Shown in pieces: positions 1-64,000 of a stretch of 64,000 bases of DNA. The stretch spans positions 806,001 through 870,000 of the forward strand of contig NZ_CP059493.1 in assembly GCF_014042015.1 (NCBI RefSeq), written 5' to 3'. The notes under the pieces are model-generated. The model did not search any database and was not told the DNA's origin. It was given only the letters and a program-made list of their open reading frames with translations. The translations under genes and the position numbers were made by a program. Within the stretch, counting starts at the first letter, position 1; every line of letters begins with the position of its first letter. This stretch comes from Actinotalea sp. JY-7876. GTDB taxonomy: Bacteria; Actinomycetota; Actinomycetes; Actinomycetales; Cellulomonadaceae.

Positions 1-228
1 TCGCGCCGGACGCACGAGGACCGGTGCCGTCGCCTGCGGGAGGCCGGGCTCACCGGGACGGAGCTGGCCCGGCTGGCGTCGCCCGTCGGGCTCGACCTCG
101 GCGCTCGGACGCCGGAGGAGACGGCGATCTCGATCGCGGCCGAGATGGTCGCCCGCCGGTGGGGAGGCGGCGGGGGTCCGCTGGGCGAGCTCGACGGCCC
201 CATCCACCACCCCCCGCCGGCGTTCTGA
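1..228 (+). CDS. XdhC/CoxF-family protein, C-terminal part (partial)
   Basis: Only the last 75 residues are inside the window; the frame is open from base 1 to TGA 226-228. The stretch reads SRRTHEDRCRRLREAG followed by LDLGARTPEETAISIAAE, which is the typical C-terminal Rossmann region of XdhC/CoxI accessory proteins. These insert or protect the molybdenum cofactor of xanthine dehydrogenase-type enzymes. The start and N-terminal cysteine-containing part lie outside, so length and cofactor residues cannot be judged. The tail ends in a Gly/Pro/His-rich stretch. The call rests on motif recognition. Confidence 0.72.
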   Translation, partial: SRRTHEDRCRRLREAGLTGTELARLASPVGLDLGARTPEETAISIAAEMVARRWGGGGGPLGELDGPIHHPPPAF

Positions 229-309
229 CCCGTCGTCGGACCGTCGGATCTCCCGTCGACGGAGCGGGCGGCTAGCGTCGGGGGACTCGACGAGACGAGG
301 ACCGACCCG

Positions 310-1077
310 ATGGGACCGCCGGAGCGCGCGCGCGACGCCGCGACGGCGCGTGCGGCGGACCCCCGTGCACGCGCCCTCGCCACGACCGGCCTGCTGCTGC
401 TGACCGCGTCGACCGGCCTCATCGACGCGGTCAGCTACCTGAGCCTGGACCGGGTGTTCACCGGCAACATGACGGGCAACGTGCTCTTCCTGGGGTTCGC
501 GCTCGCGGGCGTCGAGGAGATCCCCTTCCTCAACAACGCCGTCGCGCTCGCGGGCTTCGTGCTCGGGTCGATCGTCGGCGGCCGGGTGGTGCCGCGCGGC
601 AGGGCCGAGGTGCTGCCGGCCGCGAGCCTGTGGACGCTGGTCGTCGGGACGGGTCTGGCCGCGGTCCTGTGCGGGGTCTGGTTCGCCGTGGGCGACCTCG
701 GGACGCCCATGATGCTGGTGATCACCGCGCTGCTGGCCGCGCTCATGGGGGCACAGGTGGCGGCGGCGAAGCCCGTCGGGAACGCCGACATCACCACGGT
801 CGTCGTCACCAGCACGCTCGCGAACCTCGCGCGGGACAGCCGCCTGGCGGGCGCCCCGCGCGGCGCCAACGCGGGCTGGCTCGACCGCTTCCTCGCGGTG
901 GCGGCCATGGGCGTCGGTGCGGCGGTCGGCGCGGCCGTGATCCGGGCCGCGGACGGCCAGGCGGCCCTCGCCGTCGGCGTCGCGCTCATCCTCACGGCGA
1001 CGGGCGTCCTGCTGCTCCTGCGCCGCCACCAGGTCGCCGACGCACGGGCCTCGACGCCCTCGGTCGACGCCGCCTGA
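310..1077 (+). CDS. DUF1275 (YoaK-type) integral membrane protein
   Basis: A 255-residue, strongly hydrophobic protein with about six predicted membrane segments. The N-terminal region has the family pattern of a glycine/aspartate in the first helix (TGLIDAVSYL, residues 35-44) followed by TGNMTGN at residues 51-57. These are hallmarks of the DUF1275/YoaK family, whose transported substrate is unknown. A TAGCGT box at 273-278 could be its -10, leaving a leader of about 30 nt. It sits alone between the XdhC-type gene and a lipoprotein gene, so context gives no function. Confidence 0.82.
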   Translation: MGPPERARDAATARAADPRARALATTGLLLLTASTGLIDAVSYLSLDRVFTGNMTGNVLFLGFALAGVEEIPFLNNAVALAGFVLGSIVGGRVVPRGRAEVLPAASLWTLVVGTGLAAVLCGVWFAVGDLGTPMMLVITALLAALMGAQVAAAKPVGNADITTVVVTSTLANLARDSRLAGAPRGANAGWLDRFLAVAAMGVGAAVGAAVIRAADGQAALAVGVALILTATGVLLLLRRHQVADARASTPSVDAA

Positions 1078-1276
1078 CCGCTCCCGGCGCGCGCCGGGCG
1101 CAGCCCTCACCCGGCCCGCTGTGCCGGTCGGTGCGGAGCGTGGTGATGGTGGGGCCCGTGGGGCCGGTGTGACGGCACTCCCGCCCCAGGAGTCACTCCG
1201 GCCCCACGGTCCGCACGGACGCGCCGTGCGGCGCGGGCCGGGCCGGGCCGGGTGGGGCGGCACCGCGCAGGTCCGG

Positions 1277-1282
1277 CATGAT
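1277..1282 (+). promoter_or_regulatory. putative -10 box of a leaderless promoter
   Basis: CATGAT lies exactly 6 nt before the ATG at 1289. The same geometry (nAnnnT, N6, start) precedes many genes in this window, so transcription probably begins at or very near the start codon. No convincing -35 is seen. Confidence 0.4.
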
Positions 1283-1288
1283 GCGGGG

Positions 1289-2071
1289 ATGCCCGCACCG
1301 CGCCCCGTCCGTGTCGCGTCCGCCGGGGTCCCGGTGCTCCTGCTCGCCCTCGCGCTCACCGCGTGCGCGGCCGACGACGCGCCCGTCGACAAGTCCCCGA
1401 AGCCGGTCGCCGCGAGCCCGGCGGCCGGCGCCACCCCCAGCCCCACGCCCACGCCCACGCCGGCGCCCACGCCGACCGAGCGCCCGCTGCCCGAGCAGCA
1501 GCTGCATGCGGGCCCGGTCGGGGACGGCGTCCCCGCGACCGTGAGCGGGTCCGGGTCCGCCGTCGTCGGATACACACGGCAGGGCGAGACGGCCCTGGTC
1601 GTCGGCATCGACTGCACGGCGTGCGCCGGGGAGGTGGTCGTCACGGCCCCCGACCGCGGAGAGCCCTGGGGGCAGGGGCCGGCGCCGTACTCGGGCTCGT
1701 ACCTCCTCGACATCTTCCGCGACACGGCGCCGGAGCAGGCGGTCGTCGTCCACGCCGAGGGGCCGTGGACACTGACCCTGGAGAGCTGGAACGACCTGGA
1801 GCTCGTCACAGGGCCGCAGCAGGGCACGGGGTCGACGGTGCTCTTCCTCGGCGACACCGCGGGCCGCCTCGAGGTCTCCTACACGCCGGCCGGTCCCGAG
1901 GACTCGTTCCACGGCCGCGCCTACTCCGCCGTGGACGTCGACGCCTCCGGGAACCCCGCGACCGTGCTGTTCGGCGACTCCGCCCCGTTCGCCGACACCT
2001 ACGAGATCGCGATGCCGGGCGTCCTCGCGATCATGACCAACGGTGCCTGGACGGTGACGCCCGTCCCATGA
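1289..2071 (+). CDS. putative secreted lipoprotein
   Basis: A 260-residue protein with an N-terminal signal peptide ending in a lipobox LTAC, so Cys26 would be lipidated and the mature protein anchored outside the membrane. A low-complexity Pro/Thr linker follows (about residues 50-70), then a beta-rich domain of about 170 residues with a CTAC motif. I do not recognise the globular domain. The ATG at 1289 is chosen because it puts the hydrophobic segment at the N-terminus; the longer frame upstream has no signal-peptide logic. The stop overlaps the possible ATG of the next gene (ATGA), suggesting coupling. Confidence 0.72.
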   Translation: MPAPRPVRVASAGVPVLLLALALTACAADDAPVDKSPKPVAASPAAGATPSPTPTPTPAPTPTERPLPEQQLHAGPVGDGVPATVSGSGSAVVGYTRQGETALVVGIDCTACAGEVVVTAPDRGEPWGQGPAPYSGSYLLDIFRDTAPEQAVVVHAEGPWTLTLESWNDLELVTGPQQGTGSTVLFLGDTAGRLEVSYTPAGPEDSFHGRAYSAVDVDASGNPATVLFGDSAPFADTYEIAMPGVLAIMTNGAWTVTPVP

Positions 2072-3141
2072 GCCCTCGGCGTGGCGGGCGCGGCCCGCGG
2101 GGCCGGCGGCACCGATCCTGGGGTGTGCTCCCCGTTCCACCCGTCGCCGCCCCCGCCGTCGCCCGCCGCCACCGCCGCTCTCCGCGCGGGGCGGCCGCGT
2201 GCGCCCTGCTCGCGCTGCTGGTCGCCGCGGGCTGCGGGGCCCCGGACCTCCGCCCGCCGGCGCCCGCCGTGTCCGTGCCGTCGCCGTCACCGTCACCGTC
2301 GCCCGACGACGGCGCTGGCGCGGACGCCGGTGCCCCCGGCACCGCCGTCGCCGGCACGGCGCTCGCGGCCGTCGTCGAGCTCGAGGTCAAGGGGCGCGCG
2401 CCCCGGACGGGCTACGACCGGGACCTGTTCGGGCACGGCTGGGTCGACGTCGACCGCAACGGCTGCGACACGCGTAACGACGTCCTCGCGCGCGACCTCG
2501 CGCACCCCACCGTCGAGCCCGGGACGCACGGCTGCGTCGTGCTCACCGGGACGCTCGTCGACCCGTTCTCGGGCGCGACCATCGAGTTCGTCCGGGGGCA
2601 GGGGACCAGCGAGCTCGTGCAGATCGACCACGTCGTGGCGCTCTCGGACGCGTGGCAGAAGGGGGCGCAGCAGTGGGAGGCGGCCACCCGGGTGGCGTTC
2701 GCGAACGACCCGCTCAACCTGCTCGCGGTGGACGGGGCGCTCAACCAGCAGAAGGGCGACGGTGACACCGCGACGTGGCTGCCGCCCGACGCGGGCTTCC
2801 GGTGCGCGTACGTCGCGCGGCAGGTCGCGGTGAAGCGGGCGTACGACCTGTGGGTCACGCAGGCCGAGGCCGACGCGATGGTGCGGGTGCTCCGCACGTG
2901 CCCGGACGAGCCGCTCCCCACGGACGCGGCCGGGCCCGTCCGGCCCTCGGCGCCCGCGTTGGTCGAGCCGCCCGTGGCGCCCCCGGCCAACCCGGGCGAC
3001 GCGGTCGACTGCGGGGACTTCGCGTCGTGGACGCAGGCACAGGCCTGGTACGACACCTACCGCCCGGCGTACGGCGACGTCGCCGGCCTCGACGGGGACG
3101 ACGACGGCGTCGCGTGCGAGACGCTCCCGGGCGCGCCGTGA
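2068..3141 (+). CDS. secreted HNH-type nuclease-like protein with excalibur domain
   Basis: About 357 residues if translation starts at the ATG overlapping the previous stop. GTG 2125 is an alternative that gives a more normal signal peptide. A hydrophobic segment ends in LVAAGC, so Cys56 (ATG numbering) is a likely lipidation site. After a Ser/Pro linker comes a GmrSD/DUF1524-like HNH region: RNGCDTRNDVL, then IDHVVALSDAW, then NDPLNLLAV and NQQKGD, containing the His/Asn metal and catalytic positions expected. The C-terminus (about residues 311-352) is an excalibur calcium-binding motif, DxDxDGVACE. The family is typically extracellular; the target nucleic acid is unknown. Confidence 0.82.
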   Translation: MSPRRGGRGPRGRRHRSWGVLPVPPVAAPAVARRHRRSPRGAAACALLALLVAAGCGAPDLRPPAPAVSVPSPSPSPSPDDGAGADAGAPGTAVAGTALAAVVELEVKGRAPRTGYDRDLFGHGWVDVDRNGCDTRNDVLARDLAHPTVEPGTHGCVVLTGTLVDPFSGATIEFVRGQGTSELVQIDHVVALSDAWQKGAQQWEAATRVAFANDPLNLLAVDGALNQQKGDGDTATWLPPDAGFRCAYVARQVAVKRAYDLWVTQAEADAMVRVLRTCPDEPLPTDAAGPVRPSAPALVEPPVAPPANPGDAVDCGDFASWTQAQAWYDTYRPAYGDVAGLDGDDDGVACETLPGAP

Positions 3142-3154
3142 GACGTGGCGGGCG

Positions 3155-4255
3155 TCAGCGCGCGGAGCGGTACTCCATCGTGATCGGGCACTGGAACGGG
3201 TCCCGGGCCTGGAGGCCGACGCGGTTGAGGTAGGCGATGACGATCGCGTACGACTGCGCGAGGCTCGTCTCGGTGTAGCGGATGCCCCGCGACTCGCAGA
3301 ACTCGCGCACGATGGGCTGCACGCGGCGCAGGTGCGGGCGCGCCATGCTCGGGAAGAGGTGGTGCTCGACCTGGTAGTTGAGCCCGCCCATGAACCAGTC
3401 GGTGAACCGGCCGCCGCGGACGTTGCGGCTCATCAGGACCTGCCGGCTGAGGAAGTCGATCCGGCTGTTCTTGGGGACGATCGGCATGCCCTTGTGGTTG
3501 GGGGCGAAGACCGCACCCATGTAGAGGCCGAACAGCGCGACCTGCACGCCCACGAACGCGAACGCCATGCCGACGGGCAGCGCCCAGAAGACGAGCCCGA
3601 GGTAGCCGCCGAGGCGCAGGGTGACGAAGGCGATCTCGACCGGGCGGCGCTTGACCTCGCCGCGCCCGAAGATCGTCTTGAGGCCCGCGAGGTGCAGGTT
3701 GAGGCCCTCGAGCAGCAGGAGGGGGAAGAAGAGCCAGCCCTGGCGGGCGTGGAACCACGCGCGCAGGCCGGTGACGGGCTCGGTGCGGTCCTCGTTGTGG
3801 AAGAGGATGACGTCGGGCGCGATGTCCGGGTCGGCGCCGACCTGGTTCGGCTTGGCGTGGTGGCGGCTGTGCTTGTGCTGCCACCACCCGTAGCTCATGC
3901 CCGCGTAGAGGTTCGCGAGCACGAGGCTCGCCCAGTCGTTCCACCTGCCGGACTTGAAGATCTGGCGGTGGGCGGCGTCGTGACCGAGGAACATCACCTG
4001 ACCGAGCACGACCGCGAGCCCGGCGGCGACGAGCAGCTGCCACCACGAGTCGCCGAGGAGCACGAGCGCGGTGACGCACGCGCCGAGCGCGAGCGTGAGG
4101 AGCGCGAACTTCGTCCAGTAGTAGCCGTAGCGACGTCGCATGAGGCCGGCGTCCTGGACGGTGCGCGTCAGGGCGGTGAACTCGCCCGCGGGGCGCGAGG
4201 CCGGCACGGCGGGCGTCCGCTCGAGGGTGGGGGTGGAGGAGGAGATGGCGTCCAT
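3155..4255 (-). CDS. membrane fatty acid desaturase (acyl-CoA/acyl-lipid type)
   Basis: A 366-residue integral membrane protein with the three histidine boxes of the di-iron desaturase superfamily: HDAAHR (residues 92-97), HSRHH (129-133) and QVEHH (295-299). Hydrophobic pairs of helices separate the boxes. The QxxHH form of box 3 groups it with front-end/linoleoyl-CoA-type and actinobacterial DesA3-like enzymes, which introduce a double bond into fatty acyl chains for membrane fluidity. The ATG at 4255 is preferred over upstream in-frame ATGs because the aligned region starts there. A palindrome about 60 bp upstream (4314-4325) may be its operator. It is a single gene, convergent with the HNH gene. 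Confidence 0.9.
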   Translation of the reverse strand: MDAISSSTPTLERTPAVPASRPAGEFTALTRTVQDAGLMRRRYGYYWTKFALLTLALGACVTALVLLGDSWWQLLVAAGLAVVLGQVMFLGHDAAHRQIFKSGRWNDWASLVLANLYAGMSYGWWQHKHSRHHAKPNQVGADPDIAPDVILFHNEDRTEPVTGLRAWFHARQGWLFFPLLLLEGLNLHLAGLKTIFGRGEVKRRPVEIAFVTLRLGGYLGLVFWALPVGMAFAFVGVQVALFGLYMGAVFAPNHKGMPIVPKNSRIDFLSRQVLMSRNVRGGRFTDWFMGGLNYQVEHHLFPSMARPHLRRVQPIVREFCESRGIRYTETSLAQSYAIVIAYLNRVGLQARDPFQCPITMEYRSAR

Positions 4256-4313
4256 ACGGCGCGTCCGCTCTGTCGAAGGGTGACGCAATGCCGTGGCAGC
4301 ACATCAGTAAACC

Positions 4314-4325
4314 TACGCAAGCGTA
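4314..4325. promoter_or_regulatory. palindrome TACGCAAGCGTA upstream of the desaturase
   Basis: TACGC and GCGTA flank a 2-nt AA centre, giving a 12-bp near-perfect palindrome 59 bp upstream of the desaturase ATG. Size and position fit a TetR-type repressor site controlling fatty acid unsaturation. The cognate regulator is not identified; no regulator gene is adjacent. Confidence 0.4.
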
Positions 4326-4456
4326 ACCTCGGGCGCCCCGGAACGCGAGAGGTCGGGCCTGCGGCGCGCGACCACCCGTCGGTGTAACCGCTCCCACCCG
4401 AACGGCCGAACGGTGGTCGACGATTCAACGAGGTGTTTGACCTTCGATGCCGGACG

Positions 4457-4512
4457 AGGGCACACTTGCCCTGACAGTGCGCATCGCCTGCCCCCTGCGC
4501 GGTGCGCACTGT
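4457..4512. repeat. two consecutive inverted repeats
   Basis: AGGGCA-cact-TGCCCT forms a 6-bp stem with a 4-nt loop at 4457-4472. One base further, ACAGTGCGCA (4474-4483) is matched perfectly by TGCGCACTGT (4503-4512) across a 19-nt spacer. No T-tract follows. This could be an operator array or an RNA structure in an upstream transcript; function unknown. Confidence 0.45.
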
Positions 4513-4672
4513 TCTCACTTCCGGCCGGCACCGGCATCCGGTGCCCGTCCCGCGTGACGTCGCCGCGGGACTGCCGCCGCCGCCGAGCCCCCCACCCGGG
4601 ACTCGGTCAGGCGCGTCCGCGTGAGGTGCGCCGCCGACGGCGCGGCACCCGTGCGTGCGCGGTTGGCGCAGT

Positions 4673-4678
4673 TAGCGT
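4673..4678 (+). promoter_or_regulatory. putative -10 box of a leaderless promoter
   Basis: TAGCGT followed by 6 nt and GTG 4685, matching the leaderless pattern found at many genes in this window. Confidence 0.5.
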
Positions 4679-4684
4679 GAGGCC

Positions 4685-7600
4685 GTGACCGCTCCCGAGC
4701 TCCACCAGGATCCGGGACCCGGCGGCGAGGTCCCCGGGTCCGGGTCTGCCCCTGTCGCCGTGCCGCCCCTGACGACCGCGCAGCTCGTCGCGCGCGTCCG
4801 CGACGAGTGGCGCAGCGCGCTGGTCGCCCGCGGGGGCCACTCCGCGCTGGCCGACGTCGACCGGCTCGGCGACGCGCAGCTCGACCTCTCGGCCGCCCAC
4901 CCCTCGGGCATCGCCCAGCTCTTCGCGGGCCGACCCACGCGCCTGTCCAACCTGGTGCGGGAGGGCTCGGCGCTCTCGGCCGCCAAGCGGCGGGCCCGCG
5001 CCGTCGGCGCCCTCGCCGACGAGCACGCCCAGCGCTACGGCATCGCGTCGGCGTTCCTCGCGATCGGGGTCGCCACCTGGACCGAGCCGCGGGACGCCGC
5101 CGCCGACGACGACGACGTCGACCGCCTCGCGGAGACGACCCGGCCCGGCGGCGCCCGGCCGGGCCCGGCCCGGGGCGACGCCGGCGCGGTCCGCGCCCCG
5201 GTCCTCCTGCGGCCCGTCGCCGTCACGCCGCGGGGCCGTGGCGAGAGCGACTACGACCTCGTGCTCGAGCCGTCGCTCGAGATCAACCCCCTGCTCGCGA
5301 CGGCGCTGCGCGGTCGCGGTGCCCTCCTGGACCCGACGGCGCTCGCGCGCGGCGCCTTCACCGCGTCCGGGTTCGACCCGCGCCCCGCGCTCGACCGGCT
5401 CACGTCGCTCGGCCAGGCGGTCCTCGACGACTTCCGCATCGAGGAGCGCGTCCTCGTCGGGACCTTCGTGCACCCCGAGCAGGCGCTCGTCGCCGACCTC
5501 GACGCGCAGGCCGACACGCTGCACGAGCACGAGCTGGTGGCAGCCCTCGCGGGCGACCGGCGCGCCGTCGACGCCCTGCGCCACCCGCTGCCCAGCCCGC
5601 TGCGCGGTGACCGCCCGCTCGACCAGGAGCGCGGCGTCGGGGACCTCGACCCCGTCCAGGAGCACGTGCTCGACGCGGTCGCGGCGGGCCACCACCTCCT
5701 GGTCGACGCGCCCGCGGGCAGCGACGTCGCAGGCACGCTCGCCGCGGTCGTCGCCGACGCCGCCGCGAGCGGTCGCACCGTCCTGTACGTGCCCGGCCAC
5801 CGGCGCGCGGCGGAGGCGCTCACCGACCGCCTCGCCGCCCTGGGGCTCGACGAGCTGGTGCTCGACGTCGCCCCGGACTCGGGCTGGCGCGCGCGCTCGG
5901 CACGGCGCCTGCTCGGGGCGATGACTGTCGAGCCCGTCGAGGTCGACGGCGAGAAGGTCGCCATCGTCCAGCGCGAGCTGCTCGACCGCCGCCGCCGCCT
6001 GGGCGCCTACATCGCCGGGCTGCACGCGCGCCGCGAGCCGTGGGGCACGTCCGCCTACGACGCGCTGCAGGCGCTCGCGCGCCTGACGTCGGTGCGGCCC
6101 GCGCCGCAGACGACCGTCCGGCTGTCCGCGCCCGTCGCGGAGTCGCTCACGGGTGAGCGCCGCGCGCAGGCCGCGACGGACCTCGTGCGTGCCGCGGGTC
6201 TCGGCGCCTTCGCGTCGACGGCGCGCTCGACCCCCTGGTACGGGGCGGACCTGCCGACCGACGACCGTGCCGCGGTGGCCCTCGAGCGCGTGGAGCGCCT
6301 CCTCACCGCGTCCCTGCCCCGGCTCCAGGCCGACGTCGCCCGGGTCGCCGAGGCTACGGGCCTCACGCGCGCGGCGACGCCCGCGCAGTGGGGCGAGCAG
6401 CTGCGCATGCTCGCGGGTGTCCGCGGCGCGCTCGACGTGTTCCAGCCGCTGGTCTTCGAGCGCTCGGCGGCCGACCTCGTCGCGGCCACGGCGACCAAGG
6501 AGTGGCGCGCGGAGCGCGGCATCGAGATGAGCGGCGGCCTGCGGCGCCGCCTGCGCAAGCAGGCCAAGGACATGGTCCGCCCCGGGCGCCCCGTCGCGGA
6601 CCTCCACGCCGCGCTGGTCGACGTCCAGGCCCAGCGCGAGCTCTGGCAGGCCCACTGCCCGGCCGGCGGCTGGCCGCGCATCCCCGACGGCCTCGCGGAC
6701 GTCGAGCACGAGTACGCCCAGGTCCGCGAGGACCTCGAGGCCCTCGGCGCCGTGCTCGCCGGTACCGCACGCGGTGGCGACCTCCTGGGCCTGCCGTGGC
6801 CCGACCTCACCGAGCACCTGCGGCGGCTGCACCAGGACCGCTCGGCCCTGGAGACGCTCCCCGAGCGGACCGCCCTCGTGCGCGCCCTGGACCGTCGCGG
6901 CCTCGGGCCCCTGCTCGCGGACCTGGCCGACCGGGCCGTGCCGGCGCCGATGGTCACCGCCGAGCTCGAGCTCGCGTGGTGGAGCACGGTGCTGGAGCTC
7001 GTCCTGGCGGAGGACCCCGCGCTCGCGGGGTACGACGGCGCCGCGCTCGCCCGCCTCGTCGCCGAGTTCCGCACGCTCGACCTGCGTCACCTCCAGGACC
7101 GTGCCCACCTCTACCGCGCGTCGATCCGCGAGAGCCTGCGCGCGCGGCTGCGTGCCGCCGACGAGGAGTCGCAGCAGCTGTTCGGCGAGATCGTCGAGGA
7201 CCGCTTCACGAGCCTGCGCCAGGCCGTCGAGCGCTACCCGGCCGTGACGCGGCACCTGCGCCCGTGCCTGGTCTCCGCGCCCATGCTCGTGCCCCACCTG
7301 CTGCCGCCCCGCCGCGTCGAGGACCTCGTCATCCTGGACGGCGCGAACCACCTCCCGCTCGAGGCGGTGGTGTGCGCGCTCGCCCGCGGTCGCCAGGTCG
7401 TCGTCGTGGGGGACTCGCGCTGCGCCTCGGGCTCGGCGATGACGGAGCTCGCGGCGGTGCTGCCCGCGATCCCGCTGCACGCGGACTCCTCGCGCCGAGA
7501 CCCGCACCTCACGCAGTTCCTGGCCGACCACGGCTACGCGGGGCGCCTGGTCGCGACGCCGCTGCCGTCCGCGTCGGCGCTGCTCCGGCTCGACGTCGTC

Positions 7601-9232
7601 GCCGGGAGCGGCATGCCGGCGGCGAACGGCGCGGTGGAGGCGACGCGGGCCGAGGTCGAGCACGTGGTGGACCTCGTGGTCGAGCACGCGCTCACCCGCC
7701 CCGAGGAGTCGCTCGCCGTCGTGACGGCCTCGCCCGTGCACGCCGAGGCCGTGCGCGACGCCGTGATGGCGGAGGTCCGCGACAACCCCTCGCTGGGCGG
7801 CTTCTTCCGCGTCCAGCGTCCCGAGCCCTTCGCCGTGGTCGACGTCGCCTCGGCGCAGGGCCTGAGCCGCGAGGCCGTGATCCTCTCGCTCGGCTTCGGC
7901 CGGACGCCGCACGGCCGGGTCCTGCACCGCTTCGGCGCGCTGAGCGAGAACGGCGGCGCCGGGCTGCTCCTCGAGGCGCTCGGGGCGGTCCGGCGCCGGC
8001 TGACAGTGGTCAGCTGCTTCGGCCCGGAGGAGCTCGACGCCGACCGGCTGCGAGCCCCGGGCGCGCGGATGCTCGCCGAGCTGCTCGAGCTCGCGGCCGA
8101 GCGCACCGCCGCCGGGCCGGAGACGGACCGCCCGCGGCCCGCGGCCCGCGGCCCCGAGCCGGACCGGCTGGTGCTCGACCTGGCGGAGCGGCTCTGGCGG
8201 ATGGGGCTCGTGGTCGAGCTCGACCACGGCCTCGACGGCTCGCGGATCCCGCTGGTCGTCGGCCACCCCGACATGCCGGACGCCATGCTCGTGGCGGTGC
8301 TCACCGACGACGAGGACTACGTCCGGGAGCCGAGCATCCGGGTCCGCGACCGGCAGCTGCCCGAGCGGCTGGAGCGCCTGGGCTGGACGGTCGTCCAGGT
8401 CTGGTCGGCCGCGGCCTTCCTCGACCCGCAGGGCGAGGCGGACGCGGTCGCGTCGGCGGTGATGGACTCCTACCGGCGCCGCCGCGCCGCCGCCCCGCCG
8501 CCCCGCCGGAGCGTCACGGTCCCCGCCCTCCCGCCCGAGCCGGAGGCGTCGGGCGAGGCGCCCGACGCCGCGGAGCCCGGTGCGGTGGTCGCCGAGGCGC
8601 CGGCGCCCGTCGGGGAGCCCGCTGCCCCGGCCGCCGGACCGGCGGCACCGACCGCCGCGCCCCGGGCGGCGGAGGGAGACGAGCCGGCGGAGCAGGCGGA
8701 CAGCGCGTCTGAGGACGGTGGGTCCGACGACGGCGCGCCGCAGGGCGGCGGGTCTGACGACGGCGGGTCGGACGGCGGCTCGTCGACGGAGCGCGCGCCG
8801 GAGGGCGGTGCGTCCGCCGCCGCCGTGCCGGGTGCGGTGACCCCGGGAGCGCCCGGACCCGACGAGCGGGCCACCGGGGCGGGCGCCGACGCCGAGCCCG
8901 TGCGCCGACCGGTGCGGTCGTCAGCGACCCGCCGTGCCGCGATGCCGGCCCTCTCGGACCTGCGGCGCGACTCCGCACCGACCATGGACCCGCTCTTCGA
9001 CGTCGTGCCCGCCGCGCGCTCGCCGCGGCCGGACGTCGAGCGCGGTCTGCCGATCGGCGCGTACAGCGACGACCAGCTGGACGACCTCGTCGCCTGGATC
9101 ACCTCGGACGGCGTCGCCCGCGACGGCGACGAGCTGGCCGCGACGCTCCGGGCCGAGCTAGGGCTCGTGCGACGCGGGTCTCGGGTCGACGCGGCCATCA
9201 ACGGCGCGGTGCGGCGGTCCAGGTCCCGGTGA
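4685..9232 (+). CDS. large helicase-related protein with C-terminal REase_MTES_1575-like domain
   Basis: A 1515-residue cytoplasmic protein starting at a GTG that fits a leaderless promoter. It resembles actinobacterial SF1-type (DUF4011-like) helicase proteins. The expected ATPase motifs are degenerate: the Walker A position reads APAGSD (342-347) without GK[ST], and the Walker B position reads LDGAN (885-888) in place of DE. A motif-III-like VVVVGDSR follows. Residues about 1168-1255 form a nuclease-like domain (DDEDYV, then PSIRVRDRQ and GWTVVQVWS), as in REase_MTES_1575/Vsr-like folds. A Pro/Ala then Gly/Ser/Asp low-complexity linker spans about 1285-1420, followed by a conserved helical tail. 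Likely acts on DNA, but classical ATP-driven unwinding looks doubtful. Confidence 0.75.
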   Translation: MTAPELHQDPGPGGEVPGSGSAPVAVPPLTTAQLVARVRDEWRSALVARGGHSALADVDRLGDAQLDLSAAHPSGIAQLFAGRPTRLSNLVREGSALSAAKRRARAVGALADEHAQRYGIASAFLAIGVATWTEPRDAAADDDDVDRLAETTRPGGARPGPARGDAGAVRAPVLLRPVAVTPRGRGESDYDLVLEPSLEINPLLATALRGRGALLDPTALARGAFTASGFDPRPALDRLTSLGQAVLDDFRIEERVLVGTFVHPEQALVADLDAQADTLHEHELVAALAGDRRAVDALRHPLPSPLRGDRPLDQERGVGDLDPVQEHVLDAVAAGHHLLVDAPAGSDVAGTLAAVVADAAASGRTVLYVPGHRRAAEALTDRLAALGLDELVLDVAPDSGWRARSARRLLGAMTVEPVEVDGEKVAIVQRELLDRRRRLGAYIAGLHARREPWGTSAYDALQALARLTSVRPAPQTTVRLSAPVAESLTGERRAQAATDLVRAAGLGAFASTARSTPWYGADLPTDDRAAVALERVERLLTASLPRLQADVARVAEATGLTRAATPAQWGEQLRMLAGVRGALDVFQPLVFERSAADLVAATATKEWRAERGIEMSGGLRRRLRKQAKDMVRPGRPVADLHAALVDVQAQRELWQAHCPAGGWPRIPDGLADVEHEYAQVREDLEALGAVLAGTARGGDLLGLPWPDLTEHLRRLHQDRSALETLPERTALVRALDRRGLGPLLADLADRAVPAPMVTAELELAWWSTVLELVLAEDPALAGYDGAALARLVAEFRTLDLRHLQDRAHLYRASIRESLRARLRAADEESQQLFGEIVEDRFTSLRQAVERYPAVTRHLRPCLVSAPMLVPHLLPPRRVEDLVILDGANHLPLEAVVCALARGRQVVVVGDSRCASGSAMTELAAVLPAIPLHADSSRRDPHLTQFLADHGYAGRLVATPLPSASALLRLDVVAGSGMPAANGAVEATRAEVEHVVDLVVEHALTRPEESLAVVTASPVHAEAVRDAVMAEVRDNPSLGGFFRVQRPEPFAVVDVASAQGLSREAVILSLGFGRTPHGRVLHRFGALSENGGAGLLLEALGAVRRRLTVVSCFGPEELDADRLRAPGARMLAELLELAAERTAAGPETDRPRPAARGPEPDRLVLDLAERLWRMGLVVELDHGLDGSRIPLVVGHPDMPDAMLVAVLTDDEDYVREPSIRVRDRQLPERLERLGWTVVQVWSAAAFLDPQGEADAVASAVMDSYRRRRAAAPPPRRSVTVPALPPEPEASGEAPDAAEPGAVVAEAPAPVGEPAAPAAGPAAPTAAPRAAEGDEPAEQADSASEDGGSDDGAPQGGGSDDGGSDGGSSTERAPEGGASAAAVPGAVTPGAPGPDERATGAGADAEPVRRPVRSSATRRAAMPALSDLRRDSAPTMDPLFDVVPAARSPRPDVERGLPIGAYSDDQLDDLVAWITSDGVARDGDELAATLRAELGLVRRGSRVDAAINGAVRRSRSR

Positions 9233-9239
9233 GGCGGCC

Positions 9240-9512
9240 GTGACCCCCAGCCGGCACGGCGGGGCCGAGGCCGGAGGCGCGAGCGACGAGACGGCCGGGC
9301 CGCCCCCGGACGGCGCGGCCGTGCCGCCGCCTCCCGTCGTCCCGCGACGGCGACGGCACCGTCGCGCGACCGGCGGCACCGCCGCACCGGGCACCGAGGC
9401 GCCGGACTCGTCGGTGCTGCCACGCAGCCCGGACGCGTCGGACGCGGGCTGGGGCGACGCCCCGGAGAGCAACGACGACCGGCTCCGGCGGGACGTGCCG
9501 CCGCACTGGTGA
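9240..9512 (+). CDS. small hypothetical protein
   Basis: A 90-residue GTG-start frame 7 nt after the helicase-like gene. It is Pro/Ala/Arg-rich and probably disordered, with a C-terminal patch WGDAPESNDDRLRRDVPPHW. From memory, similar tails occur in small proteins next to such helicase-like genes in related actinomycetes, which favours a real, coupled gene. There is no signal peptide or membrane segment. Function unknown; the spacing suggests co-transcription with the upstream gene. Confidence 0.6.
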   Translation: MTPSRHGGAEAGGASDETAGPPPDGAAVPPPPVVPRRRRHRRATGGTAAPGTEAPDSSVLPRSPDASDAGWGDAPESNDDRLRRDVPPHW

Positions 9513-9522
9513 GGAGGGTGCG

Positions 9523-9921
9523 TCAGGCGTCGCGACGCTGCGCCAGCAGGTCGCGGATCTCCTGGAGCAGGAGCACGTCCTCGGGCGGCGACGCCGGCTC
9601 GGGCTCGGCGCCCTGCTTGCGGCGCTCCGCGAGCCTGTTCATCGGCATGACGACGAAGAAGTAGATGGCCGCGGCGACCAGCAGGAACTTGAGCAGCGCG
9701 TCGAGGATGATGCCGATCGAGAAGACCGTGCCCTGGGAGCCGACGGACCACGTCAGGACCTGGGAGAGGTCCGTGTCCCCGGCGATGAGCGCGACGAGCG
9801 GGTTGAGCAGGCCGTCGACGAGCGCGGTGACGACCGAGCTGAAGGCCGCCCCGATGACCACCGCGACGGCCAGGTCGACGACGTTGCCGCGCAGGATGAA
9901 GTTCTTGAACCCGCTGATCAT
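9523..9921 (-). CDS. mscL: large-conductance mechanosensitive channel MscL
   Basis: A 132-residue protein starting MISGFKNFILRGNVVDLAV, the canonical MscL N-terminus. TM1 spans about residues 14-42 and TM2 (GIILDALLKFLLVAAAIYFFVV) about 73-95. The end is a charged cytoplasmic helix (EDVLLLQEIRDLL). It forms a homopentameric membrane pore that releases solutes on hypo-osmotic shock. The ATG at 9921 gives full family length; the long upstream extension in this frame is a shadow. It is downstream of, and co-oriented with, a SAF-domain gene 40 nt away. Confidence 0.96.
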   Translation of the reverse strand: MISGFKNFILRGNVVDLAVAVVIGAAFSSVVTALVDGLLNPLVALIAGDTDLSQVLTWSVGSQGTVFSIGIILDALLKFLLVAAAIYFFVVMPMNRLAERRKQGAEPEPASPPEDVLLLQEIRDLLAQRRDA

Positions 9922-9961
9922 GGTGTGCCCCCGGATCGGATCAGGATGGTCAACCCTGCGA

Positions 9962-10633
9962 TCATCCCACCAGGACGGCCCCGAGCGCCGAGCCGGCGTC
10001 GGCGGCCAGGGCGCGGCCCTCGTCGGGCGGCACGGCGACCAGGACCGTCGGGTCCGCGGCAGCGGTCCCGGCTCCCAGGCCCCCGTCCGCGTCGGCCGCC
10101 GTCCGCACCTCGACGACGAGCGCCCCGTGCGCCAGCACCGAGGGCGCCGGGGGCGCCGGGTCCTGGGTGACGTCGTCGGACGGGCCCCACGTGTCCCGCG
10201 CCGCCACGAGGTCGACGCGGTCCCCGGCGCGCAGCGTCGTGGCCACCGCCGTGGCGAGGTGCACGGGCACCACGACGGTCCCGTCGGGCGGGTCGACGTC
10301 GAAGCGCTCACCGGCCATCACGCCGGTCACCAGCGGGAGCCCTGCGGGCAGGGCCACGGTGACCGTGCGGCCCACCACGTCCGCCGGGTCCTGACCGGCC
10401 CCCGCGGGCACGCAGCGGGCCGGCAGCCCGCCGAGCCGGACGTCGTCGTCGTCCAGCACGGTGCCCGCCGCGACGTCGCGGGCGACCACGACGACCGGGG
10501 TGGTCGCGGGCGGCGGCGGCGCGGCGGTGCGGGCGACCGCGAGCGCGACGACCACCAGGGCCGCGGCGACCAGGACGCGCCGTAGCCGCCAGAGGGCGAT
10601 GCGGACGCGGAGCAGGGGCGGGACGTCGGCCAT
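9962..10633 (-). CDS. SAF-domain protein (CpaB/RcpC-like)
   Basis: A 223-residue protein with one N-terminal membrane helix (about residues 15-35) followed by a SAF domain: VVVVARDVAAGTVLDDDDV and later VMAGERFDVDPPDGTVVVPVHL. This is the architecture of the Flp pilus assembly protein CpaB/RcpC, an envelope factor. No other tad/flp genes are in the window, so a pilus role is uncertain. The ATG has TAGCGT exactly 6 nt upstream (10640-10645 on the minus strand), the leaderless pattern seen elsewhere. The C-terminal third is Ala/Gly-rich. Confidence 0.8.
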   Translation of the reverse strand: MADVPPLLRVRIALWRLRRVLVAAALVVVALAVARTAAPPPPATTPVVVVARDVAAGTVLDDDDVRLGGLPARCVPAGAGQDPADVVGRTVTVALPAGLPLVTGVMAGERFDVDPPDGTVVVPVHLATAVATTLRAGDRVDLVAARDTWGPSDDVTQDPAPPAPSVLAHGALVVEVRTAADADGGLGAGTAAADPTVLVAVPPDEGRALAADAGSALGAVLVG

Positions 10634-10639
10634 GCCCGG

Positions 10640-10645
10640 ACGCTA
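10640..10645 (-). promoter_or_regulatory. putative -10 box of a leaderless promoter
   Basis: On the minus strand TAGCGT is followed by 6 nt and the ATG of the SAF-domain gene at 10633. Confidence 0.5.
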
Positions 10646-10731
10646 GGGACCCGGCGCCGACGGCGGCGTGCGGGACCCGCGGGCCTGGGGACGCGCGCGG
10701 CGCGCCCGACCTGGGGACGGTGGCGCGGCGG

Positions 10732-11124
10732 TCAGCCCGCGGCCGGCGCGGTGCTCGTGGTGCTCGACGTCGTCGACGCCGTGGAGGTCGTGGCCCCGCC
10801 GCTCGACCCGCTCCCGCCGGACCCGCCGGCGCCCGACGCCGCCGGCGCCGGGGCCGCGGTGGACGTGCCGGACGAGCCGTTGCCGCCCGAGGCGCCGTCG
10901 GACCCGGACGAGCTCGAGCTCGACGCCTTCTTCTTCGCACCGGTCTCGGCGCGCGCGTCGGTCCGGTAGAAGCCGGACCCCTTGAACACCACCCCGACGT
11001 TGCCGAAGAGCTTGCGCAGCCGGCCCTGGCACTGGGGGCACTGCGTGAGCGCGTCGTCCGTGAAGGCCTGCTGCGCGTCGAAGCGGTGCTCGCAGGCCGT
11101 GCACGCGTACGAGTAGGTGGGCAC
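10732..11124 (-). CDS. FmdB-type zinc-ribbon protein, probable Ruc redox-regulated chaperone
   Basis: A 130-residue protein starting at GTG 11124 behind GGAGGAACCA. The N-terminal 45 residues form a zinc ribbon with two Cys pairs (YACTACEHRF, QCPQCQGRL) and the FmdB consensus GVVFKGSGFYRTD. The remaining 75 or so residues are Ser/Gly/Ala/Thr low complexity and surely disordered. This matches M. tuberculosis Ruc (Rv0991c), a redox-regulated chaperone with an unstructured C-terminus in the HrcA regulon. A CIRCE element sits 69 bp upstream, and gene order with the 5-FCL/galU block is partly conserved. Oxidation of the ribbon cysteines would be the switch; this is inferred from the homologue. Confidence 0.85.
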   Translation of the reverse strand: MPTYSYACTACEHRFDAQQAFTDDALTQCPQCQGRLRKLFGNVGVVFKGSGFYRTDARAETGAKKKASSSSSSGSDGASGGNGSSGTSTAAPAPAASGAGGSGGSGSSGGATTSTASTTSSTTSTAPAAG

Positions 11125-11192
11125 TGGTTCCTCCAGGTCGGGCGATGGTGTCCGGGCCGCGGTGCGCACGCCTCGCCGGGCCGGTTGGGGGC

Positions 11193-11217
11193 TGGCACTC
11201 GCTGCGTCCGAGTGCCA
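11193..11217. promoter_or_regulatory. CIRCE element (HrcA operator)
   Basis: TGGCACTC, a 9-nt spacer, then GAGTGCCA: an exact 8-bp inverted repeat with the N9 spacing of CIRCE (consensus TTAGCACTC-N9-GAGTGCTAA). It lies 69 bp upstream of the FmdB/Ruc-type gene on the minus strand and about 100 bp before the penicillin acylase gene on the plus strand. HrcA repression relieved by heat shock or unfolded protein is the expected behaviour. Confidence 0.9.
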
Positions 11218-11302
11218 ATGGTACGACGGCGGGCCGCGCCGGCTCCACGGCTTCCGCGCCGGGTCGTCGCACGCCCGCGCGGGCCCTTCGCCCGCGGCCG
11301 GT

Positions 11303-11308
11303 TAGGCT
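11303..11308 (+). promoter_or_regulatory. putative -10 box of a leaderless promoter
   Basis: TAGGCT followed by 6 nt and the GTG of the penicillin acylase gene at 11315. Confidence 0.5.
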
Positions 11309-11314
11309 CGCCGC

Positions 11315-13894
11315 GTGCCTCGTCGTCGTGCCCTGCGTCTTCTCGTCGGTACCGCCGCGGTGGTCGTCCTCGCGCTCGTCGTCGTGGTCGGCGTCGCCGC
11401 GACGGTGGTGCGTCGGCCGCTGCCGGACGACTCCGGCGCCATCGACGTCCCCGGCCTGAGCGCGGACGTCACGGTGCTGCGCGACGCCCGCGGCGTGCCG
11501 AGCATCTACGCGGACACGGCCGAGGACCTCTTCGCGGCCCAGGGCTACGTCCACGCCCAGGACCGCTTCTTCGAGATGGACTACCGCCGCCACGTGACGG
11601 CCGGGCGCCTCTCCGAGCTGGTCGGCCAGAACGAGGAGGCGCTCGCCGCCGACGTCGTCATCCGGACCTTCGGCTGGCGCGACGTCGCCGAGGCGGAGTG
11701 GGACCTGCTGGACGCCGACACGCGGCGGTACTACGAGGCCTACGCCGACGGCGTCAACGCCTACCTCGAGGCGCACGACGCGGAGTCCCTCGGCCTCGAG
11801 TACGCCGTGCTGGGCCTGCAGGTCGACGTCGCCCAGCCCGAGCCGTGGACCCCGCTGGACTCGCTGACGTGGCTCAAGGCCATGGCCTGGGACCTGCGCG
11901 GCAACTACGGCGACGAGCTCTCGCGCGCGGTGACGTACACGACGGTGCGCGACATCGCGCGGGTCGACGAGCTGTTCCCGCGGTACCCGCAGGAGACGAA
12001 CACGCCGATCCTCAGCGAGGTGGTGCCGGCGTCGGCCGTCGTCGCGCTGCCCGACGGCGCGGGTGATCCCTCGACGCTGCTGTCGGACGACCTCGAGGTC
12101 GCGCTCGACGCCGCGCGGCGCGCGATCGACGCGGTGCCGACGATGCTCGGCGAGGGCGACGGCACGGGCTCGAACTCATGGGTCGTCGCCGGCGAGCACA
12201 CGGCCTCGGGGCTTCCCCTCCTCGCGAACGACCCGCACCTGTCGATCTCGGCGCCCGGCATCTGGACGCAGATGGGGCTGTACTGCACGCAGGTCGGTCC
12301 GCAGTGCCCGTTCGAGGCCTCCGGCTTCACCTTCTCCGGCATGCCCGGCGTGGTCATCGGGCACAACGCCCACCTCGCGTGGGGGCTGACGAACCTCGGT
12401 GCCGACGTGACGGACTTCTTCATCGAGCGCACCGACCCCGACGAGGGCACCTACCTGCGCGACGGCGAGCAGCTCCCGCTCGAGACGCGGACCGAGGTGA
12501 TCGAGGTCGCCGGCGCCGAGCCCGTCGAGATCGAGGTCCGCTCGACCGCGCACGGGCCGATCGTCTCGGACGCCCTCGGCATCGGCCGGGTCGCCGGCGC
12601 CCCGCTGCCCGAGGGGCGGCGCGGCGTCCCCGAGGTCGCGCTGCAGTGGACGGCGCTCGAGCCCGGCCGGACGGCCGACGCCGTCTTCGCGATGGCGCTC
12701 GCGCAGGACGCCGACGACGTCGCCGCGGCCGCGGCGCTGTTCGACGTGCCGTCGCAGAACATCGTCTTCGCGACGGTCGAGGGCCAGATCGGCTACCAGG
12801 CGCCCGGGAAGATCCCCGTGCGCGCGCGGGTCGCCGACGGCCCCGTCCCGGCCGACGGCACCTGGCCCCGTCCGGGGTGGGACTCGCGCTACGACTGGCA
12901 GGGCTACGTCGCGGCCGAGGAGATGCCCGCCGCGGTCGACCCGGCCGCCGGCTACCTCGTCGCGGCGAACCAGGCCGTCACGGCCGCAGGGCAGCCGCCC
13001 TTCCTCACGAGCGACTGGGACTACGGCTACCGCTCGCAGCGGATCCGCGCCCTCATCGAGGAGGCGGTCGTCGCCGGCGTCCCCCTGGACGCCGCGGCCA
13101 TGACCAGCTTCCAGAACGACGCGTGGAGCCCCTACGCGGCAGCGCTCGTGCCCGCGCTCCTTGCGGCCCCGGTGGAGGACGGCTTCACCGGCCAGGCCGT
13201 CGAGCTGCTGCGCGACTGGGACTTCGAGCAGGAGCCGGACTCGGCCGCGGCGGCGTACTTCTCGGCCGTCTGGGCGACGCTCCTGGAGCTGACGTTCTGG
13301 GACGACCTGCCGCAGGAGGAGTGGCCGAGCGGCGACAGCCGCTGGCTCGAGGTCGTGGTGCGGCTGCTCGAGGACCCCGCCAACCCGTGGTGGGACGACC
13401 GCCGGACCGTGAACGTCGTCGAGAGCCGCGACGAGATCCTGTCCCGCTCGCTGTCGACCGCGCGGCTGCGGCTGACGGTCGAGCTCGGCAGCGAGCCCGC
13501 GGCCTGGCAGTGGGGCCGGCTGCACACCGCCGCGCCCGAGCACCCCGTGCTCGGAGCCGACGGGGTCCCCGCGCCGGTGCGACAGCTGGTCAACCCCCGG
13601 CCGCTCGCCGTCGGCGGCGGGTCGTCGATCGTCAACGCGACTGCCTGGGACGCGGCCAGCGGCTCCTTCGCGGTGACGTCGGCGCCGTCGATGCGGATGG
13701 TCGTGGACCTCGGCGACCTGGACGGCTCGACGTGGGTGAACCTCACCGGCGCCTCCGGCCATCCCGGGAGCGTGCACTACACCGACCAGTTCGACGCCTG
13801 GGCCCGGGGCGAGGCGTTCCCCTGGCCGTTCAGCCGCGAGGCCGTGACGGACGCGGCGGTCCGGGAGCTCGTGCTGCGCCCTGGGGAACGCTGA
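11315..13894 (+). CDS. penicillin acylase family protein (Ntn-hydrolase)
   Basis: An 859-residue protein with an N-terminal hydrophobic segment (residues 8-32) for export or anchoring. The proenzyme layout is clear: an alpha-chain region with YVHAQDRFFEMDYRRH, a spacer with a self-cleavage site at TG/SNSW, making Ser286 the N-terminal nucleophile of the beta chain, then LLANDPHL and FTFSGMPGVVIGHNAHLAWGLTN. Members hydrolyse amide bonds in penicillins, acyl-homoserine lactones or other acylated amines; the natural substrate here is unknown. It interrupts the Ruc/5-FCL gene order known from mycobacteria, so it may be an insertion. A strong hairpin overlaps its stop codon. Confidence 0.92.
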   Translation: MPRRRALRLLVGTAAVVVLALVVVVGVAATVVRRPLPDDSGAIDVPGLSADVTVLRDARGVPSIYADTAEDLFAAQGYVHAQDRFFEMDYRRHVTAGRLSELVGQNEEALAADVVIRTFGWRDVAEAEWDLLDADTRRYYEAYADGVNAYLEAHDAESLGLEYAVLGLQVDVAQPEPWTPLDSLTWLKAMAWDLRGNYGDELSRAVTYTTVRDIARVDELFPRYPQETNTPILSEVVPASAVVALPDGAGDPSTLLSDDLEVALDAARRAIDAVPTMLGEGDGTGSNSWVVAGEHTASGLPLLANDPHLSISAPGIWTQMGLYCTQVGPQCPFEASGFTFSGMPGVVIGHNAHLAWGLTNLGADVTDFFIERTDPDEGTYLRDGEQLPLETRTEVIEVAGAEPVEIEVRSTAHGPIVSDALGIGRVAGAPLPEGRRGVPEVALQWTALEPGRTADAVFAMALAQDADDVAAAAALFDVPSQNIVFATVEGQIGYQAPGKIPVRARVADGPVPADGTWPRPGWDSRYDWQGYVAAEEMPAAVDPAAGYLVAANQAVTAAGQPPFLTSDWDYGYRSQRIRALIEEAVVAGVPLDAAAMTSFQNDAWSPYAAALVPALLAAPVEDGFTGQAVELLRDWDFEQEPDSAAAAYFSAVWATLLELTFWDDLPQEEWPSGDSRWLEVVVRLLEDPANPWWDDRRTVNVVESRDEILSRSLSTARLRLTVELGSEPAAWQWGRLHTAAPEHPVLGADGVPAPVRQLVNPRPLAVGGGSSIVNATAWDAASGSFAVTSAPSMRMVVDLGDLDGSTWVNLTGASGHPGSVHYTDQFDAWARGEAFPWPFSREAVTDAAVRELVLRPGER

Positions 13895-13924
13895 GAGCGC
13901 CCAGCCCGCAGGCTGAGCGCTCTC
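13893..13924. terminator. hairpin terminator between convergent genes
   Basis: GAGAGCGC (13893-13900) pairs perfectly with GCGCTCTC (13917-13924), with an inner AGCC/GGCT stem around a 4-nt loop. It starts inside the acylase stop codon and ends 26 nt before the 3' end of the convergent DoxX-type gene, so it could serve both directions. There is no U-tract, as is common in this GC range. Confidence 0.7.
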
Positions 13925-13949
13925 GCGTTGCGTTCGGTCGTGCCGTGGC

Positions 13950-14501
13950 TCAGCGGAGCCAGGTGTGCTTCCCGATGATCCGGGCCCAGATCTTGCCCAC
14001 GCCCCACGTGTCGCCCGCCAGGGTGGCGGCCGCGATGATCAGCAGCAGGGCCTCGTGCCAGTGCGAGTCCACGATCGGGTTCGTGCCGCCGAGGACGAAC
14101 GGGATCTGCGCCAGGTACATGAAGAACATCAGCAGGGTGCCGGTGACCGCGGCGATCCTCAGGCCGGCGCCGAAGACCATCGCGATGCCGATGCCGAGCA
14201 GACCGAGCATGAACAGGACGTCACCGAACGGGTTGGCGAACACCTGGAAGAGCCCGGCGAAGGGGCCCTCGATGCCCATGATGAAGCCCTGGGCCGGGGT
14301 GCCCCCGTTGATCCAGGCGCGCTCGGCCGGGGTGGCGAACCCGAGGCCGAACGTCTTGTCGAGGAACGCCCACAGGAACGTGAAGCCGATCGTGATCCGC
14401 GCGATCGCGAGCACCTTGCGGGTCGACGCGCGCGTGACGATCTGCTCCTGGTAGATGGTGGTGTCGGTGGTCTTCGGGACCGCCTTCGTGGTGGTGGACA
14501 T
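13950..14501 (-). CDS. DoxX-like integral membrane protein
   Basis: A 183-residue protein starting MSTTTKAVPK behind GGGAGGGTCAGC. It has four predicted membrane helices, with RITIGFTFLWAFLDKTFGLGF, FMLGLLGIGIAMVFGAGLRIA, LLMFFMYLAQIPFVLGG and ALLLIIAAATLAGDTWG. These fit the DoxX/terminal-oxidase-small-subunit-like family, which is linked to quinone or thiol redox chemistry in the membrane. Two DosR-like boxes and a 12-bp palindrome upstream suggest induction by hypoxia, NO or redox stress. Biochemical function is not established by sequence. Confidence 0.75.
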   Translation of the reverse strand: MSTTTKAVPKTTDTTIYQEQIVTRASTRKVLAIARITIGFTFLWAFLDKTFGLGFATPAERAWINGGTPAQGFIMGIEGPFAGLFQVFANPFGDVLFMLGLLGIGIAMVFGAGLRIAAVTGTLLMFFMYLAQIPFVLGGTNPIVDSHWHEALLLIIAAATLAGDTWGVGKIWARIIGKHTWLR

Positions 14502-14562
14502 GCTGACCCTCCCAGGACGTGCCGCCGCGGCCTCGCCGCGCCGGGAGCCCGTGTTCCCGAGC

Positions 14563-14574
14563 TCTGGTACCAGA
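14563..14574. promoter_or_regulatory. perfect 12-bp palindrome TCTGGTACCAGA
   Basis: The sequence equals its own reverse complement. It lies 62 bp upstream of the DoxX-like ATG, a typical operator or activator position. The regulator is unknown; CTGGT half-sites occur in several GntR/FadR-type operators. Confidence 0.4.
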
Positions 14575-14615
14575 TTTGCACCGGCGCGCGCCGTGCACAT
14601 GAGTCCAAGGTCCGC

Positions 14616-14630
14616 GGGACCAAAGGCCCC
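14616..14630. promoter_or_regulatory. DosR/DevR-like box 1
   Basis: GGGACCAAAGGCCCC resembles the actinobacterial DosR/DevR box (core GGGAC-N5-GTCCC, with GGGACC-NNN-GGCCC variants). It sits about 115 bp upstream of the DoxX-like gene. The assignment is by motif resemblance only. Confidence 0.55.
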
Positions 14631-14677
14631 GTCCAGGGACATCACGGGCGCCCGGTCGCGGCGCCGAGCGGGTCCGC

Positions 14678-14692
14678 GGGACCTAGGACCCC
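14678..14692. promoter_or_regulatory. DosR/DevR-like box 2
   Basis: GGGACCTAGGACCCC, a second copy of the box type 62 bp from the first. Both are preceded by GGTCCGC. Paired boxes are usual at strongly hypoxia-induced promoters. Confidence 0.55.
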
Positions 14693-14739
14693 GGACGGGC
14701 CGCCGCACAGGAGGGACGCTGGAGGGGTCGGGGCCGGAC

Positions 14740-14763
14740 GCGAGTCCGTCCCAGGGGACTCGC
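14740..14763. repeat. 8-bp inverted repeat
   Basis: GCGAGTCC and GGACTCGC flank an 8-nt spacer. It lies between the DosR-like boxes and the terminator hairpin; an operator or transcript stem, role unknown. Confidence 0.4.
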
Positions 14764-14781
14764 CAAGGGGTCCCGGCTCAA

Positions 14782-14817
14782 GGGCGTGCCCGCCTGGTCG
14801 CGCGGGCGGGCACGCCC
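14782..14817 (-). terminator. strong hairpin terminator after the 5-FCL gene
   Basis: GGGCGTGCCCGCC and GGCGGGCACGCCC form a perfect 13-bp stem with a 10-nt loop, 89 nt past the stop of the 5-formyl-THF cyclo-ligase gene on the minus strand. Confidence 0.75.
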
Positions 14818-14905
14818 ACACCGAGCCCCGCCTGCCCGCCGTGCGTCGGACGCGCGACGCGGGCCGCCCCGGTCCCGGGGCGCGACCCCAGGCGCCCGGA
14901 GAAGC

Positions 14906-15556
14906 TCAGGCGCTCGTGGCGGTCCCGCCGACGCGCCGCCACCGCTGGGGCGTGGTGATGACGTCGACGCGCAGGTCGTGCCCCTCGTGCGGCAGCGGCC
15001 GCTCGGTGGCGTCGTACACCTCGGTCTCGAAGACCATCGCGATGACGCTCGTCCCCGGCGTGCAGTGCATGAGGACGCGGTCGTACCAGCCGCCGCCCTG
15101 ACCCAGCCGGACGCCGGAGGTGTCGACGGCGAGCGCGGGCGCCACCACGGCGCCGGCCTGGGCCACGGCCTCGGCGCCCAGCGTCGGGCCGGGCGGCTCC
15201 GGCGGCCGTCCCGGCGCGCGCACCTGCAGCTCCTCCGCGGTCGTGAACCACGCCCAGTCCCGCTGCAGCCCCGTGCCGAGCACCGGCAGCAGCACGCGGG
15301 TCCCGCGCCGGGCCAGGCGCTCGAGGAGCGGGATCGTGCCCGGCTCGCTCGGCCGGGCGACGTAGGCGGCCACGACGTCGGCCCCGCGCACCTGGGGCAG
15401 GTCGCCGACGACCTGCGCGAAACCGGCCGCGGCCCGCGCGTGCTGGCGGGTCGAGAGGCGCTCGCGCTCCGACCTGATGACCCGTCGCAGCTGCTCCTTC
15501 GTCTCGGACGGCCCGAGGCGGGCGCCGTCGACCCAGGGCTGTCCGGCGCTGTTCAT
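14906..15556 (-). CDS. 5-formyltetrahydrofolate cyclo-ligase
   Basis: A 216-residue protein of family length. N-terminal K/R-rich helix (ETKEQLRRVIRSER), VAAYVARPSEPGTIPLLE, and the C-terminal substrate/ATP-binding signature VRLGQGGGWYDR (the usual GxGGGYYDR). It converts 5-formyl-THF to 5,10-methenyl-THF using ATP. Divergent from galU with 141 nt between starts; the same neighbours occur in mycobacteria. GATGAT lies 7 nt before the ATG, again suggesting a leaderless mRNA. Confidence 0.93.
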   Translation of the reverse strand: MNSAGQPWVDGARLGPSETKEQLRRVIRSERERLSTRQHARAAAGFAQVVGDLPQVRGADVVAAYVARPSEPGTIPLLERLARRGTRVLLPVLGTGLQRDWAWFTTAEELQVRAPGRPPEPPGPTLGAEAVAQAGAVVAPALAVDTSGVRLGQGGGWYDRVLMHCTPGTSVIAMVFETEVYDATERPLPHEGHDLRVDVITTPQRWRRVGGTATSA

Positions 15557-15685
15557 GGGTCACATCATCGCAAAGAATCGGTCTCGTTGGCGTGTCCGAG
15601 GTCCCGGGCCGCGCGTCGCGGCACGCCCGGACGCGCCGTCGCGCGCAGTTCACATGCCCGAAGCGCCACGGACGCCGGGGCGGGC

Positions 15686-15691
15686 TAGCCT
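15686..15691 (+). promoter_or_regulatory. putative -10 box of a leaderless promoter
   Basis: TAGCCT followed by 6 nt and the ATG of galU at 15698. Confidence 0.5.
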
Positions 15692-15697
15692 CCCGCC

Positions 15698-16600
15698 ATG
15701 ACCATCCGCAAAGCCGTGATCCCCGCCGCCGGACTGGGGACGAGGTTCCTCCCCGCCACGAAGTCGACGCCCAAGGAGATGCTGCCGGTCGTCGACAAGC
15801 CTGCGATCCAGTACGTCGTCGAGGAGGCCGTTGCCGCCGGCCTGCACGACGTCCTGATGATCACCGGTCGGTCGAAGCGCACGCTCGCCGACCACTTCGA
15901 CTCGGTGCCCGAGCTCGAGAGCGCCCTGGAGGCGAAGGGCGACCAGCAGCGCCTGGCCGAGGTCCGTCGCTCCACCGACCTCGCCGACGTCCACTTCGTG
16001 CGGCAGGGCCAGCCCAAGGGCCTGGGCCACGCGGTGCTGTGCGCGCGCCACCACGTGGGCGACGAGCCGTTCGCGGTGCTGCTCGGCGACGACCTCATCG
16101 ACGAGCGCGACCCGATCCTGCCGACGATGATGGCGCTCCAGGAGCGCACGGGCGGCTCGGTCGTCGCGCTGCTCGAGGTCGCTCCCGAGCAGGTGCACCT
16201 CTACGGCTGCGCGGCCGTCGAGCCGCTCGACGGCGCGGACGGCGACGAGGACCAGGTCCGCATCACCGGCCTGGTGGAGAAGCCGGACCCGGCCGACGCG
16301 CCGAGCAACCTCGCCATCATCGGCCGGTACGTGCTCAACCCCGCCGTCTTCGGGGTGCTCGACGAGACCGAGCCCGGGCGCGGCGGGGAGATCCAGCTGA
16401 CCGACGCGCTCGCGACCCTGGCCGGGATGCCCGCGGAGGAGGGTGGCGGCGTCTACGGTGTCGTCTTCCGCGGCCGCCGCTACGACACGGGGGACCGGCT
16501 CGACTACCTCAAGGCCGTCGTGCAGATCGCCGCCGATCGGCCCGACCTGGGTCCCGACCTGCGCGCCTGGCTGACGGAGTACGTCGCGACGCTGCCATGA
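15698..16600 (+). CDS. galU: UTP--glucose-1-phosphate uridylyltransferase
   Basis: A 300-residue nucleotidyltransferase with the N-terminal signature PAAGLGTRFLPATKSTPKEM and VDKPAIQYVVEEA, then FAVLLGDDLID and GRYVLNP. These are diagnostic for bacterial GalU. It makes UDP-glucose from UTP and glucose 1-phosphate, a precursor for cell-wall glycans and for the exopolysaccharide locus further right in this window. It is first in a probable operon: the next gene begins 11 nt after its stop. Confidence 0.96.
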   Translation: MTIRKAVIPAAGLGTRFLPATKSTPKEMLPVVDKPAIQYVVEEAVAAGLHDVLMITGRSKRTLADHFDSVPELESALEAKGDQQRLAEVRRSTDLADVHFVRQGQPKGLGHAVLCARHHVGDEPFAVLLGDDLIDERDPILPTMMALQERTGGSVVALLEVAPEQVHLYGCAAVEPLDGADGDEDQVRITGLVEKPDPADAPSNLAIIGRYVLNPAVFGVLDETEPGRGGEIQLTDALATLAGMPAEEGGGVYGVVFRGRRYDTGDRLDYLKAVVQIAADRPDLGPDLRAWLTEYVATLP

Positions 16601-16610
16601 TGGCGGCCCT

Positions 16611-17924
16611 ATGAGATCAGTCTCCGAGCACCTCGCGGCCGTCCTCGACGCCGCCCGTCCGGTCGTCCCGCTGGACGTGGTGCTCGCCGACGCCGACGGC
16701 TGCATCCTCGCCGAGGACGTCACGGCCCCGGCCGACGTGCCGTCGCGCCCGGTCGCCGCGGTCGACGGCTACGCGGTGCGCGCGTCCGACGTCGGGCTGC
16801 GCGGCCCGGGGGCCGCCCCGGACGTCGCGCTCCCGGTGGTCGACGACGCCCCGGTGACCGCCGCGCAGCCGCTGCGCCTGGTGCCGGCCGCGGCCGTGCT
16901 GGTCGCGGCCGGCGCGCCGCTGCCGGTGGGCGCGGACTGCGTCGTTCCGCTCGCACGGACCGACCGGGGCCGCGCGCGCGTCGTCGTGCGCGGCGGTGCG
17001 GAGCCGGGCGAGGGCGTCCGGGCGACCGGGCACGACGCGGCGGCGGGCGACGTCGTGCTGCGCCTGGGGACGCGGCTCGCGGCGCGTCACCTCGCCCTCG
17101 CGGCCGGCGTCGGCCGCGGCCGCCTGCGGGTGCACCCCGCGCCGCGCGTCGTCGTGGTGCCCGTGGGCGACGAGCTCGTGGAGCCCGGTCGCGTCCTGGC
17201 CGACGGCCGGGTGCACGACGCGGACGGGCACGCCCTCGCGGCGGCCGTGCGCGAGGCCGGTGCGACGGCTGTGCGCGTCGGTCCGGTCGGGGACGACCGC
17301 GCCGCCCTGCGCGAGGTGCTCGCCGACCAGCTCGTGCGCGCCGACCTGCTGCTCGTCACCGGAGGGCTCAGCGACGGCCCGTGGGACACCGTGACCGACG
17401 TGCTCGCGCCGCTCGGCACCGTGCGCTTCGACCACGTGGCGATGGCCCCCGGCCGGCGGCAGGGCTTCGGCACCGTCCTGGCCTCCGACCAGGAGGAGCT
17501 CTGGCCGGGCGCCGAGGGGCGTCCGACGTCGGGCCTGGCGGACCTCGCGGACAGGCAGGGGCAGGACGCGCCTGCCGGCGTGCCCGTGTTCGCCCTGCCG
17601 GGCCACCCGGTGGAGGCGCTCATCTCCTACGAGGTCTTCGTCCGGCCTGCCCTGCGCGCCATGGCGGGTCAGTCCGAGCTCTTCCGGCCGTCGGTGAAGG
17701 CGGCGGCGACGCGGGCGTTCGCGTCGCCCGCCGGGCTGCGGCACTTCGTCCCCGCGACCGTGACCGGGTCCCCGACCGAGGGCTACGTCGTCACGCCCGT
17801 CGGTGACCCCCGCGACCCCTCGCTCACCGACCTCGCGACCGCCAACGCGCTCGCCGTCGTCGGCGAGGACACGACGACCGTGCGCGCGGGTGACACGCTG
17901 GCCTGCCTGATCCTGGGAGGCTGA
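16611..17924 (+). CDS. glp: MoeA-family protein; probable gephyrin-like cell-division factor Glp
   Basis: A 437-residue protein with the MoeA domain order: N-terminal VEHLA/VLADADGCILAEDV and PVAAVDGYAVRASDVGL, a middle domain with PLPVGADCVVPL, the MPT-binding-like domain with LLLVTGGLSDGPWDTV and VFALPGHPVEALISYEVFVRPALR, and a C-terminal beta barrel. By family alone it would be a molybdopterin molybdotransferase. Its position between galU, rimJ and a GlpR-like membrane protein matches the Glp described in Corynebacterium, which binds FtsZ and the membrane receptor GlpR. A division role is therefore favoured; a molybdenum cofactor role cannot be excluded. Confidence 0.83.
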   Translation: MRSVSEHLAAVLDAARPVVPLDVVLADADGCILAEDVTAPADVPSRPVAAVDGYAVRASDVGLRGPGAAPDVALPVVDDAPVTAAQPLRLVPAAAVLVAAGAPLPVGADCVVPLARTDRGRARVVVRGGAEPGEGVRATGHDAAAGDVVLRLGTRLAARHLALAAGVGRGRLRVHPAPRVVVVPVGDELVEPGRVLADGRVHDADGHALAAAVREAGATAVRVGPVGDDRAALREVLADQLVRADLLLVTGGLSDGPWDTVTDVLAPLGTVRFDHVAMAPGRRQGFGTVLASDQEELWPGAEGRPTSGLADLADRQGQDAPAGVPVFALPGHPVEALISYEVFVRPALRAMAGQSELFRPSVKAAATRAFASPAGLRHFVPATVTGSPTEGYVVTPVGDPRDPSLTDLATANALAVVGEDTTTVRAGDTLACLILGG

Positions 17925-17925
17925 C

Positions 17926-18522
17926 GTGGCGCGAGGGTGGCCGGTGATCCTGCGCGAGGACGACGTCGTCCTGCGCCCGCTGCGGCGGCGGGACGCGCGC
18001 CCGTGGCTGAGGGCGCGCATGACGAACGCCGCGTGGCTCGAGCGGTGGGAGGCGACGTCGCCGGAGCCCGTGACGGGTCAGCCGCCGAGCTTCCCCGAGT
18101 TCGTGCGCAACCTGGCGGCGCAGGCGCGGCAGGGCTCGGCGCTGCCCTTCGTCATCGAGTACCGCGGTGAGCTGGTGGGCCAGCTCACGGTCTCGACGAT
18201 CGTCCGCGGCTCGCTGTGCTCGGCGAGCATCGGGTACTGGATCAGCGAGCACGTGGCGGGCCGCGGGATCACCCCGACCGCCGTCGCGATGGCCGTGGAC
18301 CACTGCTTCGGTCCGGTGGGGCTGCACCGGATCGAGATCAACATCCGGCCGGAGAATGCGCCGAGCCTGCGCGTCGTCGAGAAGCTCGGCCTGCGTGACG
18401 AGGGCGTGCGCGAGCGCTACCTGCACATCCAGGGCGCGTGGTGCGACCACCGCACCTTCGCGGTGACGGTCGAGGAGGTCCCCGACGGGCTGCTCGCACG
18501 GTGGCGGGCCGCCGGGCGCTGA
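17926..18522 (+). CDS. GNAT-family N-acetyltransferase (RimJ-like)
   Basis: A 198-residue protein with a GTG start 1 nt after the previous stop, so probably co-translated. Sequence features: VILREDDVVLRPLRRRDARPWLRAR, ASIGYWISEHVAGRGITPTAVAMAVDHCF and HRIEINIRPENAPSLRVVEKLGL, the acetyl-CoA-binding and C-terminal motifs of the RimJ/RimL group. It acetylates an N-terminal amine of a protein substrate; the target is unknown. rimJ is a constant member of this gene cluster in actinobacteria. Confidence 0.9.
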   Translation: MARGWPVILREDDVVLRPLRRRDARPWLRARMTNAAWLERWEATSPEPVTGQPPSFPEFVRNLAAQARQGSALPFVIEYRGELVGQLTVSTIVRGSLCSASIGYWISEHVAGRGITPTAVAMAVDHCFGPVGLHRIEINIRPENAPSLRVVEKLGLRDEGVRERYLHIQGAWCDHRTFAVTVEEVPDGLLARWRAAGR

Positions 18523-18596
18523 GGCGCCGAACGACACCGCTGTAGTTCTCGACCGACACGCCGCGGCCCCTGCGACCCCGGGGTGGGCGGCGCGCC

Positions 18597-18602
18597 TACG
18601 GT
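18597..18602 (+). promoter_or_regulatory. putative -10 box of a leaderless promoter
   Basis: TACGGT followed by 6 nt and the GTG of the GlpR-like gene at 18609. Confidence 0.45.
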
Positions 18603-18608
18603 CGTGAC

Positions 18609-19652
18609 GTGAACCAGGCCGGTCTCGTGGCGATCGCCATGGCCGGGCTGTGGATCGCCTACCTGGTGCCGCACCACCTGCGGTACCGCCAGCAGCTGCT
18701 CGACGCCCGCGTCGAGGACCGCTTCTCGGAGCACCTGCGCATCCTCGCGGTGCTCGGGGAGGCCGGTCCGGGGCCCGGGAGCACGTCGGCGGGCGGGTCG
18801 CCGGCGGTGAGGGCGGAGCCGCTGCGCCTGCACCCGGTGAGGAACGACCAGCGCGAACGACGAGGAGGCAGTCCGATGAAGCGACCGCACGGGACGACCG
18901 ACCGCGTCGCCGCGGACCTGGTCCGCCGGTCGGCGGCCGAGCACTCGCAGCGCGCCGCCCACCTGGCGCGCCGCGCCGCGGGCGCGCGGCGCCGCGCCCT
19001 GCTGACCCTGCTGCTCGTCGTCGCCACGCCCGCCGCCTGGGGCGTCGTGGCGTTCGCGTCCGTCCCGCTCGTCGCGGGCGTGGTCCCCAGCGCGCTCCTG
19101 CTGGCGGTGCTGGTGGCCGGTCGGCGCGCCGTGGTCGCCGCCGCACGGGCCGACGAGCAGTGGCGGGCCGGCGAGCCCTACCGCCTGCCCGCGCCGCGCC
19201 GCGCGCCGAGCGCCGTCGGGCGCGCGGTCCGGCCGTCGGAGGCCGTCACCGAGATCATGGCGCGGGTGCCGCGGGTCCCCGTGCAGGCGGGGGCGTCCGT
19301 CGCGCTCGCCGAGGCCGCCGCGGCGGTCGCGTCCGCGACGCCCGCGCAGGACCGCGCGGAGCGCCGGGCGGCCACCGCGCGGCGCAGTGCCGCCGACGAG
19401 GCGACGTCGGGTCCGGCATGGATGCCGGTGCCGGTGCCGCGTCCGACCTACACCCTCAAGCCCGAGGCCCGGCGCGGTGAGCCGGCGCCCCTGCCGGCCC
19501 CGCTCCCCGCCCCGCGCTCGGCCGAGGACGCCGCCGCCGACGTGACCGCGGACGAGACCGCGCCCGCGGCTCCCGTCGCCGCGGCGCCCGCGCGGCCCGC
19601 GGGACTCGACCTCGACGCCGTCCTGGCGCGCCGGCGGGCGTCCGGCGAGTGA
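18609..19652 (+). CDS. glpR: GlpR-like membrane protein
   Basis: A 347-residue protein. Residues 1-20 are a membrane helix (LVAIAMAGLWIAYLVPHHLR). A soluble linker is followed by two more helices (about residues 132-155 and 157-178), and the C-terminal half is Ala/Pro-rich and probably disordered. The N-terminal sequence and its place after galU, glp and rimJ match GlpR, described as the membrane receptor of the gephyrin-like protein Glp in corynebacterial division. M. tuberculosis Rv0996 occupies the same position. The symbol is by synteny and topology, not proven. Confidence 0.68.
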   Translation: MNQAGLVAIAMAGLWIAYLVPHHLRYRQQLLDARVEDRFSEHLRILAVLGEAGPGPGSTSAGGSPAVRAEPLRLHPVRNDQRERRGGSPMKRPHGTTDRVAADLVRRSAAEHSQRAAHLARRAAGARRRALLTLLLVVATPAAWGVVAFASVPLVAGVVPSALLLAVLVAGRRAVVAAARADEQWRAGEPYRLPAPRRAPSAVGRAVRPSEAVTEIMARVPRVPVQAGASVALAEAAAAVASATPAQDRAERRAATARRSAADEATSGPAWMPVPVPRPTYTLKPEARRGEPAPLPAPLPAPRSAEDAAADVTADETAPAAPVAAAPARPAGLDLDAVLARRRASGE

Positions 19653-19708
19653 GGCGCGGCCCCCGCGTCCGCGGTGCGGACGTGGCGGGACCTGGCCCTG
19701 ACGGGTGC

Positions 19709-19714
19709 TAGTCT
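19709..19714 (+). promoter_or_regulatory. putative -10 of the tRNA-Ala promoter
   Basis: TAGTCT lies 14 nt before the 5' end of the mature tRNA sequence, in an otherwise non-coding 75-nt gap. A GC-poor TTTTCCT stretch follows. Confidence 0.45.
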
Positions 19715-19727
19715 TTTCCTCGCTTCT

Positions 19728-19803
<76 letters not shown>

Positions 19804-19804
19804 C

Positions 19805-19848
19805 CGAGGACCCTGTCCCACCCCGCCCGGGGTGTGGCAGGGTCCTCG
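19805..19848 (+). terminator. terminator hairpin after tRNA-Ala
   Basis: CGAGGACCCTG (19805-19815) pairs perfectly with CAGGGTCCTCG (19838-19848), and an inner C-rich/G-rich stem continues to a short loop. It begins 4 nt after the tRNA body. Confidence 0.85.
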
Positions 19849-19888
19849 TCGTTCGGGCCCGTCGCGGGCGGACCTCGGGAGGCACAGG

Positions 19889-21487
19889 GTGGCAGGCGCG
19901 CTCGGCTCGCCGCGGGCGGCGCTCCCGACGGCGGCCGACCTGGCCGTGCCCGTCCCCGCGCAGGTGAGGCGCCTCGACGGTCCCGGGTTCACGGCCCGGG
20001 GCGGCGTCCGGGTGGTGACGGACGGCCACCCCGAGGCCGTGGCCACCGCCGTGCTCGTGGCCGGTCGCCTGGGTGCCCTGTGCGAGAGCCCGGTGGCCGT
20101 CGTGCAGGAGGACGACGGCTCACCCGGCGCCGTCGTGCTGCGGATCGGCTCGCCGGCCGACGTCGGGCTGCCGCCCGGGACGGACCCGACGCTCGCGCAC
20201 GAGAGCTACCGCCTCGAGGTGGTTGAGCGGGCCGTCACGCTCGTCGCGCCGTCCGGTGCCGGGTTGCTGCACGGGGCCCTGACCCTCCAGCAGATCGCCC
20301 TCCCGGGGTCGGCGGAGTGTCGGTGGGAGGTCGCCGCCCAGGTGGTGGTCGACGTGCCGCGGTTCGCCTGGCGCGGTCTCGGGCTGGACGTCGCCCGGCA
20401 CTTCTTCGGGGTGGACGACGTGCGCGCCGTCATCGACGCCATGGCGTCGCTCAAGCTCAACGTGCTGCACCTGCACCTCACCGACGACCAGGGCTGGCGG
20501 CTGGACGTGCCGTCGCGCCCCGCGCTCGCGGCGGCGTCCGGGCCGACGGCGGTCGGCGGCGACCCGGGCGGCGCCTACACCGCGGGCGACTGGGACCTGA
20601 TCCTGACCCACGCGGCATCGCGTCACGTCACGGTCGTGCCGGAGGTCGACGTGCCGGGGCACGTGAACGCGGCGCTGCACGCGCTCGGTGCGCTCAACCC
20701 GGGCGGGGAGCCGGCGGCCGCCTACACGGGGACCGACGTCGGGATCGGCCGCCTGCGTGCCGACCTGCCGGCCACCGGGCCCTTCCTGCACGACGTGCTG
20801 GGCGACGTCGCCGCCATGACGCCCGGGCCGTGGGTCCACGTCGGCGCCGACGCGGCTCGCGGGATGGACCCGGGGGAGTACCGCGCCCTGGTGCGTGCCG
20901 CGGTGGGCGAGGTGGCCGCGGCCGGCAAGGGCGTCGTCGGGCGGCAGCGGATGTCCCGGGCGCTCGGGCCTGACCCGACCGGCGCCGCAGGGAGCGCCGA
21001 CGTCGACCACGCGCTCGAGGACGCGCTCGCCGGTGCGGTGCTGCAGTACTGGGACGAGCGCGAGGGGCCCGAGGAGGTCGCGCACGCGGCGCGCCTGGGG
21101 GCGCGGGTCGTCCTGTCCCCGGCGACGCGCGTCGGCCTGGATGCCGGGTACGACGACGGGGACGGCGACGCCACGCCCGGGGGCGGCGACCGGGCCGGCC
21201 ACATCGACGTCCGGGACAGCTACGACTGGGAGCCCGCCGACGTCCTGCCGGGCGTGCCGGCCGGCCGGGTCCTCGGCGTCGAGGCGGTCCTGTGGACGCA
21301 CGGCGTGCGGACCCGCGAGGACCTGTTCCTCCTCCTGCTGCCGCGGCTCGCGGCGGTGGCCGAGGTGGCGTGGTCGCCGGCCGAGCGGCGCGGGTGGGAC
21401 GGCTTCGCGCGGCGCCTGCCGCGGCTCGGCCGGCGGTGGGACGCCCGAGAGCTGCCCTGGTACCGCTCGCCGCAGGTCGACTGGTAG
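19889..21487 (+). CDS. GH20-like protein lacking the catalytic glutamate
   Basis: A 532-residue protein starting at GTG 19889 behind GGGAGG. There is no signal peptide. The N-terminal domain (about residues 20-150) is GH20b-like, followed by a GH20 TIM barrel: FAWRGLGLDVARHFF, LKLNVLHLHLTDDQGWRLD, VPEVDVPGHVNAAL, and C-terminal VLGVEAVLWTHGVRTRED. These are beta-N-acetylhexosaminidase signatures. The catalytic pair that reads GGDE in active enzymes is VGADAARG here: Asp321 is kept but the acid/base Glu is Ala322. It is therefore probably inactive, or uses another residue; a binding role is possible. Confidence 0.82.
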   Translation: MAGALGSPRAALPTAADLAVPVPAQVRRLDGPGFTARGGVRVVTDGHPEAVATAVLVAGRLGALCESPVAVVQEDDGSPGAVVLRIGSPADVGLPPGTDPTLAHESYRLEVVERAVTLVAPSGAGLLHGALTLQQIALPGSAECRWEVAAQVVVDVPRFAWRGLGLDVARHFFGVDDVRAVIDAMASLKLNVLHLHLTDDQGWRLDVPSRPALAAASGPTAVGGDPGGAYTAGDWDLILTHAASRHVTVVPEVDVPGHVNAALHALGALNPGGEPAAAYTGTDVGIGRLRADLPATGPFLHDVLGDVAAMTPGPWVHVGADAARGMDPGEYRALVRAAVGEVAAAGKGVVGRQRMSRALGPDPTGAAGSADVDHALEDALAGAVLQYWDEREGPEEVAHAARLGARVVLSPATRVGLDAGYDDGDGDATPGGGDRAGHIDVRDSYDWEPADVLPGVPAGRVLGVEAVLWTHGVRTREDLFLLLLPRLAAVAEVAWSPAERRGWDGFARRLPRLGRRWDARELPWYRSPQVDW

Positions 21488-21526
21488 GTCCCGCCGACGC
21501 GCACGGGCTCGCCGTGCCGCCCGGGC

Positions 21527-23101
21527 TCAGGGCCAGTCGGGCAGCCACTGCCGCAGCTGCCACGACCGGAAGGTGATCACCTCGCCCGTCCACACCGGCC
21601 AGAAGAACGCGGTCGTCACGACGACGAGGATCGCCGCCGCCACCAGCAGCGTCCGCACGATCGAGCGGCGCGGTTCGTCGCGGGCCCAGGCCAGCGCGCG
21701 GGCCGCCGCCCAGGTGAGGCACAGCACCAACCACGGCAGCATCACGATCGTGTAGAAGGTGAAGATCGTCCGCTCCGGGTAGGCGAACCACGGCAGCCAG
21801 CCCGCGGCGAGCCCCGCGAGGGCGACCGCCGCGACGCCGTCGGCCCAGCGCACGACCCACCACGCGCACGCGACGACGGCGGCCGCGCCGAGCCACCACA
21901 CGAGCGGGTTGCCGAGGGACGTGACGGCCTGCGCGCACCGGGCCGCGCCGCACGCCTGCTGGGCGGGCTCCGGCGCGTCGTAGAAGAACGATGTCGGCCG
22001 CCACTGCACCAGCCAGCCCAGCGGTGAGGACTCGTAGGGGTGGTCGGTGCTCAGGCCGGTGTGGAACGTCCAGTTCTGGCGGTGGTACTCGGCCAGCGCC
22101 CGCAGCGGGTCGGGGAGCCAGGTGAGGCCCTCGCCCGGGTGCGTCGCGGCCCAGGACCGCCCGTAGCCGCCCGAGGTGCGCAGCCAGCCGGTCCAGGTCA
22201 GCACGTACGTGAGCGCGGCCGTCGGGACGATCGCGACGAACGCGGGCAGGGCGTCGCGCACGAGCGCGGCCTGCCACCACAGCGCCACACCGGCGCGGCG
22301 GCGGGCGCTCGCGTCCCACGCGACGGTGACCAGGCCGAGCACGGCGACGAACCACAGCGCGCTCCACTTGGTGCCGACGGCCAGGCCCAGCAGGACGCCC
22401 GCGAGCACGCGCCAGGGCCGGACGGCGGACCACGGACCCCACCGGCTCGGCGCGCGCGGTGGCCAGGTCGCGGCGGCGAGCCGCGCCCGGGCGCGGTCAC
22501 GGTCCACGAGCAGCGCCGCGAACGCCGCCATGACCAGGGTCGCGAGGACGCCGTCGAGCAGCGCCGTGCGCGACATCACGATCGCGGCGCCGTCGACCGC
22601 GACGAGGAGCCCGGCGACCACCCCGAGCGCCGTGGACCCGAGCAGGCGCCGGGCGACCCGGGTCATCAGGACGACCAGGACGATGCCGGCGACCACCGTG
22701 CCCAGCCGCCAGCCCACCGGGTCGTCGGCGCCCAGCAGCCGCAGCCCGAGCGCGATGACCCACTTGCCGACCGGTGGGTGCACGACGTAGCTGGGGTCGG
22801 TGGAGAAGCCGTCGACGTCGCCCGCCGCGAACGCCTCGTCCGCGTCCGGCGGCCACGAGCCCTCGTAACCCAGGTGCAGGAGCGTCCACGCGTCCTTGAC
22901 GTAGTAGGTCTCGTCGAAGACCAGCACGTCCGGGCGGTCCAGCGCGGGCAGGCGCAGCGCCGCCGCGACGCCGGCGACGGCCAGGGTGGCGGGCCAGCCC
23001 TGCGCCGCCTCGAGCGCTCGGTGCCACCGACCCGGACGCGGACCGGTCGCGCCGGTCGCGTCGGGCGCGCCCGGTGGCGCTGGGCGGACGGCGAGCGGCA
23101 C
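21527..23101 (-). CDS. protein O-mannosyltransferase (PMT family)
   Basis: A 524-residue polytopic membrane protein of the GT-C fold. The first extracytoplasmic loop carries the catalytic Asp-Glu motif FDETYYVKDAW, followed by DPSYVVHPPVGKW, as in actinobacterial Pmt (Rv1002c in M. tuberculosis). It transfers mannose from polyprenyl-phosphate mannose to Ser/Thr of proteins during Sec export. Secreted Ser/Thr-rich lipoproteins in this window are plausible substrates. The GTG at 23101 has TAGCCT 6 nt upstream. It is divergent from rsmI, as in mycobacteria. Confidence 0.93.
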   Translation of the reverse strand: MPLAVRPAPPGAPDATGATGPRPGRWHRALEAAQGWPATLAVAGVAAALRLPALDRPDVLVFDETYYVKDAWTLLHLGYEGSWPPDADEAFAAGDVDGFSTDPSYVVHPPVGKWVIALGLRLLGADDPVGWRLGTVVAGIVLVVLMTRVARRLLGSTALGVVAGLLVAVDGAAIVMSRTALLDGVLATLVMAAFAALLVDRDRARARLAAATWPPRAPSRWGPWSAVRPWRVLAGVLLGLAVGTKWSALWFVAVLGLVTVAWDASARRRAGVALWWQAALVRDALPAFVAIVPTAALTYVLTWTGWLRTSGGYGRSWAATHPGEGLTWLPDPLRALAEYHRQNWTFHTGLSTDHPYESSPLGWLVQWRPTSFFYDAPEPAQQACGAARCAQAVTSLGNPLVWWLGAAAVVACAWWVVRWADGVAAVALAGLAAGWLPWFAYPERTIFTFYTIVMLPWLVLCLTWAAARALAWARDEPRRSIVRTLLVAAAILVVVTTAFFWPVWTGEVITFRSWQLRQWLPDWP

Positions 23102-23107
23102 CTCGTC

Positions 23108-23113
23108 AGGCTA
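23108..23113 (-). promoter_or_regulatory. putative -10 box of a leaderless promoter
   Basis: On the minus strand TAGCCT is followed by 6 nt and GTG 23101 of the mannosyltransferase gene. Confidence 0.45.
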
Positions 23114-23150
23114 GGACACCGCGGCGGCGTCGGGCGTGCCGCGCAGCGCC

Positions 23151-23156
23151 TAGCCT
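23151..23156 (+). promoter_or_regulatory. putative -10 box of a leaderless promoter
   Basis: TAGCCT followed by 6 nt and the ATG of rsmI at 23163. Confidence 0.5.
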
Positions 23157-23162
23157 GGCCCG

Positions 23163-24002
23163 ATGACCACGGGCCGGATCGTGCTGGCGGCGACGCCGAT
23201 CGGCGACGTCGAGGACGCGTCGCCCCGTCTGCGCCGCCTGCTGGCGGAGGCCGACGTCGTCGCGGCGGAGGACACGCGCCGGCTCGCCGCGCTCGCGCAG
23301 CGCCTCGGCATCCGGCCGGCGGGGCGGGTGGTGAGCCACCACGAGCACAACGAGGGGTCACGCGCCGCCGAGCTGCTCGACGTCGTGCGGGGCGGTGGCA
23401 CGGTGCTGGTGGTGTCGGACGCCGGGATGCCGACCGTGTCCGACCCGGGGTTCACGCTCGTGCGGGCGGCGGTCGAGGCCGGCCTGCCCGTGACGACCGC
23501 GCCCGGGCCGAGCGCGGTGCTGGCGGCGCTCGCCGTGTCCGGCCTGCCGACGGACCGCTTCACCTTCGAGGGCTTCCTGCCGCGCAAGCCCGGGGACCGC
23601 GCGCGTGCGCTGGGCGAGCTCGAGCGCGAACGCCGCACCATGGTGTTCTTCGAGGCGCCGCACCGGCTGGCGGCCACGCTCGCGGCGATGGGGGAGGCCT
23701 TCGGGACGGACCGCGCGGCGGCCGTGTGCCGGGAGCTGACCAAGACGTACGAGGAGGTCGTCCGCGGGCCGCTGGACGAGCTGGTGGCCTGGGCGGACCA
23801 CGACGTGCGCGGCGAGGTCGCCGTCGTCGTCGCGGGCGCACCCGAGCCCGCGACCGCGCCGATGGGCGAGCTGGTCGCCGAGGTCCTCGCGCGCGCCGAC
23901 GCCGGCGAGCGCCTCAAGGACGCCGTGGCGGCGGTCGCCGAGGCGACGGGCGTGGTCAAGCGGGAGCTCTACGCCGCCGCGCTCGCGGGGCGCGGCCGCT
24001 GA
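23163..24002 (+). CDS. rsmI: 16S rRNA (cytidine(1402)-2'-O)-methyltransferase
   Basis: A 279-residue SAM-dependent methyltransferase of the tetrapyrrole-methylase fold: IVLAATPIGDVEDASPRLRRLL, VVAAEDTRRLAALAQRLGI, VLVVSDAGMPTVSDPGFTLV, PGPSAVLAALAVSGLPTDRFTFEGFLPRK and ELTKTYEEVVRGPL. All are RsmI signatures. It 2'-O-methylates C1402 in the ribosomal decoding centre. Divergent from the mannosyltransferase gene, as in M. tuberculosis Rv1002c/Rv1003. Confidence 0.95.
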   Translation: MTTGRIVLAATPIGDVEDASPRLRRLLAEADVVAAEDTRRLAALAQRLGIRPAGRVVSHHEHNEGSRAAELLDVVRGGGTVLVVSDAGMPTVSDPGFTLVRAAVEAGLPVTTAPGPSAVLAALAVSGLPTDRFTFEGFLPRKPGDRARALGELERERRTMVFFEAPHRLAATLAAMGEAFGTDRAAAVCRELTKTYEEVVRGPLDELVAWADHDVRGEVAVVVAGAPEPATAPMGELVAEVLARADAGERLKDAVAAVAEATGVVKRELYAAALAGRGR

Positions 24003-24040
24003 GACGTCCGCGGCGCCGGGGCCGTCGGGGTCAGCCGAGG

Positions 24041-24727
24041 TCAGCCGAGGTAGGCCGGGATCGGGGCGGTGACGGTCGGGTCGGTCCGGGGTGCACCCGC
24101 GACGGTCCGGAGCGGGACGACACCGGCCCAGTAGGGCAGCGCGAGGTCCTCGGGCTCGTCCTTCACCCCGCCGGCCCGCGCGCGCACGGAGACCTCGACG
24201 AGCGGCAGCGCCAGGAGGGCCGTCTCCGCCAGCTCGCGCCGCGACGGCGGCCGGCTGTCCGCGGCGCGGCCGGCGCCCGTGCGCTCGACGAGCGCGTGCA
24301 GGACCCGGCGCTTCTCCGCGTCGTCCGTCACGAGCGTCGCGTCACCGTGTGCCACGACCGACCGGTAGTTCGCGCTGTGGTGGAACTGGGACCGCCCGTA
24401 GACGATCCCGTCGAGCACCGTCACGGACGCGCAGACGCGCAGGCCGCCGCCGCGCGCCGCGAGCAGCGGGCGGCTCCCGGTCGAGCCGTGCAGGTAGAGC
24501 ACGTCGTCGACGCGCACGTGCAGCGTCGGCAGGGCCCGGGGCTCGCCGTCGACGACGAACGCCAGGGTGCAGTGCCACGCCTCGTCGAGGATCGCGTGGG
24601 CGGCGGCGCGGTCGTAGGCCATCCGGCCGCGGTCGCGCGTCGCCGTCGTGCGCGGGGTCCGGGGGTACTCGTCCGACGGCGCGCCGGCGGGCGACGAGGT
24701 CGGGCGGGTGACGCTGTCCGTGGCCAT
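24041..24727 (-). CDS. pyridoxamine 5'-phosphate oxidase-like flavin-binding protein
   Basis: A 228-residue split-barrel protein: DRAAAHAILDEAWHCTLAFVVDGEPRALPTLHVRVDDVLYLHGSTGSRPL, then VCASVTVLDGIVYGRSQFHHSANYRSVVAHG. This is the FMN-binding PNPOx-like group rather than classical PdxH. Possible substrates include B6 vitamers or other flavin-reducible small molecules. The ATG at 24727 is preferred, with AAGGATCGCC before it. It is divergent from a MocR-type regulator with only 27 bp between starts, so the two probably share an operator. Confidence 0.8.
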   Translation of the reverse strand: MATDSVTRPTSSPAGAPSDEYPRTPRTTATRDRGRMAYDRAAAHAILDEAWHCTLAFVVDGEPRALPTLHVRVDDVLYLHGSTGSRPLLAARGGGLRVCASVTVLDGIVYGRSQFHHSANYRSVVAHGDATLVTDDAEKRRVLHALVERTGAGRAADSRPPSRRELAETALLALPLVEVSVRARAGGVKDEPEDLALPYWAGVVPLRTVAGAPRTDPTVTAPIPAYLG

Positions 24728-24737
24728 GGCGATCCTT

Positions 24738-24754
24738 TGTGATATAACAAACGG
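24738..24754. promoter_or_regulatory. shared promoter/operator between PNPOx-like and MocR-type genes
   Basis: TTTGT-gatata-ACAAA is an inverted repeat in the 27-bp gap. TATAAC (24743-24748) on the plus strand sits 6 nt before GTG 24755, so the regulator mRNA should be leaderless. The same AT core can act as -10 for the minus strand. Autoregulation by overlap is likely. Confidence 0.6.
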
Positions 24755-26095
24755 GTGTCTGTGCGAGAACAATACCGGGTCGAGGGCCGCACGTCAGGGG
24801 AGATCGTGACGAGCGTGGAAGCCGGCGTGCGGACGGGCGCGCTGCCCCCGGGCTCGCCGCTCCCGACCGTGCGCGCGCTCGCGGCGGCGCTCGAGGTCAG
24901 TCCGGCCACCGTCGCCAAGGCGTACGGCGAGCTGCGCCGGCGCGGCGTCGTCGGCACCGCCGGGCGGGCGGGGACGAGGGTCCGCGACCGTCCCCCGGTC
25001 GACGCGCGCGCCGCCGGTGACCCCGTCGTGCCGACGGGCGTGCTCGACCTCGCCTCGGGCGCGCCGGACCCTCGTCTGCTGCCCGACCACGGCGCGGCGC
25101 TGGCCCGCGTCGCGGCGGCGGCAGGCGCGCCCGCCGGCTACCGGGACGCCGCGATGCTGCCCGAGCTGCACGCGCTCGCGACCGGGCGGCTGCGTCGCGA
25201 CGGCGTCCCGGTAGACGCGCTCGCGGTCACCTCGGGCGCTCTGGACGCGATCGAGCGGCTGCTGCAGGCGCACCTGCGCCCGGGTGACCGCGTGGCGGTC
25301 GAGGATCCGGGCTGGGCCAACCTGCTCGACCTCGTGGCGGCGCTCGGTCTCGAGCCCGTCCCGGTCCGCGTCGACGAGGACGGTCCGACGCCGGACGGGC
25401 TGCGGACGGCGCTCGCGCGCGGGGCCCGCGCCGTCGTCGTGACCGCGCGCGCCCACAACCCGACGGGCGCCGCCATCGGGTCCCGGCGCAGTGCGGCGCT
25501 GCGGGCGGAGCTGGCGCGCCGGCCGGACGTGCTGCTCATCGAGGACGACCACGCCGCCGAGCTGTCGCCCGTGCCCCTGCACGCGCTCGCGGGCGCGACG
25601 ACGTCGTGGGCGTTCGTCCGGTCGGTCTCCAAGCCCTACGGGCCGGACCTGCGGCTCGCCGTCGTGGCGGGCGACGAGGCGACCGTGGCGCGCGTCGTCG
25701 GCCGCATGCGGCTGGGCTCGGGGTGGGTCTCGACCCTCCTGCAGCGCCTCGTCGTCGAGCTCTGGACGGATCCCGGCACGAGCGCCGCGGTGGCGCGGGC
25801 CAGGGACACGTACGCGGCCCGGCGCAGCGCGCTCGTCGCGGCGCTCGCGCGGCACGGCGTCCCGGCGTCGGGCCGGACCGGGGTGAACGTCTGGGTGCCG
25901 GTGCGCGACGAGACCCGGGCCGTGACCGCGCTGCGGGACCGCGGCGTCGCCGTCGCGCCCGGCGCACGCTTCCGCCTCGCGTCCCCACCGGGCGTGCGGA
26001 TCACCGTCGGCCCGCTCGGCGAGGACGACGTCGAGCCGCTGGCCGCACTGGTCGCCGAGGCGCTCACCGCCCCCGGGCGCGGCACCCTGACCTGA
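24755..26095 (+). CDS. MocR/PdxR-family transcriptional regulator with aminotransferase domain
   Basis: A 446-residue protein. The N-terminus (residues about 8-75) is a GntR winged helix (GEIVTSVEAGVRTGALPPGSPLPTVRALAAALEVSPATVAKAYGELRRRGVV). A fold-type I aminotransferase domain follows, with VTSGALDAIERLL, DPGWANLLDLVAALG, RAHNPTGAAIG and FVRSVSKPYGPDLRLA; the Lys of SVSK is the expected PLP-binding residue. MocR proteins sense PLP or amines. The adjacent PNPOx-like gene suggests control of B6 or flavin-linked metabolism. Confidence 0.9.
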   Translation: MSVREQYRVEGRTSGEIVTSVEAGVRTGALPPGSPLPTVRALAAALEVSPATVAKAYGELRRRGVVGTAGRAGTRVRDRPPVDARAAGDPVVPTGVLDLASGAPDPRLLPDHGAALARVAAAAGAPAGYRDAAMLPELHALATGRLRRDGVPVDALAVTSGALDAIERLLQAHLRPGDRVAVEDPGWANLLDLVAALGLEPVPVRVDEDGPTPDGLRTALARGARAVVVTARAHNPTGAAIGSRRSAALRAELARRPDVLLIEDDHAAELSPVPLHALAGATTSWAFVRSVSKPYGPDLRLAVVAGDEATVARVVGRMRLGSGWVSTLLQRLVVELWTDPGTSAAVARARDTYAARRSALVAALARHGVPASGRTGVNVWVPVRDETRAVTALRDRGVAVAPGARFRLASPPGVRITVGPLGEDDVEPLAALVAEALTAPGRGTLT

Positions 26096-26117
26096 GCGGC
26101 GGGACGCTCTGGGTGTC

Positions 26118-26708
26118 TTAGGCGGTCGAGGCGGTCAGGACCGCGCCCGCGGCGGCGAGCTCGGCGCGGGCGGCGGCGCCCTGCTCGGGCGTGACGGGGA
26201 CCGTGAGGTCCGTGAGCACCCGCGTGCGCAGCCCCAGCCCGAGGGCGTCGAGCGCGGTGGCCCGGACGCAGTGCGACTCCGCGATGCCGACGACGTCGAC
26301 GTCCGTGACGCCCGCGTCGCGCAGGATCGCCGCGAGCCCGCGGCCCTGCTCGTCCACCCCCTCGAACCCCGAGTAGGCCGCGGCGTAGGCGCCCTTCTTC
26401 ACGCTCGCGTCCGGGCGCAGGTCGGCGAGCGCGGGGTGGAGCTCGGCCTCGGGCGTGCCGGCGACGCCGTGCGGCGGCCACGTGTCGACGTAGTCCGGCT
26501 CGGCCGGGGGGACCGCGAAGTGGTGCCCCGGGTCGACGTGCCAGTCCTGCGTCGTCACGACGAGGCCGTACTCGTCCCGGCGCTCGCGCGCGTGGCGGGC
26601 GATGGCCTCGGCGACCGCGTCACCCCCCGCGACGGCGAGGGCCCCGCCCTCGCAGAACGTCGGCTGCACGTCCACGACCAGCAGCGCCCGCCTACCCGAC
26701 CCGCTCAT
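26118..26708 (-). CDS. nicotinamidase/isochorismatase-family hydrolase
   Basis: A 196-residue cysteine hydrolase. The catalytic triad is visible: Asp13 (LLVVDVQPTF), a Lys at 104/105 (ASVKKGAY) and Cys147 (ESHCVRATALDA). The metal-binding DWHVDPGHHF (Asp55, His57, His62 region) is as in PncA. It converts nicotinamide to nicotinic acid in NAD salvage, and related enzymes act on pyrazinamide. An ATG at 26717 in frame is an alternative start. It follows the MocR-type gene convergently. Upstream is a long G-rich tract on its coding strand. Confidence 0.88.
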   Translation of the reverse strand: MSGSGRRALLVVDVQPTFCEGGALAVAGGDAVAEAIARHARERRDEYGLVVTTQDWHVDPGHHFAVPPAEPDYVDTWPPHGVAGTPEAELHPALADLRPDASVKKGAYAAAYSGFEGVDEQGRGLAAILRDAGVTDVDVVGIAESHCVRATALDALGLGLRTRVLTDLTVPVTPEQGAAARAELAAAGAVLTASTA

Positions 26709-27276
26709 CCCACCCATCCCGCCAACCTACCGACCCGCCCGCCCCGACCCGCCCGCCCTCGACCCGCCCGCCCCCGACCCCGCCCGTCCCCGCCCCGCCC
26801 CGCCCGCCCCGACCCCGCCCGCGCCGCCCTGCCGGGGAGTGACCTGTCGACACTGGGGGTCGGTGCGCCCCGCGGTGACGGTGTGACGCGTGGTGCAGGT
26901 GCGACCACCACCAGCCCCAGGCGCACCAGGAGCACCGGAAGGCGCACCGAAGCCGGCGGGCCGGGCGTCCGGGCGTCCCGGTGAGGCAAGGCCCGGGGCC
27001 CCGCCGGCCCTCGCGCTGGCCCTCGCGCTGGCTCTTCGCCCCGTCCCGGCCAACGCCCCCCGGCGCGCCCACCCGCTCCGCCGGGGCTCCGTGCGCCCGC
27101 TGGTGCCACTGCGGCTGGTGGGGCTGACGGGTTCATCGCCTGCCTCGTGGGCATCAGGAGCACCATCGGGCGCACCGAGGCGCGCGCGGGCATCCACAGG
27201 TCCGCCGCGGCGGCGTGTGTCCCCGGTACCGACGGTCCCCGAGCTCGCGGGCCGCCCCACGGACCACCCTCACGAC
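26709..27276. other. gene-free region with a 100-bp C-rich tract
   Basis: 568 nt between divergent genes. At 26728-26828 the plus strand is almost pure C/G with regular GACCCGCCCGCC-type units; the minus strand is a run of G3-G5 blocks immediately upstream of the nicotinamidase gene. The rest shows no gene I can support; open frames into the DUF559 gene are Pro/Ala/Arg-rich shadows. Confidence 0.6.
26728..26828. repeat. imperfect C-rich (G-rich on minus strand) low-complexity repeat
   Basis: Repeated CCCGCCCC/GACCCGCCCG units with only a few A/T bases. The minus strand has many G-tracts of 3-5 separated by 1-3 nt, enough for several G-quadruplexes. It lies about 20 nt upstream of the nicotinamidase start. 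Confidence 0.7.
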
Positions 27277-28140
27277 ATGGATCTCGTCGAGCGCCTGCAG
27301 CGCGACCACGGCTGTCTGAGGACGGGCCGCCTCGTCCGAGACCGCCAGGACGAACGCGAGCTCCGCCGTCTGGTCGAGACGGGTGTCGTCGTGCGCCACG
27401 GCCGCGGGCTGTACGCGTTGCGCGGCACACCGGCCGCGGTGGTCGCCGCACGTCGGACCGGCGGCGCGGTCACGTGCGTGTCGCTCCTCCACGGGCTCGG
27501 CCTCCCGGTGCTGCACGTGCCGGGCTCCCCGCACGTCAGCGTGCCCGGCGGGCGTGGGGCGCCCCGGGCGGGTGTCCTGGCGCGGTCGACGGTGCTGCAC
27601 TGGGACGAGGAAGCCACGGGCGACACGGTCCTGGCCGACGTCCCGACCGCCCTGTGCCACGCGCTGCGGTGCGTCCAGCTCCGGGACGTGGTGGCGCTCG
27701 CCGACGCGGCCCTCCACCGTCGCCTCCTGCGCGACGTGGGCGAGCTCGCCGCGCGGCGTCCCCTCGGCGGCAGGGCGACGTTCGACCGTCTGCTCCGCCT
27801 GGCGGACGGGCGCAGCGAGTCGATGCCCGAGACCTTCCTGCGCCTTGCCCTGGTCGAGGTCGGGCTCCAGGTGGAGCCCCAGGTCGCCGTCGAGGGGGTC
27901 GGCCGCGTCGACCTGCTGGTCGAGGGCCTCCTGGTCGTGGAGGTCGACGGTTACGCCTACCACCACGACCGGCGGGCGTTCGCGGAGGACCGTCGCCGTG
28001 ATCGCGTCGCGGAGCTCCGCGGCATCCCGGTGCTCCGATTCACCTTCGACGATGCCGTCCACGACACGGCGCGGGCGGTGCACGAGGTGCTCGCCGCCCT
28101 GGTCCGCCACCGGTCCGGGGCCTCAGCCGCGGCTCACTAG
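27277..28140 (+). CDS. DUF559/Vsr-like nuclease-domain protein with AbiEi-like N-terminus
   Basis: A 287-residue protein from ATG 27277. The N-terminal 60 residues look like the winged-helix AbiEi antitoxin-like domain (GCLRTGRLVRDRQDERELRRLVETGVVVRHGRGLYAL). The C-terminal domain has the DUF559 signature VGRVDLLVEGLLVVEVDGYAYH, then DRRRDRVAELRGIPVLRFTFDD, related to Vsr endonucleases, with the D...ExD/H-type site. Such proteins are common orphans in actinomycetes; no partner toxin gene is adjacent. Its stop overlaps the -10 of metG. Confidence 0.8.
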   Translation: MDLVERLQRDHGCLRTGRLVRDRQDERELRRLVETGVVVRHGRGLYALRGTPAAVVAARRTGGAVTCVSLLHGLGLPVLHVPGSPHVSVPGGRGAPRAGVLARSTVLHWDEEATGDTVLADVPTALCHALRCVQLRDVVALADAALHRRLLRDVGELAARRPLGGRATFDRLLRLADGRSESMPETFLRLALVEVGLQVEPQVAVEGVGRVDLLVEGLLVVEVDGYAYHHDRRAFAEDRRRDRVAELRGIPVLRFTFDDAVHDTARAVHEVLAALVRHRSGASAAAH

Positions 28141-28143
28141 GAT
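28138..28143 (+). promoter_or_regulatory. putative -10 box of leaderless metG promoter
   Basis: TAGGAT followed by 6 nt and ATG 28150. Its first three bases are the stop codon of the preceding gene. Confidence 0.5.
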
Positions 28144-28149
28144 CGAGCC

Positions 28150-29952
28150 ATGGCCCACATCCTCTCGGCGGTCGCCTGGCCCTACGCCAACGGCCCCCGC
28201 CACATCGGACACGTCGCCGGCTTCGGCGTCCCCTCCGACGTCTTCAGCCGGTACATGCGCATGGCGGGCCACGACGTGCTGATGGTGTCCGGGACGGACG
28301 AGCACGGGACGCCGATCCTCGTGCAGGCCGAGCAGGAGGGCGTGACCCCGCAGGAGCTCGCGGACCGCTACAACCGCGTCATCGTCGAGGACCTCACCAA
28401 CCTGGGCCTGTCCTACGACCTCTTCACGCGCACGACGACGCGCAACCACTACGCCGTCGCGCAGGAGATGTTCCGCACCGTCCACGAGAACGGCTACATG
28501 GTCGAGAAGTCGACCATGGGCGCCATCTCGCCGTCGACCGGCCGGACGCTGCCCGACCGCTACATCGAGGGCACGTGCCCGATCTGCGGGTACGACGGCG
28601 CCCGCGGCGACCAGTGCGACAACTGCGGCAACCAGCTCGACGCGATCGACCTCAAGAACCCGCGCAGCCGGATCAACGGCGAGACGCCCGAGTTCGTCGA
28701 GTCGGTCCAGTTCTTCCTCGACCTGCCGGCGCTCGTCGACGCGCTCGAGGCGTGGCTGCGCTCGCGGGACGCGTGGCGCCCCAACGTCCTGAAGTTCTCG
28801 CTCAACCTGCTCGCGGACGTGCGCCCGCGCGCCATGACGCGCGACATCGACTGGGGCATCCCGGTGCCGCTCGAGGGGTGGAGCGACAACCCGAACAAGC
28901 GCCTGTACGTCTGGTTCGACGCCGTCATCGGCTACCTCTCGGCCTCGGTCGAGTGGGCGCGGCGCACGGGTGACGTCGACGCCTGGCGTGCCTGGTGGAA
29001 CGACGAGCAGGCCCGTGGGTACTACTTCATGGGCAAGGACAACATCACCTTCCACTCGCAGATCTGGCCCGCCGAGCTGCTCGCCTACGACGGCCGCGGG
29101 GACAAGGGCGGGGAGCCGGGCCGCTTCGGCACCCTCAACCTCCCGACCGAGGTGGTCTCGAGCGAGTTCCTCACCATGGAGGGCCGGCAGTTCTCCTCCT
29201 CGCGCGGTGTGGTGATCTACGTGCGGGACATGCTCGCGCGCTACCAGCCGGACGCCCTGCGCTACTTCATCTCCGTGGCGGGGCCCGAGAACCAGGACAC
29301 GGACTTCACGTGGGCCGAGTTCCAGCGCCGCACCAACGACGAGCTCGTCGCCGGCTGGGGCAACCTGGTCAACCGGACCGTGAACCTCATCCACAAGAAC
29401 TTCGGCGAGATCCCCGCGCCGGGCACGCCCGAGCCGGTCGACACGGCGCTGCTCGACGCCACCCGCCAGGGCTTCACCACCGTCGGCGACCTCATCGCCG
29501 GCCACCGGCAGCGCGCCGCGATCGGCGAGGCGATGCGCCTGGTCACCGAGGCCAACCGCTACCTCTCCGAGACCGAGCCCTGGAAGCTCAAGGCGCCGGA
29601 GCAGCGCGACCGCCTCGCGACGGTGCTCCACACGGCCGCGCAGGCCGTCTCGGACTGCCGCACGCTCCTCTCGCCCTTCCTGCCGCACTCCGCGCAGGCC
29701 GTCCACGAGGCGCTCGGCGGCACCGGCACGGTCTCGCCGCTGCCGCGCATCGAGGAGGTCACCGACCTCGACGACCCGTGGCGCACCTACCCGGTGATCA
29801 CCGGGGACTACCGCGTGGGGGAGACGCTGGCCGCGTGGGAGAGCGTCCCGCTCGTCGCCGGGACACCGGTCGGCCCGGCCAAGCCGGTGTTCCGCAAGCT
29901 GGACGACGCGATCGTCGAGGAGGAGCTCGACCGGCTCCGCGCGGACGGCTGA
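28150..29952 (+). CDS. metG: methionine--tRNA ligase
   Basis: A 600-residue class I aminoacyl-tRNA synthetase. HIGH motif at residues 18-21 ([12 protein letters not shown]), MetRS-specific [10 protein letters not shown], a zinc knuckle [18 protein letters not shown] from about residue 143, and the KMSKS equivalent FSSSRG near residue 348. There is no C-terminal tRNA-binding EMAP-type extension, typical of the actinobacterial form. It charges tRNA-Met. The next gene starts 1 nt after its stop. Confidence 0.97.
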
Positions 29953-29953
29953 C

Positions 29954-30901
29954 GTGGGCCGCTCGGGCCGGGAACGCGACCGGAGCTGGCCGCCCGACCC
30001 GGAGCCCCTGCCGCACCCGCTCGTCGACGACCACACGCACCTGGACCACCCCGCGCCCGGGGCGGGTGGGTTCGACGGCGGCCCGACGCCGCCCAGCCTC
30101 GCCGACCAGGTCGAGCGCGCGGCTCGGGCGGGTGTGACCCGCATGGTGCAGGTGGGCTGCGACCTGCCCGCCGCCCGGTGGACCGCCGACGTCGTCCGCG
30201 CGGCGCAGGGCGTGCCCGTGCACCCCGAGCTCCTGGGCGCCGTCGCGCTGCACCCCAACGAGGCGCCGCTGCACGCCGGCGTGCGCGAGGTCGGCCCCGA
30301 CGGACTGCCGCCGGACCCGCAGGAGCACCACGCCGTCGACCTGGACGACGCCCTCGCCGAGATCGCCCACCTGGCACGCACCACCGACCGCATCCGCGCC
30401 ATCGGGGAGACCGGGCTCGACTACTTCCGCACGGGCGAGCGCGGGCGCGAGGTCCAGCGGGAGTCGTTCCGCGCGCACGTCGCGCTCGCCAAGGAGCTCG
30501 GGCTCGCCCTGCAGATCCACGACCGCGACGCGCACGACGACGTCCTGCACCTGCTCGAGCGCGACGGTGCGCCCGAGCGGACGGTCTTCCACTGCTTCTC
30601 GGGAGACGCCGCCATGGCGCGCGTGTGCGCCGAGCGCGGCTGGTACCTGTCGTTCGCCGGCACGACGACGTTCTCGGGCTCGCACGCCCTGCGCGAGGCG
30701 CTGCGGACGGTGCCGCTCGGGCAGCTGCTGCTCGAGACCGACGCGCCCTACCTCACGCCGCACCCCTACCGTGGCCGACCCAACGCGCCGTACGCGGTGG
30801 CGTACACCGCCAGGGCCGTGGCCCGGACGCTCGACGTGGACCTCGCGCACCTGTGCCGCACCGTGTGGGCGACGGCGGAGCAGGTCTACGGTCCCTGGTG
30901 A
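29954..30901 (+). CDS. tatD: TatD-family metal-dependent DNase
   Basis: A 315-residue TIM-barrel hydrolase starting at GTG 29954, coupled to metG. Metal ligands are recognisable: LVDDHTHLDHP at the N-terminus, AIGETGLDYFR, IHDRDAHDD, VFHCFSGDAAMA and LLLETDAPYLTPHPYRGRPNAP near the C-terminus. Family members are 3'-5' exonucleases involved in DNA repair and clearance. The metG-tatD-rpfB-ksgA-ispE order is conserved in actinobacteria. Confidence 0.94.
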   Translation: MGRSGRERDRSWPPDPEPLPHPLVDDHTHLDHPAPGAGGFDGGPTPPSLADQVERAARAGVTRMVQVGCDLPAARWTADVVRAAQGVPVHPELLGAVALHPNEAPLHAGVREVGPDGLPPDPQEHHAVDLDDALAEIAHLARTTDRIRAIGETGLDYFRTGERGREVQRESFRAHVALAKELGLALQIHDRDAHDDVLHLLERDGAPERTVFHCFSGDAAMARVCAERGWYLSFAGTTTFSGSHALREALRTVPLGQLLLETDAPYLTPHPYRGRPNAPYAVAYTARAVARTLDVDLAHLCRTVWATAEQVYGPW

Positions 30902-31049
30902 GGTCGCGCCCGACGTGCGCCGTCGCCCCGGGACCGGGCGGGCGCGGTGAGGCACCCGACCGGGGCTATCCTCGTGTGGTCCCGTCGGTTACCGTCGAGG
31001 ACGGCGTCGACCCCGGCCCACGCCCCGTGTCCTTCCCCCGGACGATCGG

Positions 31050-32249
31050 ATGCCCGTGCCACACGCCTCGACCGCAGCCCCTGCGCGGGGCCGCTGGGCC
31101 GGTCGTGCCCGCGTCGCGGCGCAGGCGGCGGTCCTGTCGATGGTGGTCGGCGGGACGAGCGCGTTCGCCGTCCTGCACAAGACGGTGACGCTCGACGTCG
31201 ACGGCGAGGTCCGCACGGTCGCGGGCTTCGGCCGCACGGTTGAGGACATCCTGGCCGGCCAGGCGATCGAGGTGCGCGAGGGCGACGTCGTCGCGCCGGT
31301 GCCGGGCAGCCTCGTCCACGACGACACCGAGATCGTCGTGCGCCACGCGCGCGAGGTCGTCGTGGAGATCGACGGCGAGCGCCGGACCCTCGTCACGACC
31401 GCCGCCACCGTGGGGGAGGTCCTCGCCGAGCTGGGCCTGCGCGAGGGCGCGCGGGCGTCGTCGTCGCGCTCGGCGCCGCTCGGTCGCGACGTCCTGCGGC
31501 TCTCGACCGCCAAGGCCCTCAGCCTCACCGTTGACGGCGCGACCCGGACGGTCGGCACGACGGCGAGCACCGTGCGCGACGTCCTGGCCGAGGCGGGCGT
31601 GGTCCTCGGGGAGCACGACCAGGTCTCGGTCCCGCTCGACACCGCGGCCACCGACGGGCTCGCCGTCACGGTCACGCGGGTGCAGTCCGTGACCCGTACG
31701 GAGACGACCGCGCAGCCCTTCGAGGTGGTGCGTCAGGAGGACCCCACCCTTCCCCGGGGTCAGGAGGTCGTCGCGTCGCGCGGCGTCGACGGCAGCCAGG
31801 TCGCGACCTTCGTCGCCTACGAGGCCGACGGCGTCGAGATCGGCCGGACCCTGCTCGCCGCCGCGGTCACCGCACCGCCGGTCGCGCAGGTCGTCCGCGT
31901 CGGCACCAAGGAGCCGATCGCGACGCCGGCGGTCGCCCCGGTGGAGCCCGGCACGTCGCGCGCGATCGGCCTGGAGCTCACGCTGGCGCGCGGCTGGGGC
32001 GAGGACCAGTTCGCCTGTCTCGACGCGCTGTGGAGCAAGGAGAGCGGGTGGCGCGTCGACGCGCACAACCCCTCGAGCGGTGCCCACGGGATCCCCCAGG
32101 CGCTGCCGGGCAGCAAGATGGCCAGTGTCGGCGCCGACTGGCAGTCGAACCCGGTGACGCAGATCACCTGGGGCCTGGGCTACATCGAAGGCCGCTACGG
32201 GAACCCGTGCGGTGCGTGGGCTCACTCCAAGGCGAAGAACTGGTACTGA
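31050..32249 (+). CDS. DUF348/G5 protein with lysozyme-like C-terminal domain
   Basis: A 399-residue secreted protein. An N-terminal membrane/signal segment (about residues 20-42) is followed by three ubiquitin-like DUF348 repeats (KTVTLDVDGEVRTV; REVVVEIDGERRTL; KALSLTVDGATRTV), a G5 domain (about 210-288) and a C-terminal transglycosylase-like domain (about 305-399) with CLDALWSKESGWR, SGAHGIPQALPGSKM and GYIEGRYG. Glu in WSKESGW is the likely catalytic acid. It would cleave peptidoglycan like RpfB but carries a different, aggregation-promoting-factor-like catalytic domain. A TATCCT box at 30967-30972 may be its -10. Confidence 0.86.
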   Translation: MPVPHASTAAPARGRWAGRARVAAQAAVLSMVVGGTSAFAVLHKTVTLDVDGEVRTVAGFGRTVEDILAGQAIEVREGDVVAPVPGSLVHDDTEIVVRHAREVVVEIDGERRTLVTTAATVGEVLAELGLREGARASSSRSAPLGRDVLRLSTAKALSLTVDGATRTVGTTASTVRDVLAEAGVVLGEHDQVSVPLDTAATDGLAVTVTRVQSVTRTETTAQPFEVVRQEDPTLPRGQEVVASRGVDGSQVATFVAYEADGVEIGRTLLAAAVTAPPVAQVVRVGTKEPIATPAVAPVEPGTSRAIGLELTLARGWGEDQFACLDALWSKESGWRVDAHNPSSGAHGIPQALPGSKMASVGADWQSNPVTQITWGLGYIEGRYGNPCGAWAHSKAKNWY

Positions 32250-32306
32250 GCCCCCGCGCGAGCGCCGGAGCCCGCGGCGGTGTGACAGGCGCCCTCTTGG
32301 CCTCAG

Positions 32307-32323
32307 GTCACGAATGAGTTACG
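32307..32323. promoter_or_regulatory. GTCACG-N5-GTTACG direct repeat (MtrA-like site)
   Basis: Two 6-bp half-sites in direct orientation with 11-bp periodicity, upstream of the RpfB gene. MtrA response-regulator sites in actinobacteria are direct repeats of GTCAC/GTAAC-type units, and rpfB is a known MtrA target in mycobacteria. The match is by resemblance. Confidence 0.4.
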
Positions 32324-32495
32324 GTCGCATGTCGCTCCGCTGGCCGGGGCGTCGAGCGTCTAGGGCCGAACGGAGCCGCTGACGCCGGCGCCGGGTCGGT
32401 CTGGGCGGCCGGCGGGCCCTCACCCGCCGCGACGGCCGGATCAGGAAGACCGGGCCGGCGGGCAGCACGTCCACGCGACGTCGGGCCCGTCCGGT

Positions 32496-32520
32496 GCAGC
32501 ACGAGCCCTGCTCGTGCTGC
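32496..32520 (+). repeat. 10-bp perfect hairpin just before rpfB
   Basis: GCAGCACGAG and CTCGTGCTGC flank a 5-nt loop. The downstream arm contains a GTG (32514) that would otherwise be a candidate start. It may be an attenuator or block initiation at that codon. Confidence 0.55.
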
Positions 32521-32561
32521 GTCCCGCTCCTGTGCCCGGGCAGCACGACGTCTGGAACCCT

Positions 32562-33797
32562 GTGACCCGTCTCGACCTCCGCCGCCGCCTCGCCCGGGCC
32601 GAGCGCGCCCCGCAGCCCCTGCCGACCGACGCCGCTGCTGACGACACGCAGCAGCTGTCGCCCTCCGAGCCCCCGCGGCGGAACCGTCGCCGGGTCCTCG
32701 CCGTCGCCACCGTGGCCTCGGCCCTCGTCCTGGGGGGTGGAGCGGTCGCCGTCGCCGACGCGCACAAGAGCGTCACGCTCGACGTGAACGGAGAGCTGGT
32801 CGAGGTCGCCACGTTCTCCGGCACCGTGGCCGCGGTGCTCGAGGCCGAGGGGATCACCGTCGGCGAGCGCGACCTCGTCGCGCCCGCCGTCGACACCGAG
32901 CCCCGCGACGGCGGTGAGATCGTCGTGCGCCACGCCCGTCAGGTCACGGTGCTGACCGACGGCGTCGAGGAGACGGTGTGGACCACGGCGCTGCAGGCCG
33001 ACGAGGCCCTCGCGTCGCTCGAGGCGCGCGGTCAGGACGTCCGCCTGGTCGCGTCGCGGTCGGCGGCCGCGGGCCGCGCCCAGCTCCCCGTGCGGATCGA
33101 CGGCCCGGCCGCGGTGGTCGTGGACGGCCGGACCGAGCAGGTGGCGCAGGCGAGCGACCTCGAGTCGCTGCTGACCGAGCTCGACGTCACGGTCGGCGAG
33201 CTGGACCGGGTCCACGTCACGAGCCCCGCGGAGGGGCCGCTGACCGTCACGGTCCAGCGCGTCGTCGCCGAGGAGCAGGTCACCCTCACGGAGGTGCCCT
33301 TCGAGAGCGTCGTCGAGCAGTCGGCGGACCTCTTCGTGGGCCAGACCCGTACCGCCCAGGCGGGTGCGCCCGGCGAGCGGACGACGGTGCACCGCGTGGT
33401 CCTCGTGGACGGCGTCGAGGAGTCGCGGATGCTGCTGAGCGACGCCGTCACGCGGCTCCCGGTGACCGAGGTCGTCCGGCAGGGCACCAAGGAGCGCCCG
33501 GTGGTCGCCCCGCGGGCCGCGGCCGCACCGGCCGGCGGCGGTGGCGCCGCGCCCGCCGGTGACGTCTGGGCCGCGCTGGCCCAGTGCGAGTCCGGCGGCA
33601 ACCCGACGATCGTCTCGCGGAACGGGCTCTACCACGGCCTGTACCAGTTCTCGGTCGGGACGTGGCAGTCGGTCGGCGGCTCCGGGCTGCCCTCGCAGGC
33701 CTCGGCGCAGGAGCAGACCGAGCGCGCGATGGCCCTGCAGGCCCGGTCGGGCTGGGGCCAGTGGCCCGCCTGCTCGTCCAAGCTCGGCCTGCGCTGA
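32562..33797 (+). CDS. rpfB: resuscitation-promoting factor RpfB
   Basis: About 411 residues from GTG 32562; GTG 32514 in the same frame is an alternative but lies inside a strong hairpin. A positively charged N-terminus and one membrane segment ([21 protein letters not shown]) precede three DUF348 repeats ([42 protein letters not shown]), a G5 domain, a Gly/Ala linker and the C-terminal Rpf domain with [13 protein letters not shown] and [14 protein letters not shown]. The Glu of CESGG is catalytic. It is a muralytic enzyme that promotes regrowth of dormant cells. It lies between tatD and ksgA, the conserved rpfB position. Confidence 0.93.
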
Positions 33798-33800
33798 CCC

Positions 33801-33806
33801 TAGGCT
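33801..33806 (+). promoter_or_regulatory. putative -10 box of leaderless ksgA promoter
   Basis: TAGGCT followed by 7 nt and ATG 33814, in the 16-nt gap after rpfB. Confidence 0.45.
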
Positions 33807-33813
33807 CGTCCGT

Positions 33814-34677
33814 ATGACCGCTGACGCCCTGCTGGGCCCCGCACAGATCCGGGACCTGGCAGGGCGTCTCGGCATCCGCCCGACGAAGTCCTGGGGCCAG
33901 AACTTCGTCGTCGACGCCGGGACCGTCCGCAAGATCGTCCGCACGGCCCGCGTGCAGCCCGGCGAGCGTGTCGTGGAGATCGGTCCGGGCCTGGGGTCGC
34001 TGACCCTGGGGCTGCTCGACGCGGGCGCCGAGGTGGTGGCCGTCGAGATCGACCCGGTGCTGGCCGCCCAGCTCCCGCTGACCGTCGCCGAGCGGGCGCC
34101 GGACGCCGCCGACCGCCTCACGGTGGTCGCGGCCGACGCGCTCACGCTCACGGAGCTGCCCGGGCCCCCGCCGACCGCCCTGGTCGCGAACCTGCCGTAC
34201 AACGTCGCCGTGCCCGTCCTGCTGTCCTTCCTGGCGCGCTTCGACTCGCTCGAGCGCGTGCTCGTGATGGTGCAGACCGAGGTGGCCGACCGGCTGGCGG
34301 CACCGCCCGGGTCGCGGACCTATGGCATCCCCTCCGCCAAGGCCGCCTGGTACGCCTCCGCGCGGCCCGCCGGGTCGATCGGGCGCGCCGTCTTCTGGCC
34401 CGTGCCGCGGGTCGACTCGTCCCTCGTCGCGCTCGAGCGTCGCGACCCGCCCCCGACGACGGCGACGCGCGAGCAGGTCTTCGCGGTGATCGACACGGCG
34501 TTCGCGCAGCGTCGCAAGATGCTGCGGTCCGCCCTGGCCGGCCTCGCGGGCTCCTCGGCGGCGGCCGAGGCCGCCCTGGTGGCCGCGGGCGTCGACCCCA
34601 CGGCGCGCGGGGAACGGCTCGACGTCGTCGCCTTCGCGCGCATCGCCGAGCAGCTGTCTGCGAGAGTGGGCACGTGA
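33814..34677 (+). CDS. rsmA: 16S rRNA (adenine(1518)-N6/adenine(1519)-N6)-dimethyltransferase
   Basis: A 287-residue KsgA/RsmA methyltransferase: [24 protein letters not shown] motif [25 protein letters not shown], and the catalytic [12 protein letters not shown]. The C-terminal helical domain has [19 protein letters not shown]. It dimethylates two adjacent adenines near the 3' end of 16S rRNA during 30S maturation. ATG 33814 gives the usual family length. Its end overlaps the GTG of ispE by 4 nt. Confidence 0.96.
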
Positions 34678-35627
34678 GTGAGCTCCAGGGTGCGCAGGTC
34701 GTCGTGCGCGCGCCGGGCAAGATCAACCTCGCGCTGACGGTGGGACGCCGCCGCGCCGACGGCTACCACCCGCTCGCGACGGTCTTCCAGGCACTGTCGC
34801 TCTTCGAGGAGGTCGGCGTCAGGGACGCCGACGCGCTGAGCATCACCGTCAGCGGCCTGCACGCCGACCGGGTGCCCACGGATGAGAGCAACCTCGCCTG
34901 GCGTGCGGCGCTCGCGCTGGCCGCCGCGACCGGCGCGGAGCCCGGCGCGCACCTGCACATCCACAAGGGTGTTCCCGTCGCCGGCGGCATGGCCGGGGGC
35001 TCGGCGGACGCCGCCGCGACCCTCCTCGCCCTCGACCAGCTCTGGGGTACCGGGCTCTCGCGCGAGCAGCTGGCCGAGATCGCGGCCACGCTGGGGTCGG
35101 ACGTGCCCTTCGCCCTGCTCGGCCAGACCGCCGTCGGCCTGGGGCGGGGCGACCTGCTCACGCCCGCGATGAGCCGGGGCGAGTACCACTGGGCGCTCGC
35201 GCTGCGGGACACGGGCCTGTCGACCCCTCGGGTGTACGGGATGTTCGACGAGATCGTCGGTGGGCAGCCGGGGGAGCCGGAGGCCGACCGCGCCCTCATG
35301 CAGGCACTGCGCACCGGTGACGCGAACGCCGTGGGCGCGGCGCTCGTCAACGACCTCCAGGACGCCGCGCTCGAGCTGGCCCCCGAGCTGGCCGAGACGC
35401 TCGCCGTCGCGCAGGACGCCGGTGCGCTCGGCGTCCTGGTCAGCGGGTCCGGCCCCACCGTCGCCGCGCTCACGCGCGACGAGCGCCAGGCGCAGGCGGT
35501 GGCGGCGGCGATGACCGCGGCGGGGGTCGCCGACCAGGTCCTCACGGCCGTCGGGCCCGTCGCCGGCGCGCGCGTGGTGCGCGGGCACGGGGCGGCCGGC
35601 CGCGCCGGACGGACGAGCGGGGACTGA
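34674..35627 (+). CDS. ispE: 4-diphosphocytidyl-2-C-methyl-D-erythritol kinase
   Basis: A 317-residue GHMP kinase: [29 protein letters not shown] at the N-terminus, the ATP loop [20 protein letters not shown], and C-terminal [13 protein letters not shown]. It phosphorylates CDP-methylerythritol in the MEP isoprenoid pathway. The GTG start overlaps the ksgA stop (GTGA) and the stop overlaps the next ATG (TGATG), so three genes are translationally linked. The C-terminal 12 residues are an Arg/Gly-rich tail. Confidence 0.96.
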
Positions 35628-37471
35628 TGGCGCACCTGCTCGGTGCGGACGGCCTGACGTACACGGTCGGCACCCGCACGCTCCTCGACGGCGTGAGCCT
35701 CGGGCTCGACGCCGGCGCCCGCACCGGCGTCGTCGGTCCCAACGGCTCCGGCAAGTCCACGCTGCTGCGGCTCCTCGCCCGCACGCTCGAGCCCGACGCG
35801 GGCCGGGTCACCCACGCGGGCGGCATCCGGGTGGGCATGCTGGACCAGCGCGACGAGCTGCCCGCCGGTGCGCGCGTGCGCGACCTCGTGCACGGGTCCG
35901 ACGCGGAGCACACCTGGGCGGGTGACGCCGCGGTGCGCGCGGTCCACGCCGGCCTGCTCGCCGACCTCGACCTCGACGCCGACGTCGCGCACCTGTCGGG
36001 CGGCCAGCGGCGCCGCGTGGCCCTCGCGGCGCTGCTCGTCGCGGACCTCGACGTCCTCCTGCTCGACGAGCCCACGAACCACCTCGACGTCGAGGGCGTC
36101 GCCTGGCTGGCCGAGCACCTGACGGCACGCTTCGGCGGCCGCGGCGCGCGCGGTGCCCTGCTCGTGGTGACCCACGACCGCTGGTTCCTCGACGCCGTGT
36201 GCACGCGCATGTGGGAGGTCACGGGCGCCGTCGACGGCGGGCCGGGCGGCCAGGTCCTCGGGTACGACGGCGGCTACGCGGCGTACGTCCTGGCCCGCGC
36301 GGAGCGCGAGCGCCAGGCCGGCGTGACGGCGTCGCGGCGCGACAACCTGCTGCGCAAGGAGCTCGCGTGGCTGCGCCGGGGCGCGCCCGCGCGCACGAGC
36401 AAGCCGAAGTTCCGCCTCGACGCGGCCTCCGCGCTCATCGCCGACGAGCCGCCGCCGCGTGACCCGCTCGAGCTCACCCGGCTCGCGACCGCGCGCCAGG
36501 GCAAGGACGTCGTCGACCTCGAGGACGTCACCGTCCGGTTCGACGGGCCCGCGGGGCCGCGCACGCTGCTCGACGACGTGACGTGGCGCCTGGGCCCGGG
36601 CGACCGCTACGGCGTCGTCGGGGTCAACGGCGCCGGCAAGACGACGCTCCTGCGCCTCATCCAGGGGACGCTCCGCCCCGACCAGGGGCGGGTCAAGCGG
36701 GGCAAGACCGTCGCGGTGGCCGCCCTGACGCAGGACGTCGCCGAGCTCGACGAGCTGGCGCACCTGCGCGTGGTGGAGGTCGTCGAGCGGGAGCGGCGGG
36801 TCGTCGCCGTGGGCGGCAAGGAGCTCACCGCCTCGCAGCTCGTCGAGCGGCTGGGCTTCACCCGCGAGCGGGCGCAGACCGTGGTCGGTGACCTGTCGGG
36901 GGGCGAGCGCCGCCGCCTGCAGCTGCTGCGCCTCCTGGTGGGCGAGCCGAACCTGCTGCTGCTCGACGAGCCGACGAACGACCTGGACACCGACACGCTC
37001 GCCGCGATGGAGGACCTCCTCGACGGCTGGCCCGGGACGCTCGTGGTCGTCTCGCACGACCGCTACCTGCTCGAGCGCGTGTGCGACCGGCAGATCGCGC
37101 TCCTGGGGGACGGTCAGGTGCGCGACCTGCCCGGTGGGGTGGAGCAGTACCTGGAGCTGCGGCGAGCCGCCCGCGCGACGGCGCCGACGTCGCCCGACGC
37201 CGCGGAGCCGGCCGGGACGCCCGCCCCGCCGCCGGCGGGGCCGAGCGCGGCCGAGGTCCGCGCCGCGCGCAAGGACGTCACCCGGATCGAGCGCCGCCTC
37301 GCCCGGATCGCGACGCGCGAGAACGAGCTCCACGAGGCGATGGCGGCGTCGGCCACGGACCACCAGACCGTGCAGCGCCTCGACACCGAGCTGCGCGAGC
37401 TCGCGGCCGAGCGGGACGCCCTCGAGGAGGAGTGGCTCACGGCCGCGGAGACCGCGGAGACCTCGGGCTGA
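35627..37471 (+). CDS. ABC-F family ATP-binding cassette protein
   Basis: A 614-residue soluble protein with two ABC domains and no membrane helices. First domain: Walker A GPNGSGKST (about residues 38-46), signature LSGGQRRRVALAAL, Walker B VLLLDEPTNHLD. Second: GVNGAGKTT, LSGGERRRLQLLRLL, LLLLDEPTNDLD. A charged linker joins them and a coiled-coil C-terminal domain (about 545-610) follows. ABC-F proteins act on ribosomes as translation factors, and some give antibiotic protection. The ATG overlaps the ispE stop, so this is an operon member. Confidence 0.94.
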   Translation: MAHLLGADGLTYTVGTRTLLDGVSLGLDAGARTGVVGPNGSGKSTLLRLLARTLEPDAGRVTHAGGIRVGMLDQRDELPAGARVRDLVHGSDAEHTWAGDAAVRAVHAGLLADLDLDADVAHLSGGQRRRVALAALLVADLDVLLLDEPTNHLDVEGVAWLAEHLTARFGGRGARGALLVVTHDRWFLDAVCTRMWEVTGAVDGGPGGQVLGYDGGYAAYVLARAERERQAGVTASRRDNLLRKELAWLRRGAPARTSKPKFRLDAASALIADEPPPRDPLELTRLATARQGKDVVDLEDVTVRFDGPAGPRTLLDDVTWRLGPGDRYGVVGVNGAGKTTLLRLIQGTLRPDQGRVKRGKTVAVAALTQDVAELDELAHLRVVEVVERERRVVAVGGKELTASQLVERLGFTRERAQTVVGDLSGGERRRLQLLRLLVGEPNLLLLDEPTNDLDTDTLAAMEDLLDGWPGTLVVVSHDRYLLERVCDRQIALLGDGQVRDLPGGVEQYLELRRAARATAPTSPDAAEPAGTPAPPPAGPSAAEVRAARKDVTRIERRLARIATRENELHEAMAASATDHQTVQRLDTELRELAAERDALEEEWLTAAETAETSG

Positions 37472-37482
37472 CCGCGGGCTGA

Positions 37483-37528
37483 CCTCGGGCCGGCCTCCTG
37501 CCGACGCCGGCACGCCGGCGGGCCGAGG
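37483..37528. terminator. bulged hairpin between convergent ABC-F and MarR genes
   Basis: CCTCGG-GCCGGC pairs with GCCGGC-ggg-CCGAGG; a 12-bp stem with a 3-nt bulge. It sits in the 60-nt gap of two convergent genes and can serve either. Confidence 0.55.
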
Positions 37529-37531
37529 CCC

Positions 37532-38020
37532 TCAGGCGTCGAAGGGGGCCATGACGGTCCGCAGCAGGTCGGCCAGCGCGTCCTGGTCCGCGGCGCTCAG
37601 CGAGCCCAGCAGGCCCCGCTCGACCCGGAGCAGGTCCTCGAGCGCGGTGTCGACCCGCACGCGCCCCTCGGGCGTCAGCCGGACGAGCACGCCGCGGCGG
37701 TCGGCGGGGACGGGGAGCCGCTCGACGAGGCCGCGGGCCTCGAGGCGGTCGATCCGGTTGGTCATCGTGCCGCTGGTCACGAGGGTCTGCGTGACCAGAG
37801 CGCCGGGGGACAGCTGGTAGGGCGCGCCGGCGCGACGCAGGGCCGACAGCACGTCGAACTCCCACAGCTCGAGCTCGTGCCGCTCGAACGCCGTGCGCCG
37901 CGCCAGGTCCAGGTGGCGGGCGAGGCGGCTGACCCGCGACAGGACCCGCAGCGGCTCCACGTCCAGGTCCGGACGCTCCCGGCGCCAGGCGGCGACGATG
38001 CGGTCGACCTCGTCGGTCAC
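37532..38020 (-). CDS. MarR-family transcriptional regulator
   Basis: A 162-residue protein from GTG 38020 behind GGGAGGACGG. The winged helix is clear: LARRTAFERHELELWEFDVLSALRRAG, LVTSGTMTNRIDRLEARGLVERLPVPADRRGVLVRLTPEGR. MarR dimers usually repress efflux or stress genes and respond to small ligands. Its GTG overlaps the stop of the upstream TetR gene by 4 nt, so the two regulators are co-expressed. Target unknown. Confidence 0.92.
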   Translation of the reverse strand: MTDEVDRIVAAWRRERPDLDVEPLRVLSRVSRLARHLDLARRTAFERHELELWEFDVLSALRRAGAPYQLSPGALVTQTLVTSGTMTNRIDRLEARGLVERLPVPADRRGVLVRLTPEGRVRVDTALEDLLRVERGLLGSLSAADQDALADLLRTVMAPFDA

Positions 38021-38697
38021 CCGTCCTCCCGGGCGTCGGTGCCGTCGGGCGTGGTGTGGGGCGGTTCCTCGCCGCGCAGCACCGGGCTGCCCTGCAGACC
38101 GGACAGGCCGTGCCACGCGAGGTTGACCAGGTGCGCGGCCACCTGCTCCTTCTCGGGGCTGCGCGTGTCGAGCCAGTGCTGCCCCGTCAGGGCCACCATG
38201 CCGACGAGCATCTGGGCGTACAGGGGGGCCGTGCGAGGGTCGAGCCCCCGCCGCGTGAACTGGTGCCCCAGCAGGTGCTCCACCTGCGCGGCGACGTCGC
38301 CGATGAGGCTCGAGAACGTGCCGGTCGCCTGGGCGACCGGGGAGTCCCGCACGAGGATCCGGAAGCCGTCCGTCGACGTCTCGATGTACTCGAGCAGCGC
38401 GAGGGCGGTGCGCTCGACGAGCACCTGCGGGTGCCCGCCGGCCTCGAGCGCGCCGGTCAGAGCGCCCGTCAGCGCCCGGATCTCGCGGTCGACGACGACG
38501 GCGTAGACGCCCTCCTTGCCGCCGAAGTGCTCGTAGACGACGGGCTTGGACACCTGCGCCCGCGAGGCGATCTCCTCGACGCTGGTGCCCTCGAAGCCCT
38601 TCTCGGCGAACAGCGTGCGGGACACGTCGAGCAGCTGCTCGCGCCGCTGTGTCCCCGTCATCCGCGCCCGCGGTGCTCGTCTGCTCTGCGTCGCCAC
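38017..38697 (-). CDS. TetR-family transcriptional regulator
   Basis: A 226-residue protein from GTG 38697 (ATG 38661 is an alternative). N-terminal helix-turn-helix: RREQLLDVSRTLFAEKGFEGTSVEEIASRAQVSKPVVYEHFGGKEGVYAVVVDRE. The ligand-binding domain follows. CATGAT lies 6 nt upstream of the GTG. M. tuberculosis Rv1019, also TetR, flanks the glmU/prs block likewise, suggesting a conserved regulator. It is co-translated with a MarR-type regulator; the ligand is not evident. Confidence 0.9.
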   Translation of the reverse strand: MATQSRRAPRARMTGTQRREQLLDVSRTLFAEKGFEGTSVEEIASRAQVSKPVVYEHFGGKEGVYAVVVDREIRALTGALTGALEAGGHPQVLVERTALALLEYIETSTDGFRILVRDSPVAQATGTFSSLIGDVAAQVEHLLGHQFTRRGLDPRTAPLYAQMLVGMVALTGQHWLDTRSPEKEQVAAHLVNLAWHGLSGLQGSPVLRGEEPPHTTPDGTDAREDG

Positions 38698-38800
38698 GCG
38701 CCCATCATGCCGTGCGGCCCTGGCAGACTGGGGCACCGTCGCGCGCCGCGGACCGTCCGGCCCGTCCAGGGGTCGGGACGGACCGTCCCACGCGCGCCGG

Positions 38801-38872
38801 TCCGCCCTGGTGTAACGGCAGCACGCAGGCCTTTGGAGCCTTGCGGTCCAGGTTCGAATCCTGGGGGCGGAG
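38801..38872 (+). tRNA. tRNA-Gln (anticodon TTG)
   Basis: A 72-nt cloverleaf: acceptor TCCGCCC/GGGCGGA, D-arm TGGTGTAACGGCAGCA, anticodon loop CTTTGGA giving TTG, T-arm CCAGG-TTCGAAT-CCTGG, discriminator G. CCA is not encoded. The outermost anticodon-stem pair is a C-T mismatch, which is odd but outside the decoding region. It lies between the divergent TetR and glmU genes, a usual location of tRNA-Gln near glmU. Confidence 0.92.
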
Positions 38873-38999
38873 CGGTGCCGGCAGGTGCTGCCGACGGGGG
38901 CGTCGGAGGGCCGTTCCAGCGACGGTAGAGTGACGACGAGCCCCACCGCGTGGCCGCCGCCGCTCGTTGGCGGAGCAGTCGAGCACTCCCGGGAGTCCT

Positions 39000-40589
39000 G
39001 TGTCCTACGCCCGCCCCGCCGCCGTCATCGTGCTCGCCGCAGGGGAGGGCACCCGGATGCGGTCCGCCACCCCCAAGGTGCTGCACCGTCTCGCCGGTCG
39101 CACCATGCTCGGCCACGCGCTGGTCGCGGCCCGGGCCCTGGACCCCGTCCGTCTCGCCGTGGTCGTGCGCCACGAGCGCGACCGGGTGGCGGCGCACGCG
39201 CTCGAGCTGGACCCGGACGTGCTGATCGCCGACCAGGACGACGTCCCGGGCACCGGACGCGCGGTCCGGTGCGGCCTCGGCGTGCTCGACGCGGCCGTCC
39301 ACGCCGCCTCGGTGCACGACGGCGGCGGCCCGGACCAGGTCGAGGGCCCGGTCGTGGTGCTCGCCGGGGACATCCCGCTGCTCGACGGCGAGACGCTCGG
39401 CCAGCTCCTCGCGGCGCACGTCGCGGACGGCAACGCCGTGACGGTGCTCACGACCGAGGTCGACGACCCGACGGGCTACGGGCGGATCCTGCGGGAGCCG
39501 GGCACGGGCGAGGTCGCGGGCATCGTCGAGCACAAGGACGCCGACGACGAGCAGCGCGCGGTGCGCGAGATCAACTCCTCGGTCTACGTCTTCGACTCCG
39601 CCGTGCTGCGCGGTGCGCTCGGGCGGCTGGGGCGGGACAACGCGCAGGGCGAGGTGTACCTCACCGACGTCCTGGCGATCGCGCGGTCCGACGGCGGTGC
39701 GGTGCGCGCCCTGCGCGTCGACGACCCGGTGCTCGTCGAGGGCGTCAACGACCGCGCCCAGCTCGCGGTCCTCGGGGCCGAGCTCAACCGCCGCATCGTC
39801 ACGGACTGGATGGTCGCGGGCGTCACCGTCGTCGACCCGGCCACGACGTGGGTCGACGCGGACGTCGAGCTCGAGCAGGACGTGACCCTGCTGCCCGGCA
39901 CGCAGCTGCACGGCCGCACGCGCGTGGCGCGCGGCGCCGTCGTCGGGCCGGACACGACGCTGACCGACGTGGTCGTCGAGGAGGGCGCCCAGGTGGTGCG
40001 CTCGCACGGCAGCGGCTCGCGGATCGGGGCGGGCGCCGTCGTCGGCCCGTTCTCCTACCTGCGACCGGGCACCTCGCTGGGCGCCGACGGCAAGATCGGC
40101 GCGTTCGTCGAGACGAAGAACGCGACCATCGGCGACCACTCGAAGGTGCCGCACCTGTCCTACGTCGGCGACGCGACGATCGGCGAGCACACGAACATCG
40201 GTGCCGCGACGATCTTCGTCAACTACGACGGCGTCACCAAGCACCGCACGACCGTCGGCTCGCACGTGAGGATCGGCTCGGACAACGCGCTGGTCGCCCC
40301 GGTGACGATCGGCGACGGCGCCTACACGGGGGCCGGGTCAGTCATCCGCCAGGACGTGCGGCCGGGTGCGCTCGGGATCAACACGGCACCCCAGCGCACG
40401 CTGGACCGCTGGGTGCTGCGTCGCCGGCCCGGCACGCCGTCGGCCAAGGCCGCGGGCGCCGCGCTGGGTGACGAGGCCGCCGGGCTCTCGCCGCAGGCCC
40501 TCGCGGAGCTGGCGCGCGCGGGCCAGGTGGGCCAGGAGCAGTCGCCCGACGGCCGGGACCATGCCGCACCCACCACCGAAGGGCGCTGA
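39000..40589 (+). CDS. glmU: bifunctional UDP-N-acetylglucosamine pyrophosphorylase/glucosamine-1-phosphate N-acetyltransferase
   Basis: A 529-residue protein from GTG 39000 behind GGGAG. The N-terminal uridylyltransferase domain has [21 protein letters not shown] and [16 protein letters not shown]. The C-terminal left-handed beta-helix acetyltransferase domain shows hexapeptide repeats, [46 protein letters not shown] and [13 protein letters not shown]. It makes UDP-GlcNAc for peptidoglycan. A C-terminal tail of about 40 residues is Gln/Gly/Ala-rich. The next gene starts 5 nt downstream. Confidence 0.96.
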
Positions 40590-40594
40590 CGACG

Positions 40595-41578
40595 ATGACC
40601 GGTATCACGCGGCACGACGGGGAGAAGCGCCTCGTCCTGGTCTCCGGGCGTGCCCACCCCGAGCTGGCCGACGACGTCGCGCGCGAGCTCGGCGTGGAGC
40701 TGCTGCCGACGACGGCGTACGACTTCGCGAACGGCGAGATCTACGTCCGCTTCTCGGAGAGCGTGCGCGGCGCGGACGCGTTCGTCCTGCAGAGCCACAC
40801 GGCACCGATCAACCAGTGGATCATGGAGCAGCTGCTCATGGTCGACGCGCTCAAGCGCGCGTCCGCCAAGACGATCACGGTGATCCAGCCGTTCTACGGC
40901 TACGCGCGCCAGGACAAGAAGCACCGCGGGCGGGAGCCGATCTCGGCCCGCCTCATCGCCGACCTGTTCAAGACGGCCGGCGCCCACCGGCTCATGAGCG
41001 TCGACCTGCACGCGGCGCAGACCCAGGGCTTCTTCGACGGGCCGGTGGACCACCTCTGGGCCATGCCGCTGCTCGTGGACTACGTCCGCACGCGCGTCGA
41101 CCTGTCCAACGTCTCCGTGGTCTCGCCCGACGCCGGCCGCATCCGGGTCGCCGAGCAGTGGGCCGCCAAGCTGGGCGGGTGCCCGCTGGCGTTCGTGCAC
41201 AAGACGCGCGACATCAGCCGGCCGAACAAGTCCGTCGCGAACCGCGTCGTCGGCGAGGTCGAGGGCCGGACCGCCGTGCTGGTCGACGACCTCATCGACA
41301 CCGGCGGCACCATCGCCGAGGCCGTGCGCGTGCTGCTCGACGCGGGCGCCAAGGACGTCATCGTGGCGGCGACCCACGGCGTGCTGTCGCACCCCGCCGC
41401 CGCGCGGCTGCAGGAGTGCGGCGCGCGCGAGGTCATCGTGACCGACACGCTGCCGATCACCGACGAGTGCCGCTTCGACAAGCTCACCGTGCTGTCGATC
41501 GCGGGCCTCATCGCGCGCGCGATCCGCGAGGTGTTCGACGACGGCTCGGTGACCTCGCTCTTCGACGGCGCCGTCTGA
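40595..41578 (+). CDS. prs: ribose-phosphate pyrophosphokinase
   Basis: A 327-residue PRPP synthetase: VSGRAHPELADDVARELGVEL, FANGEIYVRF, YGYARQDKKHRGREPISARLIADL, DLHAAQTQGFFDGPVDHLWA and the PRPP loop VLVDDLIDTGGTI. It makes PRPP from ribose 5-phosphate and ATP for nucleotide, His and NAD synthesis, and in actinomycetes for decaprenyl-phosphoryl ribose. The glmU-prs order is conserved across Gram-positives. Confidence 0.97.
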   Translation: MTGITRHDGEKRLVLVSGRAHPELADDVARELGVELLPTTAYDFANGEIYVRFSESVRGADAFVLQSHTAPINQWIMEQLLMVDALKRASAKTITVIQPFYGYARQDKKHRGREPISARLIADLFKTAGAHRLMSVDLHAAQTQGFFDGPVDHLWAMPLLVDYVRTRVDLSNVSVVSPDAGRIRVAEQWAAKLGGCPLAFVHKTRDISRPNKSVANRVVGEVEGRTAVLVDDLIDTGGTIAEAVRVLLDAGAKDVIVAATHGVLSHPAAARLQECGAREVIVTDTLPITDECRFDKLTVLSIAGLIARAIREVFDDGSVTSLFDGAV

Positions 41579-41796
41579 GCGCAGGCGCCGGTTCGGCTCC
41601 GGCGCGGGCTCCGGGTAGAGTGGCGCAGTTGCCTCGGCGAGGGACGTCGGACGGCCGCCTCTGGGCGGTCACCGCGACTCCGTGATCGACGGGCGGTCCT
41701 CCGCGCGTCCGTCCTGCGTCCCGCGCCGAGGCCGCTCCAGCTGCCGGCAGGCCCGGCGATCAGCCCGTCACCCCACGTCGTCACAGGAGTTTCCCC

Positions 41797-42429
41797 GTGT
41801 CCGAGATCAAGCTCGCCGCCACCACCCGCACGGAGTTCGGCAAGGGCGCCGCCCGCCGGACCCGCCGCGCCCACCTCGTCCCCGCCGTGCTCTACGGGCA
41901 CGGCGGCGCCCCGCAGCACATCGCGCTCCCGGGCCACGAGACGATGCTCGCGCTCAAGCACGCGAACGCGCTCTTCTCGATCGAGCTCGACGGCCAGGCG
42001 CCGCAGCTCGCCATCGCCAAGGACGTCCAGCGCGACCCGGTCAAGAACGTCATCGAGCACGTCGACCTCCTCGTGGTCAAGAAGGGCGAGAAGGTCACCG
42101 TCGACGTCAACGTCGTCGTCACCGGCGAGTCCGCCCCGGGCACGATCCACGTCGTCGAGGCGCAGTCGGTCACGCTCGAGGCCGAGGCGACCCACCTCCC
42201 CGAGTCGATCGAGGTCTCGGTCGAGGGCCTCGAGGCCGGCACGCAGGTGCGCGGCTCCGACCTGGTCCTGCCGGCCGGCGCGACCTTCATCGGTGACGCC
42301 GAGCAGGTCATCCTCACGATCTCGACGCCCACGGTGAGCGCCGCGGACGAGGCCGACGCGGCCGCCGTCGAGGAGCAGGCCGCGGCGCAGTCGGCCGCCT
42401 CGGCCGCCGCCGCGGAGTCCGAGGCCTGA
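41797..42429 (+). CDS. rplY: 50S ribosomal protein L25/general stress protein Ctc
   Basis: A 210-residue long-form L25 (CTC): N-terminal domain [63 protein letters not shown], then a C-terminal TL5-like beta domain and an Ala/Glu-rich tail. It binds 5S rRNA in the large subunit. It has a leader of about 160 nt after a TAGAGT box (about 41616), with TCACAGGAGTTTCCCC before the GTG start. A very strong terminator follows. Confidence 0.95.
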
Positions 42430-42449
42430 GCCTCACCACGCAGCACGAC

Positions 42450-42480
42450 GCGGCGCCCGGTCCCTCGGACCGGGCGCCGC
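42450..42480 (+). terminator. rplY terminator
   Basis: GCGGCGCCCGGTCC and GGACCGGGCGCCGC form a perfect 14-bp stem with a CTC loop, 20 nt after the rplY stop and before the pth ribosome-binding site. Confidence 0.88.
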
Positions 42481-42517
42481 TCCCACATCCGGAGCGGACC
42501 AGGTGGAAGGAGCCGGG

Positions 42518-43114
42518 ATGAGCGACCCGTGGCTCGTCGTCGGGCTCGGCAACCCCGGTCCCGGCTACGCGGGCAACCGCCACAACGTCGGGCAGATGGT
42601 CCTGGACGAGCTGGCGCGCCGTGCCGGCGCGACGTTCACCACGCACCGCACCCGCTCGCGCGTCGCCGACGTGCGCCTCGGCACGCTTCCCGGGGGCGCT
42701 CCCGGTCCTCGCGTGCTCCTGGCCAAGCCGTCGAGCTACATGAACGTCTCGGGCGGCCCCGTCGGCGCCCTCGTGCAGTACCTCGGCGTCCCGGTGGACC
42801 ACCTCCTGGTGGTCCACGACGAGCTCGACATCCCCTTCGCGACGGTCCGGCTCAAGCAGGGCGGGGGCGAGGGCGGGCACAACGGCCTGCGGAGCATCAG
42901 CGCCGCCGTCGGGACGCGCGACTACGTGCGCGTGCGCGTCGGGGTCGGGCGGCCGCCCGGGCGCCAGGACCCGGCCGACTTCGTCCTCAAGGACTTCTCG
43001 GGGGCCGAGCGCAAGGAGCTGCCCTGGCTCCTGGACTCCGCCGCCGACGCCGTCGAGGCGGTCGTGACGCAGGGGCTGCTCGCCGCGCAGCAGAGGTTCC
43101 ACGCGCCGGCCTGA
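42518..43114 (+). CDS. pth: peptidyl-tRNA hydrolase
   Basis: A 198-residue enzyme from ATG 42518 behind GGAAGGAGCCGGG. Signatures: [27 protein letters not shown] with the catalytic His in [49 protein letters not shown]. It releases tRNA from drop-off peptidyl-tRNA. The end of the conserved core region is here; an accessory locus begins after it. Confidence 0.97.
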
Positions 43115-43131
43115 GGCGGACGCGGGCCCAG

Positions 43132-43148
43132 GTCACGGACAGGTCACG
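43132..43148. promoter_or_regulatory. GTCACG-N5-GTCACG direct repeat (MtrA-like site)
   Basis: Two identical 6-bp units with 11-bp periodicity, 103 bp before the first polysaccharide gene. TATAGCCT at 43207-43214 is a possible -10, placing the repeat at about -60. The same arrangement occurs before rpfB. Confidence 0.45.
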
Positions 43149-43250
43149 ACCCGCGTGCCATTCGGGTGAAATCAGACAGAACGCACCTTTGTGACGTACC
43201 GGCCGATATAGCCTCGATCCAGATCGCGACGTCTGGGGGGTGAACGGTCG

Positions 43251-44777
43251 GTGACACTGGCAGCGGAGCCCGGGTTCGACCGGCCCAGCGAGCACGACCG
43301 GCGCGGGGTCGCTGCCGAGGCCCGGCGGTCGTGGGCCTCCGCGCAGCCGTTCGAGCACCGACGGACGCCGTTCAACGACGACGCCGCGCTGGCCCACCTC
43401 TGGTCCGCACGCTCGGTCGTGTACCGCTGGCGCGTGGTCGCCCTCGACACCGCCGTCGCCGTCGCGGTCGTCGCCGCAGCCGTGGTCCCGCGCTACGGCA
43501 CCGCTCTCGACGGCGCCGTCCTCCTGGTCGCCGGGGTGACCGGCTTCCTCGGCCTGGTGGCGGCCGCCCGCGGCTACCACCGGGAGGTCCTCGGGGACGG
43601 GCCGGCGGAGTACCAGGCCCTGCTCCGGGCCGGCGGCCTCGCCATGGCGCTGCTCATGGCGCTCGGCTTCATCACGGGCCTCGACATCCCGCCGGCGCTG
43701 GTGCTCGGCGGCGTCCCGGCCCTGGTCGTGGTCCTCATCGCGGCGCGCTACGTCAACCGGCGGGCGCTGCACCGTGAGCGCGCCCGGGGCGCGGCGATGC
43801 GGCGCACGGTCGTGGTCGGTGACCCCGCCGACGTGGCGCGCGTCGTGGTGCACCTGCAGGGCGCCCCGCACCACGGTTACCAGGTGACCGGCGTGTGCGT
43901 GCCGAGCCTCGGCACCGTGCCGGGCATCGGCCTGGTGCCCGTGGTCGGTGCCGTGGCCGACGTCCCGCAGGTGGTGGTCGACCGGGCGATCGACGTCGTC
44001 GTCGTCGCGGGGCGCTACCTCGGTGGCGAGGCCCTGCGGCGGCTGTCGTGGGCGCTCGACCGGGCCGGCGCGCAGCTGATCGTCGCCCCGGACCTGGTGG
44101 AGGTCACCACGCCGCGGCTCACGGTGCGACCCACGGCGGGGCTCTCGCTGCTGGAGGTCGAGATCGGGGCGCCCCGGCAGCGCCTCGTCGCCAAGGCTCT
44201 CCTGGACCGCGTCGTGGGCATGGCGCTGGCGCTCGCGGCCCTGCCCGTCGTCCTCGTGGCGGCGGTCCTGGTGCGGGCGACCTCGCCCGGCCCGGCGTTC
44301 TACCGGCAGAGCCGCATCGGCGTGGACGGCTCCACGTTCACCATGTGGAAGCTGCGCACCATGTTCGTCGACGCCGACGCGCGGCGTGCCGCCCTGCTCG
44401 CGAGCAACGAGGGCAGCGGCGTGCTGTTCAAGATGCGCGAGGACCCGCGGGTCACGCGGGTCGGACGGCTCCTGCGGCGGTACTCGCTCGACGAGCTGCC
44501 CCAGCTGCTCAACGTGGTCAAGGGCGACATGTCCCTCGTCGGACCCCGGCCGCCCCTCGCGTCGGAGGTCGCGGGCTACGAGGACTCGGTCCACCGCCGG
44601 CTCCGGGTCAAGCCCGGGCTGACCGGCCTGTGGCAGGTCTCCGGGCGGTCGGACCTCAGCTGGGAGGAGGCCGTGCGCCTGGACCTGCGCTACGTCGACA
44701 ACTGGTCCCTCGCGATGGACCTGACGATCTTGTGGAAGACCGCGCGGGCGGTGCTGGGAGGCCATGGTGCGTACTGA
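43251..44777 (+). CDS. polyprenyl-phosphate sugar-1-phosphate transferase (WcaJ/CpsE-like)
   Basis: A 508-residue membrane enzyme starting at GTG 43251. Four N-terminal membrane helices (about residues 60-170), a Rossmann-like middle domain (RRTVVVGDPADVARVV), a fifth helix near residue 325, then the catalytic bacterial sugar transferase domain: SPGPAFYRQSRIGVDGSTFTMWKLRTM, RRYSLDELPQLLNVVKGDMSLVGPRPP and RVKPGLTGLWQVSGRSD. It primes exopolysaccharide repeat synthesis by moving a sugar phosphate from UDP-sugar to undecaprenyl/decaprenyl phosphate. It is the first gene of the surface-glycan locus and overlaps the next gene by 14 nt. Confidence 0.93.
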   Translation: MTLAAEPGFDRPSEHDRRGVAAEARRSWASAQPFEHRRTPFNDDAALAHLWSARSVVYRWRVVALDTAVAVAVVAAAVVPRYGTALDGAVLLVAGVTGFLGLVAAARGYHREVLGDGPAEYQALLRAGGLAMALLMALGFITGLDIPPALVLGGVPALVVVLIAARYVNRRALHRERARGAAMRRTVVVGDPADVARVVVHLQGAPHHGYQVTGVCVPSLGTVPGIGLVPVVGAVADVPQVVVDRAIDVVVVAGRYLGGEALRRLSWALDRAGAQLIVAPDLVEVTTPRLTVRPTAGLSLLEVEIGAPRQRLVAKALLDRVVGMALALAALPVVLVAAVLVRATSPGPAFYRQSRIGVDGSTFTMWKLRTMFVDADARRAALLASNEGSGVLFKMREDPRVTRVGRLLRRYSLDELPQLLNVVKGDMSLVGPRPPLASEVAGYEDSVHRRLRVKPGLTGLWQVSGRSDLSWEEAVRLDLRYVDNWSLAMDLTILWKTARAVLGGHGAY

Positions 44778-45249
44778 CGGGAACCCGGCCGACGGCGCGA
44801 GGGTCGTCGGCTATGCGCCCGGGGCGTGGGACCTCTTCCACGTCGGTCACCTCAACGTGCTGCGGCACGCGCGGGCGCAGTGCGACTACCTGGTCGCCGG
44901 GGTCGTCTCCGACGAGATGCTCGAGCTGGCCAAGGGTCGCGCGCCCATCATCCCCACCCACGAGCGCGCGGAGATCGTGCGACACCTCGACGTCGTCGAC
45001 GAGGTGTTCGTCGAGACGCAGCCGGACAAGCTCGAGACGTGGCGCCGGCGCCCGTTCGACGTCTTCTTCAAGGGCGACGACTGGCGGGGCACGCCGCAGG
45101 GGGCCGAGCTCGAGCGTCGCTTCGCGGAGGTCGGGGTGCAGGTCGTGTACTTCCCGTACACCGTCCACACCTCGAGCACGCTGCTGCGTCGGGCGCTGTC
45201 GGTGCTGACCCAGGTGCCGGTGGACGCGGGTCAGGCACGTCATGGCTGA
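44764..45249 (+). CDS. TagD-like cytidylyltransferase
   Basis: A 161-residue nucleotidyltransferase: GYAPGAWDLFHVGHLNVLRHARAQCDYLVAGVVSDE (the GxFDxFHxGH site), FFKGDDWRGTP and the terminal HTSSTLLRRAL (ISTTxIR-like). It resembles glycerol-3-phosphate cytidylyltransferases, which make CDP-glycerol; ethanolamine phosphate or another alditol phosphate are alternatives. It overlaps the sugar transferase gene by 14 nt. Together with the CDP-alcohol transferase two genes downstream it forms a supply-and-use pair for a phospho-alcohol substituent. Confidence 0.86.
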   Translation: MVRTDGNPADGARVVGYAPGAWDLFHVGHLNVLRHARAQCDYLVAGVVSDEMLELAKGRAPIIPTHERAEIVRHLDVVDEVFVETQPDKLETWRRRPFDVFFKGDDWRGTPQGAELERRFAEVGVQVVYFPYTVHTSSTLLRRALSVLTQVPVDAGQARHG

Positions 45250-45455
45250 CGCGCCGCCGGCCCGCGCGACCCAGGTGACGACCGCCCGAGCCGTACTGAC
45301 GGGCGCCGGCGCCTGGCTGATGTGAGCCGGCGGCCTCGTGGCAGCCGGGTGAAGTGCCCGTCGAGGGGCGTGCCGGGGGGACGGGTCTCAGTAGTCTGGG
45401 CGCCGCTCCAGGAGGCGCGGCGTCCCGGCGGCGCGACCAGATGTGAGGTGGGGCT

Positions 45456-46604
45456 GTGAGGATCGCACTCGTCGGGACCCGTGGGGTCCCCGCGCGCTAC
45501 GGCGGGTTCGAGACGTGCGTCGAGGAGGTCGGTCGCCGCCTCGTGGACCGTGGGCACTCGGTCACGGTCTACTGCCGTGGCGGCGACGAGGACGCCCGTC
45601 CCACCCACCTCGGCATGCGCCTCGTGCACCTGCCGGCCGTCCGCAGCCGCTCGCTGGAGACGCTCAGCCACACCGGCCTCTCGGTCGGGCACCTCGCGGG
45701 GCACCGCACGGACGCCGCCGTGGTCTTCAACGCGGCGAACGCGCCGTGGCTGCCGATCGTGCGCGCGGCGCGGATCCCGGTCGCCACGCACGTCGACGGG
45801 CTCGAGTGGCGGCGTGCCAAGTGGGGTCGCACCGGCCGCGAGTACTACCGGCGCGCCGAGGCGCTCGCGGTGCGCTGGTCGGACGCGCTCATCGCCGACG
45901 CCCAGGGCATCGCCGACTACTACCGCGAGCGGTTCGGCGTGCCGACCGAGCTGATCGCGTACGGCGCGCCGCTGGTGGCGCAGGCGTCGGACCGCCTCGG
46001 GGCGGCGGGGCTGGAGCCCGACCGCTACCACCTCGTCGTCGCACGCTTCGAGCCGGAGAACCACGTCGACGTCATCGTCGACGGCTACCGGCGCAGCGGC
46101 GCGCGGCTGCCGCTGGTCGTCGTCGGCTCGGCGCCGTACTCGGACGAGTACACGGCGCGGGTCCACTCCCTCGCCGACGCGCGCGTGCGCTTCCTCGGCG
46201 GCGTCTGGGACCAGCACCTCCTGGACCAGCTGTACGCGAACGCCCGCACGTACCTGCACGGGCACTCGGTCGGGGGCACCAACCCCTCGCTCCTGCGTGC
46301 GCTCGGTGCCGGCACCGCGACGACCGCGTTCGACGTGTCGTTCAACCGCGAGGTGCTCGGGACGAGCGGGCGCTGGTTCACCACGGCGGACGACGTCGCG
46401 CGCGAGGTCGACCTGGCCGAGCGCGACGTGGCCGGCGTGCGGCGCCGCGCCGCCGCGGCCCTCGCCGAGGCGGAGCGCTACGACTGGGACGACGTCGCCT
46501 CGCGCTACGAGGACCTGTGCGTGCGCCTGGCTGCCGGGGCGAGGGCTCGCGGCAGGTCGGGGCAGAGCAGGGCGGCATCCGGCCGGAAGGCGGCACGACG
46601 ATGA
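45456..46604 (+). CDS. glycosyltransferase (DUF1972 plus GT4)
   Basis: A 382-residue GT-B enzyme starting at GTG 45456 behind GAGGTGGGG. The N-terminus is the DUF1972 signature VGTRGVPARYGGFETCVEEVGRRL, the C-terminal half a GT4 domain (GTNPSLLRALGAGTATTAFDVSFNREVLG). Relatives are rhamnosyl- or galactosyltransferases of capsule and exopolysaccharide clusters. It is soluble or membrane-associated on the cytoplasmic side. Its stop overlaps the ATG of the next gene (ATGA). Confidence 0.9.
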   Translation: MRIALVGTRGVPARYGGFETCVEEVGRRLVDRGHSVTVYCRGGDEDARPTHLGMRLVHLPAVRSRSLETLSHTGLSVGHLAGHRTDAAVVFNAANAPWLPIVRAARIPVATHVDGLEWRRAKWGRTGREYYRRAEALAVRWSDALIADAQGIADYYRERFGVPTELIAYGAPLVAQASDRLGAAGLEPDRYHLVVARFEPENHVDVIVDGYRRSGARLPLVVVGSAPYSDEYTARVHSLADARVRFLGGVWDQHLLDQLYANARTYLHGHSVGGTNPSLLRALGAGTATTAFDVSFNREVLGTSGRWFTTADDVAREVDLAERDVAGVRRRAAAALAEAERYDWDDVASRYEDLCVRLAAGARARGRSGQSRAASGRKAARR

Positions 46605-47404
46605 CGGTGGGGGCGACGGTCGTGGCAGAGACGTACCGAGACGTGGTGGGACGCCTGGCGTCCGCCCAGAAGGCCGCCGCACCGGGGGCGCCGGCGTACT
46701 CCGTCCTCGTGAACCGGCCCGTGGGCCGGCTCCTCGCCGCCTGGGCCTTCCGGCGCGGCCTCACACCGGACGCCGTGACGGGGATCAGCGCGGCGTTCAC
46801 CTTCACGGGCATCGCGCTCGTGGCCCTCGTCGGGCCGGGGCTCTGGACCGCCGTGCTCGTCCCGCTGGCGCTCGTGGTGGGCTACGCCTTCGACTCCGCC
46901 GACGGGCAGGTGGCCCGCCTGCGCGGCGGCGGCACCGTGGCGGGGGAGTGGCTCGACCACGTGGTGGACGCCATCAAGATCTCGACCCTGCACCTCGCGG
47001 TCCTCGTGATGGCCTACCGGTTCCTGGACCTGCCCTCGGACGCCTGGCTGCTCGTGCCCGTCGCGTTCACGGCGGTCGCCAGCGTGTCGTTCTTCGCGAT
47101 GATCCTCAACGACCAGCTCAAGCTCAACCACGCGCTCGCGCGCACGGGCGCACGTGTCGCCGGCGCTGCGCCCCGACCGGTCCCGCTGCTCCGGCGGCTG
47201 CTCGTGCTGCCGACCGACTACGGCGTGCTGTGCCTGGCCTTCGTGCTGCTCGCCGCCCCGACGGCCTTCTACGCGGCGTACACCGTCCTGCTCGCCGGGT
47301 GCGCCGGGCACCTCGCGCTCGCGCTCGTGAAGTGGCGGGGCGACATGGTGCGCCTGGCCGCCGAGGGCGCGCCGGCGACACGCGGGGCGGTGACCGGTGG
47401 CTGA
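46601..47404 (+). CDS. CDP-alcohol phosphatidyltransferase family protein
   Basis: A 267-residue membrane protein with about six helices and the CDP-alcohol phosphotransferase motif DSADGQVARLRGGGTVAGEWLDHVVD (DG-x2-AR-x8-G-x3-D-x3-D). It moves a phospho-alcohol from a CDP-linked donor or a phosphatidyl group onto an alcohol. Location inside a glycan cluster and near a TagD-like gene suggests modification of a glycan or its lipid carrier rather than bulk phospholipid synthesis. ATGA overlap with the upstream gene; it overlaps the next by 8 nt. Confidence 0.88.
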   Translation: MTVGATVVAETYRDVVGRLASAQKAAAPGAPAYSVLVNRPVGRLLAAWAFRRGLTPDAVTGISAAFTFTGIALVALVGPGLWTAVLVPLALVVGYAFDSADGQVARLRGGGTVAGEWLDHVVDAIKISTLHLAVLVMAYRFLDLPSDAWLLVPVAFTAVASVSFFAMILNDQLKLNHALARTGARVAGAAPRPVPLLRRLLVLPTDYGVLCLAFVLLAAPTAFYAAYTVLLAGCAGHLALALVKWRGDMVRLAAEGAPATRGAVTGG

Positions 47405-48014
47405 CGGCCGCAGGGCGGTCGCCGTGCTCCTGGCGGCCGCGCTCCTCGCGGGGTGCACGGCGGGGGGCGACGGCGAGACGCCGAGCCCGACCCGGTCCGC
47501 CCCGACCGACGCGTCCACGTCGAGCGCCGCCCCGAGCGCGTCCCCGTCGCCGAGCGCGACCGGTGCACCCCAGGGCGGTGCGCCGGGCGCGGCCGAGCCC
47601 GAGGGGGTGCTGCCCACGGCCGAGCCGGTCGCGCTCTCGGAGACCGCCGACTTCGGCACGGGCGTCACGTCCGAGCTCGCGGGCGTCGAGGCGATCCGCG
47701 CGGAGCCGCAGGGCCCGGGGGAGATCGCCGGGCCCGCGCTGGCCTTCGACATCTCCCTCACCAACACGTCCGCCGCCGCGGTGGACCTGGGCGCCGTGAC
47801 GGTCAACCTGACGGACGACGCCGGCGTCCCCGGGCTGCCGATGACCGGCCCGCCCGCGACGCCGTTCTCAGGCTCGCTGGCGCCGGGCGCGTCCGTCACG
47901 GGCACCTACGTCTTCGCGGTGGACGAGGGCTCGCGCTCGGTCGTCGCCCTCGAGGTGAGCTACTCGACGCAGGCACCCGTGGTCGTGTTCCGAGGCGACC
48001 CCGCCGACGTCTGA
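47397..48014 (+). CDS. putative lipoprotein
   Basis: A 205-residue protein from GTG 47397, overlapping the CDP-alcohol transferase gene. The signal peptide ends in LLAGC (Cys20), followed by a Ser/Pro/Thr-rich linker to about residue 65 and a beta-sandwich of about 130 residues (ALAFDISLTNTSAAAVDLGAVTVNL, TPFSGSLAPGASVTGTYVFAVDEG), similar in style to DUF4352-type immunoglobulin-like domains. The Ser/Thr linker could be O-mannosylated. It is an envelope component of the glycan locus; specific role unknown. Confidence 0.75.
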   Translation: MADGRRAVAVLLAAALLAGCTAGGDGETPSPTRSAPTDASTSSAAPSASPSPSATGAPQGGAPGAAEPEGVLPTAEPVALSETADFGTGVTSELAGVEAIRAEPQGPGEIAGPALAFDISLTNTSAAAVDLGAVTVNLTDDAGVPGLPMTGPPATPFSGSLAPGASVTGTYVFAVDEGSRSVVALEVSYSTQAPVVVFRGDPADV

Positions 48015-48026
48015 CGGCTGACCGCA

Positions 48027-48128
48027 CCGAGCGCCGGGAGCGTGGGGCCGGCCGCGTACCTGTCGTCGTCGACCGCCGGCGTGCCCCTGACGGTGACGGT
48101 GGACGACCTGACGGTCACCGCGCCGTAG
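48027..48128 (+). pseudogene. relic of the C-terminus of an adhesin module
   Basis: Translation ending at TAG 48126 reads SVGPAAYLSSSTAG then VPLTVTVDDLTVTAP. This closely matches the last 30 or so residues of both terminal modules of the giant protein just downstream (GVGAMAYLATSTTNAPVTFTVDDL; GVGLVSYVSASSTTFPLTVTFDDL). There is no start or upstream continuation, so it is a fragment of a lost or recombined copy. Confidence 0.72.
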
Positions 48129-48265
48129 CCCGTGCCCTGCGCGCCGCTCCCGTGCCCTGCGAGGGTCGTCCGTTTTCACCCGTTTGGACCGGGTTGACGG
48201 CGTGTTGTCCGCGTAGGGTGAGACCCCTCGCCCCACGGCGCGGATCTCTCGAAACGAGGCTGCCC

Positions 48266-51200
48266 ATGCTCCCGCTGACGCACGTCCTGCGCCGCGCCGT
48301 CGCCGCGGCCGCCGGGACGGTCCTCGTCCTGACGGGCCTCGTCGTGCCGGCCGGCACCGCCGCGGCTGACACCACCCCGTCCGTCCCCGGCGTGCCCGCC
48401 ACCGTGTCCGCCGACGCCCTGCCGACGGTCCAGGTCGACGGCGTCGTGTGGGACCAGGTCGTCGTCGGGGACACCGTCTACGTCGCGGGCAGCTTCGCGA
48501 CGGCGCGGCCGTCCGGTGCCGCGCCCGGCACCTCGACGGTGGCACGGCGGAACCTGCTCGCGTTCGACATCCGCACGGGACAGCTCATCTCGTCGTGGGC
48601 GCCGACGACCAACGCGCAGGTACGGGCGATCGAGGCGTCGCCGGACGGCAGCCGGCTCTACATCGGCGGTGAGTTCACGCAGGTCAACGGCGCGTCCGTG
48701 TGGCGGATCGCCGCGCTCAACCGCGCGACGGGCGCGCTCATCCCGTCCTTCGTGCCCAAGCCCGACGCCACGGTGCGCGCGATCGCGGTGACCGCGGACG
48801 CCGTCTACTTCGGCGGGCTCTTCAACGCGGTGGGCACGCAGACCCGGACGCGCCTCGCGGCCGCCTCGCCGTCCGGCGAGCTGCTCCCGTGGGCCCCGGC
48901 GGCGGCCGGCGCGAGCGGGGTCAACGCCCTCCTGGTCTCGCCGGACGGGAGCGAGGTCGTCGTCGGCGGGTCGTTCACCTCCCTCAACGGCTCGTCCGAC
49001 CCGGGCTTCGGCCTGGGGTCGGTCGACCCCGTGACGGGCGCCCTGCTCCCGTTCGCTGCCAACACGCGGTGGATCCGCAACGGCGGACGCGACGGTGCCA
49101 TCACGCACCTGTCGGGCGACGGGGACTTCGTCTACGGCAGCGGCTACACGTTCGGCCGCCAGTCCGGGACGCTGGAGGGCACCTTCGCGGCGCACTGGGG
49201 CGGCGGGGAGATCGAGTGGATCGAGGACTGCCACGGGGACACCTACTCGGCGTTCCCGGTGGGCGAGGTCATCTACCAGGCGAGCCACAAGCACTACTGC
49301 GGCAACCAGGACGCGTTCCACCAGACCGAGCCCTGGCAGATGCGCCTCGGCACGGCCGTCACCAGGGCGGTCGGCGGCACGATCACGCGGGAGCCGTACG
49401 ACTACACGAACTTCGAGGGCAACCCGCGCCCCTCCCAGCTGCACTGGTACCCCGACATGGACACGGGCACGTACACCGGGCAGAACCAGGGCCCGTGGTC
49501 CGTCGTGGGCACCTCGCAGTACGTCGTCATGGGCGGCGAGTTCCAGAACGTGAGCGGCCGCCCCCAGCAGGGCCTCGTGCGGTTCGCGGTGCCCGGCGTG
49601 GCGCCCGAGGACATGGGCCCGTCGCTGAGCGGCGGCAAGTTCGACCTGTCGGCGACGTCGCCGGGTGACCGGGCGGTGCGACTCCGCTGGACCGCGAACA
49701 TGGACCCGGACAACGAGGACCTCACCTACAGCCTGATCCGCAACAGCAACACCGCGGCCCCGATCTACCAGGTCGTCCAGCGGTCGCGGTTCTACGACCG
49801 CCCGACCATGGGCTACGTCGACAAGGGCCTGACGCCCGGCGCGACCTACCGCTACCGGCTGCGCGCCACCGACCCGGCCGGGAACCTGGCCTGGTCCGAC
49901 ACGGTCACCGTGACGGTCTCCGGCACGGCGACCGCGGGTAGCGACTACGCCGAGACGGTGCTCGCCGACGAGCCGGTGGCGCACTGGCGGCTCGGCGAGG
50001 CGAGCGGGCCGTGGCTCCGCGACGCGACCGGGTGGGACGACCTGCGGGCACGCGCCGGAGCCACGCCCGGCGCCCCCGGTGCCCTCGCGGGCGAGACCGA
50101 CACGGCGCTCGCACTGGACGGCTCGGCGCAGGCCCACGCGAGCACGACGCCGAACATCGAGAGCCCGACGACGTTCTCGGTCGAGGCGTGGATCCGCACC
50201 ACGACCACGCAGGGCGGCCGGATCGTGGGCTTCAGCAGCGCCGAGACCGGCACCTCGAGCTACGCCGACCGTCAGGTCTACATGGACAACCAGGGACGGC
50301 TGCGTTTCGGCATCCGCCCCTACTCGGGCTCGCGCGTGGTCGCGTCGAGCACCCAGAGCTACAACGACGGGCAGTGGCACCACGTCGTCGGCACGGCCGA
50401 CGCGGGCGGGACGCACCTGTACGTCGACGGCGTCCGTGTCGCGTCGGCGGCCCCGGCCCAGGGCCGGATGTACGGCGGGTACTGGCGGGTGGGCGGCGAC
50501 TCGCTCCAGGGCTGGACCAACCGCCCGACGAACGACAACTTCACGGGTGACGTCGACGAGGTCGCGGTGTACGACCGCGCCCTGACGCACGCCCAGGTGG
50601 CGACGCACCTCGTCGCGGCCGGCCGCACGTCGCCGCTGCCGGCGCCCCCGGCCGACGAGTACGGTGCCGCGGTCGCGGCGGCCGAGCCGGAGCTGTACTG
50701 GCGCCTGGACGAGACGTCCGGCACCGCTGCGGGCGACTCGGGCGCCTACGCCACGCCCGGCACGTTCCGCGGTGCGGTCGCGCTCGGCGCCCCCGGTGCG
50801 CTCGCGGACGGCACCGGGACCGGCGTGCGGCTCGACGGCTCGTCGGCCCGCGTCGTGAGCGACCGCTCGTTCGCGTCGCCGCGCGTGTACTCGACCGAGC
50901 TGTGGTTCAGCACGACCACCACGGCGGGCGGGAAGCTCATCGGCCTCGGCAACAACCAGACGGGCCTGGCGACCAGCTACGACCGGCAGGTCGTCATGGG
51001 CACCGACGGGCGCCTGAGCTTCGGGGTCTTCGTCGCGAACGCGTTCACGAACGTCACGACGCCCGCGGCGTACAACGACGGTGCATGGCACCACGTGGTC
51101 GCCACGCAGTCGGCGCAGGGCATGCGGCTGTACGTGGACGGCGAGCTGGTGGGCGAGAACCCGCAGAGCGCCGCCAGGTCGCTCACCGGCTGGTGGAAGG

Positions 51201-53422
51201 TGGGTGGCGACACCACCGGTGGCGTCCAGCCGTACCTCGCCGGGACGGTGGACGAGGTCGCGGTCTACAGCCGTGCCCTGTCCGCCGAGACGGTGGCCGA
51301 GCACTGGTCGCTCGGCGCCGGGACGATCCCGGCGGTGCCGCCGGTCGCCTCGTTCACCGCGACGGCGGACGGGCTCCGCGTGGACGTCGACGGGTCGGCC
51401 TCGTCCGACCCGGACGGCACCGTCGCGTCGCACGCGTGGACCTTCGGCGACGGGGCCACGGCGACCGGCGCGACCGCGTCGCACGACTACGCCGTGGGTG
51501 GGACCTACGACGTCACCCTCACGGTGACCGACGACTCGGGGGAGACGGCGTCGACGACGCAGCAGGTCACCGTCGCGGCGCCCCCGGTCGAACCGGCCGG
51601 TCCGTTCGCCGCCGACGCCTTCGGGCGGACCCTCCCGAGCGGGTGGGGCACGGCCGACGTCGGCGGCGCCTGGTCGCTCGTCGGTGCCGCGTCGGCGTTC
51701 TCGGTCGCCGACGGGGTCGGACGCATGACGGTGCCGCGTGGCGGCGCGGGCGTCACCGCGGTGCTCGCCGGGGCTCCCTCGGACGACGCGGACGTGACGG
51801 CGCGGGTGGCGACGACGACCGTGGCGAACGGCGCGGGCGCGTTCTTCTCGCTCATCGGCCGTCGTGTGGGCGCGAACGACTACCGCGCCAAGGTCAAGAT
51901 CGCGCCGAACGGCGTGGTCACGCTGTACCTCAACCGGGTGACCGGTGCCGAGACGACCCTCGCCTCGCTCGCGGTGGCGCCCGGGGTGTCCTACGCGGCG
52001 GGCGACGCCCTGCGCATGCGGGTCACGGTCTCCGGCACGTCGCCGTCGACGCTGCAGGCCAAGGTGTGGGAGGACGGTCAGCCCGAGCCCGCGGACTGGC
52101 AGCTGACCGCCACGGACGAGACGGCGGCGCTCCAGACCGCGGGCGGCGTCGGGGCCATGGCGTACCTCGCGACCTCGACGACCAACGCTCCTGTGACGTT
52201 CACGGTCGACGACCTGCGCGCCGCCGGCGTCGGCGAGCCGCAGCCCGTGGAGAACCAGCCCCCGGTGCCGGCGTTCACGCACGCCGCGGAGGGCCTGGGC
52301 GTGACCTTCGACGCGAGCGGGACCACGGACGCGGACGGCACGGTCGCGCTCTACGGCTGGGACTTCGGTGACGGCACGCTCGGCACGGGCGCCACGCCGA
52401 CCCACACCTACGCCGCCGGCGGGACCTACTCGGTGACGCTCACGGCCACCGACGAGGACGGCGACGCCGCGTCCGTCACGCGTGCGGTCACGGTCGCCGC
52501 CCCGCCGCCGCCGGGACAGGCGCCGGTCGCGGCCTTCGGTGTGACGTCCGACGGCCTGTCGGTCGCCGTGGACGGTGCTGCCTCGACGGACGCCGACGGC
52601 ACCGTCACGGGGTACGCCTGGGACTTCGGTGACGGGACGACCGCGACGGGGGCCACCGCGACGCACACCTACGCCGCGGCGGGCCAGTACACCATCGTCC
52701 TCGTCGCGACCGATGACGACGGCCTGTCGTCCTCGGCGTCGCAGGTCGTCACGGTCGCCGGCCCGGGCCCGGAGCCCGCCGGACCCCTCGCGGCCGACGA
52801 CTTCGCACGGGACGTCACCGGCGGGTGGGGTGGCGCGGCGACGGGTGGGGCGTGGTCGCTCGTCGGTGCGGCGTCGTCCTTCTCGGTGGCGCAGGGGGCC
52901 GGCCGGATGGTCCTGCCGAGAGCGGGCGCCGGCGTGTCGGCGTTCCTGCCAGGCGTCTCCTCGACCTCGACGGACGTCCGCGTCCGGACCACCGTCGCGC
53001 CGGTGGCGGACGGCGGCGGGCTGTTCGTGTCGCTCGTCGGCCGCCGCGTGGGTGCGGCGGACTACCGAGCCAAGGTCAAGGTGGCCGCGAACGGTAGTGC
53101 GACGGTGTACCTGACGCGCGTGGACGGCGCCGAGACGACGCTCGCCGTCGGTGCGGTGCCGGGCGTGAGGCTCGCTGCCGGCGAGCAGCTGCACATCCGG
53201 CTCGAGGTGACGGGCACGTCGCCGACCACCCTGCGGACCCGCGTCTGGAAGGACGGCACACCCGAGCCCACCACGTGGCAGCTCACCGCGACCGACTCCA
53301 CGGCGGCGCTCCAGGCCGCGGGCGGCGTCGGGCTCGTCTCCTACGTGTCCGCGTCGTCCACGACCTTCCCGCTCACCGTGACGTTCGACGACCTCGTCGC
53401 GACGGATCCGTCGGCGCCGTGA
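48266..53422 (+). CDS. giant secreted propeller/Fn3/LamG/PKD protein
   Basis: A 1718-residue exported protein; signal peptide about 1-34 (TGLVVPAGTAAAD). Domains in order: beta-propeller-like repeats (about 50-445; SPDGSRLYIGGEFTQVNG), Fn3 (about 457-552), LamG/concanavalin 1 (560-782) and 2 (799-1012; both with YNDGQWHHVV or YNDGAWHHVV), PKD1 (1024-1108), a 200-residue beta-sandwich module A (1112-1323), PKD2 (1329-1412), PKD3 (1417-1498; YAWDFGDGT), and module B (1505-1711), a duplicate of A. No membrane anchor or LPXTG is visible. Carbohydrate binding or matrix adhesion is inferred. The ATG at 48266 is chosen for its signal peptide. The stop overlaps the GTG of a glycosyltransferase gene. 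Confidence 0.88.
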   Translation: MLPLTHVLRRAVAAAAGTVLVLTGLVVPAGTAAADTTPSVPGVPATVSADALPTVQVDGVVWDQVVVGDTVYVAGSFATARPSGAAPGTSTVARRNLLAFDIRTGQLISSWAPTTNAQVRAIEASPDGSRLYIGGEFTQVNGASVWRIAALNRATGALIPSFVPKPDATVRAIAVTADAVYFGGLFNAVGTQTRTRLAAASPSGELLPWAPAAAGASGVNALLVSPDGSEVVVGGSFTSLNGSSDPGFGLGSVDPVTGALLPFAANTRWIRNGGRDGAITHLSGDGDFVYGSGYTFGRQSGTLEGTFAAHWGGGEIEWIEDCHGDTYSAFPVGEVIYQASHKHYCGNQDAFHQTEPWQMRLGTAVTRAVGGTITREPYDYTNFEGNPRPSQLHWYPDMDTGTYTGQNQGPWSVVGTSQYVVMGGEFQNVSGRPQQGLVRFAVPGVAPEDMGPSLSGGKFDLSATSPGDRAVRLRWTANMDPDNEDLTYSLIRNSNTAAPIYQVVQRSRFYDRPTMGYVDKGLTPGATYRYRLRATDPAGNLAWSDTVTVTVSGTATAGSDYAETVLADEPVAHWRLGEASGPWLRDATGWDDLRARAGATPGAPGALAGETDTALALDGSAQAHASTTPNIESPTTFSVEAWIRTTTTQGGRIVGFSSAETGTSSYADRQVYMDNQGRLRFGIRPYSGSRVVASSTQSYNDGQWHHVVGTADAGGTHLYVDGVRVASAAPAQGRMYGGYWRVGGDSLQGWTNRPTNDNFTGDVDEVAVYDRALTHAQVATHLVAAGRTSPLPAPPADEYGAAVAAAEPELYWRLDETSGTAAGDSGAYATPGTFRGAVALGAPGALADGTGTGVRLDGSSARVVSDRSFASPRVYSTELWFSTTTTAGGKLIGLGNNQTGLATSYDRQVVMGTDGRLSFGVFVANAFTNVTTPAAYNDGAWHHVVATQSAQGMRLYVDGELVGENPQSAARSLTGWWKVGGDTTGGVQPYLAGTVDEVAVYSRALSAETVAEHWSLGAGTIPAVPPVASFTATADGLRVDVDGSASSDPDGTVASHAWTFGDGATATGATASHDYAVGGTYDVTLTVTDDSGETASTTQQVTVAAPPVEPAGPFAADAFGRTLPSGWGTADVGGAWSLVGAASAFSVADGVGRMTVPRGGAGVTAVLAGAPSDDADVTARVATTTVANGAGAFFSLIGRRVGANDYRAKVKIAPNGVVTLYLNRVTGAETTLASLAVAPGVSYAAGDALRMRVTVSGTSPSTLQAKVWEDGQPEPADWQLTATDETAALQTAGGVGAMAYLATSTTNAPVTFTVDDLRAAGVGEPQPVENQPPVPAFTHAAEGLGVTFDASGTTDADGTVALYGWDFGDGTLGTGATPTHTYAAGGTYSVTLTATDEDGDAASVTRAVTVAAPPPPGQAPVAAFGVTSDGLSVAVDGAASTDADGTVTGYAWDFGDGTTATGATATHTYAAAGQYTIVLVATDDDGLSSSASQVVTVAGPGPEPAGPLAADDFARDVTGGWGGAATGGAWSLVGAASSFSVAQGAGRMVLPRAGAGVSAFLPGVSSTSTDVRVRTTVAPVADGGGLFVSLVGRRVGAADYRAKVKVAANGSATVYLTRVDGAETTLAVGAVPGVRLAAGEQLHIRLEVTGTSPTTLRTRVWKDGTPEPTTWQLTATDSTAALQAAGGVGLVSYVSASSTTFPLTVTFDDLVATDPSAP

Positions 53423-54600
53423 GGCGTCGCGCCCCCGCGCCGGACGTCCGGGCCGCGGGCCGGACGGTCCTCGTCGCCCACCCGGGCGCCGAGCTCTACG
53501 GCTCGGACCGCGTGATGCTCGAGAGCGTGGCGGGCTTCCGCGAGGCCGGCTGGCGGGTCGTCGTCACGCTGTGCGACGACGGTCCGCTGGTCGCCGAGCT
53601 GCGGGCGCTGGGCGCCGAGGTCCGGCGCACGCGCTCGCCCGTGCTGCGCAAGAGCGCCCTGCGTCCCGCGGGCTTCGGCCTCCTCGTCGCGGACACCGTC
53701 CTCGGTGCGGCACGGGGCGTGGCCCTCCTCGGGCGGCTCCGGCCCGACGCGGTGTACGTGAGCACCGTGACGGTCCCGCTGTGGACGATCCTGGCCCGGC
53801 TCATGCGGCGCCCGGTGGTCGTCCACGTGCACGAGGCGGAGACCGGCGCGCCCGCGATCGTGCGCCGCCTCATGGCGCTCCCGCTGGTGCTCGCCACGAG
53901 CGTCGTCGTGAACAGCCGGTTCAGCGTCGACGTCCTGCGCGCGTCGCTGCCCGCCGCGGTGCGCCGGGCGGTCGTCGTCGACAACGGGGTGCCCGGGCCC
54001 GCCGAGGTCGTCCCGGCGCGCCGCACGATCGACGGGCCCGTCCGCCTGCTGTACGTGGGGCGCCTGTCGGCCCGCAAGGGTGTCGACGTCGCGGTCGAGG
54101 CGCTGGCCGAGCTCCACCGGACCGGGTGCCCGGCTCGGCTGGACGTGGTCGGCGCCGTGTTCCCCGGCTACGAGTGGTTCGAGCAGGGGCTGCGCGACCG
54201 CGTGAAGGAGCTGGGCCTCGAGGGCTCCGTGCACCTGCGGGGCTTCCACGCCTCGGTGTGGCCCTTCCTCGCGGACGCCGACGTCGCCGTCGTGCCCTCC
54301 GTGGTCGACGAGCCCTTCGGCAACACGGCGGTGGAGGCGGTGCTGGCGGCGCGTCCGGTCGTCGTGAGCGAGACCAGCGGGCTGCGCGAGGCGTCCGCGG
54401 GCTACGGCTCGGCGCAGCAGGTCCGCCCGGGGGACCCGGTGGCCCTGGCGGGTGCCGTGCGGCGGGTGCGGGACGCGTGGCCGGAGTTCTCGCGCGCGGC
54501 GGCCGCCGACGCGCTCACCGCGCGCGACCGGCACGACCCCGCCCGGTACCGCGGCCGGGCCGTGGCCGCCCTCGAGGCCGCGGTGAGCGGCGCGCCGTGA
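53419..54600 (+). CDS. glycosyltransferase family 4
   Basis: A 393-residue GT-B protein from GTG 53419, overlapping the giant gene by 4 nt (GTGA). N-terminal VLVAHPGAELYGSDRVMLESV, and the C-terminal donor domain LLYVGRLSARKGVDVAVEAL with SVVDEPFGNTAVEAVLAARPVVVSETSGLRE, containing the EPFGN/E7-like motif. It adds a sugar to the lipid-linked repeat; the sugar is not predictable. Its stop overlaps the flippase GTG by 4 nt. Confidence 0.92.
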   Translation: MRRRAPAPDVRAAGRTVLVAHPGAELYGSDRVMLESVAGFREAGWRVVVTLCDDGPLVAELRALGAEVRRTRSPVLRKSALRPAGFGLLVADTVLGAARGVALLGRLRPDAVYVSTVTVPLWTILARLMRRPVVVHVHEAETGAPAIVRRLMALPLVLATSVVVNSRFSVDVLRASLPAAVRRAVVVDNGVPGPAEVVPARRTIDGPVRLLYVGRLSARKGVDVAVEALAELHRTGCPARLDVVGAVFPGYEWFEQGLRDRVKELGLEGSVHLRGFHASVWPFLADADVAVVPSVVDEPFGNTAVEAVLAARPVVVSETSGLREASAGYGSAQQVRPGDPVALAGAVRRVRDAWPEFSRAAAADALTARDRHDPARYRGRAVAALEAAVSGAP

Positions 54601-56084
54601 GCGGTCGCGACGTGGCGCCTGCCGACCAGGCGGCGGTGGGCAGCGGGACGGCGGCCTCGGCGGTCCAGTGGAACTCGATCGCCGTCGCGGGGCGCCAGGC
54701 GTTCCTGCTCGTCTCCAGCGTCGTGCTGGCCCGGGTGCTCGGCCCCGAGACCTACGGCGTCATCAGCGCGGCGACGATCTACGTCACGTTCACCACGCTG
54801 CTGCTCGACCAGGGGCTCGCGTCCGCCCTGATCCAGCGGCCCGTGCTGAGCCGGTGGGCCGGTGGCGCCGTCGCGAGCGCGAACCTCGTCGCGGGCGTGC
54901 TCCTCGCCGGCCTGACCGTCGTCGTCGCGCCCTGGGTGGCCGACTTCTTCAGGGTCGAGGAGCTGACCACCGTGCTGCGCCTCCTCGGCCTCGGCCTCGT
55001 GGTCAAGTCCCTGGCCATCGCGCCCCGGGCCATGCAGGCGCGGTCGCTGACGTTCCGCGCGATCGCGGTCGCCGACGTGTCGGGCGCCGCCGCGGGCGCC
55101 GCCGCGGGTGTCGTGGCCGCGCTCTGCGGAGCCGGGGCCACCTCGATCGTGTTCCAGGTCGTCACGGTCGACGCGGTCGTCGCGACCATCCTCCTGTGGT
55201 CGGCGCGCGGGCCGGTGCCGAACCTGCGTGTGAGCGAGGTCCGTGCGCTGCTGCCCTTCGGCCTGCGGGTCATGGCCACGGACGGCATCGCGTACTTCTC
55301 GCGCAACATCGACAACATCCTCGTGGGACGGGTGCTCGGCGTCGTCGCGCTGTCGTACTACGGGATGGCGTACCGCGTCCTCGTCATCCCGGTGCAGCTG
55401 GTCGGTCAGACCGTCTCCCGTGTGATGTTCCCGGCGTTCTCCCGGCTCGCGGGGCGCCGCGAGCTCCTCGCCGACGCGCTCGTCAAGGCGACGGCGATGC
55501 TCGCCGTCGTGACCGTGCCGGCCATGGGGCTGCTCGCGGTCGCGTCCCCGGAGCTGGTCGAGGTGGTGCTCGGGCGGCAATGGCTGCCCTCGGCGCCGCT
55601 CCTGACGGTCCTCGCGGTGGCGGGCGCGCGCGAGACCGTGCTGTACGTGACCGGGCCGCTCCTCAAGGCGACGGGCGAGGTCTCCCTGCTCGTGCGGTAC
55701 GAGCTCCTCGCGACCGCGGTCCAGGTCGCCGGCATCGTCGTCGGGCTGCGCTGGGGCGTCCTCGGCGTGGCGATCGGGTACACGGTCGCCGGGTTCGCAC
55801 TCAGCCCCGTCCTGCTGCACCTGCAGCGGCGCCTCGCGGGTGTCACGGCGGGTCAGCAGGCCCGCGCGGTGCTGCCCCCGCTGCACGCCGCCCTGTGGGG
55901 GGTGGCCGCCTACGCGCTCGTGGCGCAGTCGTCGGCGGGCCCGGCCCTGACGCTGGCGACCGGTGCCGCGGCGTACGGCGCCGCGGCTGCCGTCGTGCTC
56001 GCGACGGTGCACCGGAGGTCGACCGCGCGCACGGGCCGATGGGTGCTCGCCGTGCTGCCCGGTCGCGGCAGGTCGTCCGCCTAG
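54597..56084 (+). CDS. Wzx-like polysaccharide flippase
   Basis: A 495-residue MOP-superfamily protein with about 12-14 membrane helices: WNSIAVAGRQAFLLVSSVVLARVLGPETYGVISAA at the N-terminus, FGLRVMATDGIAYFSRNIDNILVGRVLGVVALSYYGMAYR in the middle and paired helices to the end. It flips lipid-linked repeat units across the membrane in Wzx/Wzy-type synthesis. The O-antigen ligase/polymerase-like gene at 61400 would be its Wzy partner. It is translationally coupled to the upstream glycosyltransferase. Confidence 0.92.
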   Translation: MSGRDVAPADQAAVGSGTAASAVQWNSIAVAGRQAFLLVSSVVLARVLGPETYGVISAATIYVTFTTLLLDQGLASALIQRPVLSRWAGGAVASANLVAGVLLAGLTVVVAPWVADFFRVEELTTVLRLLGLGLVVKSLAIAPRAMQARSLTFRAIAVADVSGAAAGAAAGVVAALCGAGATSIVFQVVTVDAVVATILLWSARGPVPNLRVSEVRALLPFGLRVMATDGIAYFSRNIDNILVGRVLGVVALSYYGMAYRVLVIPVQLVGQTVSRVMFPAFSRLAGRRELLADALVKATAMLAVVTVPAMGLLAVASPELVEVVLGRQWLPSAPLLTVLAVAGARETVLYVTGPLLKATGEVSLLVRYELLATAVQVAGIVVGLRWGVLGVAIGYTVAGFALSPVLLHLQRRLAGVTAGQQARAVLPPLHAALWGVAAYALVAQSSAGPALTLATGAAAYGAAAAVVLATVHRRSTARTGRWVLAVLPGRGRSSA

Positions 56085-56106
56085 TGCGGTCCCGCGGAGC
56101 CCGGCG

Positions 56107-57276
56107 CTAGCGCGTGCGCGGAGGGCGCCGGGTGCGCGAGCCGCGGGGCCGCGCGTCCAGCACGCTGTCGTAGAGGTCCTCGAGGCGTGCCGTCTGCGTG
56201 CGCACGTCGAAGTCGCGCAGCACGCGCTCGCGGCCCGCCGCGCCGAGCGCAGCCGCCCGAGCCGGGTCGTCGAGGAGCGTGCGCAGATGGGCGGCGAGCG
56301 CCCCGACGTCGCCCTCGGGGGCGAGGAGGCCGGTCTCGCCGTCCACGACGGCCTCGGGGACCCCGGCGTGGCGGTACGCCACCACCGGCAGCCCGTGCCG
56401 GGCCGCCTCGAGGAAGACGATGCCGAAGGCCTCCTCCTGACCCGTCGCGGTCGTGCGTGACGGGCCGCAGAAGACGGCCGCCCGGGCCAGCTCGCGCGCG
56501 ACGCCCTCGGAGGGGAGCCGGCCGAGCATCTCGACCGCCAGGCCCGCGCGCGCGGCCTGCTCCTCGAGCTGGCGGCGCAGCGGCCCGTCGCCCACGACCC
56601 GCACGCGGAGGTCCCGCCCGCGGTCCAGGTGCTCGACCGCCGCCAGCAGGTCCGCGGGACCCTTGACGTCGACGAGTCGGCCGACGAAGACGATCCCGTC
56701 CCTCGTCGCCGCGGGTTCCACGGCGCCGGCCACGGGCACGCCGATGTGGTGCACCCGCACCTTCTCCGGGGGCGCTCCCAGCTCGACGAGGCGTCCGGCG
56801 AGATGCTGCGAGACAGCGACGAGGAGGTCCGCGTAGGCGAACACCGCCTGCAGGCGTTCGACGTAGCGCCGTCCGGCCTCGCCGCGCGTGGGCTCCTGGG
56901 TGACGTCGTACCCGTGGAAGGTGACGACGAGCGGGAGCCCGAGCCGGCGCGCGACGGGCAGGACACCCACGGCGCTCGTGCCGAAGTGGGCGTGGACCAG
57001 GGCCGCGCCCTCGCGGCGCAGGAAGCGCTCGTACACGCCGCGGTGACCCGTCGCCCGGCTCAGCCGGCGGGTGGCCCGGCCCACGAGCCCGTCCGGGAAC
57101 GGCGCGAGGTCGGCGCGCGCGATGCCGTCGGCGACCTGACGCTCGCCGATCGTCACGGGCCGCCACCGGGTCATCGCGGCCAGCTGGTCGCGCACGAACG
57201 TCTGGGACGGCGCGAGCCAGGTCGATTTCCAGACGGCGACCACCGGGCGGGCCACGTCCGTCGCGGCGTCGTGCAC
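56107..57276 (-). CDS. glycosyltransferase family 4
   Basis: A 389-residue GT-B enzyme from GTG 57276 behind GGAGGGTTC. VHAHFGTSAVGVLPVARRLGLPLVVTFHGYDV, then GIVFVGRLVDVKGPADLLAAVEHL and EEAFGIVFLEAARHGLPVVAYRHAGVPEAVVDGETGLL, typical of GT4 exopolysaccharide transferases. It faces the flippase gene convergently with a 22-nt gap and is divergent from the beta-helix gene, where a CRP-like palindrome lies 79 bp upstream of its start. Confidence 0.93.
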   Translation of the reverse strand: MHDAATDVARPVVAVWKSTWLAPSQTFVRDQLAAMTRWRPVTIGERQVADGIARADLAPFPDGLVGRATRRLSRATGHRGVYERFLRREGAALVHAHFGTSAVGVLPVARRLGLPLVVTFHGYDVTQEPTRGEAGRRYVERLQAVFAYADLLVAVSQHLAGRLVELGAPPEKVRVHHIGVPVAGAVEPAATRDGIVFVGRLVDVKGPADLLAAVEHLDRGRDLRVRVVGDGPLRRQLEEQAARAGLAVEMLGRLPSEGVARELARAAVFCGPSRTTATGQEEAFGIVFLEAARHGLPVVAYRHAGVPEAVVDGETGLLAPEGDVGALAAHLRTLLDDPARAAALGAAGRERVLRDFDVRTQTARLEDLYDSVLDARPRGSRTRRPPRTR

Positions 57277-57664
57277 GAACCCTCCTCGGTACGGCCTCGG
57301 GACGCGGCGGTGACGTGGTGACGCGGGCCCCGGCCACCTCCGCCCGTGGACACGGGATGTGATCCGCATCACATCCGAGCCCGGGCCGTGCGCGCCGGGC
57401 CGTGCCGCCGGTCCGCCCGCGAAGGGTAGCAAAACGGGCACCACCTGCAACGATGCGCGCGCGGCCGCAGGGTGTCCCGCGCGGCCGCGCAGGACGCGCG
57501 AGCACGGGTGTCGTCGTGACCCTGGTGGTCATCACCCGATCGGCCTAGCGTCTGTCACGGCCTCCCGCCGCCCGGCGGGAGACGGCCGCGCGGTCGACGC
57601 CCGGCGGGCACCGGAGCCCGCCGTCGGCGCCCGCCGGCCGGCCTGTCGCACGGGGGGACGATCG
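57277..57664. other. divergent regulatory region with CRP-type site
   Basis: 388 nt between a glycosyltransferase gene (minus) and a beta-helix gene (plus). It holds the perfect TGTGA-N6-TCACA palindrome at 57358-57373 and a TAGCGT box near 57547 that may be the -10 of the plus-strand gene, leaving a leader of about 110 nt. No gene is supported and no GEMM motif is present here. Confidence 0.6.
57355..57376. promoter_or_regulatory. perfect CRP/GlxR-type operator
   Basis: GGATGTGAT-ccgc-ATCACATCC is a 22-bp perfect dyad containing TGTGA-TCCGCA-TCACA, the CRP-family consensus. It lies 79 bp from the minus-strand glycosyltransferase start and about 170 bp before the plus-strand -10 candidate. 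cAMP-dependent control of the glycan locus is the expected reading. Confidence 0.7.
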
Positions 57665-59902
57665 ATGCGGATGCACGCCACCAGTGGCCGGCCGGCCACC
57701 CGGCGGGGCGTCGCGCGCGCTTTCGCTCTGCTCCTCGCCCTGACCGTCACCGCCGGCGCCGGGCCGTTGCCCGGCGGGGCCGCCGAGCGGGTCAGCCGGT
57801 CGGCCGCGGTGAGCCCTGCAGCGACGTCCGGCGCGCCGGCCGCGGCCCCGGCGATGCGCCCCGCCGCCGACGTGTCGACGATCCGCACCGTGACGCCGGT
57901 GCGGCTCCTGACCTCGCGTCTGGAGCCGGGGGAGTCGGTGACGGTGCGGGTGCCCGCCGTTCCTGCCGAGGCGTCCGCCGCGGTGCTCAACGTGACGGCG
58001 GCGGACGCCAGCGCCGTCACGACGCTGAGCACCTGCGGTGCGGCGCAGACCTGCCCCGCCGAGTCGATGCTGGCGGCGTCACCCGGACCCGTCACGCCCG
58101 GTCAGGTCCTCGCCCCGCTCAGCGAGGGGGGCGAGGTCACCCTGAGCAACCGCAGCGGCGGCGTGACGGTCTACGTCGACCTCAACGGCTTCGTGCTCGA
58201 CGCGACGACGGCCGACCAGGACGGGTTCGTCCCGGTCGACCCGCGCCGGATCATGTCCTGGCAGGGCGTCGGCGTGCAGCAGACCGTGACGCTCACGGTC
58301 CCCGACGTCCCGGACGGCGCCACGGCGGTGGCGCTCGACCTCGGTTACGCCGCAGCGACGCGTCGCGGCTACGTCTCCGCGTGCCCGGCCGGCACCGCGG
58401 TCCGCGACTGCGCCAGGACCTCGGTGCTCAACCCGGCCCCGGGTGCCAACCGGTCGAACTTCGCCGTGGTGGGCCTCGGTGGCCCGCGCGGCGACCAGGT
58501 GGTGCTCTACAACCACCGCGGCTCCGTCCGGCTCAACGCGGACCTCCAGGGGTTCTTCGTGGCCGCCGACACCGGGAAGGTGCACGCCGCCTCGGCCCCG
58601 CTCCTGGAGGCGACCCTGGCCGCGGGGGAGTCGCGCACGATCCGCGCCGCCGGTGCGCCCGCCGGCGCGACGGCCGCCAAGATCCAGGTCCGCGCCCACG
58701 ACGCGCAGGGGGGCACCGCCCTCACGGTGTGCCCCGGGACGCAGGTCGCGGGCGCCTGCGCCGCGACCTCGGTCCTGAACCCGTACCCCGGCCGCGACAG
58801 CACCAACGTCGCGTACGTGCGCCTCGGGGAGGACGGTGCGCTCACCGTGCGGAACACCTCGGCGAGCGTCGGTGTGACGATGACGCTCCTGGGCCTCGTG
58901 GGACCGCTCGACGCGCCCGCCGCGCCACCCGCCGCTCCCGTGCCGCCACCCGCCGCGCCCGCGCCGACGCCGACGCCGACGCCGGCGCCGAGCCCGGCGC
59001 CCCCGCCCGCCGTGGGCGCCGTGGAGCCGACGGCGGCCACCACCGGTGTGCCCGACGGCACGCCGCTCACGCGGCACGACGGGGACCTGGTGATCACCGA
59101 GCCCGGGACCGTCATCGACGGCAAGGACATCCACGGCTTCGTCTCGATCCGCGCGGCCGACGTCACGATCCGCAACTCCGTGGTCCGGGGGAGCGGGACC
59201 GGCTCCTACAGCACCGGTCTGGTGAGCTGCCTCGACGCGGCCTGCCGCGGCGCCGTCATCGAGGACACCACCCTCGTGCCCAAGCAGCCGTCGCCGTGGA
59301 TCACGGGCATCCTCGGGCACGACTACACCGCCCGGCGCGTGGACGTGCACCACGTCGTGGACGGCTTCGGCATCTTCGACACCGGCAACGGCGGGGGACC
59401 CGTCGACGTGGTGATCGAGAGCAGCTGGTGCCACGACCTCAGCTACTTCGCCCGCGACCCGCAGCAGGACGGCGGGCCGAGCCACAACGACTGCATCCAG
59501 ATCCAGGGCGGTTCGGCGATCCGCATCACGGGCAACAGCCTCGAGTCGTTCATGTCGACCGCCGTGGGCGACCAGAGCTACGACGCCCGCAACCGGGGCG
59601 CCGGCCTCATGGTGACGCCGACGGTCGCGCCGGTGACCGGTGCCACGGTGACGAAGAACTGGTTCGACGGGGGCTACGCCTCGGTCTCGGTCTCGCGCGG
59701 TGGCTACGAGCGCATGCACTTCGGCACGCTCACCGGGAACCGTTTCGGGCGGAACCAGTTCGACCACGGACGTGGCTCCCGGTACGTCATCCGGGTGCGC
59801 GAGGGCGTCACGTTCGACTCGTCGCTCACGGGGAACGTCTGGGCGGACGGGGCCGGACCGCTCGCGCTCGGGCGCGACCTCGGCATCCGGTACGACCCGT
59901 GA
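57665..59902 (+). CDS. secreted right-handed beta-helix protein with three N-terminal repeats
   Basis: A 745-residue exported protein (ATG 57665; ATG 57671 also possible). Signal peptide about 1-40. Three related beta domains of about 110 residues follow (about 72-182, 185-300, 305-417), each with a Cys pair and a SVLNP/ESMLAAS-type motif and ending in VYVDLNGFVL, LNADLQGFFV or VTMTLLGLVG. A Pro/Ala/Thr linker (418-455) leads to a parallel beta-helix (459-745) with TVIDGKDIHGFVSIRAADVTI, LGHDYTARRVDVHHVVDG and HNDCIQIQGGSAIRITGNSLES. The fold is that of pectate-lyase-like or glycan-processing proteins. It may trim, modify or bind the exopolysaccharide. Confidence 0.85.
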   Translation: MRMHATSGRPATRRGVARAFALLLALTVTAGAGPLPGGAAERVSRSAAVSPAATSGAPAAAPAMRPAADVSTIRTVTPVRLLTSRLEPGESVTVRVPAVPAEASAAVLNVTAADASAVTTLSTCGAAQTCPAESMLAASPGPVTPGQVLAPLSEGGEVTLSNRSGGVTVYVDLNGFVLDATTADQDGFVPVDPRRIMSWQGVGVQQTVTLTVPDVPDGATAVALDLGYAAATRRGYVSACPAGTAVRDCARTSVLNPAPGANRSNFAVVGLGGPRGDQVVLYNHRGSVRLNADLQGFFVAADTGKVHAASAPLLEATLAAGESRTIRAAGAPAGATAAKIQVRAHDAQGGTALTVCPGTQVAGACAATSVLNPYPGRDSTNVAYVRLGEDGALTVRNTSASVGVTMTLLGLVGPLDAPAAPPAAPVPPPAAPAPTPTPTPAPSPAPPPAVGAVEPTAATTGVPDGTPLTRHDGDLVITEPGTVIDGKDIHGFVSIRAADVTIRNSVVRGSGTGSYSTGLVSCLDAACRGAVIEDTTLVPKQPSPWITGILGHDYTARRVDVHHVVDGFGIFDTGNGGGPVDVVIESSWCHDLSYFARDPQQDGGPSHNDCIQIQGGSAIRITGNSLESFMSTAVGDQSYDARNRGAGLMVTPTVAPVTGATVTKNWFDGGYASVSVSRGGYERMHFGTLTGNRFGRNQFDHGRGSRYVIRVREGVTFDSSLTGNVWADGAGPLALGRDLGIRYDP

Positions 59903-60091
59903 CGGCTCCGCCGTGCGACCGCGCGGCGCGGCGGGGCGGCGGTCCTGCACGTGGCGGTGGCGCCCGGTGCCCGGTGCATGACCCGGAAACTGCGCGGGCG
60001 AGCCATTCGCGGACGGTCCCGAGATATTCCGTCGTAATGTCCGAATAACCCGGACCGGGCTGATCCGTGCGGGTGACGCCACCTCGACGTG

Positions 60092-60121
60092 CTGGACCGG
60101 CGGAAATGGCCCACGTACGAT
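60092..60121 (+). promoter_or_regulatory. promoter of the riboswitch-controlled gene
   Basis: CTGGAC (60092-60097), 18 nt, TACGAT (60116-60121). The predicted transcription start (about 60128) coincides with the 5' edge of the aptamer. Confidence 0.5.
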
Positions 60122-60127
60122 CCGGTG

Positions 60128-60212
60128 GTCCACGAGAATGGCAAACCTGTCGCGAGGCAGGGGCGCAAAGCCATGGAACCCCCGCGGTCCGCCAGGCTAC
60201 CGAATCGACGGA
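60128..60212 (+). ncRNA. cyclic di-GMP-I (GEMM-I) riboswitch
   Basis: The conserved core is present: GGCAAACC, a short CTG...CAG stem with a GCGA loop region, GGGCGCAAAGCC, a second GC-rich stem (CCCCCGCGGTCC), then CCAGGCTACCGAA closing the aptamer. This is the GEMM-I order, with the tetraloop/receptor-type first hairpin and the CGCAAAGCC ligand-binding junction. The 3' end runs into GGAG (60210-60213), the ribosome-binding site for GTG 60222, so control is probably translational. Confidence 0.93.
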
Positions 60213-60221
60213 GCACCTCCT

Positions 60222-61463
60222 GTGCTTGAGCCTCGACCGTCCCGCTCGGCCCGGCGCGGCGCACGCGCGCCCTCCGGCCGTCGCGCGATGGTGGCGCTCG
60301 CCCTGGCCGGCGTGCTGGTCGCCACACCGACGGCCGCCGCGGAGGTCGCCCCGACGCCCACCGTCGCGGCTCGCGCCACCGTGGCCGTCCCGGCGGCCAC
60401 GCCCTCGGCCGGCGATGTCCTCGCGCCCGCGGACGCGGCGCCCTTCGCGGCCGTCACCCTGACGGGGGCGCCGGTTCCGGGCGCGCTCGACATGCCCGCC
60501 GCCGCGGCGTCGAGCAGCCAGGTCCCGTCGGCGTACGCGCTCGCGCCGGCCCCCCTCGTGACGGCGCCGGCCCCGGACGTGGTGAAGCCGGACGCGTCGA
60601 GCACGGGCGTGAGGGCGGGCTCGCGGCTCCAGACCCATCGTGGGGACATCGTGGTGACGCAGCCCGGCACGGTGCTGGAGAACCTGGACGTGTACGGCTT
60701 CGTGACCGTGAAGGCCGCCGACGTGACCATCCGCAACACGCGCGTGCGTGGCAGCGGTCCGGGGTCCTTCGACACCGGTCTGATCAACGCCAACGACGCG
60801 CGCGTCAAGAACCTGGTGGTCGAGGACGTCACGCTGGTCCCCGACTTCCCGTCGTACTGGATCAACGGGATGCTCGGTCACGACTACACCGCGCGGCGCG
60901 TGAACACCTGGAACGTGGTCGACGGGTTCGGCATCTACAACATCCACGGCACGGCGGCGAACGTGCGGGTCGAGTCGAGCTACGTCCACGACCTGGCCTA
61001 CTTCTCGCCGGACCCGAACCACTCGGACAACCAGACGCACAACGACGCGATCCAGATCCAGGGTGGCTCCAACATCCAGATCCTCGGGAACACGCTGTCG
61101 GTGTGGCGGTCCACGACGGCCGGGACGCAGAACTACGCATACCCGCAGGGTGGATTCGGTGTGATCCTGACGCCGAACGTCAATGCGGTGACGAATTCTC
61201 GGATCGACGGGAACTGGGTGGACGGGGCGCACATCCCGATCAAGCTGGTGACGTCCCAGAAGACCGGTCCGATGAACTTCGGTGAGGTCACCAACAACAC
61301 GTTCGCCCGGGACATGCGCAACACGCCCATGGCGGGGAAGAACAACTGGTTCACGGTGCTCACCACGCCCGACCTGACGGTCATCACCAGCGGGAACGTC
61401 TACGCGGACGACGGCACAGCCATCGAGGTCCGCCGCGACAGCGGCACGGGCACCGCTCCCTGA
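60222..61463 (+). CDS. secreted right-handed beta-helix protein under c-di-GMP riboswitch
   Basis: A 413-residue protein from GTG 60222, placed just after the riboswitch. Signal peptide about 1-40 (MVALALAGVLVATPTAAAE). An Ala/Pro/Thr-rich segment to about residue 125 precedes a parallel beta-helix (about 130-413): GTVLENLDVYGFVTVKAADVTI, INGMLGHDYTARRVNTWNVVDGFGIY, SDNQTHNDAIQIQGGSNIQILGNTLS. It is a paralogue of the C-terminal domain of the preceding gene but lacks the three repeats. Probably acts on or binds the extracellular glycan. Its 3' end overlaps the convergent ligase gene by 64 nt. Confidence 0.87.
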   Translation: MLEPRPSRSARRGARAPSGRRAMVALALAGVLVATPTAAAEVAPTPTVAARATVAVPAATPSAGDVLAPADAAPFAAVTLTGAPVPGALDMPAAAASSSQVPSAYALAPAPLVTAPAPDVVKPDASSTGVRAGSRLQTHRGDIVVTQPGTVLENLDVYGFVTVKAADVTIRNTRVRGSGPGSFDTGLINANDARVKNLVVEDVTLVPDFPSYWINGMLGHDYTARRVNTWNVVDGFGIYNIHGTAANVRVESSYVHDLAYFSPDPNHSDNQTHNDAIQIQGGSNIQILGNTLSVWRSTTAGTQNYAYPQGGFGVILTPNVNAVTNSRIDGNWVDGAHIPIKLVTSQKTGPMNFGEVTNNTFARDMRNTPMAGKNNWFTVLTTPDLTVITSGNVYADDGTAIEVRRDSGTGTAP

Positions 61464-62710
61464 CCGGCCGCCGGCCCGGTGCCGGGCCGGGTGCTGGCCA
61501 CCCCGAGCGCCAGCGCCACCCACAGGATCATGCCGACCGCGGACCGCGACGCGAGGGCGCTGTAGGTGAGCGGCAGGAGGAACGCGATCAGCGCTCCCTG
61601 GCGCGCCCCCGGGAGGCGGTCCCCACGCGTCCAGGCCCGGACCACGAGCACGGCCTGGGCACCGAAGTACAGGACGGCGAAGACGGTCCCGATGTCGACC
61701 GCGTACATGAGGAACGAGTTCTCGAGGCTCGTGGCGAGGCCACCCTGCGACGCGATCCGGTAGCTCGACGTCAGGCCGTGGCCGACGACCGCGTACTCCC
61801 GCCACGTCCGGCCGAAGAAGCTCAGGGCGTCGGTGCGGGCGCCGGTGGATCCCGTGTCGTCCGCGAAGCGTTCCCCGACGCCCTCGACGAGGCTCGTGGA
61901 CAGCAGCGCCGCGGCGCCCCCGGCGAGGGCGCACAGCCCGAGCAGCCGGGCGTGCGCCGGCGCCGGGGAACGCAGCACCACCCACACGGCCACGACCGCG
62001 ATGACGACGACGCCCGAGCGTGACTGGGTGATCGCGACGCCGGCGGCGAAGAGCGTGACGAGGGCCAGCTGGAGCGACGTGCGCCGCAGTCCCACGATGA
62101 GCGGCGCGGTCACGCACAGGAACATGGAGAGCGTCAGCGGGTGGTCGAACGTGGCCATCCAGCGGTCGAAGCCCTCGCGCCGGAACCACCACCGGGTCTC
62201 GTGCGAGCTCTGGTACAGCAGGATGCTCCCCGCGAACCACTGCACGACGGCGAGCGCGGCGGCCGCGCCGCCCAGCGCGAGCAGCGCCGTCCGCACCTGG
62301 GTCAGGCGCCCCGCGTCCCCGTCGACGACCGCCAGCACGAGGAGGAAGAGCGCGAGCGGGGCCACGACGACGTCGAGCAGGAGGGCGAGGCCACCCGAGC
62401 CGGCCTGCACGGTGGTGAAGGCCGCGACCGCCGTCACGAGGCCGAGGGTAAGCACGAGCAGGACGTGCTCGCCGGCCACCTGGGAGAGGCGCCGGGGCGC
62501 GTGCATGGCCTGCGCGACGAGCATGGCGACGACCAGCCAGGCGGCCGGGTGCATGCCGAGCGGGCCCGTCTCGTGCCCGGTGACGAGGTGGCCGGCTGCG
62601 GCGGGGATGCCCACCCACAGGCCGAGGATCGCGACGAGGGTCACGACCGGTCGGCGGCGCGTCGCCCAGGCGAGCGCCGCGCACCCACCCGCCCAGAGTG
62701 CGAGCAGCAT
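61400..62710 (-). CDS. O-antigen ligase/polymerase family membrane protein (Wzy-like)
   Basis: A 436-residue polytopic protein with about 11-12 helices and one large periplasmic loop. Motifs: FDRWMATFDHPLTLSMFLCVTAPLIVGL, GVAITQSRSGVVVIAVVAVWVVL and the loop WREYAVVGHGLTSSYRIASQGGLATSLENSFLMYAVDIG, typical of Wzy_C/WaaL domains. It polymerises or ligates lipid-linked repeats outside the membrane. ATG 62710 follows the kinase stop by 1 nt, so it is in an operon with the kinase on the minus strand. The C-terminal 21 codons overlap the convergent beta-helix gene. Confidence 0.87.
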   Translation of the reverse strand: MLLALWAGGCAALAWATRRRPVVTLVAILGLWVGIPAAAGHLVTGHETGPLGMHPAAWLVVAMLVAQAMHAPRRLSQVAGEHVLLVLTLGLVTAVAAFTTVQAGSGGLALLLDVVVAPLALFLLVLAVVDGDAGRLTQVRTALLALGGAAAALAVVQWFAGSILLYQSSHETRWWFRREGFDRWMATFDHPLTLSMFLCVTAPLIVGLRRTSLQLALVTLFAAGVAITQSRSGVVVIAVVAVWVVLRSPAPAHARLLGLCALAGGAAALLSTSLVEGVGERFADDTGSTGARTDALSFFGRTWREYAVVGHGLTSSYRIASQGGLATSLENSFLMYAVDIGTVFAVLYFGAQAVLVVRAWTRGDRLPGARQGALIAFLLPLTYSALASRSAVGMILWVALALGVASTRPGTGPAAGQGAVPVPLSRRTSMAVPSSA

Positions 62711-62711
62711 C

Positions 62712-64000
62712 TCAGCGGTCGGCGCGGACGGACCGTTCCGGGGCCGCCTCACCGGCCGTGCGGCGTTCGGCCCCCGGGTCCTCGTCGGCCGGGGCTGGGC
62801 GCCAGACTGGCGTGCCCGGAGCCAAGGGCAGGCCGTCCGCGGGTGTCTGCTCGCGGGTCGTCGGCGAAGCCTCCTGGTCCTGCGCGTCGCCCGGGGCGCG
62901 CGGCGCGCGCCCCGTCGTCGCGTACGCCGAGGCGCCGTATCCTCCCGCGGTCACCGCGCTCGGCGCGCCGTTGAGGATCGTGCCCGCCAGCGGTGCACCG
63001 ACCGCGGCGAGCCCTTCCACGGCGGCGCGTGCCTGCTCGCGCGTCGTCCCGCCGTACCGGACGACGAGGACGACGATGTCCGCGTGGGTCGCGACGACCG
63101 ACGCGTCGGTGACCGGCAGCACGGGAGGGGTGTCCACGACGATCGTCTCGAAGCGTCCGCGGAGCTCGGTCACCAGCTCCCGCATCGCGTCGCTGCCGAG
63201 CAGCTCGGACGGGTTCGGTGGCAGCGTGCCGGCGGCGAGCACCTGGAGGCCGTGCTGGCCCCAGGGCTGCAGCACGTCGTCGACCTTCACGGCACCGGCC
63301 AGGACGTTGGTCAGCCCGGCGGAGCCCTCGATCCCGAGCCGCTGCGCGACCATGGGCCGGCGCATGTCCGCCTCCACCAGCAGGACGGACCTGCCGGCCT
63401 CGGCGAGCGTGATCGCGAGGTTGCAGGCGGTCGTCGTCTTGCCGTCGCCCGGGACCGCGGACGTGACCACCACGACCTGCATCCGCTTCGTCACGGCGCT
63501 GAACGTCAGGTTCGTCCGCAGCTGGCGGTACGCCTCCGCCCGGGGCGAGCCCGGCTCCGCGTCCACGATGAGCAGCTCGCCGGCCCCACCGCGGCGCCGG
63601 CGCCCTTCGGCGCCGATCGTGGCGAGCGTGGGCAGCCCGGTCGCCCGCTTGAGGTCGTCGAGGCTGCGGACGGTGCGGTCCAGCATCTGGCGGGCGATCG
63701 ACAGCGCCAGCCCGAGGGCGATCCCGGCGAGCGCCGCGACGCCGATGTTGAGCGTCGTCCGCGGCGAGATGGGCTCGGGGTTCAGCGTCGGCCCCGAGAT
63801 CACGGTGAGCGACACGCTGGCCCCGCTCGCCGCATCCGTGCTGTCGAGGCGGGAGATCAGCGGGCCGAACTCGGTGGCGATCGCCTCGGCGATCCGCAGC
63901 GCGCGGTCGGTCTCGGTGTCCGTCACGGTCGCGGTGAGCAGGATCGTCTCCGGGTCCACCAGCGCCGACACGCGCGACGTCACCTCGGCGGGCGTGAGGT
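62712..64000 (-). CDS. Wzz/BY-kinase polysaccharide co-polymerase and tyrosine autokinase (partial, N-terminus beyond window)
   Basis: The frame remains open to the right edge (LTPAEVTSRVSALVDPETI), so the true start lies outside; at least 429 residues are visible. A Wzz-type region ends in a membrane helix (IGVAALAGIALGLALSIARQML). The kinase domain has Walker A VPGDGKTTTACNLA, Walker A' LLVEADMRRP and Walker B VVDTPPVLPVTDA. The tail is Pro/Ala/Glu/Arg-rich and lacks the usual Tyr cluster; only YGASAY lies near the end of the core. It controls chain length and export of exopolysaccharide. Confidence 0.9.
   Translation of the reverse strand, partial: LTPAEVTSRVSALVDPETILLTATVTDTETDRALRIAEAIATEFGPLISRLDSTDAASGASVSLTVISGPTLNPEPISPRTTLNIGVAALAGIALGLALSIARQMLDRTVRSLDDLKRATGLPTLATIGAEGRRRRGGAGELLIVDAEPGSPRAEAYRQLRTNLTFSAVTKRMQVVVVTSAVPGDGKTTTACNLAITLAEAGRSVLLVEADMRRPMVAQRLGIEGSAGLTNVLAGAVKVDDVLQPWGQHGLQVLAAGTLPPNPSELLGSDAMRELVTELRGRFETIVVDTPPVLPVTDASVVATHADIVVLVVRYGGTTREQARAAVEGLAAVGAPLAGTILNGAPSAVTAGGYGASAYATTGRAPRAPGDAQDQEASPTTREQTPADGLPLAPGTPVWRPAPADEDPGAERRTAGEAAPERSVRADR

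Follow-up and report, generated by a model that had tools for sequence, protein, structure and literature searches.

A c-di-GMP-I riboswitch aptamer ahead of a beta-helix protein gene in an Actinotalea exopolysaccharide locus, with sister aptamers ahead of bldC and other genes of the genus

The glycan locus and its aptamer

The DNA stretch analyzed here, hereafter the window, comprises 64 kb of the genome of Actinotalea sp. JY-7876, a member of a genus placed by the NCBI taxonomy in Cellulomonadaceae. Within it, a gene for a beta-helix protein sits inside a Wzx/Wzy-type glycan (exopolysaccharide) locus (Table 1). The exopolysaccharide context assumed in the original prediction is borne out by the neighboring genes, since a Wzx-type flippase, a Wzy-like protein, an autokinase, glycosyltransferases and an initiating transferase are all encoded around the gene; a GT2 glycosyltransferase is also part of the locus, and Mfd follows. 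The Wzy/VpsF-like protein stays below both curated cut-offs (PF04932, 26.6 bits versus 31.7; NF038256, 51.9 bits versus 150). The chain-length determinant/autokinase protein exceeds the TIGR01007 cut-off (160.6 bits versus 108), with AAA_31 above and Wzz just under its cut-off. Three open reading frames without any family match, 54668-56110 (+), 56081-57535 (-) and 54402-56966 (-), were replaced by frames picked by codon-position GC. In A. subterranea, the neighbors of the beta-helix genes include a Bac_transf gene and pth.

Immediately upstream of the beta-helix gene lies a c-di-GMP-I (GEMM-I) riboswitch aptamer, the only aptamer in the window. The proposed aptamer core is indeed present on the forward strand, and the covariance-model search by which it was to be checked returned a significant match: RF01051 scores 58.7 bits against a gathering threshold of 35 (E 8.5e-11 within the own genome) at 60130-60204, or genome positions 866130-866204. 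A second family of the same clan, RF03167, also passes its gathering threshold at this place. After one lower-scoring match of the aptamer's clan had been dropped, cmscan of the window gave three Rfam matches at gathering level, namely the aptamer and two tRNAs.

Table 1. Features of the window and two members of a further target class.
Feature	Position	Strand	Basis or remark
Initiating sugar-phosphate transferase	43251..44777	+	PF02397
Cytidylyltransferase-like protein	44764..45249	+	PF01467
GT4/DUF1972 glycosyltransferase	45456..46604	+	Domain match
Large surface protein, 1989 aa, laminin-G and PKD domains	47453..53422	+	Domain matches
GT4 glycosyltransferase	53275..54600	+	Domain match
Wzx-type flippase	54597..56084	+	PF13440
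GT4 glycosyltransferase	56107..57276	-	Domain match; start uncertain
Perfect CRP-type palindrome TGTGATCCGCATCACA	57358..57373	+	Separates the divergent GT4 and first beta-helix genes, provided that their later starts are right
Paralogous beta-helix protein, 42% identity	57665..59902	+	Likely ATG at 57665; longest frame starts at 57359; without a riboswitch
Candidate -35, TGGACC	60093..60098	+	Read in the sequence; 17-nt spacer
Candidate -10, TACGAT	60116..60121	+	TANNNT at -15 in 18/85 genus aptamers
Outer P1, 5' strand, GUC	60128..60130	+	Complementary to GAC 60207-60209; close to likely mRNA 5' end
c-di-GMP-I aptamer	60130..60205	+	RF01051, RF03167, covariation; contact letters G 60140, A 60167, C 60200
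Outer P1, 3' strand, GAC	60207..60209	+	Pairs with GUC 60128-60130
Shine-Dalgarno, GGAG	60210..60213	+	Sequence; similar place in beta-helix relatives
Probably secreted beta-helix protein, 413 aa, GTG start	60222..61463	+	Beta-helix domain, residues 127-413
Wzy/VpsF-like polymerase or ligase	61400..62752	-	Below both curated cut-offs
Chain-length determinant and tyrosine autokinase	62712..63998	-	Continues beyond window end
136-aa type protein, locus L091	1862-2272	-	phmmer class
136-aa type protein, locus L098	2829-3236	+	phmmer class

Sister aptamers and their targets in Actinotalea

The own genome contains six RF01051 aptamers over the cut-off, that of the window included. Their targets, apart from the window beta-helix gene, are two forms of bldC, one long and one short, a gene for an EAL protein (PF00563, E 4.1e-59), a small ORF of 49 aa, and a short ORF behind which a signal-peptide-bearing protein of about 132 aa is encoded. 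The same genome yields 16 GGDEF and 12 EAL matches and is therefore rich in c-di-GMP turnover.

Extending the survey to 19 Actinotalea genomes gave 2 to 9 aptamers per genome and 85 in total, 79 of them outside the own genome. Target genes were classified by phmmer against seeds. The largest class is bldC, found directly behind the aptamer at 32 sites (L010, L011 and 30 others) and in all 19 genomes; its assignment to the BldC family rests on NF033787 for one locus alone (L124, 103.1 bits versus a cut-off of 77) and on phmmer similarity for the others. Small ORFs with an ARWAA motif follow at 17 sites in 17 genomes, proteins of the 136-aa class at 14 sites in 14 genomes, beta-helix proteins at nine sites in nine genomes, plus one contig end, and EAL proteins at three sites in three genomes.

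Ten sites remained unclassified. One is the contig end (G005_C31_206), reached after 63 codons that resemble the N-terminus of the window protein. Others precede a GGDEF protein (PF00990), a DUF7793 protein, a polysaccharide lyase 14 gene that starts 43 nt behind its aptamer (L127 1-930 (-), in G004) and a PKD protein that matches GH26 below the cut-off, and two resemble, by eye, diverged small ORFs of the ARWAA type.

Two of the target classes have features of their own. ARWAA proteins are about 50 aa long and end in a C-terminal LPxQ; they occur at L007, where the ATG is at +16 from the aptamer, and at 16 other loci of the genus, and by eye alone they faintly resemble the C-terminus of BldC. 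Members of the 136-aa class have a signal-peptide-like start, and their genes follow the aptamer at a distance of 54 to 254 nt, in many cases preceded by a short ORF; for the L091 member, no Pfam or NCBIfam family was found.

The linkage between aptamer and beta-helix gene recurs within the genus. Matches to the beta-helix protein were found in 11 of the 19 genomes, and in ten of these 11, counting the contig-end case, such a gene stands behind an aptamer; the other, G003, has one weak match and no aptamer before that gene. Moreover, in eight of the ten genomes, as in the window, a further beta-helix gene of the same orientation is located no more than about 1.5 kb upstream (G009 has none, and G005 contributes no verdict to this count).

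Distribution beyond the genus

Aptamer matches are present in 96 of 200 genomes of the family, distributed over seven of 25 genera with Actinotalea included, and in 38 of 246 genomes of the class. Among 20 hand-picked family sites from six other genera, bldC follows the aptamer at seven, in five genera, and a beta-helix relative at one (L224, in another genus of the family; phmmer 5e-39). Of two further proteins scanned at these sites, one matches GH26 below the cut-off and the other carries a PKD domain that scores right at it. Small ORFs with a VPxQ end, similar to LPxQ, also stand behind aptamers in other genera.

We also considered 73 named loci around beta-helix relatives, with up to 6 kb on each side. 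Five contain an aptamer, and all five are from Actinotalea; none of the 68 loci from elsewhere has one within that distance. Judged from these loci, the coupling of aptamer and beta-helix gene is a feature of the lineage rather than of the protein family, since it is seen at five of five Actinotalea loci versus 0 of 68 others.

Promoter, leader and start site

A promoter whose transcripts begin at the edge of the aptamer had been proposed, and this claim fares differently by line of evidence. The generic sigma-70 scan found no promoter at the aptamer leader, because the candidate elements, TGGACC and TACGAT with a 17-nt spacer, agree with the sigma-70 consensus at just 8 of 12 positions. On the other hand, CTGGACCGG occurs at the same place in two relatives (L090 and L094), and a TANNNT at precisely the same distance, its start 15 nt ahead of where the P1 5' strand ends, accompanies 18 of the 85 genus aptamers, that of the window included. 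Within the interval -18..-9, TANNNT is found for 19 of the 85, compared with 4.5 on average and at most 10 in shuffled sequences; 66 of the 85 do not have it there. The conservation of this spacing in the genus lends partial, comparative support to a transcription start near the aptamer edge, likely at about 60127-60128.

The other end of the aptamer meets the ribosome-binding site. The Shine-Dalgarno sequence had been described as overlapping the aptamer 3' end; what we find is that GGAG abuts the outer P1 strand, with no overlap with the core. The GTG at 60222 is at +18 from the aptamer end, within the range of +14 to +18 covered by the starts of the nine beta-helix genes, of which it is one. 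For outer P1, at least three pairs in the main register are possible in 47 of the 85 leaders versus a shuffled mean of 37.5 and a maximum of 42, which is a modest excess, and the pairing in the window is one register further out than the main register of the genus.

No terminator-like site was found in 59800-60400, and transcription attenuation was dropped for this reason. An extended pairing of the 5' leader segment GGUGGUCC with GGAGCACC around the Shine-Dalgarno sequence was provisionally set aside as well, because the start is predicted inside the segment and folding gave this pairing no preference over alternative structures.

CRP-type sites upstream of some aptamers

For each aptamer, the 200 nt upstream were searched for TGTGA-N6-TCACA and the best match was scored. 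A score of 9 or 10 out of 10 is reached at 19 of the 85 aptamers, 12 of them perfect, while a score of at least 9 occurs in a fraction of 0.0012 of shuffled sequences and in none of 242 downstream control segments. Such sites precede all 11 short bldC genes and none of the 21 long ones, counts in which related sites are not independent; the split into short and long forms was made from residues seen in the sequences, after the list of sites had been seen. They further precede six of nine beta-helix genes and two of nine other targets, and are found at none of the 17 ARWAA ORFs, 14 genes of the 136-aa type, three EAL genes or the single contig end.

Across the 3.5 Mb of the own genome there are seven perfect CRP-type sites, versus one for the reversed pattern. 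One of the seven precedes the short bldC aptamer, and another perfect palindrome is found in the window, ahead of the paralogous beta-helix gene (Table 1). At the window's own leader no CRP-type site was found, the best match within 300 nt being 6 out of 10. One cNMP-binding protein was found in the own genome. The literature searched contained no report of c-di-GMP riboswitch leaders combined with CRP-type sites in actinobacteria.

How the leader may switch

What best accounts for the locus as a whole, in our judgment with slightly better than even probability, is a c-di-GMP-I leader exerting translational OFF control over an enzyme that remodels exopolysaccharide. According to this model, the aptamer would form practically the entire 5' leader of the beta-helix mRNA in the exopolysaccharide locus, and transcription would start at, or a few bases from, the 5' strand of P1. 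The RNA would fold as P1/P2/P3, and binding of c-di-GMP, its predicted ligand, would stabilize P1. Given that the 3' strand of P1 abuts the Shine-Dalgarno sequence, the ligand state would then alter ribosome access. At high c-di-GMP the ribosome-binding site would be occluded, and upon a fall in c-di-GMP the cell would make an enzyme cutting or remodeling its own exopolysaccharide. We infer the mode of action from this arrangement, in which translational control through P1 beside the Shine-Dalgarno sequence is the simplest and most likely reading. Cellulomonas solubilizes a curdlan matrix and uses it as a carbon source when nitrogen is available, according to PMC7804937, and such reuse would fit an enzyme that cuts the matrix and is produced when needed.

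The OFF direction itself receives a probability a little over one half; we favor it because of the adjacency of P1 and the Shine-Dalgarno sequence and by analogy with RbmB and gbpA. A systematic fold switch was not found across the 85 leaders, so that folding does not settle the direction. The mean unpaired probability of the Shine-Dalgarno sequence is 0.45 in the free fold versus 0.38 when the aptamer is forced, and the accessibility falls by more than 0.2 in 21 leaders and rises by more than 0.2 in nine. The aptamer-forced fold lies within 3 kcal/mol of the free minimum in 13 of the 85 leaders and 8.7 kcal/mol above it in the window, figures that do not include tertiary and ligand energy. 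Targets also point in two ways, as homeostasis, if that is the purpose, would call for one sign at EAL genes and the other at GGDEF genes.

The same riboswitch could instead work as an ON switch, with c-di-GMP binding freeing the Shine-Dalgarno sequence, and we rate this not far short of even. Here, ligand-free GGAGCAC would pair with the start-codon segment GUGCUU, and formation of the aptamer would shift the balance. Forcing the aptamer does raise the unpaired probability of the window Shine-Dalgarno sequence slightly, from 0.06 to 0.15, and that of L094 from 0.02 to 0.23; however, a third close relative, L090, moves the opposite way (0.11 to 0.08), and over the 85 leaders the mean accessibility is slightly lowered. 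The complementarity around the start, GAGCAC/GUGCU, is kept in L094 and persists in L090 as GCAC/GUGC, the loops of the three leaders measuring 5, 4 and 3 nt, yet it is confined to close relatives and may reflect the start codons themselves. An ON switch at an EAL target would, moreover, constitute negative feedback.

The beta-helix protein: enzyme or structural component

The preferred OFF model presumes that the regulated product acts on polysaccharide. A pectate-lyase-fold protein downstream had been anticipated, and the structure prediction agrees: AlphaFold2 models the last 287 residues as a right-handed beta-helix (pLDDT 87.2, pTM 0.89), and most of the 50 fold matches listed are polysaccharide lyases, hydrolases, epimerases, phage depolymerases and tailspikes. 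Secretion is probable, judged from the signal-peptide-like N-terminus. A relative in G005 is 72% identical over residues 104-413. Invariant D and H columns are present, which would be in keeping with an active or binding site without proving one. A first search of genome contigs with the window protein as the sole query found no relative.

The original prediction held that the aptamer links c-di-GMP to matrix processing. We infer such a link rather than observe it, since fold similarity shows no activity and the listed matches include an adhesin as well as a pectate lyase. The protein might accordingly be a structural matrix component or an adhesin and not an enzyme, which we consider less likely than not, given that most listed fold matches act on polysaccharides, that the invariant D and H columns could belong to a catalytic or binding site, and that a polysaccharide lyase 14 gene is another target of the genus aptamers.

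Assignment of the aptamer to the c-di-GMP-I class

Contact positions are given here as G20, A47 and C92, in Vc2 numbering; they correspond to alignment columns 21, 49 and 91. The window letters G/A/C are canonical for c-di-GMP. Among the 85 genus aptamers, G20 is kept in 83, A47 in 84, C92 in 84 and the full canonical trio in 81, the window included. The P2 loop is a GNRA tetraloop, GCGA in the window, with G in column 34, G or A in column 36 and A in column 37 in all 85 sequences. P2 and P3 are supported by covariation, with double-sided changes at eight of the 17 predicted pairs. The RNAalifold consensus of the 85 sequences omits P1, whose inner columns, CG/CG, are uninformative because they are nearly invariant.

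RF03167, the c-di-GMP-I-GGC family, scores 59.8 bits at 60131-60205 (+) in the cmscan of the window, against a gathering threshold of 59. That the aptamer is a true variant of this kind, with another ligand, nevertheless seems very improbable. The RF03167 score exceeds that of RF01051 and lies 0.8 bits over its own cut-off, which a sister aptamer also clears with 65.1 bits, but the RF03167 consensus has a G (GCGAAGCC) where the window has an A (GCAAAGCC), at the A47 position. The GGC name refers to this G, as in the RF03167 consensus. A G in the A47 column is found in none of the 85 genus aptamers, and c-di-GMP turnover genes are among their targets. The GGC label was dropped on the contact letter despite a score about 1 bit better: with canonical contact letters and no G in the A47 column, the window RNA is, on its sequence, best filed under ordinary c-di-GMP-I, and the higher-scoring label misleads. 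The riboswitch thus belongs to an already known class.

It is barely credible that the element merely resembles a riboswitch, by chance or after decay, and plays no part in expressing the beta-helix gene: its score is only mid-genus (rank 45 of 85, in a range of 39.4 to 72.9) and the leader folds better freely than with the aptamer forced, but P2 and P3 covary, the -10 spacing is conserved, and beta-helix genes stand behind aptamers in nine of 19 genomes plus one contig end, of the 11 with any beta-helix match.

A few sister aptamers deviate at the contacts. Two of the 85 (L089 and L114) have A at G20, a change linked to cGAMP recognition in GEMM-Ib; L089 stands before a beta-helix gene. The aptamer at L138 2489-2581 (-), which precedes a GGDEF cyclase gene, has C at the A47 position and is possibly an altered or weakened sensor.

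A putative regulon and its relation to known systems

With the class already known, the noteworthy part is the regulon, bldC and matrix proteins, which is unreported in the literature searched. We tentatively propose, with the balance of probability still against it, that Actinotalea and in part other Cellulomonadaceae possess a c-di-GMP riboswitch regulon composed of BldC, secreted matrix-modifying proteins, conserved small proteins and c-di-GMP turnover enzymes, in which the short bldC and many beta-helix genes are gated at the promoter by a CRP-type regulator. If true, this would be a two-messenger gate, with transcription set by a cAMP-type signal and translation by c-di-GMP, through an RNA that starts at its own P1 helix. 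c-di-GMP would act on bldC and matrix proteins directly at the mRNA, and one signal may tie matrix handling to a developmental regulator. The result is a testable picture of how exopolysaccharide turnover, development and c-di-GMP could be coupled in an actinomycete, and the 85 natural leaders present a single aptamer adapted to genes of different kinds, while a separate expression platform is nearly absent.

Streptomyces uses the BldD protein for the control of development by c-di-GMP, and its BldC activates the predicted cyclase gene cdgE (accessible part of PMC6428758, where the word riboswitch has no occurrence). The regulator behind many sister aptamers is likewise of the BldC family (NF033787); unlike in Streptomyces, the Actinotalea bldC leader itself carries the aptamer. 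No report of bldC under a c-di-GMP riboswitch turned up in the literature searched, a weak negative as most subscription papers lay outside its reach.

Two Vibrio cholerae genes provide the analogies for the OFF direction. RbmB, a VPS lyase, is a matrix lyase needed for dispersal, as described in PMC7768729. It differs from the window protein in sequence (14-15% identity, with many other folds tied in Z), and RNA control is predicted for the beta-helix gene here. The gbpA gene combines a putative c-di-GMP riboswitch, Vc1, with CRP control, its transcription being inhibited by c-di-GMP and driven by CRP-cAMP; there, the inhibition by c-di-GMP is independent of Vc1 (PMC4545359). In Actinotalea, in contrast, the CRP-type sites are sequence predictions and are located at relatives, not at the window leader.

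As for the riboswitch families themselves, the window aptamer resembles c-di-GMP-I-GGC (RF03167) in narrowly passing its cut-off and departs from it in lacking the consensus G at the A47 position. With c-di-GMP-I (RF01051) it shares the score, the P2/P3 architecture, the GNRA loop of P2 and the canonical G/A/C contacts. It differs from that family in its very short leader, with a predicted mRNA 5' end near P1 and P1 abutting the Shine-Dalgarno sequence, and in the targets found here, namely beta-helix proteins, bldC and small ORFs.
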